64,000 nucleotides of DNA from Streptomyces sp. NBC_01210 (GTDB taxonomy: Bacteria; Actinomycetota; Actinomycetes; Streptomycetales; Streptomycetaceae): NCBI RefSeq assembly GCF_036010325.1, contig NZ_CP108549.1:3410001-3474000 (forward strand), given 5' to 3'. The notes beneath the pieces were generated by a model. That model was not told the DNA's origin, made no database searches, and saw nothing but the letters and a program-made list of their open reading frames with translations. A program made the position numbers and the translations under genes. This document shows positions 1-64,000 of the stretch, one piece after another; positions within the stretch are counted from its first letter, which is position 1; each line of letters starts with the position of its first letter.

Positions 1-186
1 GCGTCGCAACTGTGGTGCTGAGCAACCGAACGGCAGTCATCATGCGTACCGCGAGCCCCAACTCCGGTCAAGGTGTGGACCACACTGCGCATCCCCCGGA
101 CCCGGCAGGAATCACCTGGGCCGGGGTCCTCGCCAACTCGCCCTGGGCGAACCCACGTACGCCCACGCCGGTGCGAGAATCCCCGC

Positions 187-1074
187 ATGGCGGAAATCAT
201 CCAGAAGGACGGCACGTGGACCTTCGACGGGGACACGGTGCGCATCGTGCCCGGCAGCGACAAAGGCGTGAGCCTGCTGCGGAAGACCCTCGGTGAAGTC
301 GCCGTACCCCTGGCGGCGCTCGCCGGGATCTCCTTCGAGCCGGGCAAGAAGTCGGGACGGCTGCGGCTGCGGCTGCGCAACGGCGCCGACCCGCTCCTTC
401 AGATCACCGGCGGCAAGCTGGAGGACGGCTCCGACCCCTACCGGCTGACGGTGGAGAACGACCGGACCGGCGTCGCCGAGTACTTCGTCGACGCCGTGCG
501 CAACGCCCTGCTGCTCGACCAGGTGGAGACCAGCCCTGTCACCGGCTATCTGCTGCCCGGGCCCGCTCTCCCGATCACCGTCGGCGCGGGCGACGGCACC
601 GCCACCTTCGACGGGGAGCGGATCCGGCTGGACTGGAACTGGAAGACCGAGGAGTCCAAGTCCTCGGTCGGCCCGCGCACGCTCGCGCTCGAGGATGTGG
701 AATCGGTGGAGTGGCTGCCCTCCGTCGGCCTGGAGAACGGCTATCTGCGCTTCGCCGTGACCAAGGCCCCGACGAAGGCCCCGCCCAAGTACGACCCGCA
801 CGCCGTGGAGCTGTGGGGCTTCCGCAAGGACCCGCTGATGGCGCTGGTCGCGGCGGCCGTGGTGGCCCGTATGCCGCATCCGTACGCCCCGGCGCCCGTC
901 GACACTCCCCCGCGGCTCGCGCCGGGCGCACCCGCACCCGCCGCCACGCCGTCCGGCGACGATCATGACGCGCTGCTGCGCCGACTGCGTGAACTGGGTG
1001 AGCTGCATCAGGCTGGGATACTGACGGACGACGAGTTCGCGACCGCCAAACAGGCCGTTCTGAAGCGCCTCTGA
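187..1074 (+). CDS. DUF4429 / SHOCT domain protein
   Basis: A 295-aa soluble protein with no signal peptide or membrane segment. Two related beta-rich DUF4429-type units are visible: residues about 1-100, with WTFDGDTVRIV followed by SFEPGKKSGRLRLRL, and about 120-220, with ATFDGERIRLDW and ENGYLRFAV. A Pro/Ala-rich linker then leads to a C-terminal SHOCT helix pair (LLRRLRELGELHQAGILTDD followed by EFATAKQAVL). SHOCT modules often mediate oligomerisation or tethering. DUF4429 has no established biochemical role, so function is unknown. I chose the ATG at 187 because the longer reading frame upstream has no family similarity. Confidence 0.85.
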   Translation: MAEIIQKDGTWTFDGDTVRIVPGSDKGVSLLRKTLGEVAVPLAALAGISFEPGKKSGRLRLRLRNGADPLLQITGGKLEDGSDPYRLTVENDRTGVAEYFVDAVRNALLLDQVETSPVTGYLLPGPALPITVGAGDGTATFDGERIRLDWNWKTEESKSSVGPRTLALEDVESVEWLPSVGLENGYLRFAVTKAPTKAPPKYDPHAVELWGFRKDPLMALVAAAVVARMPHPYAPAPVDTPPRLAPGAPAPAATPSGDDHDALLRRLRELGELHQAGILTDDEFATAKQAVLKRL

Positions 1075-1140
1075 GTGACATCTGCCCGGAATCGGGCAGG
1101 ATTCTTGCAAACACCGTAGGTCACCCAGCAATATCTACGG

Positions 1141-1419
1141 GTGCTCGAACGCCGCCCATCGTCACACGACGAACTCATCGACCACCTGGTGCGCAGCACC
1201 GCGCTCCAGCGCGGTGAGGCAGCCCGGGTGGTACTCGACGTGCTGGCGTACTTCGACGAGAAGACCGAAGAATTCGTCCGCCGCCGCCACCGCGAGCTGC
1301 AGTCCGGTGGTCTGGCGAACACGGAGATCTTCGAGCGGATCGCGGCCGAACTGCCGCACCGCGCCGTGGCGCCGCCGGAGCTCTCGCTCCGCCAGCTGCG
1401 CCGCATCGTCTACGGCTGA
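1141..1419 (+). CDS. small conserved actinobacterial protein upstream of glmS
   Basis: A 92-aa, charged, probably all-helical protein starting at GTG. It has the region VRSTALQRGEAARVVLDVLA followed by a KTEEFVRRRHRELQ helix and a C-terminal LSLRQLRRIVYG. No catalytic motif, signal peptide or membrane helix is seen. It ends 45 bp before glmS on the same strand and may be co-transcribed with it. I recognise it only as a conserved hypothetical protein of Streptomyces and assign no function. The ribosome binding site is weak, so the start is the least certain part. Confidence 0.75.
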   Translation: MLERRPSSHDELIDHLVRSTALQRGEAARVVLDVLAYFDEKTEEFVRRRHRELQSGGLANTEIFERIAAELPHRAVAPPELSLRQLRRIVYG

Positions 1420-1464
1420 CCGGTCGGCCGGGCACACCACTGACCCATGGAGGGGAAAGACTTT

Positions 1465-3282
1465 ATGTGCGGAATTGTCGGTTACATCGGCAAGCGTGAT
1501 GTGGCACCGCTGCTGCTGGAAGGCCTGCAGCGGCTGGAGTACCGGGGTTACGACTCCGCGGGCATCGTGATCACCAGCCCCAAGACCGCCGGGCTGAAGA
1601 TGGTCAAGGCCAAGGGCCGGGTCCGTGACCTGGAGGCCCGTGTCCCCAAGCGCTTCGCCGGCACCACCGGCATCGCCCACACCCGTTGGGCCACCCACGG
1701 CGCCCCGAGCGACGAGAACGCACACCCCCACCTCGACCCCGAGAACAAGGTCGCGATCGTCCACAACGGCATCATCGACAACGCCTCCGAGCTGCGCGCC
1801 AAGCTCGTCGCCGACGGCGTCGTCTTCCTCTCCGAGACGGACACCGAGGTCCTGACCCACCTCATCGCCCGCTCCCAGGCGGAGACCCTGGAGGAGAAGG
1901 TCCGCCAGTCGCTGAAGCTGGTCGAGGGCACCTACGGCGTCGCCGTGATGCACGCCGACTTCAACGACCGCATCGTCGTCGCCCGCAACGGCTCCCCGGT
2001 CGTCCTCGGCATCGGCGAGAAGGAGATGTTCGTCGCCTCCGACGTCGCCGCGCTGGTCGCCCACACCCGCCAGATCGTCACCCTCGACGACGGCGAGATG
2101 GCCACCCTCAAGGCCGACGACTTCCGCACGTACACCACCGAGGGTTCGCGCACGACGGCCACGCCGACCACCGTGGAGTGGGAGGCCGAGTCGTACGACA
2201 TGGGCGGCCATGACACGTACATGCACAAGGAGATCTCCGAGCAGGCCGACGCCGTGGACCGCGTGCTGCGCGGCCGCATCGACGACCGGTTCTCCACCGT
2301 GCACCTGGGCGGCCTGAACCTGGACGCGCGTGAGGCACGCGGCGTGCGCCGGATCAAGATCCTCGGCTGCGGCACCTCGTACCACGCCGGCATGATCGGC
2401 GCCGGGCTGATCGAAGGCCTCGCCCGCATCCCCGCGGACGCCGAGCCGGCCTCCGAGTTCCGCTACCGCAACCCGGTCGTGGACCCCGACACCCTCTACA
2501 TCGCGGTCTCCCAGTCGGGTGAGACGTACGACGTGCTCGCCGCCGTCCAGGAGCTCAAGCGCAAGGGCGCGCGCGTCCTCGGCGTGGTGAATGTCGTCGG
2601 CTCGGCGATCGCCCGCGAGGCCGACGGCGGTGTGTACGTCCACGCCGGTCCCGAGGTCTGCGTCGTCTCCACCAAGTGCTTCACCAACACGGTGGTCGCC
2701 TTCGCGCTGCTGGCGCTGCACCTCGGCCGCATCCGCGACCTCTCCGTGACCGACGGCAAGCGGATCATCGAGGGCCTGCGCAAGCTGCCCGAGCAGATCA
2801 GCGAGATCCTCGAGTCCGAGGCAGACATCAAGAAGCTGGCCGAGGAGTACGCGGGCGCCAAGTCGATGATGTTCATCGGCCGGGTGCGCGGCTACCCGGT
2901 GGCGCTGGAGGCCTCCCTGAAGCTCAAGGAGATCTCCTACATCCACGCCGAGGCGTACCCGGCCTCGGAGCTCAAGCACGGCCCGCTGGCGCTGATCGAG
3001 CCGGCGCTGCCGACGGTCGCGATCGTCCCGGACGACGACCTGCTGGAGAAGAACCGCGCGGCCCTGGAGGAGATCAAGGCCCGCAGCGGCAAGATCCTCG
3101 CCGTCGCGCACCGCGAGCAGGAGAAGGCCGACCACACCATCGTCGTGCCGAAGAACGAGCACGAGTTGGACCCGATCCTGATGGGCATCCCGCTCCAGCT
3201 GTTCGCGTACCACACGGCGCTGGCCATGGGCCGTGACATCGACAAGCCGCGCAACCTGGCGAAGTCCGTCACGGTCGAGTAG
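1465..3282 (+). CDS. glmS: glutamine--fructose-6-phosphate aminotransferase
   Basis: A 605-aa enzyme converting fructose-6-phosphate plus glutamine to glucosamine-6-phosphate, the entry to UDP-GlcNAc, peptidoglycan and amino-sugar metabolism. It begins MCGIVGYIG, so Cys2 becomes the N-terminal glutaminase nucleophile; HTRWATHGAPSDENAHPH is the glutamine-amidotransferase signature. Two SIS domains follow in the second half (LGCGTSYHAG, VSQSGETYDV, AEAYPASELKHGP), ending in the conserved KSVTVE. The frame extends to an upstream ATG at 1447, but that codon lies in the GGAGGGGAAA ribosome binding site, so the ATG at 1465 is correct. Streptomyces often carry two glmS copies; this position recalls glmS2 of S. 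coelicolor. A strong terminator follows. Confidence 0.97.
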   Translation: MCGIVGYIGKRDVAPLLLEGLQRLEYRGYDSAGIVITSPKTAGLKMVKAKGRVRDLEARVPKRFAGTTGIAHTRWATHGAPSDENAHPHLDPENKVAIVHNGIIDNASELRAKLVADGVVFLSETDTEVLTHLIARSQAETLEEKVRQSLKLVEGTYGVAVMHADFNDRIVVARNGSPVVLGIGEKEMFVASDVAALVAHTRQIVTLDDGEMATLKADDFRTYTTEGSRTTATPTTVEWEAESYDMGGHDTYMHKEISEQADAVDRVLRGRIDDRFSTVHLGGLNLDAREARGVRRIKILGCGTSYHAGMIGAGLIEGLARIPADAEPASEFRYRNPVVDPDTLYIAVSQSGETYDVLAAVQELKRKGARVLGVVNVVGSAIAREADGGVYVHAGPEVCVVSTKCFTNTVVAFALLALHLGRIRDLSVTDGKRIIEGLRKLPEQISEILESEADIKKLAEEYAGAKSMMFIGRVRGYPVALEASLKLKEISYIHAEAYPASELKHGPLALIEPALPTVAIVPDDDLLEKNRAALEEIKARSGKILAVAHREQEKADHTIVVPKNEHELDPILMGIPLQLFAYHTALAMGRDIDKPRNLAKSVTVE

Positions 3283-3328
3283 TAGAGCCGAGCGCCCGGG
3301 GATACGGCCCCGGGACGCAGCCGGACAC

Positions 3329-3380
3329 AGGCGGTCCCCCCGCGCGTTGCCACCGATACGCGCGGGGGGACCGCCTTTTC
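3329..3380 (+). terminator. rho-independent terminator of glmS
   Basis: A perfect 19-bp inverted repeat (3329-3347 with 3358-3376), arms beginning AGGCGGTCCCCCC, 10-nt loop, followed by TTTTC. It starts about 46 bp after the glmS stop codon. The convergent gene ends at 3421, so it may act in both directions. Confidence 0.9.
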
Positions 3381-3420
3381 GTAAGCCGGTGCAGCCCTAG
3401 AGCACCGGCTTGTGGCTGCC

Positions 3421-3993
3421 TCAGCCGGTGGCCGTCACTCCCCGGCCGGCAGCGCGTCCCGAGAACGTGGGCCACTTGGCGAGTGCGGCCGTCGCGCCGT
3501 ACCAGGCCGCCAGACCCGCGACCGAGCCGACCCAGCCGCCCGCCTTCGCCAGCCCGTCGTTCTCCGCGAACGAGGCGATGCCGAGCAGCAGCAGCGAGAC
3601 GAACAGCAGCCCGTACACGCCCTGTCCGAACATTCCGCTCCCCGCGGACGCGGCTGTCAGGGTCAGCGCGAGCAGCGCCCACAGCAGCAGGAAGAGACCT
3701 GCCGCCTCGGCGGAGACCTCGGTGCCGACGCCGGTGCCCCAGGTGAACCAGAAGGCGCCGAGGCCCGAGAACGCCGTGCCCGTACCGGCGTTGCCCGCGC
3801 GGAACTCGAGCAGGCCGACTATGAACAGTGCGACGCCGCCGACCCAGGTGGCGAGTGAGGAGGCATCAGCCGCGGCGACATTGTCGATCACACCGGTGTT
3901 GCCGACGCCGAATGCCAGCAGGGTCAGTCCGAGCGCGAGATGGCCGAGAGTCGAAGTAGAAGTAGCGCTTCCCGCAGAGACGTCGTTGTCCAC
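3421..3993 (-). CDS. GPR1/FUN34/YaaH family transporter (acetate permease-like)
   Basis: A 190-aa integral membrane protein with about six hydrophobic helices (LGHLALGLTLLAFGVGNTG, WVGGVALFIVGLLEFRAGN, AAGLFLLLWALLALTLTAA and others). The NTG element in the first helix, the FRAGNAGTGTAFSGLGAFW stretch and the six-helix pattern fit the GPR1/FUN34/YaaH (SatP) family of acetate/succinate:proton symporters or channels. Substrate is inferred from family only. The start is GTG at 3993 with AAGGGAG about 6 nt upstream. It is convergent with glmS. The roughly 200-bp upstream region ends in the repeat block at 4205-4274. Confidence 0.85.
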   Translation of the reverse strand: MDNDVSAGSATSTSTLGHLALGLTLLAFGVGNTGVIDNVAAADASSLATWVGGVALFIVGLLEFRAGNAGTGTAFSGLGAFWFTWGTGVGTEVSAEAAGLFLLLWALLALTLTAASAGSGMFGQGVYGLLFVSLLLLGIASFAENDGLAKAGGWVGSVAGLAAWYGATAALAKWPTFSGRAAGRGVTATG

Positions 3994-4204
3994 GGCGGGC
4001 TCCCTTCGTGTCCTGTGCAGTTGTGCTGCTACCCAGCGACCGCTATGTACCCTTCACAAGCGCACAATCCACCTCTACGCACCAGTAGATTTCCGTTCGC
4101 GCAGAGGGATTTGACGCCGCTTCACCTGCACCGAAGCCGCGATTACGAGACAGCCACGACTGGGCGTACGCGGGATAACGTCGATCTACGGGATCGCGGA
4201 ACAC

Positions 4205-4274
4205 CGGTTACGGGACATCAGTTACGGGATATCGGTCACTGGATATCGGTTACGGAATGCGGATCACGGGATCA
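4205..4274. repeat. 14-bp degenerate tandem repeat, five units
   Basis: Five consecutive 14-bp units resembling CGGTTACGGGATAT run from 4205 to 4274 (4205, 4219, 4233, 4247, 4261). A looser partial copy (CGATCTACGGGATC) lies near 4191. The last unit contains the stop codon of the universal stress protein gene. The block sits between a gene end and a gene start, both on the minus strand, and looks either like a decaying minisatellite or a multi-site binding array. Confidence 0.8.
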
Positions 4275-4785
4275 CGATGACCGGACGCTGCGCGCGCCGC
4301 GCCAGCCGTCCCGCCACCGAACCGAAGATGCGCCCGACGATGCCGTGCGTGGAGCCGACCACGATCGCGTCGGCCGAATACTCCTTGCCGACCTCTTCGA
4401 GCTCATGGCAGATGTCGCCGCCGCGCTCGACCAGGATCCACGGCACCTCGGTGAGATAGTCCGCGCAGGCCAGCTCCAGACCGAGCACCTCGGTGCGGTG
4501 ATCGGGGACGTCCACGAAGACCGGGGGCTCACAGCCCGCCCAGACGGTGGTCGGCAGCCGATTGGCGACATGCACGATGATCAGGCCCGAGCCGGATCGT
4601 CTCGCCATTCCGATGGCGTACGCGAGCGCCCGCTCACTGGAGGTCGATCCGTCGAAGCCGACGACGACTCCGTGCCGGAAGGCTGGATCGCAGGAATGAC
4701 ATGTCTCTTCTGCCGCTTGCAGATCCGACAGGGGGTCGGCTACCTGCTTGCGGTCCGCGGGTTCGGGGATTTCGTGACCGGCCAT
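4264..4785 (-). CDS. universal stress protein (UspA family)
   Basis: A single-domain Usp of about 173 aa. The fold runs from GVVVGFDGSTSSERALAYA, through SGLIIVHV, to DAIVVGSTHGIVGRIFGSVA and RPVIVIP. GSTHGIVGRIFGS fits the G-2x-G-9x-G(S/T) nucleotide-binding pattern, so it probably binds ATP. I chose the ATG at 4785; a TTG at 4827 would add 14 residues, and neither has a clear ribosome binding site. Role inferred: stress or dormancy-associated regulator. The stop codon is embedded in the 14-bp tandem repeats. Confidence 0.88.
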   Translation of the reverse strand: MAGHEIPEPADRKQVADPLSDLQAAEETCHSCDPAFRHGVVVGFDGSTSSERALAYAIGMARRSGSGLIIVHVANRLPTTVWAGCEPPVFVDVPDHRTEVLGLELACADYLTEVPWILVERGGDICHELEEVGKEYSADAIVVGSTHGIVGRIFGSVAGRLARRAQRPVIVIP

Positions 4786-4995
4786 CGGTGTCTCGGCGAA
4801 GAAGGTCCTCTTGAGAGGGATCGTCAAGGGAGGGTGCGTCGGTTGGCATGGCGGCGGAGCTGTGTCCGGGAATCATCTTCCCAACCCCATACCCCCAAGG
4901 GTACGGCGACACTCCTCTCCTGCCCAGAGCCTGCCCGCCCATACGCGGCGTTCCAGGGAGCATGCCCGAGCCCGCCCCGGAGCGCAATGCCGCTT

Positions 4996-5017
4996 GGTGT
5001 ATACAGCCGTCTACACC
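4996..5017. promoter_or_regulatory. dyad GGTGTA-n10-TACACC, possible operator
   Basis: GGTGTATACAGCCGTCTACA plus CC forms a dyad with 6-bp perfect arms and an internal TGTATACA palindrome. It lies in the 355-bp non-coding stretch between the divergent universal stress gene (start 4785) and the small membrane protein gene (5141). This resembles GntR-type operators in shape but not in a named consensus. No other structure stands out there. Confidence 0.3.
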
Positions 5018-5140
5018 CCGCTACCGGCGCCCGCAGGCGTCTCCGGCGTCCATAGGTGCATACGGACGTCGGTCCCAGTGACCGGAAGGCTCCGCTCCTC
5101 GTTGGCACCTCGGTCACCCCGCCGCCTCCAGGGAGCTTCC

Positions 5141-5563
5141 GTGCCCGCACGACCGTCCGCCCCGGCCCCCGCACCCTCCCCGACCCGTCAGCACGGACGG
5201 CGCCGGGCGCCGCGCCGGGCGCCGGACGCGACCGCCGCGCCGGCCGAACACGCTTCGCGTTCCTCACACCCGTGGTCGTCCTCGTGCGAGTCGGCGAGCC
5301 AGGTGGTCCGCTGGGCGGCGTTCAGCTGTCTGCTGGTCCCTGTCGTACTGGTCGTGTACGGCACCTCCGTCGGCGGGGCAGCCGCCGCGGCCCTCGGCCT
5401 CGCCGCCGTGACCGCCGCCTGCCGGGTGCTGCTGCGCCAGTCCGAGCGCAGCGCGGCCCGCGCCCGCGCGGCCGAATCGACACCGGCCCGCCGGAAACGC
5501 GCCAGGACCGCCCCGGGGGCCCGGAGCCGTCGGCACGGGGCGGGAAGTACGCCCGGAGACTGA
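5141..5563 (+). CDS. small Ala/Arg-rich membrane protein
   Basis: A 140-aa protein with a basic, Pro/Ala-rich N-terminal half (about residues 1-60), one or two hydrophobic helices (VVRWAAFSCLLVPVVLVVYG, then GAAAAALGLAAVTAACRVLL), and a basic C-terminal tail. It starts at GTG 5141, about 7 nt after GGGAG. Similar small proteins sit upstream of adpA in streptomycetes as far as I recall. Function unknown; a membrane-anchored accessory role is only inference. Confidence 0.6.
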   Translation: MPARPSAPAPAPSPTRQHGRRRAPRRAPDATAAPAEHASRSSHPWSSSCESASQVVRWAAFSCLLVPVVLVVYGTSVGGAAAAALGLAAVTAACRVLLRQSERSAARARAAESTPARRKRARTAPGARSRRHGAGSTPGD

Positions 5564-5949
5564 CGGGTTCACACACTCGGACCCATACGTTTTCAGCCAA
5601 CTTCGCGCCTGTAGCCTCCTCTTGGCGAAATGGCCTGCCAACCCCCTTGCCACCAGGGAAGAAAGGACCATTCGCGGCCCGCGCACCCTACGGGGACGGG
5701 CCATGCATGCGATGCACACTTCCCTGCGCGGCCCACGAGTGGAACGCTTCGTGATCGAATGCTTCGCGCCAAGTTGCCAAGTCGACATAGCGGGGCATGC
5801 CGAACTTGTCACGGCGGCGCCACGGGACGCAGTAGATTCGATCATGAGTATCTAAGGCTGGGGACTCGTGCAAAACCGAGGGGAAACGTGCAGGAGCGAG
5901 AGGCCCGAAACGAACGGGGAGACGCGAACACCGAGGGGGGCTTAGCGTC
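5564..5949 (+). other. long upstream region of adpA
   Basis: A 386-bp non-coding stretch preceding adpA, more AT-rich than the surroundings. It contains TGGCGAAATGGCC-like and TTGCCAAG elements that loosely resemble AdpA's own binding motif (TGGCSNGWWY) without matching exactly. Long leaders with several regulators' sites are usual for adpA. I see no open reading frame with coding character in it. Confidence 0.5.
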
Positions 5950-7167
5950 ATGAGTCAGGACTCCGCCGCACCGGAGGTGGCACGTAAGCTCTCCGGGCGC
6001 CGGCGCCGGGAAGTCGTCGCAGTGCTGCTGTTCAGCGGCGGCCCCATTTTTGAAAGTTCCATCCCACTCTCGGTGTTCGGAATTGACCGTCAGGACGCCG
6101 GAGTTCCCCGTTATCGGCTGCTTGTCTGCGGTGGCGAGGAGGGCCCGCTGCGGACCACCGGCGGGCTGGAACTGACCGCGCCGTACGGCCTGGAGGCGAT
6201 AGGGAGAGCAGGCACCGTCGTCGTGCCGGCCTGGCGGTCGATCACGTCACCGCCACCGGTCGAGGCGCTCGACGCCTTGCGCAGAGCGCACGAGGAGGGA
6301 GCCAGAATCGTCGGACTGTGCACTGGTGCATTCGTACTCGCCGCGGCCGGTCTGCTCGATGGCCGACCGGCGACCACGCACTGGATGTACGCGCCGACAC
6401 TCGCCAAGCGGTATCCGTCCGTCCATGTGGATCCGCGCGAGCTCTTCGTCGACGACGGCGATGTGCTCACCTCCGCGGGCACGGCGGCCGGAATCGATCT
6501 CTGCCTGCACATCGTGCGTACGGATCACGGCACCGAGGCGGCCGGGGCACTGGCCCGCCGGCTGGTCGTGCCGCCGCGGCGCAGTGGCGGGCAGGAGCGC
6601 TATCTGGACAGGTCTTTACCAGAGGAAATCGGGTCGGACCCGCTGGCTGAGGTCGTTTCGTGGGCACTGGAGCATCTCCATGAACAGTTCGACGTGGAGA
6701 CTCTTGCCGCGCGGGCGTACATGAGCCGACGGACGTTCGACCGGCGATTCCGCTCGCTCACCGGCAGCGCGCCGCTGCAATGGCTGATCACCCAGCGGGT
6801 GCTGCAGGCCCAGCGGCTGCTCGAGACCTCCGACTACTCGGTCGACGAGGTCGCGGGCCGCTGCGGCTTCCGCTCCCCGGTGGCCCTGCGTGGCCATTTC
6901 CGGCGCCAGCTGGGCTCATCCCCGGCCGCGTACCGGGCCGCCTACCGGGTGCGCCGTCCGCAGAGCGAGTCCGCCCCGGCCCCGGTGGTGGAGCCGGTCC
7001 TGCCGGCGCAGGCCTCGCCGCAGGCCAGACGTGCGGCCGCGGCGACGGGACCGTCCGGTCCTGCCGCCGTCTCGGCCGCGCCGCCGGAGCTCAGCAAGAC
7101 CAGTTCCGAGGCGTACGCGACAGGTCACGGCCGTCCGAGCCTGCCCGGCCAGCGGAGTGCGCCATAA
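5950..7167 (+). CDS. adpA: AdpA/BldH, AraC-family developmental master regulator
   Basis: A 405-aa regulator. Residues about 20-200 form a DJ-1/PfpI-like (class I amidotransferase-like) dimerisation domain ([40 protein letters not shown]). Residues about 230-330 form an AraC-type DNA-binding domain with two helix-turn-helix motifs ([20 protein letters not shown] and [14 protein letters not shown]). The Pro/Ala-rich tail is typical. AdpA activates genes for aerial growth, secreted proteases and secondary metabolism. Codon 223, in the linker between domains, is TTA, the hallmark of bldA tRNA-dependent adpA genes. It is followed 10 bp later by orn, the usual adpA-orn pair. Confidence 0.97.
6616..6618 (+). 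promoter_or_regulatory. TTA leucine codon in adpA (bldA control point)
   Basis: In frame with adpA, TCT-TTA-CCA encodes Ser-Leu-Pro between the amidotransferase-like and AraC domains. TTA is very rare in Streptomyces genes and is read only by the developmentally controlled bldA tRNA. Confidence 0.95.
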
Positions 7168-7177
7168 GGTAGGACGC

Positions 7178-7780
7178 ATGAACGATCGCATGGTGTGGAT
7201 CGACTGCGAGATGACCGGGCTCTCGTTGACGGAAGACGCACTCATCGAGGTGGCCGCACTGGTCACCGACTCGGAACTGAACGTGCTCGGTGAAGGGGTG
7301 GACATTGTGATCCGCCCGCCGGACGCTGCGCTGGAGACGATGCCCGAGGTGGTGCGGCAGATGCACACCGCCTCGGGCCTCCTCGAGGAGCTCGCGGGCG
7401 GTACCACGCTCGCGGACGCCGAGGCGCAGGTCCTGGCGTACGTACGCGAGCACGTCAAGGAGCCCGGCAAGGCCCCGCTGTGCGGAAACTCGGTCGGTAC
7501 CGACCGCGGCTTCCTGCTGCGAGACATGCCGACGCTGGAGGACTACCTCCACTACCGGATCGTCGATGTCTCCTCGGTCAAGGAACTGGCTCGCCGCTGG
7601 TTCCCGAGGGCGTACTTCAACAGTCCGGAGAAGAACGGCAACCACCGGGCGCTGGCGGACATCCGCGAATCCATCGCGGAGCTGCGCTACTACCGTGAGG
7701 CGGTCTTCGTACCGCAGCCCGGACCCGACTCGGACACCGCGAAGGCGATCGCGGCGAAGCACGTTCTGCCAGTGGAGTGA
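7178..7780 (+). CDS. orn: oligoribonuclease
   Basis: A 200-aa DEDDh 3'-5' exoribonuclease that degrades 2-5-nt RNA, including pGpG from cyclic-di-GMP turnover. Motifs seen: WIDCEMTGL (DxE, near residues 8-10), [12 protein letters not shown], the [12 protein letters not shown] motif, and [12 protein letters not shown] with the catalytic His and Asp. Start ATG 7178 has AGGACG just upstream. It follows adpA by 10 bp on the same strand, so co-transcription is likely. Its product would link to the CdgA protein encoded about 32 kb away. Confidence 0.96.
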
Positions 7781-7894
7781 GGCGGGCCTGACGCGGACGT
7801 GAGTCCCGCGTCAGGCCCGCAACAACCCGGGCGCGAGCACCCTCCCCGACCCTGTACACTTTTTCTCGGCCGGTCGGGAGAAAGACCGGTCGTG

Positions 7895-7967
7895 GTGGGT
7901 ATAGCTCAGCTGGTAGAGCACCTGGTTGTGGTCCAGGATGTCGCGGGTTCGAGTCCCGTTACTCACC
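7895..7967 (+). tRNA. tRNA-His (GTG anticodon)
   Basis: A complete cloverleaf: acceptor GTGGGTA pairs with TACTCAC, D-loop AGCTCAGCTGGTAGAGC, anticodon loop TTGTGGT, T-arm CGGGTTCGAGTCCCG. Base 7894 is G and base 7967 is C, giving the G-1:C73 pair diagnostic of histidine tRNA. CCA is not encoded. It lies directly upstream of the accessory stretch and is a plausible integration site. Confidence 0.96.
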
Positions 7968-7977
7968 CTGAATGATC

Positions 7978-8009
7978 AAGGCCCGACCTGTGAGAACAGG
8001 TCGGGCCTT
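7978..8009 (+). terminator. terminator of tRNA-His
   Basis: Perfect 14-bp inverted repeat AAGGCCCGACCTGT / ACAGGTCGGGCCTT with a GAGA tetraloop, starting 10 bp after the tRNA. Confidence 0.9.
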
Positions 8010-8279
8010 CGTCATGTCCGAAACTTTGGGAACACTGAGGGCACTACGCGGTTCAAGGCCCCCGTTGAGGCGCACGGCGGACAGTGGCCGCATGGCTGGG
8101 TTCGCCGGCATGGTTCGTTGAGGAGCCGGCAGTGCCCGGCGACGTCCCGCTCGACAGCTACGCGACCTACGGACTGGGTGCATGCCGAGAGACAGGCGAG
8201 AAGGACACCGAGGCCCCGGAGAAGTGGGCGCGGCGGCCTGCCGACCCGGCTCGGCACGCGCCTGGACGGCAAGGTCTCG

Positions 8280-8621
8280 ATGGACCGGTACCAGCTGGAG
8301 CAGCTGGCCCGCGACAAGGCGATCAAGCTGATCATGGAGCCGGTCAAGGGCATCGAGGAGGCGCGGATCCGCCGGGAGGAAGCGCAGCGGATTGCTGACC
8401 GGCGGGCGGCTGACCGTCGTCTCGTCTTTGCCGCGCTGATCGCCTCGGTGCTGCTGCCCCTGCTGACCGTGTATCTCTCGTCGCAGGGGCTGGAGCGTGA
8501 CGCGACACAAGAGCGAAGGTTCGGCACGCTTCCGCACCGACGTGGCGTTCACTGTCATCGCGGCGCTGTGCCTTGCTGGGTTCGCGTTCCTCGTCATCAC
8601 GACGCAGGGCATGGCGCATGA
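8280..8621 (+). CDS. putative helix plus single-TM protein, overlaps collagen-like gene
   Basis: From ATG 8280 the frame encodes a charged helix (MDRYQLEQLARDKAIKLIME followed by an EEARIRREEAQRIADRRA stretch) and one membrane segment (LVFAALIASVLLPLLTVYLS). The sensible part stops near residue 80. The remaining 35 or so residues overlap the first 125 bp of the next gene in another frame and look non-coding, so the true protein may end early or be frameshifted. The helix-TM arrangement recalls small phage holin-like or tail-accessory proteins, but no family is recognised. Confidence 0.45.
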   Translation: MDRYQLEQLARDKAIKLIMEPVKGIEEARIRREEAQRIADRRAADRRLVFAALIASVLLPLLTVYLSSQGLERDATQERRFGTLPHRRGVHCHRGAVPCWVRVPRHHDAGHGA

Positions 8622-9117
8622 TCTGCGCACCGCGAATGAGGCGAGGGATGCGCTCGCCCGGCAGGTGCAGCAGCTGGGCGGCACGCCTGTCGCGGGGAAG
8701 CCGGGCAGCCGCGGTGAGCCCGGCCTCGCCGGACAGCGCGGCGAGAAGGGCCACCAGGGCGAGCCGGGCCCGATTGGACCCACCGGATCCATTGGTCCGT
8801 CCGGCCAGCCGGGAGACGACGGCACGAACGGCATCAGCCAGACCGGTGTCCCCGGCAGTCCGGGCGCCGACGGCCAGTCGGTTGTCGGCCCGCAGGGTGA
8901 GACTGGCCCGCAAGGTCAGCCCGGTGCCGACGGTCACGACGGGGCTGACGGCAAGGACGGCGCAGACGGCCAGGCGTGCCCAGCCGGCCACTCGTGGCAG
9001 GCGCCAGCTGACGATTCGGATGCGCTGGTGTGCCGCAACGATGGTGCGCCCCCGCCGAGGGAGAAGCCCGGCCTGTTGTCCCTCGGCCTGGGTCCGACCC
9101 GCCGCCAATACCCCTGA
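8497..9117 (+). CDS. collagen-like (Gly-X-Y) repeat protein with N-terminal TM anchor
   Basis: A 206-aa protein. Residues 12-38 form a hydrophobic signal anchor (TDVAFTVIAALCLAGFAFLV), followed by a short helical, probably coiled-coil, stretch (LRTANEARDALARQVQQLGG). A collagen-type Gly-X-Y tract then spans about residues 65-165 (GEPGLAGQRGEKGHQGEPG; GADGHDGADGKDGADG), and a C-terminal part has two cysteines (QACPAG and LVCRN). Bacterial collagen-like tracts form trimeric rods and are frequent in phage tail or surface proteins. GTG 8497 is preceded by AGGGG at good spacing. Host function is unknown; it sits in the accessory island. Confidence 0.8.
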   Translation: MTRHKSEGSARFRTDVAFTVIAALCLAGFAFLVITTQGMAHDLRTANEARDALARQVQQLGGTPVAGKPGSRGEPGLAGQRGEKGHQGEPGPIGPTGSIGPSGQPGDDGTNGISQTGVPGSPGADGQSVVGPQGETGPQGQPGADGHDGADGKDGADGQACPAGHSWQAPADDSDALVCRNDGAPPPREKPGLLSLGLGPTRRQYP

Positions 9118-9123
9118 TACGAA

Positions 9124-9160
9124 CGCCCCCTGTTCACCCTTCGGGGAGGGCAGGGGGCGC
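9124..9160. terminator. bidirectional terminator hairpin
   Basis: CGCCCCCTG (9124-9132) pairs with CAGGGGGCG (9151-9159), with an inner CCCTTCGGGGAGGG element. It lies between the converging ends of the collagen-like gene and the small membrane protein gene. Confidence 0.7.
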
Positions 9161-9165
9161 TTTCG

Positions 9166-9336
9166 TCATGCCCGGGTGCGTCGCTGCCAGCAGAGGTACG
9201 CGCCGATGGCGAGGAGTCCGGTGATGACGAGGTTCCCGATCAGCGTGGGTGTGTCGCCTCCCTTACTGATGGCGGTGAAGCCGCCGAGCGCGAGCGCTCC
9301 GAGGATGATGGCGAGGATGGTCCAGAACGCTTTCAC
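9166..9336 (-). CDS. small two-helix membrane protein
   Basis: Starting at GTG 9336, with GGGGG upstream, this 56-aa protein has two predicted membrane helices: TILAIILGALALGGFTAI and LIGNLVITGLLAIGAYLCW. A basic tail QRRTRA follows. The frame extends further upstream to 9420, but that part looks unlike a coding sequence. No family recognised; holin-like small proteins have this shape, but nothing more supports that. Confidence 0.5.
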   Translation of the reverse strand: MKAFWTILAIILGALALGGFTAISKGGDTPTLIGNLVITGLLAIGAYLCWQRRTRA

Positions 9337-9498
9337 GGCGGCCCCCAAGGCGTGCGGAATGTGGGCCACAAGGTAGCGGCTGACATGCCACCCGGCTCCC
9401 CCTCGCGCGACCGGGGGCAACCCGTGCGTCGAGGCGCCACCGAATCCGTGCGTCTGGCGCCCTCGCCGAGGGGCCGGGCGTCGCTGTACGGTGCGCGC

Positions 9499-10013
9499 AT
9501 GTCCCCGGACAGACCGTCGCTCCCCGCGGCTCTACGCCGAGCCGTGCTCGAAGAGTCCGGATACGCGTGCGCCGTGCCCAGTTGCCGCATGACCCGGTGG
9601 AAATCGCTCACATCGAGCCATGGTCGAAGGTCCAACAGCACACCTTCGACAACCTGATCGCGCTCTGTCCGAACCACCACACCAGGTTCGACACCGAGAA
9701 GCGGATTCCAGCAGCGTCGGTGCACCGGTGGAAGGCGAACCTCGCTGTCCTCAACGGTCGGTACAGCGACCTTGAGCGCCGACTCCTCGAAGAGGCTGCG
9801 AATGCGCCCCAGAACGCGATGTGGCCCATTCACCGGAGTCTGTTCCTCCTGATCCGGAACCTTCTCGCCGACGACATGATCGGGAGGGTGGCGAATCACG
9901 GGCAGCCCGGGATCGTCCTCAACAACCAGCCTGTGGAGATCTTCGTGGCACTCACCCCAAAGGGCCGGGAGTTCGTCCGGCGATGGCAGGACGCCGAGCC
10001 GCTCGGCGAATGA
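9499..10013 (+). pseudogene. HNH endonuclease broken by a frameshift
   Basis: Frame one (from ATG 9499) gives MSPDRPSLPAALRRAVLEES then GYACAVPSCRMT, the usual start of a small HNH nuclease with a first Cys pair. About 9590-9600 the homology jumps one frame and continues VEIAHIEPWS and NLIALCPNHHTRFD, the His, Asn and His/Cys elements of the betabetaalpha-metal fold. It ends with RRWQDAEPLGE at 10013. Each half alone is incomplete. Either this is a pseudogene, a sequencing error, or (least likely) a recoded gene. A C-terminal helical part of about 100 residues is intact. Confidence 0.7.
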
Positions 10014-10207
10014 TCGCCGACTCGAGACGGCACGATGCCACGGACAGCCCCGCACCACCTTTCCCGCGGGGCCGGGTGCTGCGTCGTCTCCGGGTTGCGC
10101 GCAACGGCCCGGCGAGCGGGCTCCGTCAGCAATCTCGCGCAACTCCCCGCAGTCGCTCTGCCATTGGCAGCATGCTGAGACTCCGACCAGCGAGAACGGA
10201 GCACACC

Positions 10208-10411
10208 ATGACGCTCAAGTTCATCGGCACGACCTCGGAGCACGGCAACTGCCCCACGCTGTATGAGGTCGAGGAGACCGGCGACATCGTCGTCCAGGGC
10301 GACCAGCTGACCGACCCCGAGCACCTAGCGCAGCTGCGCGATGTCGGCGAGCATGAGACGTTCGTCGTCATTCCCCGTGCACTGCTGACCCGCTTCACCC
10401 CCAAGGAGTGA
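10208..10411 (+). CDS. 67-aa protein paired with DUF6879 gene
   Basis: A small acidic protein containing FIGTTSEHGNCPTLYEVEE, DIVVQGDQLTDP and FVVIPRALLTRF. Proteins of this shape commonly precede DUF6879 and XRE/DUF5753 genes in streptomycetes, as far as I recall. It starts at ATG 10208 and its stop is 1 bp before the next start (GTG 10413), so translation is coupled. No function is known. It could be a toxin- or antitoxin-like partner of the regulator downstream. Confidence 0.75.
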   Translation: MTLKFIGTTSEHGNCPTLYEVEETGDIVVQGDQLTDPEHLAQLRDVGEHETFVVIPRALLTRFTPKE

Positions 10412-10412
10412 C

Positions 10413-10949
10413 GTGCCCGCCCTGATCCCGTTCGAGGAGATCGCCCACCTCTTCTCGGAGTTCGAGCACACCGCGTTCCGGTTGGAGACCCGCCGCGGCT
10501 ACGTCTCCGACCGGCAGGGCGCCCGCTTCCAGGCGTTCATGCGAGGCATCGACCCGCCGCCGGAGCCGGGCCACCCGTGGAACGTCAACGTGCGCGAGAA
10601 GGCCGAGCAGGGCGCCACGTTCTCCCGCGTGCGGATCATCGACGAGCCGCCCACGGATGGGCAGCGGTTCCTTATGGCAACCGCGGCGGGCAACGTCGCG
10701 GCGGGCGAGGACATTCGCGTCGTGCCCCGGTCCGAGGCTAAGCGGCTGGGGCTCCCGGACTTCGACCTGTGGCTGTTCGACTCCCGCACCCTGGTCCGCA
10801 TGCACATCGACGACACCGACACCACGATCGGCGTCGAGCTGGTCGACGACCCGGCGCAGGTGCTCGCCGCCTGTCGGGCGCGTGATGCAGCGTGGCCTCT
10901 CGCTGTCCCTACTGCTGAGGTGTGGGCGGAGGTACGTTCGTCTGTGTGA
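10413..10949 (+). CDS. DUF6879 family protein
   Basis: A 178-aa protein with the family features FEHTAFRLETRRGY near residue 15, VRIIDEPPTDGQRF near 70, and the C-terminal core FDLWLFDSRTLVRMHIDD followed by VELVDDP. The family is widespread in Streptomyces, usually directly before an XRE regulator with a DUF5753 domain; its biochemistry is undescribed. It starts at GTG 10413 and overlaps the next gene by 4 bp (GTGA), so the three genes 10208-11785 form one operon. Confidence 0.85.
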   Translation: MPALIPFEEIAHLFSEFEHTAFRLETRRGYVSDRQGARFQAFMRGIDPPPEPGHPWNVNVREKAEQGATFSRVRIIDEPPTDGQRFLMATAAGNVAAGEDIRVVPRSEAKRLGLPDFDLWLFDSRTLVRMHIDDTDTTIGVELVDDPAQVLAACRARDAAWPLAVPTAEVWAEVRSSV

Positions 10950-11785
10950 GCACGGACTTTCAGAGCGCGAGGGTCGCCCTCGGCGCGCGCCTTCGGGAGC
11001 TGCGCGCCGAGGCGGGCTTCACCGGCAAGGACTTGGCCGAGCAGCTCGGCTGGCAGCGGTCAAAGGTGTCGCGCCTGGAGAACGGCAAGCAGACGGCAAC
11101 CGCGGAAGACCTCACGGCGTGGGCAGGCGCCACGGCCCCGGGCCAGGCGGCCGATCTGGAGAGCCGCCGCCGTGGCCTGGAGTCGCAGCAACGCTCATGG
11201 CGCCGGCAACTCGCCGCCGGACACCGCTCGGTGCAGGACCGCTACGTCGTCGAGTACCGCAGCACATCCACGGTGCGCGGCTACGAGGCGACCGTCATCC
11301 CGGGCCTGTTCCAGACTCCGGACTACGCCCGGCATCTGCTGATCCAGAACGCTGCGCTGATGCGGTCGCCCCGCGACACGGAGGAAGCGGTGCACGCCCG
11401 CATGCGGCGGCAAGAGGTGCTGTACGAGGTGCGCAAGCTGTTCCGAGTCCTCGTGTGGGAGGGGGCTCTGCACGCACTGATCTGCCCCCGCGAGGTGATG
11501 GCCGGGCAGCTCGATCGGCTCGTCGGGCTGATCGGCATGAGCACGGTGGAGCTGGGCATCGTGCCTCTCGGTGCGATGCTGCCGCTGACCCCGAAGCACG
11601 GCTTCTGGATCTTCGACGAGGAGCGCGTCATCGTCGAGACGATCAACACGGAGTTGTCGTACGAGACGGCCGACGAGGTGGAGTTGTACGGGCGGGTGTG
11701 GGACGGGCTGAACGAGGCGGCGGCGTACGGGCCGAAGGCACACCGGCTGATCGCGCGGGCCCGGGCTATGGTCCTGCCCGCCTGA
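10946..11785 (+). CDS. XRE-family regulator with DUF5753 domain
   Basis: A 279-aa protein with an N-terminal helix-turn-helix (LGARLRELRAEAGFTGKDLA; GWQRSKVSRLENGKQ, residues about 10-55). The C-terminal ligand/partner domain of the DUF5753 (Scr1-type) class carries VVEYRSTSTVRGYEATVIPG and LFQTPDYARHLL. Such proteins usually pair with a small DUF397 or DUF6879 protein and are considered toxin-antitoxin-like or sporulation regulators. GTG 10946 overlaps the DUF6879 stop. It is probably an autoregulated accessory module within the tRNA-His island. Confidence 0.88.
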   Translation: MSTDFQSARVALGARLRELRAEAGFTGKDLAEQLGWQRSKVSRLENGKQTATAEDLTAWAGATAPGQAADLESRRRGLESQQRSWRRQLAAGHRSVQDRYVVEYRSTSTVRGYEATVIPGLFQTPDYARHLLIQNAALMRSPRDTEEAVHARMRRQEVLYEVRKLFRVLVWEGALHALICPREVMAGQLDRLVGLIGMSTVELGIVPLGAMLPLTPKHGFWIFDEERVIVETINTELSYETADEVELYGRVWDGLNEAAAYGPKAHRLIARARAMVLPA

Positions 11786-11872
11786 GCAACCGCGTCAAAC
11801 CGGCCGAGCCCCCCGCGCAATCCCGCACAATCGGCAGGCGCCCGCTCGCCTGCTGTTCCTACGGTCCTGGTC

Positions 11873-12067
11873 ATGGACTCACGAACCCGCCCCTCGGGGG
11901 CCTCCGAAGCGGGACCGTCCGGCTGGTGCCACTGGCACAAGGGACCGTCCGGTACAGCCATAGTTGTCCAGGCCCATGAGCGGCAGTCCGGCCCCCCGGT
12001 CCCGGTGTCGGCGTGCGCTCCGTGCCGTGAGCAGCACAGGCTGACGCCACTGGCGCTCGGGTCATGA
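11873..12067 (+). CDS. small Cys/His-rich protein
   Basis: A 64-aa protein with SGWCHWHKGPSGTA and SACAPCREQH. The three cysteines and several histidines suggest a single structural zinc site. Similar short proteins are scattered in Streptomyces accessory DNA near XRE/DUF5753 genes. Function unknown. It ends just before the next small Cys-rich gene. Confidence 0.55.
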   Translation: MDSRTRPSGASEAGPSGWCHWHKGPSGTAIVVQAHERQSGPPVPVSACAPCREQHRLTPLALGS

Positions 12068-12169
12068 AGCCCACCACCACCCCGGGTCGCGTCGTCGCGG
12101 TACCGAGAAGCGCTGCACCCTCAAGCCCGGCCATCGCGGCGAGCACTTCCACGCGTACAGACGCACGGC

Positions 12170-12367
12170 GTGGCCGAACCGGGGACCCGAGCCACAGTGA
12201 GCGTCGCGACTGTGGACGCGAAGGCGCCGGCGTGCCGGATCGGCGAGTGCGGCGAGTGCCCCGGGAATCGCATCGTACGACTCGCCGGCGCCCGGGTATG
12301 GGAGAAGCCGATCGAGGAACTGCGGTGTAAGTGCCCCTGCCACAGGACGAGGGGCCGCCGCTCATGA
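12170..12367 (+). CDS. small Cys-rich, zinc-ribbon-like protein
   Basis: A 65-aa protein with ACRIGECGECPGNRIVRLAG and ELRCKCPCHR, i.e. two CxxxxCxxC / CxCxC clusters and a final His, consistent with metal binding. It starts at GTG 12170; GTG 12197 is an alternative and would give a more compact protein. No DNA-binding or catalytic signature is recognisable. Together with the gene at 11873 it forms a pair of tiny metal-binding proteins in the island. Confidence 0.55.
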   Translation: MAEPGTRATVSVATVDAKAPACRIGECGECPGNRIVRLAGARVWEKPIEELRCKCPCHRTRGRRS

Positions 12368-12669
12368 CTCCCGTTCGTGGCCACCGACGGCGGTACGGCT
12401 CGGCCGGGGCTGTAGGCCATGGCGCACACGGGCCGGAACACGGATCACCGCTCATTCCGGGCGACGACGACGGCCTTCTTCCGCACCATCCCCGCTCCCG
12501 GCAACCCACTGCACCACGAGCCGAACGGCAACTACTAAGACCCCGCCTCGGCCGATAACTCCGGCCAGGAGACCGCGGCCGAGGCAGTGACGGGCCCCCT
12601 GAAGGCCCGGCACGTGCACGACGGCGTGAGGGGAGGCCTCGCGCCGAGGACGCACCCAAGGAGCATCGC
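12368..12669. other. stretch without a confident gene
   Basis: About 300 bp. One 39-codon frame from ATG 12419 to TAA 12538 ends PGNPLHHEPNGNY, and its AFFRTIPAPGNP part looks like tiny orphan proteins in streptomycetes. There is no start signal worth trusting, so I do not annotate it as a gene. No repeat or RNA structure stands out. Confidence 0.3.
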
Positions 12670-13098
12670 ATGACCGCTCTCGCAACTGAACATGTCACCG
12701 GGCGCCAGCTCGTCAGCGCCGAACTCTTCGAACGGCTCACCGACTTCTGCGCCGACGAGTACGGCCTCGAGCGCGGCGTCGCCGAACGTGTGATGGATGA
12801 GGGCCTCGCGTTCCTCGACGTCATGGGGCGCACCGGCGAGAGCCTGTCGCCCTCGAAGACCGTTGACCCGGCGTGGCACACGTTCATGCTGCACAGCCCC
12901 GAGTACACCGAGTGGTGCCTGAGCCGCTATGGCCGGTACATCCACCACGCCCCGAACTCCCGGTACCGGGACAAGGCGGCGATGGTCGACGTCGTCGCGA
13001 AGATCCGGGCGGCCGGCTACCCGGTCGACGAGTCCCTGTGGGGCATCAGGGCGAACTGCAACGAGCCGACTTGCTGCGGCGACGGCCCCTGCTGCTGA
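12670..13098 (+). CDS. glycine-rich-domain-containing-protein-like (DPAWHTF) protein
   Basis: A 142-aa protein with DPAWHTFMLHSPEYTEWCLS near residues 65-85 and YGRYIHHAPNSRY next. This is the D-x-x-W-H-x-F core shared with GRDP/DUF1399-type proteins of plants and actinobacteria, where conserved His and Cys may bind metal. The end is unusually Cys-rich (CNEPTCCGDGPCC). ATG 12670 follows an AAGGAGC motif at good spacing. Function unknown; the protein is cytoplasmic. Confidence 0.7.
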   Translation: MTALATEHVTGRQLVSAELFERLTDFCADEYGLERGVAERVMDEGLAFLDVMGRTGESLSPSKTVDPAWHTFMLHSPEYTEWCLSRYGRYIHHAPNSRYRDKAAMVDVVAKIRAAGYPVDESLWGIRANCNEPTCCGDGPCC

Positions 13099-13162
13099 CC
13101 TGATCCTCGCGCGCGGTCGTCGTGAGGCGGCCGCGCGCCACTCAGAGAACGGAACTGACGCC

Positions 13163-13540
13163 GTGGCACCCGCGCTTCTCTCCACCTGCAGCCGCATCAC
13201 GCTCTTCCCGCTGGAGGACCTGACCGTCGCGTACACCACGCAGTCGAGCGACTCCCGCGGTCTCGGGGATGTCGCCATCGTCGGCGTCATCGAGTCGGAC
13301 AGCGCGACCGGTGAGCACCTGTGGCGGCTGGCCGCGAGCATGTACACCAACCCGCCCACCGGCCAGACGCAGGCCCGGTGGATCCTCACCCAATGCACCA
13401 GGGCCCGCACCGTCAGGGCGACCTCGCACCGTGATCTGCCTGACGCGAAGTGGACCGGCGACCTGACGGGCGAGTTCCACCTCGACGCCCTCTTTGCCAA
13501 CCACGCCATCCTGCGCACGGGTCGTCTCACCATCGAGTGA
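13163..13540 (+). CDS. hypothetical protein, island end
   Basis: A 125-aa reading frame with good coding bias, beginning at GTG 13163 (APALLSTCSRITLFPLEDLT) and ending FANHAILRTGRLTIE. Mixed alpha/beta pattern, no signal peptide, no recognised family. It lies 64 bp after the DPAWHTF gene. The 225 bp that follow, up to the end of cebR, hold nothing I can name. Confidence 0.5.
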   Translation: MAPALLSTCSRITLFPLEDLTVAYTTQSSDSRGLGDVAIVGVIESDSATGEHLWRLAASMYTNPPTGQTQARWILTQCTRARTVRATSHRDLPDAKWTGDLTGEFHLDALFANHAILRTGRLTIE

Positions 13541-13765
13541 CGGCTCAGTCAACCCGGCCGCCCCGGTCTGCCTGCGTCCCCCCTCGCGGACAGGCCGCGG
13601 CTCTCCCTCTGCCGAGAAACATCAGCCGCGTCGCGACGGACGGGCCCGTCTCCCCCGTAGAGCAGGAGTCGGGGTTCTACTCATGAGGGCATCCCGATGC
13701 GGTTGGCGCTCTCATGCCGGACCGGCGTGGGATCCCTGTCTGCGTGTGATCTCTGTCCGCGTGGT

Positions 13766-14815
13766 CTACGACGACTCGCGTACGACCAGCTCCGTCGGGA
13801 GCACGATTTGAGGTCGCTCCGCCGAGCCGCTCTTTATCTCCTGGAGCAGCACCCGGGCCATCGTGCGGCCCATCTCCTCGATCGGCTGACGCACGCTGGT
13901 GAGCGCCGGATCCATATGGCGGGCCACCGCCGAGTCGTCGAAGCCGACGAGCGCCACATCGTCCGGTATCCGGCGGCCCGCCTCGCGCAGCACATGACGC
14001 GCGCCCGCCGCCATCACGTCCGAGGCCGCGAAGACAGCGTCCACGTGCGGGCAGCGCTCCAGGAGCTCCCGCATCGCGCGGCGGCCGCCCTCCTCCGTGA
14101 AGTCGGCGGGTGCCGTCAGCCGGGCCTCGGGGACCTGGCCCGCCGCCTCCAGGGCCGCGCGGTAGCCGTCGAGACGGCACTGGGCGCCGTACACATCGAG
14201 GCGTCCGGTGATCGTCCCGATGGTGCGACGGCCGCGCGCCAGCAGGTGGGCGACCGCACTCCGCGCGCCCTCGAAGTTGTCGGAGTCGACCGCGGCGAGG
14301 GTCTCCCGCTCGGACCTGCGGCCGCTGATGACGGCCGGGATGGAGAGCTGCTCCAGCATGTCGGGGATCGGATCGTCGGCGTGCACCGAAACCAGCAGGA
14401 CGCCGTCCACACGGTGCGCGGCCAGATATGTGGCCAGCCGGCGGCGCTCGCGGTCGCTGCCGGCCAGTGTGAGCAGCAGCTGCATCTCCGTGTCGGCGAG
14501 GGCCGCGCCGACGCCACGGACCATGTCGGAGAAGTACGGCTCGGCGAAGAACCGGTCCTCCGGCTCCGGGACGACGAGCGCGATCGCGTCGGTGCGGTTG
14601 GCGGCGAGCGCGCGGGCGGCGCGATTGGGTACGTAACCGAGTTCGGCGACGGCGGCCTCGACGGCGGCACGGGTGCGGTCGCTGACCCGTGGCGAGCCGT
14701 TGATCACTCGGGAGACCGTGCCCCGGCCGACTCCGGCGCGGGCAGCCACCTCTTCGAGGGTGGGCCTGCCCGTACGCCGCCCGCCGTTCCGCGTGCGGAT
14801 GGTCCGAGACACCAT
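13766..14815 (-). CDS. cebR: CebR, LacI-family cello-oligosaccharide repressor
   Basis: A 349-aa LacI/GalR regulator. The N-terminal HTH is TLEEVAARAGVGRGTVSRVI, with the hinge helix RAARALAAN near residue 65, followed by the periplasmic-binding-like effector domain (SDNFEGARSAVAHLLARGRR, VDAVFAASDVMAAGARHVLR, DVALVGFDDS). CebR represses cello-oligosaccharide uptake genes and is released by cellobiose. It is divergent from the ABC operon, and the exact TGGGAGCGCTCCCA palindrome lies between them. ATG 14815 is supported by GGGGAGG 6 nt upstream; the longer frame to 15184 crosses the operator and is not coding. Confidence 0.93.
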   Translation of the reverse strand: MVSRTIRTRNGGRRTGRPTLEEVAARAGVGRGTVSRVINGSPRVSDRTRAAVEAAVAELGYVPNRAARALAANRTDAIALVVPEPEDRFFAEPYFSDMVRGVGAALADTEMQLLLTLAGSDRERRRLATYLAAHRVDGVLLVSVHADDPIPDMLEQLSIPAVISGRRSERETLAAVDSDNFEGARSAVAHLLARGRRTIGTITGRLDVYGAQCRLDGYRAALEAAGQVPEARLTAPADFTEEGGRRAMRELLERCPHVDAVFAASDVMAAGARHVLREAGRRIPDDVALVGFDDSAVARHMDPALTSVRQPIEEMGRTMARVLLQEIKSGSAERPQIVLPTELVVRESS

Positions 14816-14830
14816 GTCGCCTCCCCAGGC

Positions 14831-14857
14831 TTCCCGGGCTTCCCGGGCTTCCCGGGC
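14831..14857. repeat. 9-bp tandem repeat in cebR leader
   Basis: Three exact copies of TTCCCGGGC (14831, 14840, 14849), just before the cebR ribosome binding site on the opposite strand. Each contains the palindrome CCCGGG. It may be a slippage-prone leader or a fold in the mRNA. Confidence 0.8.
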
Positions 14858-14925
14858 CGAGAACATTACGCGTCGGGTGCCTTGACACCCCCTCAGGGAG
14901 CCGCGACCCTTCAACACATCACATA

Positions 14926-14939
14926 TGGGAGCGCTCCCA
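14926..14939. promoter_or_regulatory. CebR operator
   Basis: TGGGAGCGCTCCCA, a perfect 14-bp palindrome identical to the published CebR box, lies between divergent cebR (start 14815) and cebE (start 15058). It is expected to repress the transporter operon and cebR itself. A half-site TGGGAGC occurs at 18320, ahead of the beta-glucosidase. Confidence 0.93.
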
Positions 14940-15057
14940 CCGTACCTGACCCATACACAACCCGCACGTTCCCCGCCCGAGCCGCAGAACGTCAACGTAA
15001 CGGCGCTGCAAGCCGGTTGGCCGGGAGGTCGGCACGTCAGGGCACAAGGAGGACGCA

Positions 15058-16371
15058 ATGCGCAGGGCAGTAATCCTCGCGGTCGTCGCCGCGCTCGGCG
15101 CCGGTCTGCTGGCCGGCTGTGCCAAGGACAGTGACGAACCTGCCAACAGCGCGTCGAAGGCCGGCGGTGGCGGCAAGGGCTCAACCACGCTCACCGTAGG
15201 CGTCTTCGGCGCGTTCGGTCTCAAGGAGGCCGGCCTCTACGACGAGTACATGAAGCTCAACAAGAACATCGTGATCAAGCAGACCTCGATCGAGCGGAAC
15301 GAGAACTACTACCCGCAGCTGCTGACACATCTGGGCAGCGGCAGCGGACTCGCCGACATCCAGGCCGTCGAGGTCAACAACATCGCCGAGATCACCGCCA
15401 CTCAGGCCGGCAAGCTGGTCGACCTGGGCAAGGCGGACGGGGTCCAGAAGGACGCGTTCCTGCCGTGGAAGCTGGCGCAGGCCACCACCAAGGACGGCAG
15501 GACGATCGCGCTGGGCACCGACATCGGACCGCAGGGCATCTGCTACCGCAAGGACCTCTTCGCCAAGGCCGGGCTGCCCACCGACCGTGAGGCGGTCGGC
15601 AAGCTGTGGGCCGGCGACTGGAACAAGTACCTGGACGCGGGCGAGCAGTTCAAGGCCAAGGCGCCCAAGGGCACGGCGTTCGTGGACTCCGCGTCCGGCG
15701 TGATGGAGGCGATAACCGGCAGCAACGAGAACCGCTTCTACGACAAGGACGGCAAGGTCGTCTACAAGACGAACCCGTCCGTGAAGCAGGCCTGGGACAT
15801 CGCAGCGGCGTTCGCGACGGAAGGTCTTACGGGCAAGCTCCAGCAGTTCACGCCTGCCTGGGACCAGGGCTACGCGAACGGCACCTTCGCCACCGTCTCC
15901 TGCCCGGCCTGGATGCTCGGCTATATCCAGGACAAGGCCGGGGCGGCCGGCAAGGACAAGTGGGACGTGGCCGCGGCGCCCAGGCCCAGCAACTGGGGCG
16001 GCTCGTTCCTGACCGTCCCCGACGCAGGCAGGAACAAGGCCGAGGCGGCGAAGCTCGCGGCCTGGCTGACCGCGCCCGAGCAGCAGGCAAAGCTCTTCGC
16101 CAAGCGCGGCAGCTTCCCCAGCGCCAGGGCCGCGTACTCCCTGCCCGCCGTCTCCGGTGCCAAGCACGCCTACTTCGCGGGCGCGCCCATCGGGCAGATC
16201 TTCTCGAAGGCCGCCGAGGGTGTGCCGGTCCAGATCATCGGGCCGAAAGACCTGATCATCGCGCAGAACCTGGCGGACATCGGCATGCTCCAGGTCGACC
16301 AGAAGGGCCGCTCACCCAAGGAAGGCTGGGACGCGGCGGTGAAGGCGATCGACAACGCTCTGGACCAGTGA
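15058..16371 (+). CDS. cebE: CebE, cello-oligosaccharide-binding lipoprotein
   Basis: A 437-aa ABC extracellular sugar-binding protein. Signal peptide MRRAVILAVVAALGAG ends in lipobox LLAGC, so Cys21 is lipidated. The mature protein has the family-1 binding fold (TTLTVGVFGAFGLKEAG, VEVNNIAEITATQAG, TDIGPQGICYRKDLFAKAGL). The AAGGAGG ribosome binding site is 6 nt before ATG 15058. First gene of the cebEFG-bglC operon, downstream of the CebR operator. The ATPase (usually MsiK) is not in this cluster, as is normal for Streptomyces. Substrate inferred from operator and neighbours: cellobiose/cellotriose. Confidence 0.9.
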   Translation: MRRAVILAVVAALGAGLLAGCAKDSDEPANSASKAGGGGKGSTTLTVGVFGAFGLKEAGLYDEYMKLNKNIVIKQTSIERNENYYPQLLTHLGSGSGLADIQAVEVNNIAEITATQAGKLVDLGKADGVQKDAFLPWKLAQATTKDGRTIALGTDIGPQGICYRKDLFAKAGLPTDREAVGKLWAGDWNKYLDAGEQFKAKAPKGTAFVDSASGVMEAITGSNENRFYDKDGKVVYKTNPSVKQAWDIAAAFATEGLTGKLQQFTPAWDQGYANGTFATVSCPAWMLGYIQDKAGAAGKDKWDVAAAPRPSNWGGSFLTVPDAGRNKAEAAKLAAWLTAPEQQAKLFAKRGSFPSARAAYSLPAVSGAKHAYFAGAPIGQIFSKAAEGVPVQIIGPKDLIIAQNLADIGMLQVDQKGRSPKEGWDAAVKAIDNALDQ

Positions 16372-16377
16372 GCGCCG

Positions 16378-17430
16378 GTGAGCATGAGCATGCGGGGGTC
16401 CAGTGGTCGTCCCCCGACAGAACACAGCACCACTCCGGAAACCGCCGTGCCCTCCCCGGGGGAGGAGGGCGCGGCCCCGCCGCGCGTGCAGGTGTCGTCG
16501 GCGGCCGAGGAGCGGCGCCGCGCCCGGCGCAGCCGCCGCTACCGGCTGGATGTGAAGTGGAGCCCGTACGCCTTTGTCATGCCGTTCTTCGTCTTCTTCA
16601 TGGCATTCGGGCTCTTCCCGCTGCTCTACACCGGCTGGGCCTCGCTGCACCGGGTGGAGCTGACGGCGCCCACCGACATGGAGTGGGTGGGTCTGCGGAA
16701 CTTCTCGCGACTGCTCGAGGACGAGTTCTTCTGGAACGCGCTGAAGAACACCGTCACCATCGGGCTGATCTCCACGGTGCCGCAGCTGCTGATGGCGCTG
16801 GGCATCGCGCATCTGCTCAACTACCGGCTGCGCGGCTCGATGTTCTTCCGGGTGGCCGCGCTGACTCCCTATGCCACCTCGGTGGCCGCGGCGACGCTCG
16901 TCTTCGTGCTCCTCTTCGGACGCGACTACGGGATGATCAACTGGGCGCTGGGGCTGGTCGGTTTCGACAACATCGACTGGCAGAACGGCGAATGGACCTC
17001 CCAGCTGGCGGTCTCCACCATCGTGATCTGGCGGTGGACGGGTTACAACGCGCTGATCTATCTCGCCGCGATGCAGGCCATCCCGAAGGATCTGTACGAG
17101 TCGGCCGCGCTGGACGGTGCCTCACGCCGGCAGCAGTTCATCCATGTCACGATCCCCTCGCTGCGGCCGACGATCCTGTTCACCTGTGTGGTCTCGACGA
17201 TCGGCGCGACCCAACTGTTCGGTGAGCCGCTGCTGTTCAACGGCGGCGCGGGCGCGACCGGTGGCGCCGACCACCAGTTCCAGACGCTCGGGCTCTATCT
17301 GTACGAGCAGGGCTGGGTCAATCTCCACCTCGGCCGGGCCTCGGCGATCGCCTGGGCGATGTTCCTGATCCTGCTGGTGATCGGCGCGGTGAACTGGCTG
17401 CTCGCCCGCCGTCTGAGCAAGAGCGCGTAG
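16378..17430 (+). CDS. cebF: CebF, sugar ABC permease
   Basis: A 350-aa inner-membrane component with about six helices after a 50-residue disordered N-terminus (FVMPFFVFFMAFGLFPLLYT, TIGLISTVPQLLMALGIAHL and others). It carries the MalF-type EAA loop YESAALDGASRRQQFIHVTI. The start GTG 16378 lies 4 bp after cebE, so translation is coupled; ATG 16384 or 16390 are alternatives. Partner of CebG. Confidence 0.92.
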   Translation: MSMSMRGSSGRPPTEHSTTPETAVPSPGEEGAAPPRVQVSSAAEERRRARRSRRYRLDVKWSPYAFVMPFFVFFMAFGLFPLLYTGWASLHRVELTAPTDMEWVGLRNFSRLLEDEFFWNALKNTVTIGLISTVPQLLMALGIAHLLNYRLRGSMFFRVAALTPYATSVAAATLVFVLLFGRDYGMINWALGLVGFDNIDWQNGEWTSQLAVSTIVIWRWTGYNALIYLAAMQAIPKDLYESAALDGASRRQQFIHVTIPSLRPTILFTCVVSTIGATQLFGEPLLFNGGAGATGGADHQFQTLGLYLYEQGWVNLHLGRASAIAWAMFLILLVIGAVNWLLARRLSKSA

Positions 17431-17440
17431 GGGGGACGAC

Positions 17441-18286
17441 ATGTTCAGCGCCAAACGTGCCGGACGCCAGTTCCACGGTGGCCGGATCACCTATGCCGTA
17501 CTGATCGTGTTCACTGCCGGCTCTCTCTTTCCGCTGGTGTGGACCGCGATCGCGGCCTCCCGCAACAGCTCCCGGCTCGCGCAGACTCCCCCGCCCTTCT
17601 GGTTCGGCGGCAATCTCTTCAAGAATCTCGAGATCGCCTGGACCGACGCCAATATGGGCGCCGCCCTGCTCAACACGACGATCGTCGCCGGGTCGATCGC
17701 GACCGGGACCGTGGTCTTCTCGACGCTCGCCGGCTTCGCCTTCGCCAAACTCCGCTTCCGCTTCAAGAACCTGCTGCTCGTGCTGGTGATCGGCACGATG
17801 ATGGTGCCGCCGCAGCTCAGCGTCGTACCGCTGTACATGCTGATCGCCGAGCTGTCCTGGACCGATCAGCTGCAGTCCGTCATCCTGCCCACCCTGGTCA
17901 GCGCCTTCGGAGTGTTCTTCATGCGGCAGTACCTGATCGAGGCGCTGCCCACCGAGCTGATCGAGGCGGCCCGGGTGGACGGCGCGAACAGCTGGCGCGT
18001 GGTGTGGCATGTCGTCTTCCCCGCGGCCCGGCCAGCGATGGCGGTGCTGGGCATGCTGACGTTCGTGATGGCGTGGAACGACTTCTTCTGGCCGATCATC
18101 GCGCTGACCCAGAACGGCAGCCCCACGGTGCAGGTGGCGCTGACCGGGCTCGGCCGCGGCTATATCCCCGACCAGTCGGTGATCATGGCCGGCGCACTGC
18201 TGGGCACGCTGCCGCTGCTGATCGCGTTCGTCGTCTTCGGCAAGCACATCGTCGGCGGCATCATGCAGGGCGCGGTCAAGGGCTGA
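17441..18286 (+). CDS. cebG: CebG, sugar ABC permease
   Basis: A 281-aa MalG-type permease with about six helices ([39 protein letters not shown]). Its EAA loop is [28 protein letters not shown] precedes ATG 17441. It lies 10 bp after cebF in the same operon and contacts the shared ATPase through the EAA loop. Confidence 0.93.
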
Positions 18287-18332
18287 TACCCCCTCACACT
18301 CCCCTATCCACATACATGTTGGGAGCACACAC

Positions 18333-19778
18333 ATGTCCGTCATGCCTGTGACCTTTCCTCCCGCCTTCCTGTGGGGCACCGCCACTGCCGCCTACCAGAT
18401 CGAGGGCGCGGTACGCGAGGGCGGCCGCACCCCGTCGATCTGGGACACCTTCAGCCATACGCCGGGCAAGGTGGAGGGCGGTGACACCGGGGACACGGCC
18501 GTCGACCACTTCCACCGCCGGGCCGAGGACGTCGAGCTGATGGCCGGCCTCGGCGTCAACGCGTACCGCTTCTCGGTCTCCTGGCCGCGTGTACAGCCCA
18601 CCGGCCGCGGCCCTGCCGTCCAGCGCGGCCTCGACTTCTACCGCGGCCTCGTCGATGATCTGCTCGACCACGGCATCCGTCCCGTGCTCACCCTCTACCA
18701 CTGGGATCTGCCCCAGGAGCTGGAGGCGGCGGGCGGCTGGCCGGAGCGGGACACCGCGCACCGCTTCGCCGACTACGCCCGTATCGTCGCAGAAGCGCTC
18801 GGCGACCGCGTCGATATGTGGACCACCCTCAACGAGCCCTGGTGCAGCGCCTTCCTCGGATACGGCTCCGGGGTCCACGCACCCGGCCGCACCGACCCGG
18901 TCGCCGCCCTGCGTGCCGCCCACCATCTCAACCTCGGCCACGGTCTGGCGGCCCAGGCGCTGCGCTCCGTGCTCCCCGCCCGCGCGAAGCTCTCCATCAG
19001 CCTCAACCCGAGCGTCGTCAGGGCGAGGAGCCAGAGCCCCGGTGACCTGGACGCCCGGCGCCGTATCGACGCGCTCGCGAACCGGATCTTCGCGGGCCCG
19101 CTCCTCAAGGGCGCGTATCCGCAGGATCTGTTCGCGGACACGGCGGCTCTGACCGACTGGTCCTTCGTCCACGGCGACGATCCGGCCGTCATCAAGCACC
19201 CCCTGGACTCGCTCGGACTGAACTACTACGCACCTGCAGTTGTATCGGACGCCACTGACAGTCACGCCGAGCGCAGCGACGGCCACGCCGCCGCCGAGCA
19301 CTCGCCGTGGCCCGGCGCGGACGCGGTCTCCTTCCACCAGCCGCCAGGCGAACGCACCGAGATGGGCTGGTCGGTCGACCCGACCGGGCTGTACGACCTG
19401 CTGCTCCACTACACCCGCGAGGCGCCGGGACTACCGCTGGTGATCACCGAGAACGGTGCCGCGTACGTCGACAAACCGGCCGCCGACGGCACGGTCCACG
19501 ACCCCGACCGCATCCGCTATCTGCACGGCCATCTCTCGGCGGTCCACCGGGCGATCGCCGACGGCGCGGACGTACGCGGCTACTTCCTCTGGTCGCTGAT
19601 GGACAACTTCGAGTGGTCCTACGGCTACGGCAAACGCTTCGGCGCGGTCCACGTCGACTACGAGACCCAGACCCGTACGCCCAAGTCCAGCGCCCACTGG
19701 TACGCCGCGCTGGCGCGGACCGGAGTGCTGCCGGAGCTGCCGAAGCTACCCGAGCTGCCCGAGCTGCCCAAGGCCTGA
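18333..19778 (+). CDS. bglC: GH1 beta-glucosidase, cello-oligosaccharide cleaving
   Basis: A 481-aa intracellular retaining glycosidase with no signal peptide. Family motifs: [15 protein letters not shown] near residue 12, TLYHWDLPQ at 120-128, acid/base Glu168 in TLNEPW, nucleophile Glu373 in ITENG, and [13 protein letters not shown] near 430. It hydrolyses imported cellobiose to glucose, completing the cebEFG pathway. ATG 18333 has GGGAG upstream, which also forms a CebR half-site. The C-terminus ends in a Leu-Pro-Glu-Leu tandem ([14 protein letters not shown]) that overlaps the end of the convergent protease gene by 33 bp. Confidence 0.94.
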
Positions 19779-20705
19779 CACATACGGCGGACGCTTGATG
19801 TCCGCGTCCTTCGTGCCCGCGACGGCGTCGTCGTAGAGGGCCTGCGCGTCGGCTGCGTAGAGCGGTGAGTAGGTGATCCAGTCGACGTTCTGGTCGTTGC
19901 CGCCGCCGTTGTAGCCGCCAGTGTTGCCGATGACCTTGCCGGTGCGGGTGCGGGAGTCGTAGTCCGTGATCCACGGGCCGCCGGAGACCCCTCCGTGAAA
20001 GCCGCCGCAGGCCATCTGCATCTGCCGGAAGCCGGGCAGTCGGGAGGTGGTGACATCGCAACGGAGCGCCTGGTGCCTTCTGTTGACGTCTTCGTCGCCG
20101 GGATAGCCGATCACGGTGGGGCTGTGGCGGTACCCCGACGCCCGGGTGAAGGTGAGTGAACCGGTGACGTTCTCGGCCTTGCCCCTGCCGTTGGGCGCGA
20201 GCCGCGCGAAGGCGAAGTCCAGATCGGAGACGGGCTCCGTCGTGTTCTGCCGGTACCTCGGGTCGACGAAGATCCTCTTCACCTCGAAGACGCCGCTCGG
20301 CTGGTCGGCGGCGGAGGATCCGTGGCGGTACTGCGGTACGAAGATGGGGTGCGTGGCGCTCTTGAGGCCGAAGGCGCAGTGGGCGGCGGTGAGGACCAGG
20401 TCCTTCCCGCGGCTGTGGACGACGCTGCCCGTGCAGGATGTCTCCCTGCCGCCGAACGGCTTGCCGTCGTAGAAGAACGTGCCCACCATCGGCAGGCCGC
20501 CGAAGTACGTCCCGTTCTTGGTGCCGACAGGTGTGTCCGCCCGCCTCGGCCCGTACTGGTCCGCGTCAACAGATGCGGCGTCCGCCATGCGCTCGGCCGT
20601 CCAGAACCGCTCGTCCTCGCTGAGGGTCGCTGCCGTGGCAGGACCGGGGCGGAGCACTCCCGCGAAGACGATCAGCGTGAGTGCAAGCAGCCAACGTGAG
20701 CGCAA
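19746..20705 (-). CDS. secreted trypsin-like serine protease
   Basis: A 319-aa exported S1-family-like peptidase. Signal peptide [22 protein letters not shown]. Catalytic triad signatures: [10 protein letters not shown] (His), DLDFAFARL (Asp), [16 protein letters not shown] (Ser, in GVSGGPW). Start is TTG 20705, required to keep the signal peptide; no better start exists. In AdpA-type strains such proteases are often developmentally controlled, but no site is seen here. It converges with bglC and overlaps it at the 3' ends. Confidence 0.86.
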
Positions 20706-20804
20706 GACACTGTATCTCTGGTAGAGGATCTCGGCCGTGACAAAGCGACACTTGCATACAAAAGGGATCCGGCGACGCTCCAGGACACGTCAAGGCCGGC
20801 GACC

Positions 20805-21249
20805 TCAGTCGTCGCTGAGCACTCTCCACGTACCCCGGCGGGCGTGACGCAGCAGCACCGGGTCGTCGCCCACGACCACCGGGTTGCCGACCTCGGTCAG
20901 CAGGGCGAGGTCGGCCGCCTCGTCCGCGTACGCCGAGCAGTCCGCCGGGTGGAAGCCGTACTCCCGCATCAGCGTGCGTGCGGCGTACCCCTTCCCGTGG
21001 CCCCGCGTGCAGGTCAGCATCTCGTCCGCGCCCAGGCGCGCGGCCAGCGGCGCCACCACGGGCAGCGGAGAGCTGGAGACCAGCACCATCAGATCGCCCG
21101 CCACCGCGTGGCAGATACGCGGTGAGGCCGGGCTCGTTCCACAGTGCCCGCCGCACCAGCGTGCCGCCCACGTCGAAGAACGCGGCCTTACGCGGGACTT
21201 GGCGGGTTCTGGCGGCGATAGGAGTGATCGGGACAACCGTCTCGTTCAT
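20805..21249 (-). pseudogene. HAD-superfamily phosphatase, deleted and frameshifted
   Basis: The N-terminal part, ATG 21249, reads PRKAAFFDVGGTLV, a HAD motif I with the second Asp replaced by Gly (DVGGT). After about 30 residues homology moves to another frame: DLMVLVSSSPLPVVAPLA (motif II), LGADEMLTC, GKGYAARTLMREYG (motif III Lys) and SAYADEAADLALL (motif IV). A normal member has about 90 residues between motifs I and II (cap domain). The cap is missing and the frame is broken, so this is a decayed gene. Confidence 0.75.
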
Positions 21250-21408
21250 GCCCATCAATACGAGGTGCCGCCACACATCACTCAAAAGTCGTGGGGGTTT
21301 TCCCCACCCCGGAGTGACCGGACAGCGGGATGTCCCCGACAGGTCGGACGGTCGATCGTGGTGGTACGTGATCGACGACGTAGGACGACGTAAGGGGAAG
21401 GCACCATC

Positions 21409-22815
21409 ATGCAGCTCAGGAGTGGTTCGGGCACCATCTGCAGGACGATCGCGGCGGCGGCGCTGCTGGCCGTGACCGCGAGCGTGGCCCTGCCGCTCGC
21501 CCCCGCCGGCGCGCAGCCGCCGCAGCCGCCCGCCGGTGTGTGGCAGGTCGACGGCTACGGCGAGGTGTTCTCGCTGGACGGGAGCCGGCTGCAGGAGTAC
21601 CAGGTCACCGGCGTCAGCTGTATCAAGGGCGTTTCGGCCGGGCGCGCGGGCGGGCAGGCGGGAACCGCCCGGTACGCCAACGCAGGCGGCGATGCCTTCA
21701 GCGTACGGTCCACGGGCCGTCCCGACCGGGCCGCGATGCATATCGACGGCTCACCCGGCGACCGCGGTCTGCGGCGCATCGCCGCCCTGCCCGCCGACTG
21801 CCTCAAGGGGAAGCCCGGCGGACCGGTCGCCGCCTTCGACGTCTTCTGGCAGACCTTCGAGGAGAACTACCCCTTCTTCGCCGCCAAGGGCATCGACTGG
21901 CAGGCGGTCCGGGACCGCTACCGCCCCCGAATCGGCCCGCGCACCACCGACGCCGAACTCTTCGCGGTCTTCCGGGAGATGGTCTCACCGCTGCATGACG
22001 CGCATGTCGCCGTGTTCGCAGGCGAGACCGGCCGCTTCGGCATGACCCGGCCCGGCACCGTGATGCCCGGTGAGGAGCTGGACACCAAGGTCACCTCGCA
22101 CATCGAGAAGCGCGATCTCAAGGGCACCGAGCTCAGGAAGTTCGCGCGCGGCCGGATCGGATACGCCGAACTCCCCGGCGGCCAGGGCTACTTGCGTATC
22201 TCCGGATTCGGCGGCTACGCCGAGGCGAACGACTTCGCCGCCAACAGCGCCGTACTGGATGAGGCTCTGGACACGATCTTCACCCGCGCGAGCACCGCCC
22301 GGCTGCGCGGCCTGATCATCGATCTGCGGATCAACGGCGGCGGCTCCGACTCGCTCGGGCTCCAGCTCGCCGGGCGCTTCACCGGCCGCCCGTACTTCGC
22401 CTACGCCAAGCGGGCCCGTAACGACCCTGCCGACGCAAGCCGGTTCACCCGCCCGCAGCCGCAGTACGTACGGCCCGCGGCCGCGCCCCGGTACACCGGC
22501 CCGATCGCGGTGCTGACCGGAGGCTCGACCGTCAGTGCCGGAGAGACCTTCACACAGGCGCTGATGGAGCGGCCCGGCCGGACCGTGCGGATCGGCGAGA
22601 ACACGCAGGGCGTGTTCTCCGACGCGATGGAGCGCGAGCTGCCCGGAGGCTGGCAGATCCGGCTGCCGAACGAGGAGTTCCTGACCCGCTCGGGCGGTAC
22701 GTTCGACGGCCCGGGAATCCCGCCGCAGCTGCGCGAACCGGTCTTCACCGACGAGGAGTTCGCCAAGGGCCTCGACTCGGCCTTCGACCGGGCCGTCGCC
22801 GTCCTCGGCCACTGA
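21409..22815 (+). CDS. secreted S41 (tail-specific/C-terminal processing) peptidase
   Basis: A 468-aa exported protein with a long signal peptide (CRTIAAAALLAVTASVALPL, cleavage near APAGAQP). A beta-rich N-terminal part is followed by an S41 catalytic domain: GYLRISGFGG, RGLIIDLRINGGGSDSLG, and the nucleophile Ser in TGGSTVSAGETFTQAL. The ribosome binding site AAGGGGAAGG precedes ATG 21409. A PDZ domain is not obvious, so it belongs to the short, PDZ-poor branch. Substrate unknown. Confidence 0.85.
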   Translation: MQLRSGSGTICRTIAAAALLAVTASVALPLAPAGAQPPQPPAGVWQVDGYGEVFSLDGSRLQEYQVTGVSCIKGVSAGRAGGQAGTARYANAGGDAFSVRSTGRPDRAAMHIDGSPGDRGLRRIAALPADCLKGKPGGPVAAFDVFWQTFEENYPFFAAKGIDWQAVRDRYRPRIGPRTTDAELFAVFREMVSPLHDAHVAVFAGETGRFGMTRPGTVMPGEELDTKVTSHIEKRDLKGTELRKFARGRIGYAELPGGQGYLRISGFGGYAEANDFAANSAVLDEALDTIFTRASTARLRGLIIDLRINGGGSDSLGLQLAGRFTGRPYFAYAKRARNDPADASRFTRPQPQYVRPAAAPRYTGPIAVLTGGSTVSAGETFTQALMERPGRTVRIGENTQGVFSDAMERELPGGWQIRLPNEEFLTRSGGTFDGPGIPPQLREPVFTDEEFAKGLDSAFDRAVAVLGH

Positions 22816-22901
22816 AGGACGACGCAGGGGCGCGCGCCCCGGCCGGATGGGGGGGAGGTCCGGCCGGGACGCGCGGGTGGGGGGCGGGTGGCTCGTGGTG
22901 A

Positions 22902-24389
22902 CTACTTGAAGGCGGCGAACGCCTTCGTGAAGGCCAGCGGCTCCTGGACGATCGAGCTGCACGTCGCGTCCGCGGTGTTCTTCGCGCCGCCCGGGCACGC
23001 CTTGTCGCGGGCCGCGGACCACATCGCCAGCCAACCGAGGCCCTTCGACTTCGCGAAGTCGACCAGCTGACTCGCGTCGTCGACCTTGAAGATCTCGGTC
23101 GCGACGTCATTGACGCCGATCATCGGCGTGACGGCGACGGCCTTCCACGCGGCGGCGTCGGAGAGTCCGAGCACGCCCTTGATCTGCGCCTGGGTCGCCG
23201 TCGCGGCCTGGATCGCGTAGTCGCCCATGTCACCGCTGTACGCCGGTCCGTAGTCCATCGCCATGATGTTGACCGCGTCGACCTTCACGCCGTTCTTCTT
23301 GGCGTCGGCGATCAGGTCCACGCCGGGCTGGGTCAGGCCCTCGGGCATGACCGGAAGGGTGAAGGAGACATCGAGCCCCGGGTGGGACTTCTGCAGCTGC
23401 GCGATCGCCTGCGAGCGGCGGGTGTTGGCGGCGGTGTCCGGCAGGGCCGCGCCCTCGATGTCGAAGTCGACCTTGGTGAGCTTGTACTCGTCGATGACCT
23501 TGCCGTACGCCTTTGCGAGCTCGTCGGCGGAGGAGCACTTGAGCCCCAGCTCGGAGCCCGCAGCGCCGCCGAAGGAGACCCGGACGTCGCCGCCCTTGGC
23601 GCGCAGCGCGCCTATCTGGGAGGCCACCTTGTCGCTGGCGAGGTCGGTGACGCCGCCCCAGAGCGGCGCGCAGCTGCCGCCGGAGGTGATGAAGGCGAGG
23701 TTGAACTCCTTGATCCCGGCCTTGGTCGCGGTGTCCACCAGGTCGTAGGCCGGGTAGAGCGAGGTGTCGACGTACGGCGCGAAGCCGGCGCCTGCCGCGG
23801 TGCCGCCGCCGGGGGTCCCGGTCGGTGTCGGGGTGGGGTTGGTGGGCGTGGGGGTGGGTGTGGGCTTCTGCGTGGGGGTGGCGGTCGCCGTCGGGGTGGG
23901 CGTGGGCTTCTCGGTGGGCCGGCCGCTCGGCTGCGGCGTCGCCCCGTCGTCGACCGAACACTTGATCTTGTTGATTGTGCAGGAGGTCGGGTCGGCGGCC
24001 GTCCCCGTACCGCTCGCGGAGGTCACGAAGCCGACGGTGACCGACTTGCCGGGCGCGATCTCCTTGTTCCAGCTCGCGGGCGTCACCGTGACGTGCTGCC
24101 CCTTGACGGTGTGCTCACCGTTCCACAGTGAACCGATCGTGGTTCCCGTGGGCAGATCGAATTCGAGCGTCCAGCCCGACTGCGCCTTGTCGGTGTCATT
24201 GGTGATGACGTACTGGCCGGTGTAACCACCGTTCCAGGAGCTGGTCTTGGTGTATGTGGCGCCTACCGCGGCGGCCTGGGCCGTGCCCGTGAGCGCGAAC
24301 GCCGCGCCACCGATCACCGCGGCGGCGACGACCGCGCCGACCGCCTTGGTCCTGACGCTCGCCCTGCGCCGGTGCGTAGTGCTGCCCAT
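22902..24389 (-). CDS. GH18 chitinase with N-terminal CBM2-type domain
   Basis: A 495-aa secreted enzyme. Signal peptide in the first 40 residues (AVVAAAVIGGAAFALTGTAQ). A CBM2-like module spans about residues 40-150 (SWNGGYTGQYVITNDTDKA, WTLEFDLPTGTT, WNKEIAPGKSVTVGFV), followed by a Pro-Thr linker (TPTPTATATPTQKPTPTPTP). The GH18 barrel carries VDFDIEGA, where the DxDxE Glu is catalytic, DVRVSFGGAAGSELG, and VNIMAMDYG. It cleaves chitin. The start ATG is at 24389. A DasR-like box (24523-24538) lies 135 bp upstream. Confidence 0.9.
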   Translation of the reverse strand: MGSTTHRRRASVRTKAVGAVVAAAVIGGAAFALTGTAQAAAVGATYTKTSSWNGGYTGQYVITNDTDKAQSGWTLEFDLPTGTTIGSLWNGEHTVKGQHVTVTPASWNKEIAPGKSVTVGFVTSASGTGTAADPTSCTINKIKCSVDDGATPQPSGRPTEKPTPTPTATATPTQKPTPTPTPTNPTPTPTGTPGGGTAAGAGFAPYVDTSLYPAYDLVDTATKAGIKEFNLAFITSGGSCAPLWGGVTDLASDKVASQIGALRAKGGDVRVSFGGAAGSELGLKCSSADELAKAYGKVIDEYKLTKVDFDIEGAALPDTAANTRRSQAIAQLQKSHPGLDVSFTLPVMPEGLTQPGVDLIADAKKNGVKVDAVNIMAMDYGPAYSGDMGDYAIQAATATQAQIKGVLGLSDAAAWKAVAVTPMIGVNDVATEIFKVDDASQLVDFAKSKGLGWLAMWSAARDKACPGGAKNTADATCSSIVQEPLAFTKAFAAFK

Positions 24390-24522
24390 TGCGTGCCTGC
24401 CTCTGCGTTACGGGGGTGGGGGGTGTGGCAGCACGCTAGCGGCCTGGAAACGGACAAATAGCCTGTTCAGGGCGGAGGTTGAGCTTCTTAGGACGGCCTT
24501 AAGGAAGGCATGGGAGCGGATT

Positions 24523-24538
24523 AATGGTCGAGACCACT
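24523..24538. promoter_or_regulatory. DasR-responsive element (dre) of the CBM2-GH18 gene
   Basis: AATGGTCGAGACCACT matches the DasR consensus ACTGGTCTAGACCACT at 14 of 16 positions by eye. It stands 135 bp before the chitinase ATG and about 57 bp past the end of the sensor kinase gene, so the chitinase is the likely target. Confidence 0.75.
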
Positions 24539-24594
24539 CGGTTCGTTCCCGGGGGCACAACGGGCTGCCGGACGGACCCCGTCACGCATCGCGG

Positions 24595-25995
24595 TCACCG
24601 CACCAGGCCCGCGCGCCTGCGGCGCTTGACCGTTCCGCGGTGGCCGCGCCTGCGCTCACCGCCCGCGCCCTCCCGGCCGTCGAGCCCGATCCAGATCCGT
24701 ATCTCCGTGCCGCCGAGCACCGAACGGCCGATCCGTACGTCCCCGCCCGTCGACTCCGCGACCCTGCGCACGATGTCCAGGCCGAGGCCCGTCGAGCCGT
24801 CCCGGCCACCGCTGTTGCCGCGGGCCATCGCCGCCTCGGGGTCAGTGATGCCGGGACCCGCGTCCGAGACCAGGACGATCACCGCGTCCTCGCCGTTGTG
24901 GACGTCGACCGAGAACGCCGTCCCCTCCGCGGTGTGGCGGAAGACATTGCCGAGCAGCGCGTCGAGCGCGGCGGCCAGTTCGGGCCGCGCGACCGGGATG
25001 CGTACGGGACGGTCGACACCCGCGACCCGTACCTTGCGGCCCTCGTCCTCCGCGAGCGCCGACCAGAAGTCCATCCGCTCCCGGACGACCGCCGACGCGT
25101 CGCAGCCGGCACCGGGACCGACTGCCGCGGTCTGCGGTTTGGCCTCCCGTGCCGTACGGATGATCGTGTCGACCTCGCGCTCGAGCTGGGCGACCGCGGC
25201 CCGGGTCTGGTCGGCGGCCGGGCCCTCGCCGAGCGAGGCCGCGTTGAGGCGCAGCACGGTGAGCGGCGTACGCAGCCGATGCGAGAGATCGGCTGCCAAC
25301 TCACGCTCATTGGCGAGGAGTTGGACCACCTGGTCGGCCATGGAGTTAAAGGCTACGGCGGCGGAGCGCAGCTCGGTCGGCCCCTCCTCCGGGACGCGCG
25401 CGCCGAGCCTGCCCTCCCCCAGATCGTGCGCGGCGCCCGCGAGCCGCTGGGCGGGCTGCACCATCCGGACGCCGAGCCGGTCGGCGACGGCGACGGAGCC
25501 GACGATGAGCGCGATGCCGACGCCGGCGAGCACCAGCCAGGCAGTGTCGACGCCGTTGGAGACCTCGCCCTCGGGCACGAAAACCTCGACGACGGCGATC
25601 TGACCGGTGCTGATGGCGGTCGGCTGGAGCAGCGCGGAGCCGTCGGTGACCTCAGTGATGGAGGCACGGCCGAGCCGCTGCGTGGCCTCCAGGTCTTTCT
25701 GTGCGGCCCGGCGGGTGCCGATGTTCACCGGCTGGCTGCCCGCCTCGCCGGAGGCCGGGATGTGCACGGCCATCCGCCCGGCCGCACCGGCCTGGGTGGA
25801 CATGACGGCCCGCTCCAGCGGATCGCGGTCGGCGGTGATGGAGAGGGTGGGGCCGATGGCGGCGGCCTGCCGCTCGGCGTTGGAGAGGGCCCTGTCCTTG
25901 GCCATCTCCTGGACGACGAGCCCCAGCGGCACGGCGAAGGCCACCACGACCATCGCCGTGACGGCCAGGGAGACCTTGACGAGTGCCCATCTCAT
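24595..25995 (-). CDS. sensor histidine kinase
   Basis: A 466-aa membrane kinase. TM1 is AVTAMVVVAFAVPLGLVV, the extracytoplasmic loop about residues 30-165, and TM2 AWLVLAGVGIALIVGSVAV with a HAMP linker. The H-box is ELAADLSHRLRTPLTVLRLN, N-box ALLGNVFRHTAEG, G1 VSDAGPGI and G2 STGLGLDIVRR. ATG 25995 overlaps the response regulator stop by 4 bp (ATGA), so they are one operon. The signal is unknown; the loop has an MAVHIPAS segment but no recognised sensor fold. Coding frame extends upstream in the regulator, but that is a shadow. Confidence 0.92.
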   Translation of the reverse strand: MRWALVKVSLAVTAMVVVAFAVPLGLVVQEMAKDRALSNAERQAAAIGPTLSITADRDPLERAVMSTQAGAAGRMAVHIPASGEAGSQPVNIGTRRAAQKDLEATQRLGRASITEVTDGSALLQPTAISTGQIAVVEVFVPEGEVSNGVDTAWLVLAGVGIALIVGSVAVADRLGVRMVQPAQRLAGAAHDLGEGRLGARVPEEGPTELRSAAVAFNSMADQVVQLLANERELAADLSHRLRTPLTVLRLNAASLGEGPAADQTRAAVAQLEREVDTIIRTAREAKPQTAAVGPGAGCDASAVVRERMDFWSALAEDEGRKVRVAGVDRPVRIPVARPELAAALDALLGNVFRHTAEGTAFSVDVHNGEDAVIVLVSDAGPGITDPEAAMARGNSGGRDGSTGLGLDIVRRVAESTGGDVRIGRSVLGGTEIRIWIGLDGREGAGGERRRGHRGTVKRRRRAGLVR

Positions 25996-26783
25996 GGCCG
26001 GTGTCCGTTCGGCTGTGGTCCGCCTGGCTGTTGACCGTTCGGCTGTGGTCCGTTCGGCTGTGGTCCGTTCGGCTGTGGTCCGTGCGGCTGTGGTCCGTGC
26101 GGCGGCTCCAGCTTGACGCCGACTCCGCGCAGGGTGTGAAGGTACCGGGGCCTGGCCGCCGTTTCGCCCAGTTTCCGCCGCAGCCAGGACAGATGTACGT
26201 CGATGGTCTGGTCGTCGCCGTAACTCTGCTGCCAGACCTCGGCGAGCAGTTCCTTGCGCGGTACGACCACGCCGGGCCGACCGGCCAGGAAGGCCAGCAG
26301 GTCGAACTCGCGACGGGTCAGGTCGAGGGCGGCGCCGTCCAGGTCGGCCTGGCGGCGCAGCGGATCGATGGAGAGCCCGCCGACCTGGATGAGGCGCGAG
26401 GGCGGGGCCTCTCCGGCAGCGGCGCGCGAGCGGCGCAGTACGGCGGCCATCCGCGCCGAAAGATGCTCCACCGAGAAGGGTTTGATGAGGTAGTCGTCGG
26501 CGCCGTCGTTGAGCAGCCGGACGATCTCCGCCTCGTCGTCGCGCGCGGTGGCGATGATGACCGGCACGTCGGTGATACCGCGCAGCATCTTCAGCGCCTC
26601 GGACCCGTCCAGATCGGGCAGGCCGAGGTCGAGAATGACCACGTCGAAACGGAAATGGGCCACCTCGCGCAGCGCCTCGAGGGCCGTGCCGACGCTCCGT
26701 ACCGTGTGGGAGGCCTCGGTCAAGTGCCTGATGAGGGCGGAGCGCACGAACTGGTCGTCCTCGACCACGAGCACACTTGCCAT
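25992..26783 (-). CDS. OmpR/PhoB-family response regulator with repeat tail
   Basis: A 263-aa regulator. Receiver domain: ASVLVVEDDQFVRSALI, phosphoacceptor Asp in DVVILDLGLPDLDGS, Lys in DYLIKPFSVEHLSARM. Winged-helix output: LDLTRREFDLLAFLAGRPG and DDQTIDVHLSWLRRKLGE. After the winged helix (HTLRGVGVKLEPP) comes an unusual tail of about 35 residues made of GPQPN-type pentapeptides, encoded by a 15-bp repeat. It overlaps the kinase gene at ATGA. ATG 26783 starts with CTTGCC immediately upstream and is divergent from the exported-protein gene at 26853. Confidence 0.92.
   Translation of the reverse strand: MASVLVVEDDQFVRSALIRHLTEASHTVRSVGTALEALREVAHFRFDVVILDLGLPDLDGSEALKMLRGITDVPVIIATARDDEAEIVRLLNDGADDYLIKPFSVEHLSARMAAVLRRSRAAAGEAPPSRLIQVGGLSIDPLRRQADLDGAALDLTRREFDLLAFLAGRPGVVVPRKELLAEVWQQSYGDDQTIDVHLSWLRRKLGETAARPRYLHTLRGVGVKLEPPHGPQPHGPQPNGPQPNGPQPNGQQPGGPQPNGHRP
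26006..26095. repeat. 15-bp tandem repeat coding the regulator tail
   Basis: Six consecutive 15-bp units close to CGTTCGGCTGTGGTC (26006, 26021, 26036, 26051, 26066, 26081). Units 26036, 26051 and 26066 are identical. On the minus strand the repeat encodes GPQPN-like pentapeptides, so it is in frame with the response regulator and could expand or contract without breaking the frame. Confidence 0.9.
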
Positions 26784-26852
26784 GGGCGGCACCGTACGCC
26801 ATCCGGAGTACCCGGGTCCCCCTAAGGACAGACGTGGGGCGCGTGGTGCACT

Positions 26853-27401
26853 ATGGCCCGGATGCATCGAGGACTCGTACATGCCATGGCGTGGTCGCTG
26901 TCCACCGGCGCGGCGGTGACGCTGTCCTGGTGGGGCGTCCATACCGTCATGTCCGGGACGGCGTACGACCGGCCGCGCGCGCTGCCGATCAGCGCGGACA
27001 GCGCCACCACGCAGGGAGCGAGGCCGCAGGTCTCCTCCACTCAACGGCCGCCGACCCCCTCGCCGTCGAAGCCGTCCGCGCCGGACAGGAGCAGTAAGCC
27101 GTCGGCCACGTCTCCCGCCGCCAAGCCGAGCAGGACGAAGCCACCGTCGTCCACGACGCCCTCGTCGACGCCGACGTCCGGGAATGTGAAGAGCTACACG
27201 GTCGACGGCGGCCGGGTCGTCTTCGACATCGGCCAGGTCTCGGCCGAGCTGGTCTCGGCGACCCCGGACGCCGGCTGGCAGATGCAGGTGTGGAAGCAGC
27301 CGTCGTGGATCCGGGTGACCTTCACGCAGAACGGCCGCGAGGTCTCGGTGTTCTGCACCTGGAACGGCCATCCGCCGATGGTCGAGTTCGACGATCGCTA
27401 G
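26853..27401 (+). CDS. exported small protein with Ser/Pro/Thr linker
   Basis: A 182-aa protein, unrecognised family. A signal peptide or anchor covers residues about 10-33 (LVHAMAWSLSTGAAVTLSWW). A Ser/Pro/Thr/Lys-rich linker spans about 50-110 (TPSPSKPSAPDRSSKPSA). A compact C-terminal beta domain of about 70 residues follows (KSYTVDGGRVVFDIGQ, WQMQVWKQPSWIRVTFTQ, SVFCTWNGHPP). Divergent from the two-component operon, so it could be its target or its signal partner. The start codon ATG 26853 has no clear ribosome binding site; ATG 26862 is an alternative. Confidence 0.7.
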   Translation: MARMHRGLVHAMAWSLSTGAAVTLSWWGVHTVMSGTAYDRPRALPISADSATTQGARPQVSSTQRPPTPSPSKPSAPDRSSKPSATSPAAKPSRTKPPSSTTPSSTPTSGNVKSYTVDGGRVVFDIGQVSAELVSATPDAGWQMQVWKQPSWIRVTFTQNGREVSVFCTWNGHPPMVEFDDR

Positions 27402-27426
27402 CGGAGCCGGCGGAACTCAGCCGGAA

Positions 27427-28302
27427 CTAGCGGAACGCAGCCGGTGGCGGTACGGGTGAGGGCTTGGCGCTGGCGTCGGTGACCGCGGCCGCGCCGCCCG
27501 TGAAGTCGGCGAGTGCCCTTCCGTGTTCGACCCGGCCGGGGTGCGGGTCGCTCGCGACGCGGCGGGTCAGTTCGGCGACCGGCAGCGGTACGTCCGAGGC
27601 GAGGAGCACGGCGTTGCCGAAGCGGCGGCCGCGCAGCACGGTCGGGTCCGCGGCGAGCGCGAGTTCGGGGAAGACGGTGGCGGCGGTGGCGACCTGGGCT
27701 CGGACATGGGCGAGCGGCGGACCGTCGGCGAGGTTCGCTGTGTAGTGTCCGCCCGGCTTCAGGGCCCTTCGCACCTCGGTGAGGAACTCCGTACTGGTCA
27801 GATGCGCGGGTGTGCGGGCGCCGCTGAAGACATCGGCGATGACCAGGTCCGCCCAGCCGTCCGGGATCTTGCCGAGGCCCTCGCGGGCGTCGCCGGACCG
27901 GACGCGTATGCGCGCAGTGGGGTCCAACGGGAGCTGTTTGCGGACCAGTTGGACCAGCCCGGCGTCCAACTCGACGATCTGCTGGGTGGATCGGGGGCGG
28001 GTGGCGGCGATGTAGCGGGCGAGCGTGAAGGCTCCGCCACCGAGGTGGACGACCTGGAGGGGGCGGCCGGGCGGGGCGACGAGGTCGACGATGTGGCCGA
28101 GGCGGCGCTGGTACTCGAAAGAGAGATACGCGGGGTCGTCGAGGTCGACATGGGACTGCGGCGCACCGTCGAGGAGCAGCGTCCAGGCGCGGGGGCGCTC
28201 GCGGTCGGGTATCAGCTCGGCCAGCCCGCCGTCCACCTGCTCGACGACGGGTTCGGGGCTGCCGCCCCCGCCCGTACGGCCGCGCCGTTTACTTTTTGCC
28301 AT
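27427..28302 (-). CDS. spermidine-synthase-like methyltransferase-fold protein
   Basis: A 291-aa protein. After a short basic N-terminus, the Rossmann fold shows VHLGGGAFTLARYIAAT (SAM/decarboxy-SAM loop), IVELDAGLVQLVRKQLPL, VRSGDAREGLG and DLVIADVFSGARTPAHLT. This matches the polyamine aminopropyltransferase superfamily; actinobacterial members often lack the Asp needed for putrescine binding, and the substrate here is unknown. ATG 28302 was chosen over longer starts, which lie in repeat DNA. A 17-bp repeat array precedes it. Confidence 0.8.
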   Translation of the reverse strand: MAKSKRRGRTGGGGSPEPVVEQVDGGLAELIPDRERPRAWTLLLDGAPQSHVDLDDPAYLSFEYQRRLGHIVDLVAPPGRPLQVVHLGGGAFTLARYIAATRPRSTQQIVELDAGLVQLVRKQLPLDPTARIRVRSGDAREGLGKIPDGWADLVIADVFSGARTPAHLTSTEFLTEVRRALKPGGHYTANLADGPPLAHVRAQVATAATVFPELALAADPTVLRGRRFGNAVLLASDVPLPVAELTRRVASDPHPGRVEHGRALADFTGGAAAVTDASAKPSPVPPPAAFR

Positions 28303-28358
28303 CAGCCCATTATCGGCACCGATCCGGGTGGGCTGCCCGCGCAGGGCCCGGCGGCCGG

Positions 28359-28466
28359 CACGGCTCAGCAGTGTGCACGGCTCAGCAGTGTGCACGATTC
28401 GGCGGCGTGCAGGGCTCGGCGCGGGCGCGGCTCGGCGGCTTGCGCGGCTCGGGGCTTGCACGGCTC
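28359..28466. repeat. 17-bp degenerate tandem repeats
   Basis: From 28359, two exact copies of CACGGCTCAGCAGTGTG are followed by about five drifting units (for example CACGATTCGGCGGCGTG). The array fills most of the gap between the gene at 28465 (ending) and the spermidine-synthase-like start at 28302. The units read like a slipped minisatellite. Confidence 0.8.
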
Positions 28467-28920
28467 AGCTGCAGTTGTCGGCGGCCTCGATGAGGCGGGC
28501 CGCCTCGCCGAGCGCCTTGCGCAGGACCGCGGGGTCGGTGACCGGGTCGGCGTCGTCCGGCGGCAGCAGCCAGCCGCTGCCGGTGACCGGCGGCTCGGCC
28601 GGGATGCGCAGACCGCGCCCCGACGTCTGCGTACAGGCACTGCCCGGCATGTCCCAGCCGTCTGCGGTGCCGGGCGGCACGAGGAAGCCGAGAGTGTCGC
28701 AGGCGCCGTCGTGGAGAACCGGGCCGACGGCCGGAGCGTCCGCCCGGCGCAGGATGTCCACCGCCTCAAGGCCCTGCCGGGCGGGGACGGTCACCAGGTC
28801 ACAGGGTTCGGCAGCGGCGCCGTCCCCGGGTGGTGCGCTGCTGTCCTGGGTGGGCGTGTGCCGAGCAGTCGTCGCCGTCGTCGCAGTCGTCCGTGGGGCG
28901 CCGTTGACGCTGTTCTCCAT
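28465..28920 (-). CDS. small prim-pol-domain-like protein
   Basis: A 151-aa cytoplasmic protein. After a Thr/Ala-rich N-terminus it contains CDLVTVPARQGLEAVDIL, DTLGFLVPPGT, SGRGLRIPAE and SGWLLPPD. This series matches part of the bifunctional primase/polymerase-like fold, but it is only a fragment of that domain and no catalytic Asp pair is evident. It shares pattern with the protein at 37046. GGAGGTCGGC precedes the ATG. Divergent from the XRE-TPR regulator, so a paired regulatory role is possible. The start at 28920 is preferred to the longer frame. Confidence 0.6.
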   Translation of the reverse strand: MENSVNGAPRTTATTATTARHTPTQDSSAPPGDGAAAEPCDLVTVPARQGLEAVDILRRADAPAVGPVLHDGACDTLGFLVPPGTADGWDMPGSACTQTSGRGLRIPAEPPVTGSGWLLPPDDADPVTDPAVLRKALGEAARLIEAADNCS

Positions 28921-29160
28921 GCCGACCTCCAACAAGGGGATCCCCTCCTCGCTCGAGTGGAGACACGTAGCGGGTCTCCACATGGTTCAACGCCCGTTGG
29001 CGTCAATGGCTACGGCGGCACGCCGCCGCAAAGGATGGCAGTTCATGGCAGATCGAGGGGGACATATCCCTTTTGTAGGCAAACTCTGCGTGCGCGACCC
29101 GTCACAGCAGGTACGTTCTTGCTCCGCCGGAACACGGCTGCACCAAGAGAGGGCTCGGCC

Positions 29161-30558
29161 ATGGCGTCGTCGTCACAGGCATCACGGGCAGTTCCCAACC
29201 TCGCCTTCCGCGGACTGCGCGGGCAACGCTCGCCCGGAGAGTTCGCGGCGGCAGTACGCAAGGCCGCTCGGGAGATCGGTGAGCAGGTCTCCTGCGATGC
29301 CCGCTACATCGGGCGCGTCGAGGCCGGCGAGATCCGCTGTCCGAACTACGCGTACGAGCGGGTGTTCCTGCACATGTTCCCCGGTCTGACGCTGGCGGAT
29401 TTGGGCTTCACGGCGCGGGAACAAGTACGGGGCGGCCGGGGCCTGCCGCTCGTGCCGGCTCATCCCTTATGCCCCTTCGACGGCAACAGTGACAGCGACA
29501 TCGACGAGGAGAGCGACGTGCTGCGTCGCGCATTCATGACGAGCGGCTCCGCCACCGTGGCGGCCGCGTCCCTCGGGCTCGGACTCGGGCCCGTACCCGG
29601 CAGGCCCGGTTCCACGCCCGGCCTCTCCAGCACCGTGCCCGCTCAGCGGCGAGTCGGCGAGGCGGAGGTGAGCGCCGTCGAAGAGGCGGTACGGCGGATC
29701 CGGCTGCTCGACGACCAGCACGGCGCGGACGGGCTCTACCAGCGGGCCGCGCAGCCGCTGAGGGCCGCGTACGCGCTGCTCGACGCGGGGACGACGGCCC
29801 GCGCCTCGACCGCCGGCCGACTGCACGCCGGAGCGGGCGAACTCGCCATCTCGGTGGGCTGGTTGGCCCATGACTCGGGCCGCTTCGACGACGCCCGCTC
29901 GCACTACGCGGAGGCGCTGGCGACGGCGCGGGTCGCGGGCGACCCGGCGCTGGAGGCACACGCCTTCTGCAATACGTCGTTCCTGGCGCGGGACGCGGGG
30001 CGGTACCGCGAGGCGGTGCGCTCGGCGCAGGCCGGGCAGCGCGCCGCGCGGCAGCTGGCCTCGCCACGACTGCTCTCGCTGCTCTCACTCCGGGAGGCGG
30101 GCGGCTGGGCGGGGCTCGGCGACCGCGCGAGCTGCGAACAGTCGCTGTCGCGAGCGCACTCGTACTTCGACCTGGGCGTCACAGACGCGGACCCGGAGTG
30201 GATGTCGTTCTTCGGGGAGCCGGAGCTGGAGGCGCTCCAGGCACAGTGCTGGGCGGCACTCGGCGAATGGTCGCGAGCGGCCCGCCACGCCCGCCGGGCG
30301 GCGGCGCTCCAGGACCGCCGCTTCACGCGCAACCTGGCGCTGTACCGGGCCGAACTGGCGGCGGACCTGGCGCGGGCGGGCGCACCGGACGAGGCGGCGG
30401 AGGCGGGCCACCAGGTGCTGGACCTGCTGGACCGGGTCCAGTCCTCGCGCATCCAGTCGATGCTGTCGGACACGGCGAGGGTGCTGCTGCCGCAGCGGCG
30501 GGCGGCAGGGGTGGGGGCGTTCCTGGACCGCCACACGGAGACACTCCGCGAGGCATAG
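29161..30558 (+). CDS. XRE-family TPR regulator with TTA codon
   Basis: A 465-aa protein. The N-terminal helix-turn-helix (SPGEFAAAVRKAAREIGEQV, then RYIGRVEAGEIRCPNYAYER) is followed by a linker and then a long alpha-helical TPR-type region to the end (GWLAHDSGRFDDARSHYAEA, NTSFLARDAGRYREAVRSAQ, HARRAAALQDRRFTRNLALY). An internal LRRAFMTSGSATVAAASLG motif, at about residue 121, is typical for this Streptomyces class. Codon 103 is TTA, implying bldA dependence. Divergent from the prim-pol-like gene. Probably a peptide- or protein-sensing regulator linked to development. Confidence 0.85.
   Translation: MASSSQASRAVPNLAFRGLRGQRSPGEFAAAVRKAAREIGEQVSCDARYIGRVEAGEIRCPNYAYERVFLHMFPGLTLADLGFTAREQVRGGRGLPLVPAHPLCPFDGNSDSDIDEESDVLRRAFMTSGSATVAAASLGLGLGPVPGRPGSTPGLSSTVPAQRRVGEAEVSAVEEAVRRIRLLDDQHGADGLYQRAAQPLRAAYALLDAGTTARASTAGRLHAGAGELAISVGWLAHDSGRFDDARSHYAEALATARVAGDPALEAHAFCNTSFLARDAGRYREAVRSAQAGQRAARQLASPRLLSLLSLREAGGWAGLGDRASCEQSLSRAHSYFDLGVTDADPEWMSFFGEPELEALQAQCWAALGEWSRAARHARRAAALQDRRFTRNLALYRAELAADLARAGAPDEAAEAGHQVLDLLDRVQSSRIQSMLSDTARVLLPQRRAAGVGAFLDRHTETLREA
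29467..29469 (+). promoter_or_regulatory. TTA codon in the XRE-TPR regulator
   Basis: In frame, CAT-CCC-TTA-TGC (His-Pro-Leu-Cys, codons 101-104) lies just after the DNA-binding domain. This is a second candidate bldA control point in the window. Confidence 0.9.
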
Positions 30559-30603
30559 CGCCAGGGCCGGGCTGCAGCCGCGGTCGCGGTCGCGGTCGCG
30601 GAC

Positions 30604-31200
30604 TCAGACCTCCAGGTGGCCCGTGTCGTTCCAGCGGTCCATCGCCGGTGAGCCGTAGGCCCAGCCCAGGATCGACAGGCTGGTCGGGTCCAGGCGGATA
30701 CGGGCCGCGAAGGACGGGTCCAGGCCCAGCCAGCGTGCGCCGAGGACCCGCAGGATGTGGCCGTGCGCGAAGAGCAGCACATCGCGGTCGGCCGAGCGCG
30801 CCCAGTCGATGACCTTGTCCGCGCGGGCGCCGACATCGGCCAGCGCCTCGCCGCCCGGGACCCCGTCGCGCCAGATGAACCAGTCCGGCCGGTCCGCGTG
30901 GATCTCCGCCGGGGTCAGGCCCTCGTAGTCCCCGTAGTTCCACTCCATGAGCGCGCCCCAGTCGGAGGCCCGGTCCCCGAAACCCGCGAGCGCGCAGGTC
31001 TCACTGGCCCGAACGAGTGGGCTGGTGCGGACCTCGACACCCTCCAGGCCCGACCACGGCGCCCGGTGCAGCCGTTCACCCAGCAGCTTCGCGCCGCGCC
31101 GGCCCTCCTCGAGAAGAGGGATGTCCGTCCTGCCGGTGTGCTTGCCCAGCGAGGACCATTCGGTCTGCCCGTGCCGGGCCAGCAGGATGCGCGGTGCCAT
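30604..31200 (-). CDS. histidine phosphatase family protein (phosphoglycerate mutase-like)
   Basis: A 198-aa enzyme of the RHG superfamily. The phosphohistidine motif is [10 protein letters not shown] near residue 10, with [28 protein letters not shown] and the second catalytic His in [11 protein letters not shown]. Specific substrate unknown; the short cofactor-dependent family covers sugar-phosphate and nucleotide phosphatases. Start ATG 31200. Convergent with the regulator gene and divergent from the PAP2 gene. Confidence 0.88.
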
Positions 31201-31387
31201 GGAGGGCTCTCCCTGAGGTTCACATTCGGTGGCACTCCATCATCGCGCACCTGAACGCAGGGCAACCTCTCGGGCGATCTCGACGTCCTCGTACAGGTCG
31301 GGTACCCGATGAACGCGCGCCTTCTTGTACACCGTACGGTTGAACGGTGGCCGATGGCCCCCTGAATACAAAATGGAGATCGTTCGG

Positions 31388-32263
31388 ATGCCGCACACCG
31401 CGCCCCGTCATCGGCCACGCTGGTGGACCGAACTGATGCTCATCGTCGTGGTCTACGCCGCGTACTCGGCCGGCCGGCTGCTCGCGCGCGGCAATGAGTC
31501 GGCCGCGGTCGACCACGGCATGGCGATACTCCGGGCCGAGAAGGCACTCCTCCTCAACGCCGAGCACCCGCTCAACCGCCTCTTCACCAGCACCCCGGCC
31601 CTCGGCGTTCCCGCCGACTTCGCCTATGCGTCCCTGCACTATCTGGTCACTCCGGCCATTCTGGTCTGGCTCTTCCGCCGCCGCCCCGCCCGCTACCGGG
31701 CCGCCCGCACCTGGCTGATGCTCTCCACGCTCCTCGGCCTCGTCGGGTTCACGCTGCTGCCGACCTGCCCCCCGCGGCTGCTGGACGCCGGCCAGGGCTT
31801 CGTCGACACGATGGCCCAGTACAGCTCGTACGGCTGGTGGGGCGGCGAAGCGAGTGCGCCGCGCGGCATGGGCGGGATGACCAACCAGTACGCGGCGATG
31901 CCGAGCCTGCACGTGGGCTGGGCCCTGTGGTGCGGTGTGATGCTGTGGCGGCACGGCCGTACGCCCCTGATGAAGGTCCTCGGCGTCGCCTACCCGCTGC
32001 TCACCACGTTCGTGGTGATGGGGACGGCGAACCACTACTTCCTGGACGCGGTCGCGGGCTGCGCAGTGATGGGCGCCGGCGCGCTGCTGACCAGGCCCGC
32101 GCTGCGCATCGCCGACCGGGTGCGTACGCGCTTCACCGCCCCTTCCGGCTCGAAGTCCCCGATTGTCAGTGCCGGATGCGAGACTTCCGCGGGTGAGCGA
32201 ATCCCTGGACAGCGGACCTCCTCCGCAGGCGCCGACGACAGCACTCCGGCAACGGCTCGCTGA
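31388..32263 (+). CDS. PAP2-superfamily integral membrane phosphatase/transferase
   Basis: A 291-aa membrane protein with about six helices (LMLIVVVYAAYSAGRLL, LHYLVTPAILVWLF, MLSTLLGLVGFTLLP). The active-site segments are AAMPSLHVGWALWCGV (SLH motif) and ANHYFLDAVAGCAVM (final His/Asp). Such proteins are the Aur1/Ipt1-like PAP2 branch acting on lipid-linked phosphates, for example inositol phospholipids in actinobacteria. ATG 31388 has GGAG 8 nt upstream. Its 3' end overlaps the nuclease gene by about 70 bp. Confidence 0.85.
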   Translation: MPHTAPRHRPRWWTELMLIVVVYAAYSAGRLLARGNESAAVDHGMAILRAEKALLLNAEHPLNRLFTSTPALGVPADFAYASLHYLVTPAILVWLFRRRPARYRAARTWLMLSTLLGLVGFTLLPTCPPRLLDAGQGFVDTMAQYSSYGWWGGEASAPRGMGGMTNQYAAMPSLHVGWALWCGVMLWRHGRTPLMKVLGVAYPLLTTFVVMGTANHYFLDAVAGCAVMGAGALLTRPALRIADRVRTRFTAPSGSKSPIVSAGCETSAGERIPGQRTSSAGADDSTPATAR

Positions 32264-33314
32264 GCTGCGCGGCCCCGCCGCGCAGCCGCATCCGCTCGAC
32301 GCCCGCGCGCTGGCCGCCCTCGCCGCCAACCCCGGCTGCGAACGGCGCGCGCTGCTGGACGGCGCCGGGGTGAACAAGGCGGCGCTCGCCTCCGCGCTGG
32401 GGTCGCCGGCCGCGTTCGGGCAGTCGCAGTTCGCTTTCATGCGCGGCAACGCCTTCGAGGCGAAGGTCAAGGCCGACGGCGGTACGGAACTGATGCGGCT
32501 GCTGGGCGTGGACGCACCGGCACAGGTCCGGGTGCCCGATCTGACGGCGGCCGGTCCCGAGGGCCGCGCGGCGCGTACGGCACTGGCGCTGCGCGAGGCC
32601 ACCGGCGCCGGCGAGTGGACGCTGCTCGACCACCCGATGCTGGCACTGCAGGTCGCGGGCTCCCCCGCCTATCTGGAGCCGGACGCGGTGGTCGTGCACC
32701 CCGACGGACGGTGGACGGTCGTCGAGATCAAGTCCTTCCCGATGATCGACGGCTCGGCGGACGCGGCGAAGGTCGGCGCGGCGGCGCGTCAGTCCGCGGT
32801 GTACGTACTGGCCCTGGAGCGGGTCGCCGCGCTGACGGACGGCGCGCAGGTCGCGCACAGCATCCTGCTGGTCTGCCCGAAGGACTTCTCGAACCTGCCG
32901 ACCGCGTCCGTCGTCGACGTACGCAAGCAGCTCTCGGTGACCCGCCGCCAGCTGGCCCGGCTGACCCGGATCGAGGACATCGCCGCCGCGCTTCCCGAGG
33001 GCACCACCTTCGACCTGGAGCGCCCGGCCGGTGAACTGACCGCGGCGGTCGAGTCGGTGTCCGCGGCATACGCTCCCGAGTGCCTGGCCGCCTGCGAGCT
33101 GGCCTTCCACTGCCGCGACCGGGCCCGCGACGCGGGCGTGGTGGAGGCGCTGGGGCGCGGGGTGCGCGGCGAGCTGGGCGGACTGACGACGATCGGCGAG
33201 GTGCTGGCGGCGGCACGGAGCGAAGCAGGTGATCCGGACGACCCGGCGGTCGTGGCCCTGCGCCGTGCCGCCGCGCTGCGGGCCGAGGCCCTGGAGGCGG
33301 CCGGATGTCGCTGA
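32193..33314 (+). CDS. RecB/Cas4-like PD-(D/E)XK nuclease with candidate Fe-S cysteines
   Basis: A 373-aa protein. Visible nuclease signature: RGNAFE (84-89), Asp164 in LEPDAVVVH, Glu178-x-Lys180 in VVEIKSF, and the RecB-type QxxxY at Gln200-Tyr204 (RQSAVYVLAL). Cysteines at 49 (GCERRALLD) and 297, 301, 307 (CLAACELAFHC) are spaced like the Fe-S cluster of Dna2, AddB and Cas4. First gene of a three-gene operon (overlapping next gene by 10 bp). GTG 32193 is chosen; a TTG 10 codons earlier is possible. The upstream gene overlaps it. Function inferred: single-stranded DNA nuclease partner of the downstream helicase. Confidence 0.75.
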   Translation: MSESLDSGPPPQAPTTALRQRLAELRGPAAQPHPLDARALAALAANPGCERRALLDGAGVNKAALASALGSPAAFGQSQFAFMRGNAFEAKVKADGGTELMRLLGVDAPAQVRVPDLTAAGPEGRAARTALALREATGAGEWTLLDHPMLALQVAGSPAYLEPDAVVVHPDGRWTVVEIKSFPMIDGSADAAKVGAAARQSAVYVLALERVAALTDGAQVAHSILLVCPKDFSNLPTASVVDVRKQLSVTRRQLARLTRIEDIAAALPEGTTFDLERPAGELTAAVESVSAAYAPECLAACELAFHCRDRARDAGVVEALGRGVRGELGGLTTIGEVLAAARSEAGDPDDPAVVALRRAAALRAEALEAAGCR

Positions 33315-34891
33315 TCTCCACCCTCGCCCGGCTGGAGGCCGTCGAGTCGGGACGGGCCACCCCGCTCGCAACCGTGCGGCACCGGCATCTCTCCGAACGT
33401 CCGCTGGTCCTCGTACCGCTGACGACAGCCGGTGAGGCGGGCGCGCCGCTGGGCGCGCTGGTCGGCACGGACGAGGAGGAGCCGCGGCTGCTGGTCGTGG
33501 CGCAGCCCCGCGACCGCGATCTGCGCTTCACCTTCCTCGCCGAGCTCGCCGACGCGGTACTGCCGCATCTGGACGCGTACGCCGACGATGTCGAGCCCGC
33601 CGAACGCAACGAGACCGACCCGGAGACCGGCAAGAGGGTCAAGGTCGAGGTCGAACTGTGCGCGGACGCACCGCAGTTGATCGTGCCGGGCCGGGCGGGC
33701 ATCGACTTCGTGCGGCTGCTGGGCCGCTCGATGCGCTTCCGGCGTACGGCCGAGCAGGACCCCGACGCGCCCTACCCCGCGCCGCCACACGTCCCGCTGC
33801 TCGGCCGCTGGCTGACGCACTACGGCGAGCGGGCCCGGGTGCCCGGCTCCTCGCTGCTGCTCGCGGCGACCGATCTGCTGAACCGGCACTGGGCGACCGG
33901 CCAGTCGAGCCTGGAGGCCCAACACCTGGGCGCGCTGCTCGCCTGGATCGACCCGCCCGAGAGCGAGACGGGCGCCGAGGCGGCGCTGCGGGCGGAGCTG
34001 GCGCGTGATGCCCGCGGCCAGCTGCTGTGCCCGCCCGCAGGACCGGCCACCGACCCGGCCTTCGACAACCGGCTGCTGGCCCCCGCCGTGGAGCGGTACG
34101 ACCGGGCGCGCCAGGCGCTCGGCACTGCTGAGGACGGCGCCGAGGCGGATGCCCGGCTGGGTGAACTGACCCTCGCCGAGCGGGAGATCCGCCGCCTCCT
34201 GCTGACCCAGCTCAAGCCCACATGGCACGCGGTGTGGCGCGGCCTCGAGCTGCTGCGGGAGCTGCCGGAGGGGCCGCGGGCGGCGGACCGCTGGACGCGC
34301 GACCGCTGGTCGTTCACGGCGCACCGCGATCGCGTACGGGCCGGGGAGCCGCCGCAGCCCCGGCGCGACGACGCGGTGACGGCCGCGCAGAAACTCGCCT
34401 CCCGCGAGACGGCACAGGCGCAGCTGGAGGCCCAGGAGGCGCTGGACGACCCGCTGGTGCTGGCGGGGCGCCGGCTGGCGGGCGAGGCGTTCACGAGTGA
34501 GGTGACCGAGGTCGTGATGGCCTGGTCCGAGTCGAAGCGGCCGAGCCCGCGCCCTCTGCTGACCGTCCGTACGGACGACCGCCCGCATCTGGGCGAGCGG
34601 GTGAAGGTGTACCGCTCGCTGGACGGCAAGCCGCAGACCGCTGAGTTCGTACGGTACGAGGCCGAGGGAGTTCTGGTGCTGCGGCTGACCGACCGCATGG
34701 GCCGGTCCAAGGACCCTGCGGAAGGCTCCGTACCGGAAAAGGGCGAGCGGATCGCGTGGACCCTGTTCGAGCACGACCAGCGGGGCGGCCCGAAGCTGCC
34801 GGACCCGGAGGAAACCCCATGGACCCACGGCGGCCCTCCGGGCACGGACGCGGAGAGCCCGGACCCCGTGACCCCGGAGGACATTCTGTGA
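33305..34891 (+). CDS. 528-aa protein of unknown function, between nuclease and helicase
   Basis: No complete family recognised. The N-terminal half (about 1-230) is mixed alpha/beta with acidic stretches (LLVVAQPRDRDLRFTFLAEL, RKVEVELC-like). The middle is helical (ADARLGELTLAEREIRRLLL, LKPTWHAVWRGLELLRELPE). The C-terminal 130 residues have alternating beta character (RPLLTVRTDDRPHLGERV, TAEFVRYEAEGVLVLRLT, GERIAWTLFEHDQ) that resembles the beta-barrel before the helicase motor in Dna2/Upf1 enzymes. The ATG overlaps the nuclease gene; helicase starts 34 bp downstream. Inference: scaffold or DNA-binding adaptor of the complex. It may be the most novel part of this operon. Confidence 0.75.
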   Translation: MSLISTLARLEAVESGRATPLATVRHRHLSERPLVLVPLTTAGEAGAPLGALVGTDEEEPRLLVVAQPRDRDLRFTFLAELADAVLPHLDAYADDVEPAERNETDPETGKRVKVEVELCADAPQLIVPGRAGIDFVRLLGRSMRFRRTAEQDPDAPYPAPPHVPLLGRWLTHYGERARVPGSSLLLAATDLLNRHWATGQSSLEAQHLGALLAWIDPPESETGAEAALRAELARDARGQLLCPPAGPATDPAFDNRLLAPAVERYDRARQALGTAEDGAEADARLGELTLAEREIRRLLLTQLKPTWHAVWRGLELLRELPEGPRAADRWTRDRWSFTAHRDRVRAGEPPQPRRDDAVTAAQKLASRETAQAQLEAQEALDDPLVLAGRRLAGEAFTSEVTEVVMAWSESKRPSPRPLLTVRTDDRPHLGERVKVYRSLDGKPQTAEFVRYEAEGVLVLRLTDRMGRSKDPAEGSVPEKGERIAWTLFEHDQRGGPKLPDPEETPWTHGGPPGTDAESPDPVTPEDIL

Positions 34892-34925
34892 CGGCCATCT
34901 TTGCCGCGTCCGCCGGAGGTGCGCT

Positions 34926-36263
34926 GTGAGCGGGCGCGTCTTCGATCCCTCTGCCGAGGCCGCGCGGGCCACCGACGCGATCCTCGCCGACACGCTGCAC
35001 GGGACGCACCGCGGCGTCGTCGTGGACTCGCCGCCCGGCGCGGGCAAGTCGACGCTCGTCGTGCACGCCGCGCGTGAACTGGCGGCTGCCGGGCGGCCGT
35101 TGATGGTCGTCGCGCAGACCAATGCGCAGGTAGACGACCTGGTGGTCCGGCTCGCCGAGAAGGAGCCCGACCTGCCGGTAGGGCGGCTGCACAGCAACGA
35201 CGCCGACCCGTACGACAAGGCCCTCGACGAGCTCGACAACGTACGCAAGTCCGCGAAGGCCGGTGACCTGGCAGGCCTGGACATCGTCATCTCGACCGCC
35301 GCGAAGTGGGCGCATGTGCAGGGTGTGGAGCCCTGGCGGCACGCCATCGTCGACGAGGCGTACCAGATGCGTTCCGACGCACTGCTCGCCGTCGCCGGCC
35401 TCTTCGAACGGGCGCTGTTCGTCGGCGACCCCGGCCAGCTGGACCCGTTCTCGATCGTGGGCGCGGACCAGTGGGCCGGGCTGTCGTACGACCCGTCCGC
35501 AAGCGCGGTCTCGACGCTGCTCGCGCACAACCCGGAGCTTCCGCAGCACCGGCTGCCGGTCTCCTGGCGGCTCCCGGCGTCCGCCGCGCCACTGGTCTCG
35601 GACGCGTTCTACCCGTACACACCCTTCCGCAGCGGTACGGGCCCGGACGACCGGCGGCTGGCCTTCGGTGCGCCGTCGGACGGCTCGGGTCCTGACCGGG
35701 TGCTGGACGAGGCGGCGGAGTCGGGGTGGGGCCTGCTGGAGCTGCCCGCGCGCAGTACGCCTCGTACGGACCCCGAGGCGGTACGGGCCGTGGCTCAGGT
35801 GGTCCGCCGGCTGCTGGACCGCGGCGGCGCGGCGACCAGCGAGCGGTCCGCGGACCCGGTCCCGGTGACCGCCGAGCGGATCGCGGTCGGCACGGCCCAC
35901 CGCGACCAGGCGGCGGCGGTACGGGCGGCGCTGGCCGAGGTGGGCGTCACCGGCGTCACCGTGGACACGGCGAACCGTCTCCAGGGCCGCGAGTTCGACG
36001 TCACGGTGGTCCTCCACCCGCTGTCGGGCCGCCGTGACGCGACGGCGTTCCATCTGGAGACGGGCCGGCTGTGCGTACTGGCCTCCCGCCACCGGCACGC
36101 ATGCATCGTGGTGTGCCGCGCGGGCGTCACGGACCTGCTGGACGAGCACCCGTCGACGGAGCCGGTCCAGCTGGGCGTCGCGGTCAAGTTCCCGGATGGC
36201 TGGGAGGCGAACCACTCGGTGCTCGCTCACCTGGCGGAACACCGCGTGAGCTGGCAGCCGTGA
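34926..36263 (+). CDS. SF1 helicase (Upf1/Dna2-like)
   Basis: A 445-aa ATPase. Motif I: DSPPGAGKSTLVV (GAGKS 38-42); Ia: VVAQTNAQVDDLV; II: HAIVDEAYQM (DEAY 143-146); III: VGDPGQLDPF (166-175); IV: LPVSWRLP; V: DTANRLQGREFDVTVV; VI: CVLASRHRHACIVV. GDPxQL in motif III with a DEAx box places it in SF1 (Upf1/Dna2 branch), not SF2. Shorter than typical since the N-terminal accessory domain is separate. GTG 34926 has GGAGGTG upstream. Third gene of the operon. After the stop, a hairpin (about 36272-36288) and a decayed copy of the last 73 bp follow. Confidence 0.87.
   Translation: MSGRVFDPSAEAARATDAILADTLHGTHRGVVVDSPPGAGKSTLVVHAARELAAAGRPLMVVAQTNAQVDDLVVRLAEKEPDLPVGRLHSNDADPYDKALDELDNVRKSAKAGDLAGLDIVISTAAKWAHVQGVEPWRHAIVDEAYQMRSDALLAVAGLFERALFVGDPGQLDPFSIVGADQWAGLSYDPSASAVSTLLAHNPELPQHRLPVSWRLPASAAPLVSDAFYPYTPFRSGTGPDDRRLAFGAPSDGSGPDRVLDEAAESGWGLLELPARSTPRTDPEAVRAVAQVVRRLLDRGGAATSERSADPVPVTAERIAVGTAHRDQAAAVRAALAEVGVTGVTVDTANRLQGREFDVTVVLHPLSGRRDATAFHLETGRLCVLASRHRHACIVVCRAGVTDLLDEHPSTEPVQLGVAVKFPDGWEANHSVLAHLAEHRVSWQP
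36191..36263 (+). repeat. duplicated helicase 3' end, copy 1 (in the gene)
   Basis: The final codons of the helicase (PDGWEANHSVLAHLAEHRVS then WQP and the stop) recur 147 bp downstream at 36338-36410, as PDGREANHAVLSHLAEHRVS then RQP and a stop. The identity is high over 73 bp with scattered substitutions that mostly keep the protein reading. Confidence 0.88.
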
Positions 36264-36337
36264 GCACAGGCGCCGGACGGAGTCCGGCACGCCGCCCGAA
36301 GCCTGCGAAGCAGCGCGAGGGCGGCAGACAGCAACAG

Positions 36338-36410
36338 CCCGGATGGGCGGGAGGCGAACCATGCGGTGCTGTCCCACCTGGCGGAACACCGCGTGAGCCG
36401 GCAACCGTAG
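36338..36410 (+). pseudogene. vestigial second helicase C-terminus
   Basis: A 73-bp remnant homologous to the last 24 codons of the helicase gene, ending in TAG. It has no start or upstream helicase sequence, so it is the trace of a former tandem copy or a recombination junction. A degraded version of the CCGGACGGAGTCCGG hairpin seen after copy 1 occurs later as CCGGGCGGAGTCCGG. Confidence 0.85.
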
Positions 36411-36533
36411 ACGCCCTTGCGGAGAACGGGACAATGGACGGTGGCCACGGGCACCGGGCGGAGTCCGGTCAAGCGTGCGAGTCAACGAAAGGCGGCCGAT
36501 CAGGGGCCGCACCTGTACGAGGAGGAGAACCAC

Positions 36534-36872
36534 ATGGCGGATCCCGACCGGAGTGAGCGGAAGCTGCGACCGGCCCCGCTGCTCTTCGAGCCGTCGGAGG
36601 CTGCCGCCGATCCCGAGCACTTCTTCGACCTGGAGTCCATCGAGGACCCGAGGGAGCTGCTGGCCCGGGCCACGGAACTGACCCTGGCGTTCCGCGCCGC
36701 GACCGACCGGGCGGCGGAGTACCAGGCACTCGCGGCGGCCCAGCTCGCCGACCCGCGACGCTTCGACCGGCTCACCTCCGCGGACATCGCCCAGCGGGCG
36801 GAGTGGACCGAGGACTATGCCAAGAAGATGATCGAGTTCGGCCGCGACCTCCTCCGTAACACCACCCCGTAG
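36534..36872 (+). CDS. small acidic helical protein downstream of helicase
   Basis: A 112-aa, mostly helical protein (FDLESIEDPRELLARATELT, AFRATDRAAEYQALAAAQLA-like, WTEDYAKKMIEFGRDLLR). No motif or signal. It begins with a strong GAGGAGG ribosome binding site before ATG 36534. Function unknown. It lies 270 bp after the helicase with the remnant copy in between, so it may not belong to the same operon. Confidence 0.7.
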   Translation: MADPDRSERKLRPAPLLFEPSEAAADPEHFFDLESIEDPRELLARATELTLAFRAATDRAAEYQALAAAQLADPRRFDRLTSADIAQRAEWTEDYAKKMIEFGRDLLRNTTP

Positions 36873-37045
36873 CCACCGGAAGCCGCCGAACAGGCACGCT
36901 CGCACCCGTCTGCACCCGCACGCACCGCCGGCCAACCTCGCGCCTGGCATATGCCGGGGCGCAAGATACGCCTCCCCGCCCTGCCCTGTCCCGACTTCCG
37001 CCAACTCTCAGGAACGGAACCGTCACTCCCGGTAGATCTTGTGTC

Positions 37046-37702
37046 ATGAGCGCATGGCTGCGAGACCAACCACTGCGGGACCCCGGCCCCCCTGACGACG
37101 AGCGCCGTACGGACATCCTCGCCCTCCTGCAGGAGGAGGGCCGTTATCGCGCGGCACAGGTCACCGCCCCCGGCGCCCGCTGGCTCACCTCCGCCGGGGC
37201 GTATCCGCGCTCGATGCTCGCCCTCTGGGAGACCCGGCCGACCGCTCCCGCCGTACTGCCCTGCGGCGCCGTCTTCGACGTCGTGAACGTGCCCACGGTC
37301 TTCGGCCGGCGGATGCTCGACCGGCTGTGGGAGGAGGGGCCGGGATCCGGCCCCGTCGCCATGCACCGCGGCCGGATGATGCTCTTCGCCGCGCCCGGCA
37401 CCGCCCAGCGCCTGCCGTCCCTGCTCGACTGGGAGGAGTGGGGCGATTCCGTACCGCCGATGCTCTGCCACGGCATCGGCGACGCGGTGACCGTCCCGCC
37501 ACTGGCGCAGGGCCAGGACGCCGCCGACCCGCGCTGGCTGGTGGCCCCGGACGCCCGCCATCCATGGCTGCCGGGGCCCGAGGTACTGCTCTGGTCGTGC
37601 GTGCGGGCGGTCCGTGCGGCCTCGTCCCCGACCGTGCGTATATCGATTTTTCCTCCCGCCGATCAGGATGCTAAGGTCTACGACGTCAGCAGGCGCCGCT
37701 AG
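37046..37702 (+). CDS. prim-pol-domain-like protein, 3' end overlaps tRNA-Lys
   Basis: A 218-aa protein with PCGAVFDVVNVPTVFGRRM, RLWEEGPGSGPVAMHRGRMM, FAAPGTAQRLPSLLDW and CHGIGDAVTVPPL. The order (N-terminal helical part, then FDVVNVP-type and GRMMLFAAPG-type segments) matches the bifunctional DNA primase/polymerase-like domain common in Streptomyces, without clear catalytic acid residues. The frame stops at TAG 37700-37702, inside the first bases of tRNA-Lys (10 bp overlap). Related in pattern to the protein at 28465. Confidence 0.65.
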   Translation: MSAWLRDQPLRDPGPPDDERRTDILALLQEEGRYRAAQVTAPGARWLTSAGAYPRSMLALWETRPTAPAVLPCGAVFDVVNVPTVFGRRMLDRLWEEGPGSGPVAMHRGRMMLFAAPGTAQRLPSLLDWEEWGDSVPPMLCHGIGDAVTVPPLAQGQDAADPRWLVAPDARHPWLPGPEVLLWSCVRAVRAASSPTVRISIFPPADQDAKVYDVSRRR

Positions 37703-37766
37703 CTCAGTTGGTTAGAGCAGCTGACTCTTAATCAGCGGGTCCGGGGTTCGAGTCCCTGGCGGCGCA
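37693..37766 (+). tRNA. tRNA-Lys (CTT anticodon), copy 1
   Basis: 74-nt cloverleaf: acceptor GCGCCGC/GCGGCGC, D-arm AGCTCAGTTGGTTAGAGC, anticodon CTT in GACTCTTAATC, T-arm CCGGGGTTCGAGTCCCTGG. Identical in sequence to copies at 53217 and 58646. A TAAGGT -10-like element lies at about 37672. Confidence 0.97.
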
Positions 37767-37774
37767 CAGACGGG

Positions 37775-37806
37775 AAAGGCCCTTCGTGAGAGCGAGGGGC
37801 TTTTTC
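37775..37806 (+). terminator. terminator of tRNA-Lys copy 1
   Basis: AAAGGCCCTTCG pairs imperfectly with CGAGGGGCTTTTT around a short loop, ending in a T-run, 8 bp after the tRNA. Confidence 0.75.
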
Positions 37807-37815
37807 GTGTGCCCA

Positions 37816-37925
37816 CACCAGGGCGACCCGGCGACCCGCACCCTCGGACGTCCACACCCCGGCGACCCGCACCCCGGCGACCCGCCTCGGCCGCCCGCAC
37901 CGGCCGCCCGCACCCCGGCGACCCG
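37816..37925. repeat. degenerate GC-rich tandem repeats
   Basis: Repeats of roughly CACCCCGGCGACCCG (about 15 bp) with drift, between tRNA-Lys copy 1 and the 3' end of the metalloprotease gene at 37939. No open reading frame looks real. Confidence 0.55.
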
Positions 37926-37938
37926 CATCTGCGCCGTA

Positions 37939-39231
37939 CTACGCCGTCGTGACCCTGATCGTCCACGCGCCCGACCGCGTCCGGTCCGCCACCTGCACCC
38001 TCGTCCGCTCGCCCGGCGTCCCCGGCATCGTGAACGTCTCGCCGACCCCCAGCGGCGCGTCCGCGAGCGGCGGATAGACCGACCGGTCCCAGCACGCCTC
38101 GGTGGCCGGATGTGTGTCCACCACTTCGACCGGGCCGCCGCCCGACGCCGTCTCGGCCTGTACGCGATACAGCAGCACCCCCTCCGTACAGGTCTCCCGG
38201 TCGTTTCCGGTCGAGCCGCGCGCCTCGATCGCGAGCGCGGTGTCCTCCCCGGTCCTGACGACCGCGAGCCGCGTGCCGAGGCTCCCGCCGGGGGCCGGCG
38301 CGGCGTCCACCGGCTCCAGCGTGATCAGCTCCGACTTCTCCACGCACCGCACGGCCCGCTGGTCCAGCCAGCCCAGCTTCCATTTGTGCCAGGCGAAGAG
38401 ATCCGGTGCGAGCCCGAACTGGCTGCCCATCACATCCCAGTCCCCGACATAGGTGTCCCAGTCGCCCTTGCCGTCCGTCGGCCGGTGGTAGAGATCCGGC
38501 AGGTCGAAGGCGTGGCCGGTCTCGTGGGCCAGCACATTGTGGTCCGGCGGATGGCTCTCGAAGACGGTGACGACCCGTTCGATGTCAGTGCCGTCGGCAT
38601 GCAGCGGCCGATCGAGGTTGACGACCTTCGTCGCGTCGGCGTCCACACCGGGCGCGTCCGGGTCGGCGACGAGATAGACGATTCCGAAGCGGGAGAAGTC
38701 GACCGTCGAGTCCGCCGCGGCGATCGCGTCGCGCAGATACCCGCTGCGCCGCGCCGAGTCCCAGTCCCGCTTTATCCCGTACGCGGTCGAGGACTTCGGC
38801 ATCCTCACCCACTGGCGCTGCGGATGCGGGCGCAGCGCGAACTGCCGGTACGAGGCACTCTCGAAGAACTGGCTGGTGGCCGGGAAGTGGTCGGCCGCGA
38901 GCTCGTCCGGTGAGTTCAGCGGCACCGAGTCCGGAAACGACAGGAAGATCATGACCGCGTCCATGCTCCCGACAGGTCGCGGGTAGGCGGAGTTCCAGGA
39001 GTCGACGCCGAGCGAGTGGTGGGCAGCGGTGCGGGGCAGCGCGCAGGGCCCCCCGGACAACTCGGCCACGGCCGGGCCGGCCACCAGGCCCGTGGCGGCG
39101 AGCGCCATCAGGGAGGTGAAGGCGGCCGCGGCGCTGCGCAGGCGCCCGCGTTCCGCACCCTGGGCCACTCCTCGGGCCGCTCCCGGCGCCACTCCCACGG
39201 GTGCTCCCTCGGGTGACTGCTGACCCTCCAC
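37939..39231 (-). CDS. secreted M6-type metalloprotease-like protein
   Basis: A 430-aa exported protein. Signal peptide after a flexible N-terminus (SAAAAFTSLMALAATGLVAG). Zinc motif: NVLAHETGHAFDLPDLYH, with DVMGSQFGL Met-turn about 35 residues on. These match immune inhibitor A-like M6 peptidases, although no PKD/C-terminal module is seen. A C-terminal beta domain (LAVVRTGEDTALAIEARGST) is present. GTG 39231 is chosen because GGAGG lies immediately before, and a start further up lacks one. Confidence 0.82.
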   Translation of the reverse strand: MEGQQSPEGAPVGVAPGAARGVAQGAERGRLRSAAAAFTSLMALAATGLVAGPAVAELSGGPCALPRTAAHHSLGVDSWNSAYPRPVGSMDAVMIFLSFPDSVPLNSPDELAADHFPATSQFFESASYRQFALRPHPQRQWVRMPKSSTAYGIKRDWDSARRSGYLRDAIAAADSTVDFSRFGIVYLVADPDAPGVDADATKVVNLDRPLHADGTDIERVVTVFESHPPDHNVLAHETGHAFDLPDLYHRPTDGKGDWDTYVGDWDVMGSQFGLAPDLFAWHKWKLGWLDQRAVRCVEKSELITLEPVDAAPAPGGSLGTRLAVVRTGEDTALAIEARGSTGNDRETCTEGVLLYRVQAETASGGGPVEVVDTHPATEACWDRSVYPPLADAPLGVGETFTMPGTPGERTRVQVADRTRSGAWTIRVTTA

Positions 39232-39383
39232 GTGGACCTCCGGCTGAGGAATGCGAGACACCTCACCCACCCTGTGTTGATTTCAGGCGGTACGCCCTGC
39301 CGACTGCCCCACTTGGGTGACCGACCCGACACCGGGCCGACACCGACCCGAGACCCGCCGACACTCCGATGGCTCACGGAACG

Positions 39384-39396
39384 TCACATTCGGTCA
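39384..39396. promoter_or_regulatory. BldD-box upstream of cdgA
   Basis: TCACATTCGGTCA fits the BldD consensus TNAC-N5-GTNA exactly, about 234 bp before the cdgA start. BldD with cyclic-di-GMP represses cdgA in S. coelicolor, so this site is likely real. The surrounding 359-bp non-coding region has no other clear feature. Confidence 0.8.
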
Positions 39397-39629
39397 GGAC
39401 GGAATCGGCCACCGCGCAGACCTGTGCAGAAACGATCGTCCGTAGCCCCGGGGCGGGCTGATCCACTGCGCCACAGCTGGAACAGCCGCCGGGCGGCCTC
39501 TATGATCGGCACACTTTCCCGGCGTCTTCCCCGAGTTCATACCGGCTTCATCGCCGATCGCATGGGGCGGCCGGACCGACCACACCTGTACGGACCCTGT
39601 ACGAAACAACTGCACTGCGGGAGCGAGCG

Positions 39630-41444
39630 GTGAGCGGAACCTCCGAAGGAACAGGGCCGGCCGGAGTCGCAGTCCCCGGTAGCAACCGGCCGTTGATCAC
39701 AGAGCGTCACAGCGTCGGCCGGACGGCCGCCGAACTGCGTGACTACCGCGCCGCGTTCAACGCCGCACACCTCGCGATGGCCGTCGTCGACCACGAGGGC
39801 GTCGTGGTCACTGCGAACGAGGCCTTTGCCGCGCTGCTCGGCACCGAGCCCGTCACCCTGCTGGAGCAGTCCGCGGCCGATCTCGTCGACCTGGCGTCGG
39901 ACGGCCGCACCTGGCACGCGTACCGCGAAGTGCTGCGCGGCCGCCGTTCCCGGTTCCGCTGCACGCGCCGCCTCAAGCACCCCGACGGGCGCACGCTCTG
40001 GGCCGAGGTCACCGTCGCGCCGGTGCCGGACAGCCGCAATGTGCTGCTCTCCATCACGGACATCAGTGACCGGCGCGAGCTGCTCGCGCGGCTGCGGCAG
40101 GTCCAGATGCACGACCCGGTGACGCGGCTGCCCAACCGCACGCTCTTCTTCGAGCGGCTCTCGGCGGCGCTGGAGTCATCGGCGTACGACCAGGGCTCCA
40201 CCGGCCGGATCGGGCTCTGCTACCTGGATCTGGACGGCTTCAAGGCGGTCAACGACACGCTCGGGCACCGGGTCGGCGACCGGCTGCTTGCCGCCGTCGC
40301 CACCCGGCTCACCGAGTGCGCGGACAGCGACGCCCACACACGCAGCGGCAGCCATCTGGTGGCGCGGCTCGGTGGCGACGAGTTCGCGATCCTGGTCGAG
40401 GACTCCACCGGTACGGAGCAGCTCGCCGATCTCGCCAGGTCCGTACTGGTCGCGCTGCAACAGCCGTTCGACCTGTCGGGACAGCGGCTCTCGGTCTCGG
40501 CGTCGATCGGGGTCGTGGAGCGGGCGGCGGCCGGGACGAGCGCGACGGGTCTGATGCAGGCCGCGGACACCACGCTGTACTGGGCGAAGGCGGACGGCAA
40601 GGCTCGCTGGACCCTTTTCGACCCCGAGCGCAACGCGCACCGGATGACAAGGCAGGCGCTCTCCTCCACACTCCGGCCGGCCGTGGAGCGCGGCGAGTTC
40701 GCGCTGGAGTACCAGCCGCTGGTGGGGATGGCGGACGGGGTGCCGCGGGGCGTGGAGGCGCTGGTGCGCTGGAACCACCCGCAGTTCGGCACCCTTGCGC
40801 CGAATCGGTTCATCGCCATCGCGGAGGAGGACGGCTCGATCGTCCAGCTCGGCCGGTGGGTGCTGCGTACGGCGTGCCGCCAGGCCCGCCAGTGGCAGAC
40901 GGACCACCCGGACGCCCTGCCGCTGTTCGTGAGCGTCAATGTCGCCGTACGGCAGGTCTGGGACTCCGACCTGGTCGCGGACGTGGCGGAGATCCTTGCC
41001 GAGACGGGTCTGGCGCCGCATCTGCTGCAGCTGGAGCTCACCGAGTCAGCGGTGATGGGCTCGGCGGGCCGCCCGCTCCAGGCGCTGCAGGCGCTGAGCG
41101 ACATGGGCGTGCAGATCGCGATCGACGACTTCGGGACCGGGTACTCGAACCTGGCGTATCTGAGCCGGCTGCCGGTATCCGTACTGAAGCTCGACGGATC
41201 GTTTGTTCGCGGCTTCCAGGACGAGGCGCACCCGAACCCGGCGGACGAGACGGTCGTCGAGGCGATGGTGCAACTGGCGCACCGGCTGGGCCTGACGGTC
41301 ACGGCGGAGTGCGTGGAGACGGCGGGCCAGGCGTCGCGTCTGCGGCGGATCGGGTGCGACACGGGTCAGGGCTGGCTGTACTCACGGGCGGTGGCGCCGG
41401 AGCGGATCGCGGAATTGATCGGTGTCGGCGCGCTGTCGGTCTGA
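39630..41444 (+). CDS. cdgA: CdgA-like PAS-GGDEF-EAL cyclic-di-GMP enzyme
   Basis: A 604-aa cytoplasmic protein with no transmembrane segment. A PAS domain is at about residues 35-150 (AVVDHEGVVVTANEAFAALL, SITDISDRRELLAR). The GGDEF is at 248-252 (RLGGDEFAILVED) and the EAL at 376-378 (GVEALVRWNHP), with the EAL core LELTESAVMG, DDFGTGYSN and KLDGSFVR. No RxxD inhibitory site is visible before GGDEF. Makes and/or breaks cyclic-di-GMP, which controls BldD and sporulation. GTG 39630 has GGGAGCG upstream. Confidence 0.93.
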   Translation: MSGTSEGTGPAGVAVPGSNRPLITERHSVGRTAAELRDYRAAFNAAHLAMAVVDHEGVVVTANEAFAALLGTEPVTLLEQSAADLVDLASDGRTWHAYREVLRGRRSRFRCTRRLKHPDGRTLWAEVTVAPVPDSRNVLLSITDISDRRELLARLRQVQMHDPVTRLPNRTLFFERLSAALESSAYDQGSTGRIGLCYLDLDGFKAVNDTLGHRVGDRLLAAVATRLTECADSDAHTRSGSHLVARLGGDEFAILVEDSTGTEQLADLARSVLVALQQPFDLSGQRLSVSASIGVVERAAAGTSATGLMQAADTTLYWAKADGKARWTLFDPERNAHRMTRQALSSTLRPAVERGEFALEYQPLVGMADGVPRGVEALVRWNHPQFGTLAPNRFIAIAEEDGSIVQLGRWVLRTACRQARQWQTDHPDALPLFVSVNVAVRQVWDSDLVADVAEILAETGLAPHLLQLELTESAVMGSAGRPLQALQALSDMGVQIAIDDFGTGYSNLAYLSRLPVSVLKLDGSFVRGFQDEAHPNPADETVVEAMVQLAHRLGLTVTAECVETAGQASRLRRIGCDTGQGWLYSRAVAPERIAELIGVGALSV

Positions 41445-41477
41445 TGAGATCTTCGACCGGGAGTCCAGAAACACCGA

Positions 41478-41514
41478 ACCGCCCCCGCCGGAAGGGAATT
41501 CCGGTGGGGGCGGT
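41478..41514. terminator. bidirectional terminator, cdgA and chitinase
   Basis: ACCGCCCCCGCCGGA pairs with TCCGGTGGGGGCGGT (15-bp stem, one G-T) around a 7-nt loop, between two convergent genes. Confidence 0.88.
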
Positions 41515-41543
41515 CGCCTGTGGGGGGAAGGGAGAGGTTCAGC

Positions 41544-43259
<1,716 letters not shown>

Positions 43260-43352
43260 GTACAGCCTCCGGGGGTGCGTGAAGGAACGAAACAACGGAA
43301 TCCAGAAGGGGAGTTGGAGAAGAGATAGCGAGTCGGCCACCGCCGCGTCAAT

Positions 43353-43380
43353 GGTCTGAACCAAATAAGGACTAGACCAA
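43353..43380 (-). promoter_or_regulatory. chi-type 12-bp direct repeats before chitinase
   Basis: On the minus strand TTGGTCTAGTCC (43380-43369) and TTGGTTCAGACC (43364-43353) occur in tandem with a 16-bp period, about 95-120 bp upstream of the start. Streptomyces chitinase promoters are known for such repeats bound by chi regulators; they also resemble half of the DasR site. Confidence 0.75.
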
Positions 43381-43490
43381 TTTCTTGGAGAAACCGCTTG
43401 CCAGGCACCCGCACCCGGTATGCGAAACCGCCCGCCACCATCGGTGACGAGCGGCTTTAGGACTCCCTTAAGGGCCTGCGGGCAAGCGGT

Positions 43491-44564
<1,074 letters not shown>

Positions 44565-44626
44565 CGGTGGGGCCCTCCTGCGCCTGAAGATACGTACAGC
44601 GCAGATCAACAGGAGGGACTCTCCGT

Positions 44627-45352
44627 TTATTCCCGCTTGGCGAACAGTGTGCCCAGTTTCGGCCCCCACACCCACGCCCTGCGGTCAGCGAGCCGCAGCC
44701 CCTCCCACACCGTCACCTGGTTGGCGGTGAGCACCGGCTTGCCCAGCATCTCCTCCAGCTCGGCGAGGTACGCCGCGGTGTGCAGGGCCGTGTCCGGCAG
44801 CAGCACCACCTCCGCGTCCGGATGGTCGCCCGCGCGCGCCAGCTCCAGCACCTCCGCCCGACCCCAGCTGCCCACCTCGGCCGCCGTGATGATCCCGCTC
44901 GCCCTGTCCGCGACCACCTCGGCGCCGGACGCCTTGAGGAAGGCGGTGAAGAGCGCGGTGACGTCCTCCGGATAGGTCGCGGCGACCGCGACGCGTGCCG
45001 CGCCCAGCTCCCGTACCGCGTGGGCGAAGGCGAACGACGTGCTCGACGCGGGCAGGCCCGCGGCCCGGGCGAGGGAGCGGATCTGCTCGTGCGCCCCCTC
45101 CCAGCCGTACACGAAGCTCCCGCTGGTGCACGCCCAGACCACCGACTCCGCTCCTTCGAGCCGGAGCTCCTCCACTCCCGCGGCGAGCCGCTGCGACGCG
45201 CCCATCTCCAGCAGCGCGTCGACGCGGTGTGCGTCCTCGCCGATGTCGGTGTGGACGACGGGCAGTCTGATGTCGCTGTCGAGCAGCACCTCGAACCGGG
45301 GATAGTCGTCCTCGGCCGAGTGTCCGGGGTAGAGAAGTCCTACCGTGGTCAT
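44627..45352 (-). CDS. Asp/Glu racemase / maleate isomerase family protein (second in pair)
   Basis: A 241-aa protein with VVWACTSGSFVYGWEG (first catalytic Cys), VLLPDTALHTAAYLAELE (second half; the usual Cys position holds Asp-Thr), and ARVAVAATYPEDVTALFTAF. The fold is that of maleate cis-trans isomerase, arylmalonate decarboxylase and EutA-like proteins. The second catalytic Cys, usual in SCTN, appears replaced here by Pro-Asp-Thr, so the reaction may differ. ATG 45352 overlaps the upstream gene by 4 bp (ATGA). Same operon as its sister gene. Confidence 0.8.
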   Translation of the reverse strand: MTTVGLLYPGHSAEDDYPRFEVLLDSDIRLPVVHTDIGEDAHRVDALLEMGASQRLAAGVEELRLEGAESVVWACTSGSFVYGWEGAHEQIRSLARAAGLPASSTSFAFAHAVRELGAARVAVAATYPEDVTALFTAFLKASGAEVVADRASGIITAAEVGSWGRAEVLELARAGDHPDAEVVLLPDTALHTAAYLAELEEMLGKPVLTANQVTVWEGLRLADRRAWVWGPKLGTLFAKRE

Positions 45353-46185
45353 GTCCAGCCTTCCTGTTCTTCGGGCTGAGCCTGCTGGGCCTGCTGGGGC
45401 TGCGGCGCCTGGTGAGCCGGCGGCACCTGCGGCGGCTCCGGCTCCAGGGCTTCCGGCTGCAGCAGCAGCGCCTGGTACGGGCCGACCGCGTGCACCCCGA
45501 TTCCGCGCAGCGCCGCCCACATCGTGACCTGGTTCGCCGAGAGCACCGGCATCCTCAATTCGGCCTCCAGCTGCGGGATCGCGTCGTACGTCGGCAGATT
45601 CGTGCAGCTGATGAAGAGCGCGTCCGCCGCGCCCACCACCGCCTGCCGCGCCATGTCGACGACCGACCGGTACGGCACCTTCCAGATGTGCCGGGTCAGT
45701 CCCAGAAAAGCGCGGCCCGTGACCGTTACCCCAGCTTCTCCCAGATACTCCTCCAACGCCTGGGTCACCGATTCCGTATAGGGAGTGACGAGGGCGATAC
45801 GGCCGGCGCCCAGCTCGTCGAGTGCTTCGAGCAGGGCGCCGGAGGTGGTCAGCGAGGGCACTTCCCCCGCCGAGCTCATCGCCTCGCACATGGCCCGCTC
45901 CCCGGCCAGGCCGCCGACGAAACTTCCCGAGGTACAGGCATAGGCGACCACCTCGGGCTCGGACGCGCCCAGCGCCCGTACCGCCTCGCGCAGCGTCTCG
46001 TGCTCGCTCACCAGGCGGGCCAGGTCCAACGAGACCTCGACGGGCACATACGGCGTACGGGTCAGACGCAGCGAGACATCGTCGGGGACCCAGCGCCACA
46101 GCTCCCGGTCCAGGGCGAAATCGAACGGGGCGACCACACCGACTCCGCGCTGTGGCCGTGGTCCGCCGAGAAAGGAGACATCCAT
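45349..46185 (-). CDS. maleate isomerase / arylmalonate decarboxylase-like protein
   Basis: A 278-aa enzyme with both catalytic cysteines visible: VVAYACTSGSFVGGLAG and LFISCTNLPTYDAIPQLE. The pattern is that of maleate cis-trans isomerase and arylmalonate decarboxylase. A Pro/Gln/Glu-rich tail (HQAPQPQQAQQAQPEEQE) is unusual. Partner of the downstream, incomplete-motif paralogue. Divergent from the hydroxyacid dehydrogenase gene at 46282. Confidence 0.82.
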   Translation of the reverse strand: MDVSFLGGPRPQRGVGVVAPFDFALDRELWRWVPDDVSLRLTRTPYVPVEVSLDLARLVSEHETLREAVRALGASEPEVVAYACTSGSFVGGLAGERAMCEAMSSAGEVPSLTTSGALLEALDELGAGRIALVTPYTESVTQALEEYLGEAGVTVTGRAFLGLTRHIWKVPYRSVVDMARQAVVGAADALFISCTNLPTYDAIPQLEAELRMPVLSANQVTMWAALRGIGVHAVGPYQALLLQPEALEPEPPQVPPAHQAPQPQQAQQAQPEEQEGWT

Positions 46186-46281
46186 CGCAGGCCCCCTTAG
46201 CGTGTTATTGACGACGTTAGGTTCGGGTGCGAGCGTGGGTCAATCCGTACATGTCAGACGTTACGAAACGGCTTCCGCTTG

Positions 46282-47244
46282 ATGTCTGAACCCACCCTCC
46301 TCGTACTCGCGGCCGATCCCCCGCCGCGCCTCGGCCGGCTGACCGGACGGGTCCGCGTCCAGTACGCCGACGAGCAGACGCTCGCCTCTCAACTCCCTCA
46401 CGCAGACGTCCTGTTGGTATGGGACTTCACCTCCGACGCGGTGCGCGTCGGCTGGCCGGGCGAGGGCCCGCGGCCGCGCTGGGTGCACACCCCGAGCGCG
46501 GGTGTGGACCGGCTGCTGTGCCCCGAGCTGATCGCTTCCGACACGGTCGTCACCAACGCCCGCGGAGTCTTCGAGGAACCGATCGCCGAATATGTGGCCG
46601 GACTGGTGCTCGCCATGGCCAAGGACATCCCCGGGACCCTGGAGCTCCAGCGGCAGCGGCGCTGGCGCCACCGCGAGGGACTGCGGGTCGCGGGTACCCG
46701 GGCGACGGTCGTCGGCGCGGGCCCCATCGGCCGGGCAGTGGCCCGCACGCTGGAGGCCCTGGGCGTCACCGTGGCGGTCGTGGGCCGCACCGAGCGGCCC
46801 GGAATCCACGGCACCCAGGATCTCGACCCGCTGCTCGCCCGCGCCGACTGGGTCGTCTGCGCCGCACCGCTCACCGATGCGACGCGCGGGATGTTCGACG
46901 GGCGGCGCTTCGGATTGATGCAGCCGTCGGCGCGCTTCATCAATGTGGGGCGCGGTCCGCTGGTCGTGGAGGACGATCTCGTCACGGCGCTGAACAACCG
47001 GTGGATCGCGGGCGCGGCCCTCGATGTGTTCGAGTCCGAGCCGCTCACGCCCGACAGTGCGCTGTGGGACGTCCCCGGGCTGATCGTCTCGCCGCATATG
47101 AGCGGCGACACGGTCGGCTGGCGGGACCGTCTGGGTGAACAGTTCGTCGAGTTGTACGAACTGTGGGAGGCCGGAAAGCCGTTCCCGAACGTGGTGGACA
47201 AGAAACGTGGGTACGTCCCCATGCATGATGTCTCCGCTGACTGA
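46282..47244 (+). CDS. D-2-hydroxyacid dehydrogenase
   Basis: A 320-aa NAD(P)-dependent enzyme. Nucleotide-binding Rossmann motif VVGAGPIGRAVARTLEALG; catalytic Arg near NVGRGPLVVEDD, Glu in the VFESEPL region, His in SPHMSGDTVGW. Reduces a 2-keto acid or oxidises a D-2-hydroxyacid. ATG 46282 has no strong ribosome binding site. First gene of the rightward operon with the amidase, whose start overlaps the end of this gene. Confidence 0.85.
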   Translation: MSEPTLLVLAADPPPRLGRLTGRVRVQYADEQTLASQLPHADVLLVWDFTSDAVRVGWPGEGPRPRWVHTPSAGVDRLLCPELIASDTVVTNARGVFEEPIAEYVAGLVLAMAKDIPGTLELQRQRRWRHREGLRVAGTRATVVGAGPIGRAVARTLEALGVTVAVVGRTERPGIHGTQDLDPLLARADWVVCAAPLTDATRGMFDGRRFGLMQPSARFINVGRGPLVVEDDLVTALNNRWIAGAALDVFESEPLTPDSALWDVPGLIVSPHMSGDTVGWRDRLGEQFVELYELWEAGKPFPNVVDKKRGYVPMHDVSAD

Positions 47245-48643
47245 CCTGACCGCACGCCAACTGCTGGCCGGCTACGAGGAAGGCGACTTCACCCCCGTCG
47301 ACGCGACCCTCGCTGCGCTGGAACGGATCGAGGTGGTGGAACCGCTGGTCAATGCCTTCGTCCGGGTCGATGCCGAACAGGCGCTGACCCAGGCGCGGGC
47401 GTCCGCCGAGCGGTGGCACAGAAAGCAGCCGCAGGGGCTGCTCGACGGAGTGCCGGTGACGGTGAAGGACCTCCTGCTGCAGCGCGGCGTCCCGAACCTG
47501 CGCGGCTCCCGAACCGTACGGGCGGAAGGCAGTTGGGACGAGGACGCACCGTCCGTCGCCCGGCTGCGCGCGCACGGCGCGGTCTTCCTCGGCAGGACGA
47601 CGACGCCGGAGTTCGGCTGGAAGGGCGTCACCGATTCACCGCGTCACGGGGTGACGCGCAATCCGTACAATCCGGCGCGGACATCCGGCGGCTCCAGCGG
47701 CGGCAGTGCGGTGGCCGTGGCGCTCGGCGCGGGCCCGCTGTCGATCGGCACGGACGGCGGCGGCTCGGTCCGCATCCCCGCGTCCTTCTGCGGGATCTTC
47801 GCCCTGAAGCCGACGTACGGACGGGTGCCGCTGTATCCGTCCAGCCCCTTCGGGACGCTCGCCCACGCGGGCCCGATGACACGGGACGCCGCGGACGCCG
47901 CGCTGATGCTCGATGTGATCAGCGGCGAGGACTGGCGGGACTGGTCACATCTGGGCCCGGCGGACAGCGTCCGCGACGGCCTCGCGGACGGGGTGAAGGG
48001 GCTGCGGATCGCCTACTCACCGTCCTTCGGCGGTCAGGTAGCAGTGCGTCCGGCGGTCGCGTCCGCGGTGCGGCGGGCGGTGGGGGCGCTGGCGGGGCTC
48101 GGCGCGTACATCGAGGAGTCCGATCCGGATATCGCCGACCCGGTGGAGGCCTTCCACACCCTGTGGTTCAGCGGCGCGGCCCGGCTGCTGCAGCATGTCG
48201 GCGCGGAGCAGCGGGAGCTGCTGGACCCGGGGCTGCGCGAGATCTCGGGGATCGGGGCGCGGTACAGCGCGCTGGAGTATCTGGCGGCCGTGGACACCAG
48301 GATGGAGCTGGGCCGGCGCATGGGGCGGTTCCACACCTCGTACGACCTGCTGGTCACGCCGACCCTGCCGATCACGGCCTTCGAGGCCGGGGTCGAGGCG
48401 CCGGCGCACTCGGGGCACCGCCGCTGGACGGGGTGGACGCCGTTCACGTACCCCTTCAACATGACTCAGCAGCCCGCCGCGACGGTGCCCTGCGGCGTGG
48501 ACGAGGACGGGCTGCCGATCGGCGTCCAGCTGATCGGGCCGCGGCACGCGGACGCGCTGGTACTGCGGGCGGCGCACGCCCTGTACGAGTCGGGCGCGGC
48601 CGCGATGCCCGTGCCCTCTCCTACTGGGCCCGGCGGAAGCTGA
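47225..48643 (+). CDS. amidase signature enzyme
   Basis: A 472-aa amidase signature family protein: catalytic Lys in VTVKDLLLQRG, GRTTTPEFGWKG, the Gly/Ser-rich signature RTSGGSSGGSAVAVALGA with the cis-Ser and nucleophile Ser (in DGGGSVRIPASFCGIFALKP). It hydrolyses a C-N amide bond; substrate unknown. Two adjacent ATGs (47225 and 47228); overlap with the preceding gene suggests coupled translation. Converges with the DUF3830 gene, overlapping it by 23 bp. Confidence 0.9.
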   Translation: MMSPLTDLTARQLLAGYEEGDFTPVDATLAALERIEVVEPLVNAFVRVDAEQALTQARASAERWHRKQPQGLLDGVPVTVKDLLLQRGVPNLRGSRTVRAEGSWDEDAPSVARLRAHGAVFLGRTTTPEFGWKGVTDSPRHGVTRNPYNPARTSGGSSGGSAVAVALGAGPLSIGTDGGGSVRIPASFCGIFALKPTYGRVPLYPSSPFGTLAHAGPMTRDAADAALMLDVISGEDWRDWSHLGPADSVRDGLADGVKGLRIAYSPSFGGQVAVRPAVASAVRRAVGALAGLGAYIEESDPDIADPVEAFHTLWFSGAARLLQHVGAEQRELLDPGLREISGIGARYSALEYLAAVDTRMELGRRMGRFHTSYDLLVTPTLPITAFEAGVEAPAHSGHRRWTGWTPFTYPFNMTQQPAATVPCGVDEDGLPIGVQLIGPRHADALVLRAAHALYESGAAAMPVPSPTGPGGS

Positions 48644-49124
48644 GGGTCTCGCCCAGCGCACCCGCCCGCCACAGGTCGTGGCAGGCCTCGGCCATCCGGT
48701 CGAGGCCGTCGACCACCGAGCCCCAGACGATGCCGGGGACCCAGCCGGTGTCGCCGTTGAGCAGCAGGTTGTTGCGCTCGTAGAAGAGGGCGAGGTCGAC
48801 GACAGTGCGGCGGCCGTGGTGGGCGGCCTGCTCCCCGTATCCGTACGACGCCGTGCCCAACTGCACGTCGGAGAAGGTGAAATAGCAGAGGTCGCCCGGA
48901 ATGGGAGTCACCGTCGGATTCTCCAGCGGTGGTTCCTGCTCCGCGAACGCCGGCAGCAGTGCATAGATCTCATTACGGGCATACTTCGCGTGGTAGACAT
49001 CCCCGGCCAGGGGCAGCGCGTCCCACACGGCAGCGCAGGTCAGCGGGGCCTTGTCGGTCAGCAGTTTCGCGGTGCACTGCACACCGCGCTTGTCGAGGGC
49101 TACGGTCACGTATCGGTCGGCCAT
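48621..49124 (-). CDS. DUF3830 family protein
   Basis: A 167-aa soluble protein of the cyclophilin-like DUF3830 family (LPLAGDVYHAKYARNEIYAL, GDLCYFTFSDVQLGTASYGY, VDLALFYERNN, VPGIVWGSVVDGLD). Members occur next to amidase, Asp/Glu-racemase and ABC transporter genes; function unknown. Start ATG 49124, convergent with the amidase and divergent from ehuB. Gene sharing with the importer suggests that it binds or processes the imported compound. Confidence 0.8.
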   Translation of the reverse strand: MADRYVTVALDKRGVQCTAKLLTDKAPLTCAAVWDALPLAGDVYHAKYARNEIYALLPAFAEQEPPLENPTVTPIPGDLCYFTFSDVQLGTASYGYGEQAAHHGRRTVVDLALFYERNNLLLNGDTGWVPGIVWGSVVDGLDRMAEACHDLWRAGALGETLSFRRAQ

Positions 49125-49166
49125 CTCGTACGCATACCCCGCCTGGAGCCGGGTAGCCGCGCGGCC

Positions 49167-50048
49167 ATGGCTCGTACAAGACAACCAGGATCGATACGCA
49201 GACGCACATTGCTGCTCGGCACCGCTGCTGCCGGCGCGCTCGGCGCCGCGGGCGCGGCGGGCTGCGCCCGGGTCCCTTCCGGGGACGCCCTGGCCCGGCT
49301 GAAGTCCCAGCGCACGGTGCGCCTGGGCATCGCGGGCGAGGTGCCCTACGGCTATGTCGACAAGAACGGCGAGTTCACCGGCGAGGCTCCTGAGCTGGCC
49401 CGTGTCATCTTCAAGCGGCTGGGCATCGACACCGTCCAGCCCGTGGCCACCGACTTCGCCTCGCTCATCCCGGGGCTCAACTCCCAGCAGTTCGATGTCG
49501 TCTCGGCCGGGATGTACATCAACAAGGAGCGCTGCCAGCAGGTCATATTCGCCGACCCCGAGTACCAGATGCTCGACTCGTTCATCGTGCGCAAGGGCAA
49601 TCCCAAGAACCTGAAGACGTACGAGGACGTGGTGAAGGCCAAGGCGAAGTTCGCCACCGGCACCGGCTATGCGGAGATCGACTACGCGGTCGCCGCCGGC
49701 TACCCGGAGAAGGACATCGTCATCCTCCAGGACCAGGTGGCGGGGCTGAACGCGGTCGAGTCGGGCCGGATCGACGTCTTCGCCGGCACCGCGCTCACCA
49801 CCCGCGAGGTGGTGAAGAAGAGCGCGAAGGCGGAGGCGACCGAGCCGTTCGCGGCCGTGGTCGACGGCGAGAAGAAGATCGACGGCGGCGGGTTCGCCTT
49901 CCGGCCCACCGACACGGAGCTGCGCGACGCCTTCAATCTCGAGATCCACAAGATGAAGAAGAGCGGCGAACTCTTCCGCATTCTGCGGCCGTTCGGCTTC
50001 ACCGAGAACGAGATGACCAAGCTCACTGCCAAGGAGCTGTGCCAATGA
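49167..50048 (+). CDS. ehuB: EhuB-like ABC substrate-binding protein
   Basis: A 293-aa lipoprotein. N-terminus RRRTLLLGTAAAGALGAAG then AGC gives a Tat-style twin arginine and a lipobox. The family-3 solute-binding fold follows (VRLGIAGEVPYGYVDKNGEF, DFASLIPGLNSQQFDVVSAG, YINKERCQQVIFADPEYQML). Close to EhuB of ectoine/hydroxyectoine importers by pattern, but the ligand is not proven. Start of the ehuBCDA operon. Symbol is by similarity only. Confidence 0.82.
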   Translation: MARTRQPGSIRRRTLLLGTAAAGALGAAGAAGCARVPSGDALARLKSQRTVRLGIAGEVPYGYVDKNGEFTGEAPELARVIFKRLGIDTVQPVATDFASLIPGLNSQQFDVVSAGMYINKERCQQVIFADPEYQMLDSFIVRKGNPKNLKTYEDVVKAKAKFATGTGYAEIDYAVAAGYPEKDIVILQDQVAGLNAVESGRIDVFAGTALTTREVVKKSAKAEATEPFAAVVDGEKKIDGGGFAFRPTDTELRDAFNLEIHKMKKSGELFRILRPFGFTENEMTKLTAKELCQ

Positions 50049-50773
50049 CAGCCGGACTCTGGCAGAACTGGGTGCTCCCGGGTATCTGGATAACCGTCCA
50101 ACTGCTGGTGTACAGCGCGGCGCTGGCCGCGGCGGTCGCCTTCACGGTCGGCATCGCCCGCACCCACCGCTCACGCTTCGTCCGCTTCCTCGCGGGCTTC
50201 TACACCGAGATCTTCCGCGGCACATCGGCGCTGGTGCTGATGTTCTGGCTGTTCTTCGTGCTGCCGCCGCTGCTCGGCTGGCAGCTGGTCCCGATGTGGG
50301 CCGCGGTGCTCGCGCTCGGCCTCTCCTACGGTGCGTACGGCGCCGAGATCGTGCGTGGCGCGCTGAACTCGGTGACTCCCGCGCAGCGCGAGGCGGGGGT
50401 CGCGCTGAGCTTCACACCCTGGCAGCGGATGCGGCTGATCCTGCTGCCGCAGGCGGTGCCGGAGATGATCCCGCCGTTCTGCAATCTGCTGATCGAGCTG
50501 CTCAAGGGCACGGCGCTGGTGTCCCTGCTCGGCGTGGGTGATGTCTCCTTCGCCGCGTACCTGGTGCGCCTGGCCACGCAGGAGAGCGCGCAGATCTACA
50601 CCATCAGCCTGGTGATCTACTTCGTGCTCGCGTTCGTCGTGACGCGCTCCATGAAGGCGCTGGAGAAGAAGACCAAGCGGAACATCGGCATCGCGGTTCC
50701 CGGAAGCGGCCCCGGTGCGTGGTTCGCCGGGCGAGCCGTCACCACTACCACCTCCGGAGGTGGTTCGAAGTGA
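50045..50773 (+). CDS. ehuC: EhuC-like amino-acid-type ABC permease
   Basis: A 242-aa permease with about five helices (VLPGIWITVQLLVYSAALAA, LVLMFWLFFVLPPLLG) and an EAA loop (VTPAQREAGVALSFTPWQRM). ATG 50045 overlaps the ehuB stop. His/Glu/Gln/Arg-type permease subfamily; forms a heterodimer with EhuD. Confidence 0.85.
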   Translation: MTAGLWQNWVLPGIWITVQLLVYSAALAAAVAFTVGIARTHRSRFVRFLAGFYTEIFRGTSALVLMFWLFFVLPPLLGWQLVPMWAAVLALGLSYGAYGAEIVRGALNSVTPAQREAGVALSFTPWQRMRLILLPQAVPEMIPPFCNLLIELLKGTALVSLLGVGDVSFAAYLVRLATQESAQIYTISLVIYFVLAFVVTRSMKALEKKTKRNIGIAVPGSGPGAWFAGRAVTTTTSGGGSK

Positions 50774-51420
50774 CCTGGGACTGGTCCGCGGTCGCGGACT
50801 TCATGCCGCGCTTCTGGGACGGCGTGCTCGTCACGCTGCAGATCCTGGTGCTCGGCTCGCTGATCTCCTTCACGCTCGGCCTGGTCTGGGCGATCGGTTT
50901 CAGGGCGCCGACCCGTTTCGTACGGTGGCCGGTGAACGTCTTCACGGAGTTCATCCGCACCACCCCACTGCTGGTGCAGCTCTTCTTCCTCTACTTCGTA
51001 CTGCCGGAGTGGGGCGTGCAGTTCTCGGCGCTGACCACCGGCACGATCGCGATCGGGCTGCACTACTCGACGTACACCGCACAGGTCTACCGGGCCGGTA
51101 TCGAAGCCGTGCCGGCCGGTCAGTGGGAGGCGGCGAAGGCGCTGAGCCTGCCCGCCCACCGCACCTGGTTCGCGGTGATTCTGCCGCAGGCGATCCGGCG
51201 CATCACTCCGGCCCTCGGCAACTACGTCATCGCGATGCTGAAGGACACACCGCTTCTCGCCGCGATCGGCGTACTGGAGATGCTGCAGCAGTCCCGGCTG
51301 GAGAGCGCCGCGACGTTCCAGTACACCGAGCCGCTGACCGTGATCGGCATCGCCTTCATCCTCATCGCCTACCCGGCTTCTCTTCTCGTACGAGCCCTGG
51401 AGCGCCGCCTTGTCTCCTGA
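50770..51420 (+). CDS. ehuD: EhuD-like amino-acid-type ABC permease
   Basis: A 216-aa permease (VLVTLQILVLGSLISFTLGL, TPLLVQLFFLYFVLPEWGVQ) with EAA loop VPAGQWEAAKALSLPAHRTW. GTG 50770 overlaps the EhuC stop by 4 bp; GGAGGTGG upstream. It ends overlapping ehuA by 11 bp. Confidence 0.85.
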   Translation: MTWDWSAVADFMPRFWDGVLVTLQILVLGSLISFTLGLVWAIGFRAPTRFVRWPVNVFTEFIRTTPLLVQLFFLYFVLPEWGVQFSALTTGTIAIGLHYSTYTAQVYRAGIEAVPAGQWEAAKALSLPAHRTWFAVILPQAIRRITPALGNYVIAMLKDTPLLAAIGVLEMLQQSRLESAATFQYTEPLTVIGIAFILIAYPASLLVRALERRLVS

Positions 51421-52204
51421 CAGCACCCCCGACACCACGACCCTCGACACCACGACCCCCGGCACGTCCGGTGAGCTGATCCGCTTCGAGAATGTGACGA
51501 AGAACTTCGGCGACAACACCGTGCTGGACGACCTCTGTTTCTCGGTGAAGCCCGGTAAACACGTCACGCTGATCGGCCCGTCCGGCTCCGGCAAAACCAC
51601 GATCCTGCGGCTGCTGATGACTCTGGAGTCGCCCGACCGGGGCACGATCCGGGTAAATGGGCAGCGCCTGTTTCCGGCCGCCGAGAAGGAACGCCGCGAG
51701 GCACGCAAGCAGATCGGCATGGTTTTCCAGCAGTTCAATCTGTTCCCGAACATGACCGCCCTGCGGAACATCACCGAGGCCCCGGTGCGGGTGCTCGGCA
51801 TGTCCAAGGACGAGGCGGAGGAGCGCGCCAAGGGGCTGCTGGACCTGGTGGGTCTCGGCGACCGCTGCGACGCGAAGCCGACGCAGCTGTCGGGCGGCCA
51901 GCAGCAACGGGTGGCGATCGCCCGGGCGCTGGCGATGCGGCCGCAGGTGCTGCTCCTTGACGAGGTCACGTCGGCGCTCGACCCTGAGCTGGTAGCCGGT
52001 GTGCTGGACGTGCTGCGGGACATCGCCCGCTCCACCGACATCACAATGCTCTGCGTCACGCACGAGATGAACTTCGCCCGGGACATCTCGGACGAGGTGC
52101 TGATGTTCGACTCCGGCAAGGTCATCGAGTCCGGATCCCCGGAGAAAATCTTTTCCGAACCGGAGCACGAACGTACTCGCGAGTTTCTCGGTGCGGTGCT
52201 CTGA
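51410..52204 (+). CDS. ehuA: EhuA-like ABC ATPase
   Basis: A 264-aa ATPase. Walker A GPSGSGKTT, Q-loop FQQFNLFPNMTA, signature LSGGQQQRVAIARAL, Walker B LLLDEVTSALDPE, switch VTHEMNFARD. TTG 51410 is used as start with GGAG upstream; the first 25 residues are Thr/Pro-rich. Completes the importer. Confidence 0.9.
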   Translation: MSPDSTPDTTTLDTTTPGTSGELIRFENVTKNFGDNTVLDDLCFSVKPGKHVTLIGPSGSGKTTILRLLMTLESPDRGTIRVNGQRLFPAAEKERREARKQIGMVFQQFNLFPNMTALRNITEAPVRVLGMSKDEAEERAKGLLDLVGLGDRCDAKPTQLSGGQQQRVAIARALAMRPQVLLLDEVTSALDPELVAGVLDVLRDIARSTDITMLCVTHEMNFARDISDEVLMFDSGKVIESGSPEKIFSEPEHERTREFLGAVL

Positions 52205-52250
52205 CCACTTACTCCTACCGATAAGTGTGACCCTGGCATATGCCAAGCGA

Positions 52251-52281
52251 GTGCGCCCCAGCGTATGAGGCTGGGGCGCAC
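52251..52281 (+). terminator. terminator of the ehu operon
   Basis: GTGCGCCCCAGC / GCTGGGGCGCAC, perfect 12-bp stem with a 7-nt loop, 46 bp after the ehuA stop. Confidence 0.85.
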
Positions 52282-52371
52282 CATCATTCTCGCCAACAGC
52301 AGCCCTCTGAACGGCTCTTGGCCGCTATCGTGGTAGGGAAACTTGCGGTCACAACCTGCTAGGGGGAAACC

Positions 52372-53130
52372 GTGGCGCTGAAGCCCGAGCCGACCGCGCC
52401 GTTCCATTCCATACAGTATGTCCTGCGCGTGCTGGAAACGATCTCCAAGCACGGTGGCGGTGTCACCGATGTCCAGGTCGCGCGCGAGACAGGTCTGCCG
52501 ACCGGCCACCTGGCCCCCATGCTGGCGATGCTGCGCCGCGAGGGCTATGTGGAACAGGTCACGGACGGCGCCTATGTGATCGGCGACTCACTGATCCTTT
52601 TGGGCTCCGGGGTCACCCGTCAGCAGGCACTTCAGGCGAAACTGCAGGAGACCCTCGCCGAACTGCGCGACTCGGTCGGCGCGGCGGTCTACATCAGCCG
52701 GTACATCGACGGCGAGGTGAAGATCACCCAGTTCGCCGACAGCCCACGTACGCCGAAGGTCAACGAGTGGGTGGACTTCCGCTCGGCGGCCCACGCGAGC
52801 GCCGTCGGCAAATGCCTGCTGACCCAGCTCGACCAGAACGGCCGCCGCGACCACCTGTCGCGCCACAAGATCGCCCGCCTCACCTCGCGGACGATCACCA
52901 GCGAGAAGCTGCTCTTCTCCAAGCTGGACAGCCAGCCCCCGACGGTCCCGATGCTGGACCTCCAGGAGTACGCGGTGGGCACAGTCTGCGCGGCGGTTCC
53001 ACTGACGGCCGGCTCCGCAGTGGGCTGCCTGGCACTGTCCCTCCCGATCGAGCACGCCCACCGGCTGCGCTCGGCGGCGGACACGCTGAATCGCAAGGCG
53101 GCGCCGGTGGTGCTGTCGCTGGCGATCTAG
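52372..53130 (+). CDS. IclR-family regulator
   Basis: A 252-aa regulator. N-terminal winged helix (IQYVLRVLETISKHGGGVTD, VARETGLPTGHLAPMLAMLR), C-terminal effector domain (AAVYISRYIDGEVKITQFAD, SAAHASAVGKCLLTQLD, YAVGTVCAAVPLTAGSAVG). GTG 52372 has AGGGGGAAA upstream. Probably the local control gene of the ehu/amidase locus; the ligand is expected to be the imported acid. Confidence 0.88.
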   Translation: MALKPEPTAPFHSIQYVLRVLETISKHGGGVTDVQVARETGLPTGHLAPMLAMLRREGYVEQVTDGAYVIGDSLILLGSGVTRQQALQAKLQETLAELRDSVGAAVYISRYIDGEVKITQFADSPRTPKVNEWVDFRSAAHASAVGKCLLTQLDQNGRRDHLSRHKIARLTSRTITSEKLLFSKLDSQPPTVPMLDLQEYAVGTVCAAVPLTAGSAVGCLALSLPIEHAHRLRSAADTLNRKAAPVVLSLAI

Positions 53131-53216
53131 GGCGGACGCGGCCGGGTGTCCGAAGCACCCCTCGGGACCAGGTAGTATTACCGAGTCATCAGCCACCGCG
53201 CGGCTGGTGCCAGTAA

Positions 53217-53290
53217 GCGCCGCTAGCTCAGTTGGTTAGAGCAGCTGACTCTTAATCAGCGGGTCCGGGGTTCGAGTCCCTGGCGGCGCA
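53217..53290 (+). tRNA. tRNA-Lys (CTT anticodon), copy 2
   Basis: 74-nt gene identical in sequence to the copies at 37693 and 58646. A TAGTAT -10-like element lies near 53173. Different 5' flank from the other copies. Confidence 0.97.
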
Positions 53291-53298
53291 CAGCTGAT

Positions 53299-53336
53299 CA
53301 TCTGGGGCTTCTCGGTCATCCGAGAAGCCCCAGATG
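53299..53336. terminator. terminator of tRNA-Lys copy 2
   Basis: CATCTGGGGCTTCTCGG / CCGAGAAGCCCCAGATG, perfect 17-bp stem, TCAT loop. Also faces the end of the acyl-CoA synthetase gene on the other strand. Confidence 0.85.
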
Positions 53337-53362
53337 CGTGTCCGGACCGGAACCCACATCGT

Positions 53363-55048
53363 TCAGGTCGTGAGCAGACCCGCCCTGCCGTGGTGCCCGT
53401 ACTGGTCCAGCAGCGTCGTCCTGTCCGCCTCCGTCAGCCGGCGGTAGCCGCTCCTGCCCGGCTCCGCCCACCACACCTCGCCGCTGCCCTCGCCGTTGCC
53501 GAAGCCCTCGCGCCGCAGCGCCACGCGGTGGATCTTGTTCGTCGCGGTCACCGGCAGCTGCCGCAGCACCCTCACGAAGCGCGGCGCCATCTTGGTACCC
53601 AAGTCCGGCTGCGACGCAAGGAAATCCCCGAATCCCACCGGATCGAACGAGACGCCGTCCCGCAACGCGACCGCCGCCATCACCTGATCGCCCGCCACCG
53701 GGTCCGGCACCGCGTAGACCGCCACCCCCGCCGCGTCCGGCCACCGGGCCAGGATGTTCTCGATCAACGCGGCGGCGAGGTTCTCGCTGTCCACCCGCAG
53801 CCGGTCGTCCGTGCGTCCCGCGAAGTACAGGAAGCCGTCCGCGTCACGGAAGAAGAGGTCGCCCGTCCAGTACCAGCCGCCGCGGGTCCGGGCCGCGTCC
53901 GCTTCCGGGTGGCGCCAGTAGCCCTCGAACGGGCTCGGCCCCCGGTTCACCAGCTCCCCTATCGCATCCGACCCGTTGAGTAGCCGTCCGCCGGCGTCCA
54001 GTACCGCGGCCGCCCGCTCCTTCCCCGTGTCGGGGTCGACCACCGCCAGGTCGTCCTCCGGGCTCGCCCTGCCGATCGCGCCGGCCGGGGTGTCGGGGGT
54101 GCGCTGGATCGCCGCGCCGCCCTCGGAGGAGCCGTAGCCCTCCACCAGCCGCACCCCGAATCGCGCCTCGAAGCGCGCCGCGTCCACCGCGCCGGCCTCG
54201 GTGCCGAAGCCGAGCCGCAGCCTGTGCTCGCGGTCGTCGTCCCGTTCGGGCGTGGCCAGCAGGTACTGCACCGCCCGCCCCACGTAAGTGAAGTAGGTCG
54301 CACGATACGTCCGTACGTCGTCGAGGAATCCGGAGGCCGAGAAGCGGCGGCGCAGCGCGACCCCCGCCCCGCCCGCGAGCGCCGGCGCCCAGTCCGCGAT
54401 CACCGCGTTGCCGTGGAACATCGGCATGCAGATGTAGTGGACGTCGTCCTCGCGCACGCCGAAGTACCGCACCAGCGACGCGCCCGCCGCCGCCAGCCGG
54501 CCCTGGGTGCAGATCGCGGCCTTGGGCGCGCCCGTCGACCCGGAGGTGAAGTAGAGCAGCAGCCGACTGCCGGGCCCGACAGGACCGAGCGTGGCGTCGC
54601 CGGGTTCCGCGGCGGCGTACGGGGCGAGCAGCTCGGCGTAGGCGGCGTTGTCGGTATCGGTCACCAGCACCCGGACCCCCGGCAGGCCGAGCCCGTCGAG
54701 GAGGGGAAGGTGGGCGCGTTCGGTGACCAGCACCCGGCAGTCGGTGTGCAGGATGTCGCGGGCCAGTTCGGGCCCGCGCCGGGTCGGGTTGATGCCCGCC
54801 ACGGCGGCCCCGGCCAGGGCCGCCGCACTGAGCCACAGGGGAAACTCCGGGGTGTTGTCGAGCAGTACCCCGAGATGCGGCTCGGCTCCGCGCGGCAGGA
54901 GATCCACGAGGAGCGCGGCCCGTGCGGCGGCGCCCGCGGCGACCTGGTGGTGGCTGAGTGCGAAGTCCTGGCCGCTCAGCCCCACCCGGTGGTCGCCCCA
55001 TTGGCGCTGTACGAGCTCCGCGAGGGTGCCTGCTTCCGCGTTCCTCAT
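53363..55048 (-). CDS. acyl-CoA synthetase (AMP-binding, FATP/FadD17-like)
   Basis: A 561-aa adenylating enzyme. A3: LLYFTSGSTGAPKAAICTQG; A5: YGSSEGG; A7: YWTGDLFFRDADGFLYF; A8: RTDDRLRVDSENLAAALIEN; C-terminal Lys in TATNKIHRVALRRE. Activates a carboxylic acid, probably a medium or long-chain fatty acid, to acyl-CoA. ATG 55048 is the only start consistent with homology; the frame beyond is the LPMO gene region read in a wrong frame. Confidence 0.9.
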   Translation of the reverse strand: MRNAEAGTLAELVQRQWGDHRVGLSGQDFALSHHQVAAGAAARAALLVDLLPRGAEPHLGVLLDNTPEFPLWLSAAALAGAAVAGINPTRRGPELARDILHTDCRVLVTERAHLPLLDGLGLPGVRVLVTDTDNAAYAELLAPYAAAEPGDATLGPVGPGSRLLLYFTSGSTGAPKAAICTQGRLAAAGASLVRYFGVREDDVHYICMPMFHGNAVIADWAPALAGGAGVALRRRFSASGFLDDVRTYRATYFTYVGRAVQYLLATPERDDDREHRLRLGFGTEAGAVDAARFEARFGVRLVEGYGSSEGGAAIQRTPDTPAGAIGRASPEDDLAVVDPDTGKERAAAVLDAGGRLLNGSDAIGELVNRGPSPFEGYWRHPEADAARTRGGWYWTGDLFFRDADGFLYFAGRTDDRLRVDSENLAAALIENILARWPDAAGVAVYAVPDPVAGDQVMAAVALRDGVSFDPVGFGDFLASQPDLGTKMAPRFVRVLRQLPVTATNKIHRVALRREGFGNGEGSGEVWWAEPGRSGYRRLTEADRTTLLDQYGHHGRAGLLTT

Positions 55049-55074
55049 GGCGCCGCACGGTAGCTGACTATCCG

Positions 55075-55662
55075 TCAGAACTGAACATCCGAGCAGGCAT
55101 AGAAGGCGTTGACGGTGTCGTGCACCGTCCACACCGCGAGGATCAGATGCCGGCCGGACTTCGACGGCAGCGTCCCGGAGTGGCTGAGCGTGGACGGCGG
55201 GCGCTGGCCGTTGTACGGGATGGTCAGGAACGGCTGCGACTCGAGCGAGGCACGGGTGAGCTTCTGGCTCGGATTCCAGCCGTTCTTGGTGATGTAGTAC
55301 TTGAAGTCGGTCGTCGCGTGCATGGCGGTGAACTGCCACCGGAAGGTGTAGTTCTGCCCCGAGGAGACCTTGGTGGTGGGCCAGGTGCCGTCGCGCGGGT
55401 CGTCGAGCTGCGCGAAGCGGCTGTTGCCACCGGCGCAGATCGTTCCGTCGGCCGGACCCGCCGCCGGGAAGCCCTTGGGGCCTTCGGCGCTCTGGGGTTC
55501 GTAGATGATCTCGCCACAGTTGGCGACCGTGCGGTTGGCGCATAGTTTCTGGCGGCTGATGGGCGAGTCGGTGTAGCCATGGCTGCTGGCGCTGCCGGTC
55601 GCGAGCATGGTGGTGCCCGCCACTACGAGGCCGACCACGCCCGCGCATATCTTCTTGCGCAT
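55075..55662 (-). CDS. AA10 lytic polysaccharide monooxygenase (chitin-binding protein)
   Basis: A 195-aa secreted enzyme. The signal peptide ends at ATGSASS, exposing His28 (HGYTDSPISRQ); with His115 (FTAMHATTDF) this forms the copper histidine brace. Conserved WQFTAMHA, NRTVANCG and VWTVHDTVNAFYACSDV complete the fold. Oxidative cleavage of crystalline chitin is the likely role, synergistic with the two GH18 enzymes. Regulated through the DasR-like site just upstream. Confidence 0.93.
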   Translation of the reverse strand: MRKKICAGVVGLVVAGTTMLATGSASSHGYTDSPISRQKLCANRTVANCGEIIYEPQSAEGPKGFPAAGPADGTICAGGNSRFAQLDDPRDGTWPTTKVSSGQNYTFRWQFTAMHATTDFKYYITKNGWNPSQKLTRASLESQPFLTIPYNGQRPPSTLSHSGTLPSKSGRHLILAVWTVHDTVNAFYACSDVQF

Positions 55663-55735
55663 GCTTCGCTCCAGGAAAACGTGGGGGAGTTCTGTGGGCC
55701 GTGCTGCACGCGTGCGGTGGTACGCATTCCGGTTT

Positions 55736-55749
55736 CCGGTCTAGACCAA
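55736..55749. promoter_or_regulatory. DasR-like box of the LPMO gene
   Basis: CCGGTCTAGACCAA carries the 10-bp palindrome GGTCTAGACC, the DasR core, about 76 bp before the LPMO start. A second, weaker copy on the minus strand (ATTGGTCTGGAC) lies at 55779-55790, partly at the stop of the SPFH gene, giving the chi-type direct-repeat arrangement. Confidence 0.78.
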
Positions 55750-55789
55750 GGCCCAGAGTATTAACAGAACTTGAACATGTCCAGACCAA

Positions 55790-56947
55790 TCACGCACCTT
55801 CCGCGGGCCCCGAACCCCCTTGATGGAAGGCGACGGTGAGGTCCTTGACCAGAGCCTTGCGCTCGTGGTCGTCGAGCGCGACGAGCCCACGCCCGGTGAG
55901 CCGGTTCACCGCGTCGTCCACCGCCTTCACCACCGAAGTCAGCTCGCTGTCCCGGTGCTTGGCGTCGATCGCGGCGATCCGTCGGCGCTGCATCGCGACC
56001 GCCACCTCCGGCGCGTACTCGATCCCCGTCGGTTGCGCCGAGAAGAGCTCGATCCCCACCGGAGCGCACTCCGCCGACAGCAGACGCGTCAGCGCGTCGC
56101 CGACCGCCTCGGCATCGCGCAGGGTGGGTGCGTCCTCGTGGAAGGCATCGGCCGGCAGCTGCGAGAGCACCCGCGCCATCGCCGCCTCGACCTGCTCGCT
56201 CAGATAGTTCTCGTGGTCCTCGACGCCGAGCGCCGCCCGCGCGGTGTCCTTGACCCGCCACACCACGAGCACCACGACGCGCAGCGCCGTGCCGTCCGCG
56301 TCGACCGCCGGCATCGGTTCGCTGCGCCAGTGCCGCAGCCGCACGTCGACCCCGCGGCGCAGCAGCAACGGATTGACCCACACCAGCCCCGTACGCCGCA
56401 CACTCCCCTGGTAGTCGCCGAAGATCGTCAGCACCCAGGCGTGTCCGACCCGGCCGCATCCCAGCCCGCCGAAGGCGAAGAGCGCCAGCACCACGCCCAG
56501 CGTAAGCAGGCACCACAGCCCGATCCCGATGCCGTTGAAGGGATACGAGGGCAGCCCGAGCAGCCTCGTCAACCTGCCCGGCAGCGCTCCGACCCCCCAC
56601 AGCAACGCGCCGATCCCGGCCAGCGCGCACAGCCCGGCGACCACCCCGGTCCAGCCGGGCAGCGCGGGCGCGGCCCGCTCGACCAGGTCCGGATCGACGG
56701 GCGGCGCGGGCCGCGGTGGGACGACAGCGGACCGCGGCACCGCGGTTCTGCGGCCGACCTTCGGCTGCTCGCCGGTGCCGTGCCGCCACCCGACGACGGC
56801 GGACCGCGGGGCGAGCGGCAGGGAGTCGTCTTCGCGGAAGAGGAGATGCACCGGGATCTCGGTGGTGACCTCCTGGGCGATGACCGGGGTGTGCCGCGGG
56901 CTGTCGGACGGCACGGTGCCGTCCGGCTCCGGGGTCGTGGTGTTCAT
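55790..56947 (-). CDS. SPFH/Band 7 (stomatin-like) membrane protein
   Basis: A 385-aa protein with a disordered N-terminus, two membrane helices (VVAGLCALAGIGALLWGV and GLWCLLTLGVVLALFAFG), then an SPFH domain (VLTIFGDYQGSVRRTGLVWV, VVVLVVWRVKDTARAALGVE) and a helical C-terminal part (APEVAVAMQRRRIAAIDAKH). Scaffold for membrane microdomains, role unknown. ATG 56947 has GGAGGTGG upstream. Confidence 0.85.
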   Translation of the reverse strand: MNTTTPEPDGTVPSDSPRHTPVIAQEVTTEIPVHLLFREDDSLPLAPRSAVVGWRHGTGEQPKVGRRTAVPRSAVVPPRPAPPVDPDLVERAAPALPGWTGVVAGLCALAGIGALLWGVGALPGRLTRLLGLPSYPFNGIGIGLWCLLTLGVVLALFAFGGLGCGRVGHAWVLTIFGDYQGSVRRTGLVWVNPLLLRRGVDVRLRHWRSEPMPAVDADGTALRVVVLVVWRVKDTARAALGVEDHENYLSEQVEAAMARVLSQLPADAFHEDAPTLRDAEAVGDALTRLLSAECAPVGIELFSAQPTGIEYAPEVAVAMQRRRIAAIDAKHRDSELTSVVKAVDDAVNRLTGRGLVALDDHERKALVKDLTVAFHQGGSGPAEGA

Positions 56948-57031
56948 GACTGCCACCTCCACTGGTCGTTCCGTACTGCCGTCGCCGTGCCGGTCGGCTC
57001 CGTCGGCCGACTGCGCCGGACTGCCGCGCCG

Positions 57032-58438
57032 TCAGGCGAAGAGCCGCCGCCAGGTCTCGGGTCCCGGGAAGCCGTCGGCCGCGGCGCCGCGCCAGCCCTG
57101 GGCCTGCTGGAACGCCTCGACATTGCGCCGGTCCGCCTCGCTCCATGCCGGTCCGGGCCCCGATGTGTAGTGCTTGCCGTAGCCGCGCTTCACCAGCTGC
57201 CGGCCGAGCTGGGTGACGTGACTACTGGACCGGCCGGGAAGGAAGTAGCCGCGCCCCGGGTAGGCGGGCGCGACCGCGCTCTTACCACCGGGCCCGCTCG
57301 CCCCACCGATGATGTTCCGGCCCTTCTTGGTCACCAGCAGCCGCCAGGTGCCCGGCCCCGGCATCCCGTCCGCCTCCGCGCCCTGCCAGCCCTGGGAGAG
57401 CTGGAACGCCTGCGTGGCCAGTCGGTCCATGTCGTCCCAGCGCGATTCGGGTCCCTGGGGGTAGAAGTGCTTTCCGCCGCGGCTGGAGAGCAGCTCGGCG
57501 AGCCGGGTGACGTACTTGTTGTTCGCACCGGGTCCGAAGGCCGTCCTCCCCGGATAGGCGCCCGTGACGGGGTTGGCGCCCGTCCCAGGATTGGCGCCCG
57601 TCCCAGGGTTGGCGGCTGTCCCCGGGTTGGCGGCCGTCCCGGGATTGGCGCCCGTCCCCGGAACGGTGGCGACGGACGGCGCTTCCACCACGCCGCCGCT
57701 GAGGCCCTTGTAGCGGTAGGGCAGGTACTTGCTGGAGTTGGTCCAGTACGCCAAGGGCGTGGCCTGCCTACGGGCCTGCGGCTTCACCTGCTCGTACGCG
57801 ATGTAGGAGGTGTGCGTGTAGTCGGTCCAGCCGCCGAAGAGCACGACATGCGAGCCCCGGGTCGGATTGTCCGGGTTGTGGAAGAGCAGAATGTCGCCGG
57901 GCTGCAGCTCCTCGCGCGTGATCAGGGTGGCGTACTCGGCGAGGCTCCCCGTCCACTCGTTGCCTGCCAGACCCCATGCCATCGAGACATAGCCCGAGCA
58001 GTCCTGGCGGTATCCGTCGGTCCAGTACAGCTCCATGCTGTACGGGACCCCCGCGCTCACCCATTTCTTGGCCCGGTTGATGATCTCGGCCCGGGTCGTC
58101 TTGCGCAGCGGCGCGGCGGCCGTGGCCGACTTGCCCGTGGGTCCGTGCAGCGGTCCGCTGCGGCCCTGCTCGGTCACGGGCACCGGGTCGGCGGTGGCTT
58201 GCGCGTCGACGGCCTCGCCCGGCCGCGCGGTACCGGCAGCCGCGGGGCCGACGGCGTCCGCCACTCCTGCCCCACCGCTGCCGAGCACCACGCCCGCCGT
58301 GGCGAGCACGGCCAGCGCCCGGCGTAAGCCGTGCGCGTTCGGGTGGCCTCCGGCCGCGAGGATGCGGCGCTGCTGGGCACAGCCCGCGCAGCCGCAGTCG
58401 GCCGCGGGCTCGTACTCCTCGAACACCGGCACGGTCAT
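57032..58438 (-). CDS. exported protein with NlpC/P60-like and two peptidoglycan-binding-type repeats
   Basis: A 468-aa protein. The N-terminal Cys-rich segment (ADCGCAGCAQQRR) is followed by a membrane/signal segment. An NlpC/CHAP-like part comes next (DCSGYVSMAWGL with the Cys nucleophile, GDILLFHNPDN, GSHVVLFGGWTD). A repeat linker of NPGTGA hexapeptides follows, and then two copies of the domain ending GWQGAEADGMPGPGTWRLL and GWRGAAADGFPGPETWRRLF, a peptidoglycan-binding-type module. ATG 58438 has GGAGGG upstream. Probably remodels or binds cell wall. Confidence 0.82.
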   Translation of the reverse strand: MTVPVFEEYEPAADCGCAGCAQQRRILAAGGHPNAHGLRRALAVLATAGVVLGSGGAGVADAVGPAAAGTARPGEAVDAQATADPVPVTEQGRSGPLHGPTGKSATAAAPLRKTTRAEIINRAKKWVSAGVPYSMELYWTDGYRQDCSGYVSMAWGLAGNEWTGSLAEYATLITREELQPGDILLFHNPDNPTRGSHVVLFGGWTDYTHTSYIAYEQVKPQARRQATPLAYWTNSSKYLPYRYKGLSGGVVEAPSVATVPGTGANPGTAANPGTAANPGTGANPGTGANPVTGAYPGRTAFGPGANNKYVTRLAELLSSRGGKHFYPQGPESRWDDMDRLATQAFQLSQGWQGAEADGMPGPGTWRLLVTKKGRNIIGGASGPGGKSAVAPAYPGRGYFLPGRSSSHVTQLGRQLVKRGYGKHYTSGPGPAWSEADRRNVEAFQQAQGWRGAAADGFPGPETWRRLFA

Positions 58439-58645
58439 ACGGACCCTCCGCACTCATCAAGTTCTTTTGGCTCTGACGCACGGGTGCCGGCGTCCACTGC
58501 CGGCGCCCCCTGTCAGCCGCCAACTGTCCCGTCTCATCGCATTTTGACGGAATGAAGGTAATAAAAGACGATTCGACAGGCCGGAATGATCAGAGAATGG
58601 TCATCAGCACCCGCGGCTGTCGGGTAGAGTTCTCCAGGTCAGCAG

Positions 58646-58719
58646 GCGCCGCTAGCTCAGTTGGTTAGAGCAGCTGACTCTTAATCAGCGGGTCCGGGGT
58701 TCGAGTCCCTGGCGGCGCA
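58646..58719 (+). tRNA. tRNA-Lys (CTT anticodon), copy 3
   Basis: 74-nt gene identical to copies 1 and 2; shares the GTCAGCAG 5' flank with copy 1. TAGAGT -10-like element at about 58625. Confidence 0.97.
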
Positions 58720-58729
58720 CGCAGAACTG

Positions 58730-58758
58730 AGGCCCCCTCACCACACATGAGGGGGCCT
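58730..58758 (+). terminator. terminator of tRNA-Lys copy 3
   Basis: AGGCCCCCTCA / TGAGGGGGCCT, 11-bp perfect stem, 7-nt loop, 10 bp after the tRNA. Confidence 0.85.
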
Positions 58759-58759
58759 T

Positions 58760-59165
58760 GGTCGTACATACAGACGTTTTCAGCCACTCCAGCCCCGATG
58801 CGACCTTCTCGCAAGAGGGCCTCAAATCGCACATATAGCCGATTAACGCCCCGTTTCACCCTTGCGATCATGACGGGGGGTCGTAGACCCTGTCCTGGAG
58901 CCAATACCCTCAATGGGGCATCCCTTTAGCACAGTTGGGCGTATTTGGAGAGGATAATCCCGTTGCAGGGACACGGGATAGGGGTCCCGTTCACAGATCG
59001 AACACGCTACGGGCATCATGCAACCAGCAGGTGACCGTTTCGTGTCTGTAGTGACGGTGGCCCGCCACTGATGCGTCCAGGACTGATGGTCAAGGGGGAC
59101 CGACGGCCAGGACTAAACGACCGACCACAGCTCACGCAGCCAGCTTGCGTGCGGGGGGATGACTC
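58760..59165 (+). other. long upstream region of cslA
   Basis: A 406-bp non-coding stretch. It is moderately AT-rich, with GATAATCCCG and ACACGGGATAGG elements and a GCGGGGGGATGA sequence just before cslA. I see no open reading frame and no known riboswitch consensus. Probably holds the cslA promoter and its regulators. Confidence 0.45.
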
Positions 59166-61094
59166 ATGACGTCGACGCCAGACGGCGCCCGGCAGCCCAA
59201 CGACCCTTCCCGGACGACTCAGCTCCGGATACCGGCGCACCTGCGCACCGCCGGGCAGCGGCTGCGCCCCAAGAAGGCACTGCCGCGGTACGACTACGAG
59301 CACTACAGCAGGCTCGCCGGTCCCCTGACCCAGCCCGACCCGGCCAAGCCGTACACCGTGCAGTACCGCTCGCTGCTCTCGCAGGAGCCGCACCGTATCC
59401 GGGCCGCCCTGCTGCTCGGCGCCGCGCCGCTGGTCTCGCTGGGCCTGTTCGCCTGGCTGATGCAGCCCCAGCACTGGACCGAGCGCGACCCGAACCTCAA
59501 GAACGACACGCTGCTCATCCTCGACGTCGTCATGCTCGTCTCGATCGGTCTGATCGAGCTCTTCCGCACGCTGAACGTCCTGTCGAACGCGCACGCCACG
59601 CTGGTGGCCCGCGACCCGGTCCCCGTGGTGCCCGAGACCGGCACCAAGGTCGCCTTCCTCACCTCCTTCGTACCGGGCAAGGAGCCCCTGGAGATGGTGA
59701 CGAAGACGCTCGAGGCGGCCGTGCGGATCCGGCACCGCGGGCTGATGCACGTCTGGCTGCTCGACGAGGGCGACGACCCCGCCGTCAAGGAGGTCTGCGC
59801 GCGGCTCGGCGTCCACCACTTCTCCCGCAAGGGCGTTGCGCACTGGAACCAGGCCAAGGGACCGCACCGGGCCAAGACCAAGCACGGCAACTACAACGCC
59901 TGGCTCGAGGCGCACGGCGGCAACTACGACTTCTTCGCCTCCGTCGACACCGACCACATCCCGCTGCCCAACTACCTGGAGCGGATGCTCGGCTACTTCC
60001 GCGACCCGGACGTCGGCTTCGTCATCGGCCCGCAGGTGTACGGCAATTACGACACCTTCGTCACCAAGGCCGCCGAGTCGCAGCAGTTCCTCTTCCACGC
60101 CCTGATCCAACGCGCGGGCAACCGCTACGGCGCGCCCATGTTCGTCGGCACCTCCAACGCCGTACGCATCAAGGCGCTCAAGCAGATCGGCGGTCTGTAC
60201 GACTCGATCACCGAGGACATGGCGACCGGCTTCGAGATGCACCGCGCCAGCAACCCGGACACCGGGAACAAGTGGCGTTCGGTCTACACCCCGGACGTGC
60301 TGGCCGTCGGCGAGGGGCCCACGGCCTGGACCGACTTCTTCACCCAGCAGCTGCGCTGGTCGCGGGGCACATACGAAACGATCATGAAGCAGTACTGGAA
60401 GGGCTTCTACTCCCTGCCGCCGGGCAAGCTCTTCAACTACACGATGATGATCATCTTCTACCCGATGTCGGCCCTCAACTGGATCCTGGCGGCGCTGAGC
60501 TGTGCGCTGTTCCTGGGCATGGGCGCCTCCGGTGTGCAGATCGACCCGACGATCTGGATGATGCTGTACGGCAACGCCTCGGCGCTCCAGATCGGCCTCT
60601 ACATCTGGAACCGCCGCCACAATGTCTCACCGCACGAGCCCGAGGGCTCCGGCGGACTCGCGGGCATGGTGATGTCCGCGCTCTCCGCGCCGATCTACGC
60701 ACGCTCGTTGATGGACGCCGTACTGCGCCGCAAGAGCAAGTTCGTCGTGACCCCCAAGGGCGACTCGTCCAGCCCGGACACCCTCTTCGGCACGTTCCGG
60801 ATCCATCTCTTCTTCATCATCGTCTTCGGCGGATCGCTCGGCTTGTCCTTCTACTTCGGGCACGACCATCCGGCGATGATCACCTGGGCCACGCTGGCCC
60901 TGCTGATCACCGCGGCCCCCATCTTTGCCTGGCGGCACGGCATCCGCGAGGAGAAGAAGAAAAAGCGCAGAAGGCGGCACGGCGGCGGACAGCCGCCCGC
61001 CGCCACCTCGGAGGCCCATCTGCCGCAGCAGCGGCCGCAGCCTGCCATCACCGACCAGACCATGCAGATCGCCCTTGGGGGACGTAAGAAATGA
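59166..61094 (+). CDS. cslA: CslA, cellulose-synthase-like GT2 glycosyltransferase
   Basis: A 642-aa integral membrane GT2 enzyme. TM helices flank the catalytic domain (ALLLGAAPLVSLGLFAWLM, ILDVVMLVSIGLIELF; C-terminal YTMMIIFYPMSALNWILAAL and others). GT2 motifs: LLDEGDDPAVKEV, SVDTDHIPLPNYLERM (DxD-type), TSNAVRIKALKQIGG, SITEDMATGFEMH (TED), and QQLRWSRGTYE (QxxRW). It makes a beta-glucan at hyphal tips and acts with GlxA. ATG overlaps neither neighbour; stop overlaps glxA by 4 bp. Confidence 0.94.
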   Translation: MTSTPDGARQPNDPSRTTQLRIPAHLRTAGQRLRPKKALPRYDYEHYSRLAGPLTQPDPAKPYTVQYRSLLSQEPHRIRAALLLGAAPLVSLGLFAWLMQPQHWTERDPNLKNDTLLILDVVMLVSIGLIELFRTLNVLSNAHATLVARDPVPVVPETGTKVAFLTSFVPGKEPLEMVTKTLEAAVRIRHRGLMHVWLLDEGDDPAVKEVCARLGVHHFSRKGVAHWNQAKGPHRAKTKHGNYNAWLEAHGGNYDFFASVDTDHIPLPNYLERMLGYFRDPDVGFVIGPQVYGNYDTFVTKAAESQQFLFHALIQRAGNRYGAPMFVGTSNAVRIKALKQIGGLYDSITEDMATGFEMHRASNPDTGNKWRSVYTPDVLAVGEGPTAWTDFFTQQLRWSRGTYETIMKQYWKGFYSLPPGKLFNYTMMIIFYPMSALNWILAALSCALFLGMGASGVQIDPTIWMMLYGNASALQIGLYIWNRRHNVSPHEPEGSGGLAGMVMSALSAPIYARSLMDAVLRRKSKFVVTPKGDSSSPDTLFGTFRIHLFFIIVFGGSLGLSFYFGHDHPAMITWATLALLITAAPIFAWRHGIREEKKKKRRRRHGGGQPPAATSEAHLPQQRPQPAITDQTMQIALGGRKK

Positions 61095-63043
61095 GCACGA
61101 TGCCCGTGCGGCCGAACCACCGCAAGAACCGCGCCCGTCGTGTGGCGATAAGCGCGGCGGTGGTCGTCGTGGTGGCCGGTTTCAACGGGCCGGCGATGTG
61201 GCGCTTCGGCTCGGAGCAGTACCACGACTACAAGATCAACAAGCCGGAGTACAAGGCGGCCAACGGCCACTGGGACTTTCTGGACGTCCCCGCCGAGTAC
61301 AAGATCAATACGATTCACGCCGCGCTGCTGCACACCGGCAAGGTGCTGCTGATAGCGGGCTCCGGCAACAACCAGAAGAACTTCGACGCGAAGAAGTTCG
61401 AGTCGGTGCTGTGGGATCCGAAGACCAACGACTTCAAGATGATCCCCACGCCCAAGGACATGTTCTGCGCCGGGCACACCCAGCTGCCCGACGGAAAGCT
61501 GCTGGTCGCGGGCGGCACCAAGCGGTACGAGAAGCTCAAGGGCGACGCCACCAAGGCAGGCGGCCTGATGGTCGTCCACAACGAGGACCCGGACGAGCCC
61601 AAGACCCTGCCCGCCGGGACGAAGTTCACCGGCAAGCAGGGCGGCAAGACCTTCGTCTCCAAGGACCCCGTCCTGGTGGAGAAGGCGAAGAAGGTCTTCG
61701 ACAAGAAGACCGGCAAGTTCCTGCGCAACGATCCCGGGCTCGGCCGTATCTATGTCGAGGCCGAGGAGTCCGGGAAGGAATACGAGACCGGCACCGAGGA
61801 CAACTACCGGGTGCAGGGCCTCAACGGCGCGGACGCCCGCAATGTCTACGGCATCGCGCAGAAGCTCGCGCTCGACAAGAAGGACTTCCAGGGCATCAAG
61901 GAGGCCTACGAGTTCGATCCGGTGGCGGAGAAGTACATCACCGTCGACCCGATGAACGAGGCCCGCTGGTACCCGACGCTGACCACACTCAAGGACGGCA
62001 AGGTCCTCTCGCTCTCCGGTCTCGACGAGATCGGGCAGATCGTCCCCGGCAAGGACGAGATCTACGACCCCAAGACAAAGACCTGGAAGTACACCGGGAT
62101 CATCCGGAAGTTCCCCACCTATCCGGCGATCTTCCTGATGGACAACGGCAAGCTCTTCTACTCCGGCTCGAACGCCGGGTACGGACCCGCCAACGTCGGC
62201 CGTGATCCGGGCGTCTGGGATCTGAAGACGAACAAGTTCGACAAGATCCCGGGCCTCAGCGACCCGGACAGGATGGAGACCTCGGCGACCGTCATGCTGC
62301 CGCCCGCCCAGGACCAGCGGTTCATGGTCATCGGCGGTGGCGGGGTCGGCGAGTCCGAGAAGGCCAGTGAGAAGTCCCGGCTGGTCGACCTCAAGGCCGC
62401 GAACCCCCGCTTCAAGGACGGCGCTTCCCTGGAGAAGGGCACCCGCTACCCGAGCGCCTCGCTGCTGCCCGACGACTCGGTCCTGGTCACCGGCGGCTCC
62501 GCGGACTACCGCGGGCGCGGCGGCTCCAATGTCCTCCAGGCGCGTACGTACGACCCGAGGACGGGCACGTACAAGCGGGTCGCCGATCCCGCGGTGGGGC
62601 GCAACTACCACTCCGGCTCGGTGCTGCTCCCCGACGGCCGCGTCATGATCTTCGGTTCGGACTCGCTCTTCGCGGACAAGGCCAACACCAAGCCGGGCGT
62701 CTTCGAGCAGCGCATCGAGATCTACACCCCGCCGTACCTCTACCGGGACTCCAAGCCCGAGGTGAGCGGCGGGCCGAAGGCCATCAAGCGCGGGGACACG
62801 GGCACGTTCAAGGTCAAGAACGCCGCGTCCGTCAAGACGGCGAAGCTGCTGCGGCCGAGCGCCGTCACGCATGTCACCGACACCGACCAGCGCTCGATCG
62901 CGCTGGACATGAAGAAGACGGCGGACGGAATCCAGGTCACCGTGCCGAAGAACCGGGCGCTGGTGCCGTCCGGCTGGTACATGCTCTTCGTGACGGACGA
63001 CAAGGGCACGCCGTCCGAGGGCGTGTGGGTCGAGGTGCCGTAG
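61091..63043 (+). CDS. glxA: GlxA, copper radical oxidase (galactose oxidase-like)
   Basis: A 650-aa exported copper oxidase. An N-terminal signal anchor (AVVVVVAGFNGPAMWRFG) precedes a seven-bladed Kelch-type barrel. Cys126 in DMFCAGHTQLPDG is the cross-linking Cys of the Tyr-Cys radical; RNYHSGSVLLPDG supplies Tyr and His copper ligands; a C-terminal Ig-like domain ends the protein. ATG 61091 overlaps cslA by 4 bp (ATGA). Needed for tip polysaccharide assembly and pellet formation. Confidence 0.94.
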   Translation: MSTMPVRPNHRKNRARRVAISAAVVVVVAGFNGPAMWRFGSEQYHDYKINKPEYKAANGHWDFLDVPAEYKINTIHAALLHTGKVLLIAGSGNNQKNFDAKKFESVLWDPKTNDFKMIPTPKDMFCAGHTQLPDGKLLVAGGTKRYEKLKGDATKAGGLMVVHNEDPDEPKTLPAGTKFTGKQGGKTFVSKDPVLVEKAKKVFDKKTGKFLRNDPGLGRIYVEAEESGKEYETGTEDNYRVQGLNGADARNVYGIAQKLALDKKDFQGIKEAYEFDPVAEKYITVDPMNEARWYPTLTTLKDGKVLSLSGLDEIGQIVPGKDEIYDPKTKTWKYTGIIRKFPTYPAIFLMDNGKLFYSGSNAGYGPANVGRDPGVWDLKTNKFDKIPGLSDPDRMETSATVMLPPAQDQRFMVIGGGGVGESEKASEKSRLVDLKAANPRFKDGASLEKGTRYPSASLLPDDSVLVTGGSADYRGRGGSNVLQARTYDPRTGTYKRVADPAVGRNYHSGSVLLPDGRVMIFGSDSLFADKANTKPGVFEQRIEIYTPPYLYRDSKPEVSGGPKAIKRGDTGTFKVKNAASVKTAKLLRPSAVTHVTDTDQRSIALDMKKTADGIQVTVPKNRALVPSGWYMLFVTDDKGTPSEGVWVEVP

Positions 63044-63100
63044 GTCCGCAGGTCCGTAGGTCCGTGGCGCCGCAGGCCCACAGGCCCGTAGCGCTTGACC

Positions 63101-63151
63101 GTACGTGGGAGGGCCGACAGCTTCCTCAGCTGCCGGCCCTGTCACGTACCG
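63101..63151. terminator. imperfect hairpin between glxA and the GH6 gene
   Basis: GTACGTGGGAGGGCCGACAG roughly pairs with CTGCCGGCCCTGTCACGTAC around a short loop. It lies between convergent genes. A GGTCCGTA repeat precedes it. Confidence 0.6.
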
Positions 63152-63163
63152 CTACCGCGAAAG

Positions 63164-64000
63164 CTACTTGGTGCCGCGCGCCAGACCGAGCGCGTACTCC
63201 GGCCACCATTCGCCCGCCTTGGGCCCGCCCTTGCAGTCCCCGTCCGACTCACCGGGCCGCTTCACCCACAGATACGCGTCGACCAGCGGGTCACCGGTCC
63301 TGGCGGTGGGCTCCTCGCCGAGCGCGCGGCCCGGCGGATTGCACCAGTTCTCCTTCGGGTCGCCGCCGGTGTACGGGCCGTTGCCGTTGCGGCTGGTGTC
63401 GATGACGAAGTGCTTGCCGCCGACCTTCGCCGAGAGCTTCTTGCCGAAGTCCTTGCTCACCGCGGTCGGAAAGAAGTTGGAGACATTGACGGAGAAGCCG
63501 TCCGCCTTGTCGACGCCGGCCCGCTGGAGCGGCTCGAAGAGCGCGTCGGGCTGGGACCAGCCGGCGTTGCCCGCGTCCAGGTACACCTTTGTGTTCGGCT
63601 GCTTCTTCAGCCGCTCGACCGCGCCCTTGAGCAGGTCGAAGCGCTCCTCGTGGAACTCCTGCGGCGTACAGCTGTCGACCAGGTGCAGCACCGCGTCCGG
63701 CTCCAGGATCACCGTGGCCCGCCGGTCGCCGATACCTCCCGCGACCTTGTCCACCCACGCCCGGTAGGCGTCGCCGTCGGCCGCGCCGCCCTTGGAGAAC
63801 TGCCCGCAGTCGCGGTGCGGGATGTTGTAGAGGACCAGCAGCGCGTCCCGGTCGGCCTTGGCGGCCGCCTCGGTGAAGCCCTTCGCCTCGGCCTCCGGAT
63901 TGTCCGGACCGATCCACTCGCCGACCGGCTGATCCGCGATCTTCCTGATCAGCTCGGCGTTCCTGTCGTCGCCGTCCTTCCGGTAGGAGTCGACCTGCTT
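63164..64000 (-). CDS. GH6 endoglucanase/cellobiohydrolase, cut by the window edge (CslZ-like)
   Basis: The C-terminal 278 or so residues of a GH6 enzyme; the 5' part lies beyond 64,000. Visible: VLYNIPHRDCGQFSKGGAAD (catalytic Asp loop), VILEPDAVLHLVDSC, LDAGNAGWSQPD, GFSVNVSNFFPT, FVIDTSRNGNGP, NWCNPPGRALGEEPT, DAYLWVKRPGESDGDC. It cleaves beta-1,4-glucan. In Streptomyces a GH6 gene (cslZ) sits with cslA-glxA, so it probably trims the CslA product. A start codon is not in the window. Confidence 0.9.
   Translation of the reverse strand, partial: KQVDSYRKDGDDRNAELIRKIADQPVGEWIGPDNPEAEAKGFTEAAAKADRDALLVLYNIPHRDCGQFSKGGAADGDAYRAWVDKVAGGIGDRRATVILEPDAVLHLVDSCTPQEFHEERFDLLKGAVERLKKQPNTKVYLDAGNAGWSQPDALFEPLQRAGVDKADGFSVNVSNFFPTAVSKDFGKKLSAKVGGKHFVIDTSRNGNGPYTGGDPKENWCNPPGRALGEEPTARTGDPLVDAYLWVKRPGESDGDCKGGPKAGEWWPEYALGLARGTK

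Follow-up and report, generated by a model that had tools for sequence, protein, structure and literature searches.

What do the three adjacent genes at 32193..36263 encode, and could they be a Dna2-type machine divided among separate subunits? They lie on the plus strand of the window (the whole 64,000-nucleotide stretch of Streptomyces sp. NBC_01210 DNA that was analysed) as three separate ORFs, for a nuclease (NUC), a protein of unrecognised family (MID) and an SF1 helicase (HEL), in that order. A sequence-only reading had described a tightly linked trio comprising a nuclease, a 528-aa protein and a helicase, and we confirmed this arrangement. NUC (32193..33314, +, 373 aa) and MID (33305..34891, +, 528 aa) overlap by 10 nt (33305..33314, +), as coupled genes do, and elsewhere a 4-nt overlap was found in 34 of 79 measured NUC/MID pairs; HEL (34926..36263, +) encodes 445 aa.

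The three proteins

The predicted fold of NUC matched Cas4 best, and also AddAB and AdnA. Iron-staple nucleases of the RecB family, as outlined in part of PMC7430649, combine RecB motifs with four conserved cysteines spanning the domain, and NUC has these features together with the RecB/Cas4 fold. Its conserved nuclease motifs are D164, E178-x-K180 and Q200-x3-Y204 (32682..32804, +). The presumed Fe-S cysteines are Cys49 (codon 32337..32339, +) and C297-x3-C301-x5-C307 (33081..33113, +), each present in 153 of the 154 loci, with a single deviation that reads X at Cys49 and is a gap, in L094, at the other three. Judging from these residues, NUC is an Fe-S-type PD-(D/E)XK nuclease of the RecB/Cas4 fold, as had been proposed, with an Fe-S cluster presumed from the cysteines. 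Two matches to engineered proteins (E 5e-8 and 9e-6), confined to residues 16-46, were dismissed as short repeat-like matches.

HEL corresponds to the 1A+2A core of an SF1 helicase. Its top Pfam models were AAA_11 (2.6e-12), AAA_12 (3.9e-9) and AAA_30, with UvrD_C_2 reaching only E 0.13, and profile comparison gave SMUBP-2 (7e-11) and DNA2 (1e-8) as best matches; UPF1 was matched too (2e-5). The Walker A lysine, Lys41 (35046..35048, +), was present in 140 of 140 sequences, and the residues of the motifs DEAxQ, GDxxQL and QGxE, which we take to be those of Upf1-like SF1B helicases, were kept in 137-140 of 140. The Upf1/Dna2-type assignment made from the sequence was thus borne out.

MID had been left unassigned, and our profile searches agreed: nothing significant was found against the PDB (ATP synthase c, E 0.088; ProQ, E 0.95), NucC rows appeared only at E 0.27-1.5, and weak Pfam matches to ProQ_C, TOBE_2 and MSSS each occurred in single MID relatives. 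In Upf1-like SF1B helicases a beta-barrel and a two-helix stalk precede domain 1A. Because the Walker A lysine of HEL is already residue 41, HEL lacks both, and MID is the candidate carrier; its C-terminal part (aa 385-500; 34457..34804, +) is, by inference, a candidate Dna2-type beta-barrel.

Conservation of the trio as a unit

Across 199 same-genus genomes, NUC was present in 186, MID in 187 and HEL in 187, with only 5 genomes discordant. Ten genomes were devoid of all three genes; 4 of these were well assembled, and absence carries little weight in the other six because their assemblies were in 480 or more contigs. The same four of 119 phylum genomes possessed MID, NUC and a strong HEL match. 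NUC lay upstream of MID in 60 of 60 loci and HEL downstream in 56 of 60, which supports the Dna2-like gene order put forward earlier. The named loci were the best 80 of 543, picked for a first sequence from outside Streptomyces; NUC preceded MID in 79 of them and the trio was complete in 67. In other families, all three genes were found in 91 of 107 distinct loci (111 including four seen twice, once unnamed and once named). In the two genomes with a displaced HEL that were checked, the helicase gene lay on the same strand at a distance of about 36 and 49 kb. The locus set took in 31 of 32 non-genus genomes with MID, leaving out G326, where the match was a fragment of 62 residues containing a stop, and 24 primary loci from 39 same-genus genomes; G532, G648 and G673, in which MID matched twice and HEL once, were read as split matches.

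Pairwise distances of NUC, MID and HEL correlated at 0.916-0.928, and the tree was built from the 137 rows common to the three alignments, with midpoint rooting only. Moreover, the 53 proteins related to a divergent MID included five NUC-MID fusions, which carry no HEL. NUC, MID and HEL are a true unit; the rare co-occurrence that would have spoken against the earlier proposal was not what the search across relatives revealed. In the Streptomyces records listed, the trio genes carried the annotation hypothetical protein, a possibility raised earlier, and no paper describing the trio was found by title or abstract start among the matches listed in the open-licence PMC literature.

The core copy in the window

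The trio in the window is the core copy of Streptomyces and has kept its location: it occupies one position in the genus, amid neighbours conserved across Streptomyces loci, and is accompanied by neither SbcCD nor the accessory gene G4 (see below). A PADLOC scan (E<=1e-10) of 44 of the 45 window gene calls recognised no defence system near it, only single mad3, mad8 and AriA matches, and a defence-island location for this copy was rejected. These gene calls were script-made and missed some genes (e.g. PAP2), and 27523-30555 was left unscanned as presumed antisense; a real gene probably lies within the 3' part of that interval. NUC and MID matched no PADLOC 2.0 family, and HEL gave only partial helicase-domain matches, the best being MkoA (1.1e-9) and MkoC (3.7e-9). 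A mobile-element or phage origin was likewise rejected, with no confirmed MID relative in IMG/VR and none, for core or accessory MID, in phage records.

Members of a GGDEF/EAL gene family were neighbours of the trio in 20 Streptomyces loci and in 14 others, nearly all of these from Micromonospora; we read this as a probable coincidence, the family being a common one. The neighbour-gene clustering comprised the 45 largest clusters only, missed many genes (NUC was called in 119 loci) and lumped all non-Streptomyces families.

Accessory copies beside SbcCD-like, Wadjet and pPIWI-RE genes

Same-genus genomes yielded 20 extra copies of the trio, all of them with a fourth gene, G4. Thirteen adjoined SbcD-like genes (12 also SbcC-like and 5 also Wadjet genes) and the remaining seven adjoined pPIWI-RE genes, and across different genomes the partners kept fixed, divergent layouts. 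A search for Wadjet genes around the trio loci located them beside eight, with Wadjet of two types after HEL. The separate SbcD-like metallophosphatase of the SbcCD-linked clusters is named SbcCD subunit D in RefSeq. The trio is not a constant part of pPIWI-RE, given that only 6 of 29 strong PprPDDEXK sites in the 199 genomes adjoined it. Two Streptomyces plasmids carry the trio, and G624 and G550 bear second copies at both chromosome ends, and in either genome one of the two was examined. Wadjet, and likewise Lamassu, is enriched at Streptomyces chromosome ends, according to part of PMC10482375, and co-residence in arm or plasmid islands could explain why accessory copies lie close to defence systems.

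The nuclease residues D164, E178 and K180 were together preserved in 143 of 155 rows: 26/26 core copies (window included), 13/13 SbcD-linked copies and 104 of the 109 remaining loci (100/105 once the four loci seen twice were removed). In the pPIWI-RE-linked copies the active site was broken in 7 out of 7, with the Fe-S cysteines retained; this loss gave a Fisher p of 2e-9, a value that ignores phylogeny, all seven being one clade.

Comparison with known systems

The trio resembles the eukaryotic Dna2, a Fe-S RecB-type nuclease with an Upf1-like SF1B helicase of ~450 residues in the parts of PMC4716839 and PMC7430649 that describe it, in its nuclease–middle–helicase order and in both enzymatic components. 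Bad of Geobacillus, in the published description (part of PMC7430649), is a single-chain bacterial DNA2-like enzyme made up of an iron-staple nuclease, an SF1B helicase and, between them, a domain of unknown family, and is alike in composition. Both, however, join nuclease and helicase in one polypeptide, whereas the trio has three chains. From Dna2 it differs further in that its barrel and stalk are only candidates, MID contains unrelated extra sequence and the cysteines are spaced otherwise (C-x3-C-x5-C in the window NUC versus C-x2-C in the fusions). AddAB and AdnAB share the pairing of a RecB-type nuclease with an SF1 helicase for end resection, but their helicases are UvrD-type while HEL is AAA_11/AAA_12. 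Cas4, the best fold match of NUC, differs in that NUC is linked to MID and HEL, with no Cas1/Cas2 link seen in the annotated flank parts. Five single-chain, nuclease-helicase-like actinobacterial proteins (L199-L203, 1131-1176 aa) have a HEL-like helicase at their C-terminus (hhalign E 7e-17) but no MID match and a non-significant NUC alignment (E 0.18); the idea that the trio is a split of such an enzyme was discarded for want of any detected MID similarity to the five.

The overall Dna2-type reading stood in part, as regards nuclease, helicase, gene order, co-occurrence and NUC-MID fusions; it had overlooked Bad, the core status of the window copy, and G4 and the defence neighbours of accessory copies.

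Discussion

We consider it probable that the trio is one three-subunit, Dna2/Bad-like helicase-nuclease for DNA-end processing that is also used as a defence module, on the basis of the predicted NUC fold, the preserved motifs, the steady linkage and shared absence of the genes, their co-divergence and the NUC-MID fusions. DNA-end processing in both repair and defence is the probable role because the products resemble an unwinding and cutting machine and the extra copies stand beside anti-plasmid and anti-phage systems. That the trio would be solely a chromosomal repair or replication enzyme, like Dna2 or AddAB, with accessory copies hitch-hiking in variable islands, seems unlikely: a core copy in ~94% of sampled same-genus genomes, its conserved neighbours and the lack of a recognised defence system among the 44 scanned proteins agree with it, but not the 20 of 20 second copies adjoining SbcD-like or pPIWI-RE genes in fixed layouts, nor the two Wadjet types after HEL. 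The reverse, a defence system against mobile DNA everywhere that was domesticated in Streptomyces, could draw on the plasmid copies and on L057, the most divergent lineage found, which already shows the layout SbcC-SbcD/G4-NUC-MID-HEL; we nevertheless judge it improbable, as the near-universal core copy sits in one place without G4 or SbcCD, and L057 lies on a very long branch of a tree rooted by midpoint only.

Lamassu, an SMC-type defence system, descends from Mre11-Rad50, and the SbcCD-linked clusters might be its relatives with the trio as effector module. The SbcC-like protein of L070 does match LmuB (69 bits, E 1e-19), and Lamassu shares with Wadjet the preference for chromosome ends, but many other SMC-type models match the same protein and the SbcD-like metallophosphatase is separate, so that we regard this as very improbable. 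An RNA-processing machine with an Upf1-like HEL is suggested by the UPF1 profile match and is hardly credible, SMUBP-2 and DNA2 being the better matches and NUC having a Cas4/RecB-type nuclease fold.

For the three-subunit end-processing enzyme, we infer complex formation, polarity and substrates as follows. HEL would be the ATP-driven motor, with the 5'-to-3' polarity of its family; NUC would be the iron-staple nuclease; and MID would join the two, probably adding a stalk/barrel and an extra domain. The assembly may unwind from an end or flap and cut the single strand. In Streptomyces, the core copy probably serves end processing in general, be it in repair, in restart or in breaking down linear foreign DNA, and the accessory version, with G4 added, would pair with SbcCD-like proteins and sometimes Wadjet for the destruction of invading DNA. 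In the clusters with pPIWI-RE, which has its own nuclease, NUC may have become a DNA-gripping scaffold. More tentatively, G4 and the trio may form a modular, previously unnamed DNA-destruction system of actinomycetes, an interchangeable processing engine coupled to SbcCD-like Mre11-Rad50, SbcCD plus Wadjet, or pPIWI-RE and degrading the ends that these recognisers create, with the nuclease inactive wherever the partner supplies one and the core copy domesticated; we hold this possible without leaning towards it.

Separable Dna2-type subunits, if true, would allow loading, unwinding and cutting to be tested one by one, and this in a genus whose chromosomes are linear. SbcCD is the bacterial Mre11-Rad50, and its repeated pairing with the trio mirrors eukaryotic end resection, and the trio's association with Wadjet and pPIWI-RE points to a possible fate for DNA after its recognition by those systems.

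Co-occurrence and linkage of the three genes

The predicted Fe-S nuclease (NUC), the 528-aa middle protein (MID) and the SF1 helicase (HEL) encoded at positions 32193-36263 (+) form one unit. The sequence-only reading was right in noticing that these genes are linked and, far from co-occurring rarely elsewhere, NUC, MID and HEL were present, at the thresholds used, in 186, 187 and 187 of 199 same-genus genomes, respectively, with all three missing in 10. Four of these trio-less genomes (G538, G616, G650 and G679) were assembled in 50-140 contigs; in six, the absence may be a mere gap, as their assemblies comprise at least 480 contigs. The five discordant genomes were G598, G607 and G646 (810-1420 contigs each), G503 (79% complete) and G512 (2 contigs, 93% complete), the last missing NUC with no evident fragmentation to account for it. 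In the class sample, MID was found in 71 of 394 genomes and 16 of 137 genera, including 39 of 40 same-genus genomes; the one exception, G343, was also devoid of HEL. Among 119 genomes of the phylum sample, NUC, MID and a strong HEL match (at least 537 bits) were confined to the same 4 genomes, 11 others giving only weak helicase matches (at most 37.1 bits).

Gene order was equally constant. NUC lay upstream of MID in all 60 fetched loci and HEL downstream in 56, the four misses being two loci at contig ends and two with HEL displaced on the same strand by about 36 kb (G204) and 49 kb (G305). In G305, a HEL fragment with a stop lies between NUC-MID and the displaced HEL. The trio was complete in 67 of the named loci (the best 80 of 543, including Streptosporangium, Nonomuraea, Actinomadura, Micromonospora, Frankia, Amycolatopsis, Nocardia, Dactylosporangium and others); 12, all from Micromonospora or Verrucosispora and one of them truncated by a contig end, showed no HEL nearby, and one, at a contig end, no NUC. 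The non-Streptomyces set that includes these 80 comprised 111 loci, 107 of them distinct once 4 duplicated named loci were discounted, and 91 of the 107 carried all three genes. With starts chosen by script, a 4-nt overlap between NUC and MID was seen in 34 of the 79 pairs measured, and MID and HEL overlapped in 42 of 68. Protein distances of NUC, MID and HEL correlated pairwise at 0.916-0.928 (137 rows), a value that shared phylogeny alone could suffice to produce.

A NUC domain preceded MID within one protein in 5 of the 53 relatives of a divergent MID, the one encoded in locus L057, whose sequence is identical to a protein of Frankia sp. AiPs1. These fusions (P0286, P0287, P0288, P0290 and P0291; 713-745 aa) are a physical link of NUC to MID, in the Dna2 order. 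Their nuclease motifs are degenerate in all five (in window NUC numbering, E178 changed to G or A, K180 to R, Q200 to E, and Y204 lost), with the four cysteines intact and spaced C-x2-C-x5-C. No HEL-containing fusion appeared among the 53 relatives, in a length-limited search that would overlook most such proteins.

The window copy is the core chromosomal locus

The genes around the window trio are shared with other Streptomyces loci: a histidine phosphatase gene adjoins the trio in 24 of 24 of these and a PAP2 gene in 15, and a small ORF without Pfam family (36441-36869) and a Prim-Pol-like ORF (37046-37699) are kept beside it in 22 and 19, respectively. None of these four was found beside the trio in other-family loci or in five second copies. 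The window trio is a core chromosomal locus. PADLOC recognised no defence system among 44 scanned window proteins. The best NCBIfam match of HEL was NF040671 PLuB_AAA (E 1.8e-17), and our literature search found no paper joining PLuB, helicase and phage. Downstream, a GGDEF/EAL gene (39630-41441) recurs in 20 of 24 Streptomyces loci and 14 other loci, nearly all Micromonospora; the family was seen near the trio in L039, L047, L151, L155-L159, L161, L163, L164, L167 and L173, and the Micromonospora-type loci carrying it have no HEL nearby.

Other features of the window were also recorded. The HEL 3' end is partly duplicated at 36333-36410 (25 residues, 76% identical, stop at the same point). 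Three tRNA-Lys (CTT) genes, identical over 75/75 bases (37693-37767, 53217-53291 and 58646-58720), are possible integration targets. A cellulose-synthase-like glycosyltransferase gene followed by one for a GlxA-type galactose-oxidase-like protein occupies 59166-63040.

A fourth gene and partner systems of the accessory copies

In trio copies other than the Streptomyces core ones, a gene encoding about 260-320 aa, here G4, lies upstream of NUC. It was present in 20 of 20 second copies versus 0 of 25 core copies, and in 72 of the 111 loci from other families (70 of the 107 distinct ones, including the best 80 of 543 named). G4 occurred in 22 of 394 class genomes, 20 sites adjoining the trio by coordinates; the other two were a fragment elsewhere (G378) and a gene with an internal stop in a genome without MID (G196). 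It gave no convincing match to any known family. Clustering of flanking genes returned G4, SbcC-like and SbcD-like as trio-adjacent families common to accessory and other-family loci; the remaining families crossing groups were GGDEF/EAL, one cluster of HEL-antisense ORFs and one small cluster.

The 20 second copies (five from the class sample, fifteen from multi-MID genomes of the genus sample) all had one of two neighbours. An SbcD-like metallophosphatase gene was divergent from G4 in 13, L177 having only a piece, and 12 of the 13 also had an SbcC-like ATPase gene. In the other 7, PprPDDEXK and PprDinG were divergent from G4, followed by PprPIWI in both loci scanned (557 and 563 bits); this set is the pPIWI-RE system of Burroughs et al. 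2013 (PMC3702460). Of the 29 strong PprPDDEXK sites detected across the 199 same-genus genomes, only 6 had a trio beside them. SbcCD-like genes also adjoin the trio in L057, L141, L147, L150 and L169.

Wadjet JetA-C lay downstream of HEL, on the same strand, in 5 of the 13 SbcD-linked second copies (in L069, after one helicase gene), on two Streptomyces plasmids and in L052, a locus from another family; these Wadjet genes belong to two types. Linear plasmid NZ_CP108489.1 (L198, 3343-19676) carries ten genes, SMC ATPase, SbcD, divergent G4, NUC, MID, HEL, JetA, JetB, JetC and JetD, and NZ_CP027023.1 has the same order with SbcCD in pieces. Since Wadjet and Lamassu are both reported to be enriched at Streptomyces ends (PMC10482375), location by itself could raise the proximity of second copies to defence systems; those of G590, G624, G550 and G457 lie about 25 kb or less from the end of contig 1.

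Nuclease residues are lost in particular contexts

D164, E178 and K180 were all intact in 26 of 26 core copies (window included), 13 of 13 SbcD-linked second copies and 104 of 109 other copies (100 of 105 distinct), and in 0 of 7 pPIWI-RE-linked copies. Five other-family copies (L054, L118, L130, L143 and L153) each carry at least one changed nuclease residue. Each Fe-S cysteine was kept in 153 of 154 NUC proteins, and HEL motif residues in 137-140 of 140. As the seven pPIWI-RE-linked copies fall into a single long-branched clade (137-row tree), their nuclease loss happened once or a few times, not seven. Residue loss both there and in the fusions suggests that the Fe-S domain may retain a structural or DNA-binding duty where cutting is not needed.

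A split-Dna2 model

The proposal of a Dna2-type machine split into subunits holds as the best available model and a working analogy, with a barrel in MID as a candidate only. It does not extend to membership: Dna2 is one chain, whereas the trio consists of separate genes and so lacks that single-chain feature. MID, which sequence profile searches did not place, is its weakest link. In the most likely mechanism, modelled on Dna2 and Bad, HEL would move along single-stranded DNA, starting at a 5' end or flap, while NUC, anchored by MID, would cut the strand; SbcCD-like partners may open or recognise ends, Wadjet may make them, and pPIWI-RE may bring another nuclease. New here are the scale of the linkage, G4, the recurring SbcCD-like, Wadjet and pPIWI-RE neighbours, and a loss of nuclease residues that depends on context. 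The core copy, with no fixed partner gene, probably serves general end processing.
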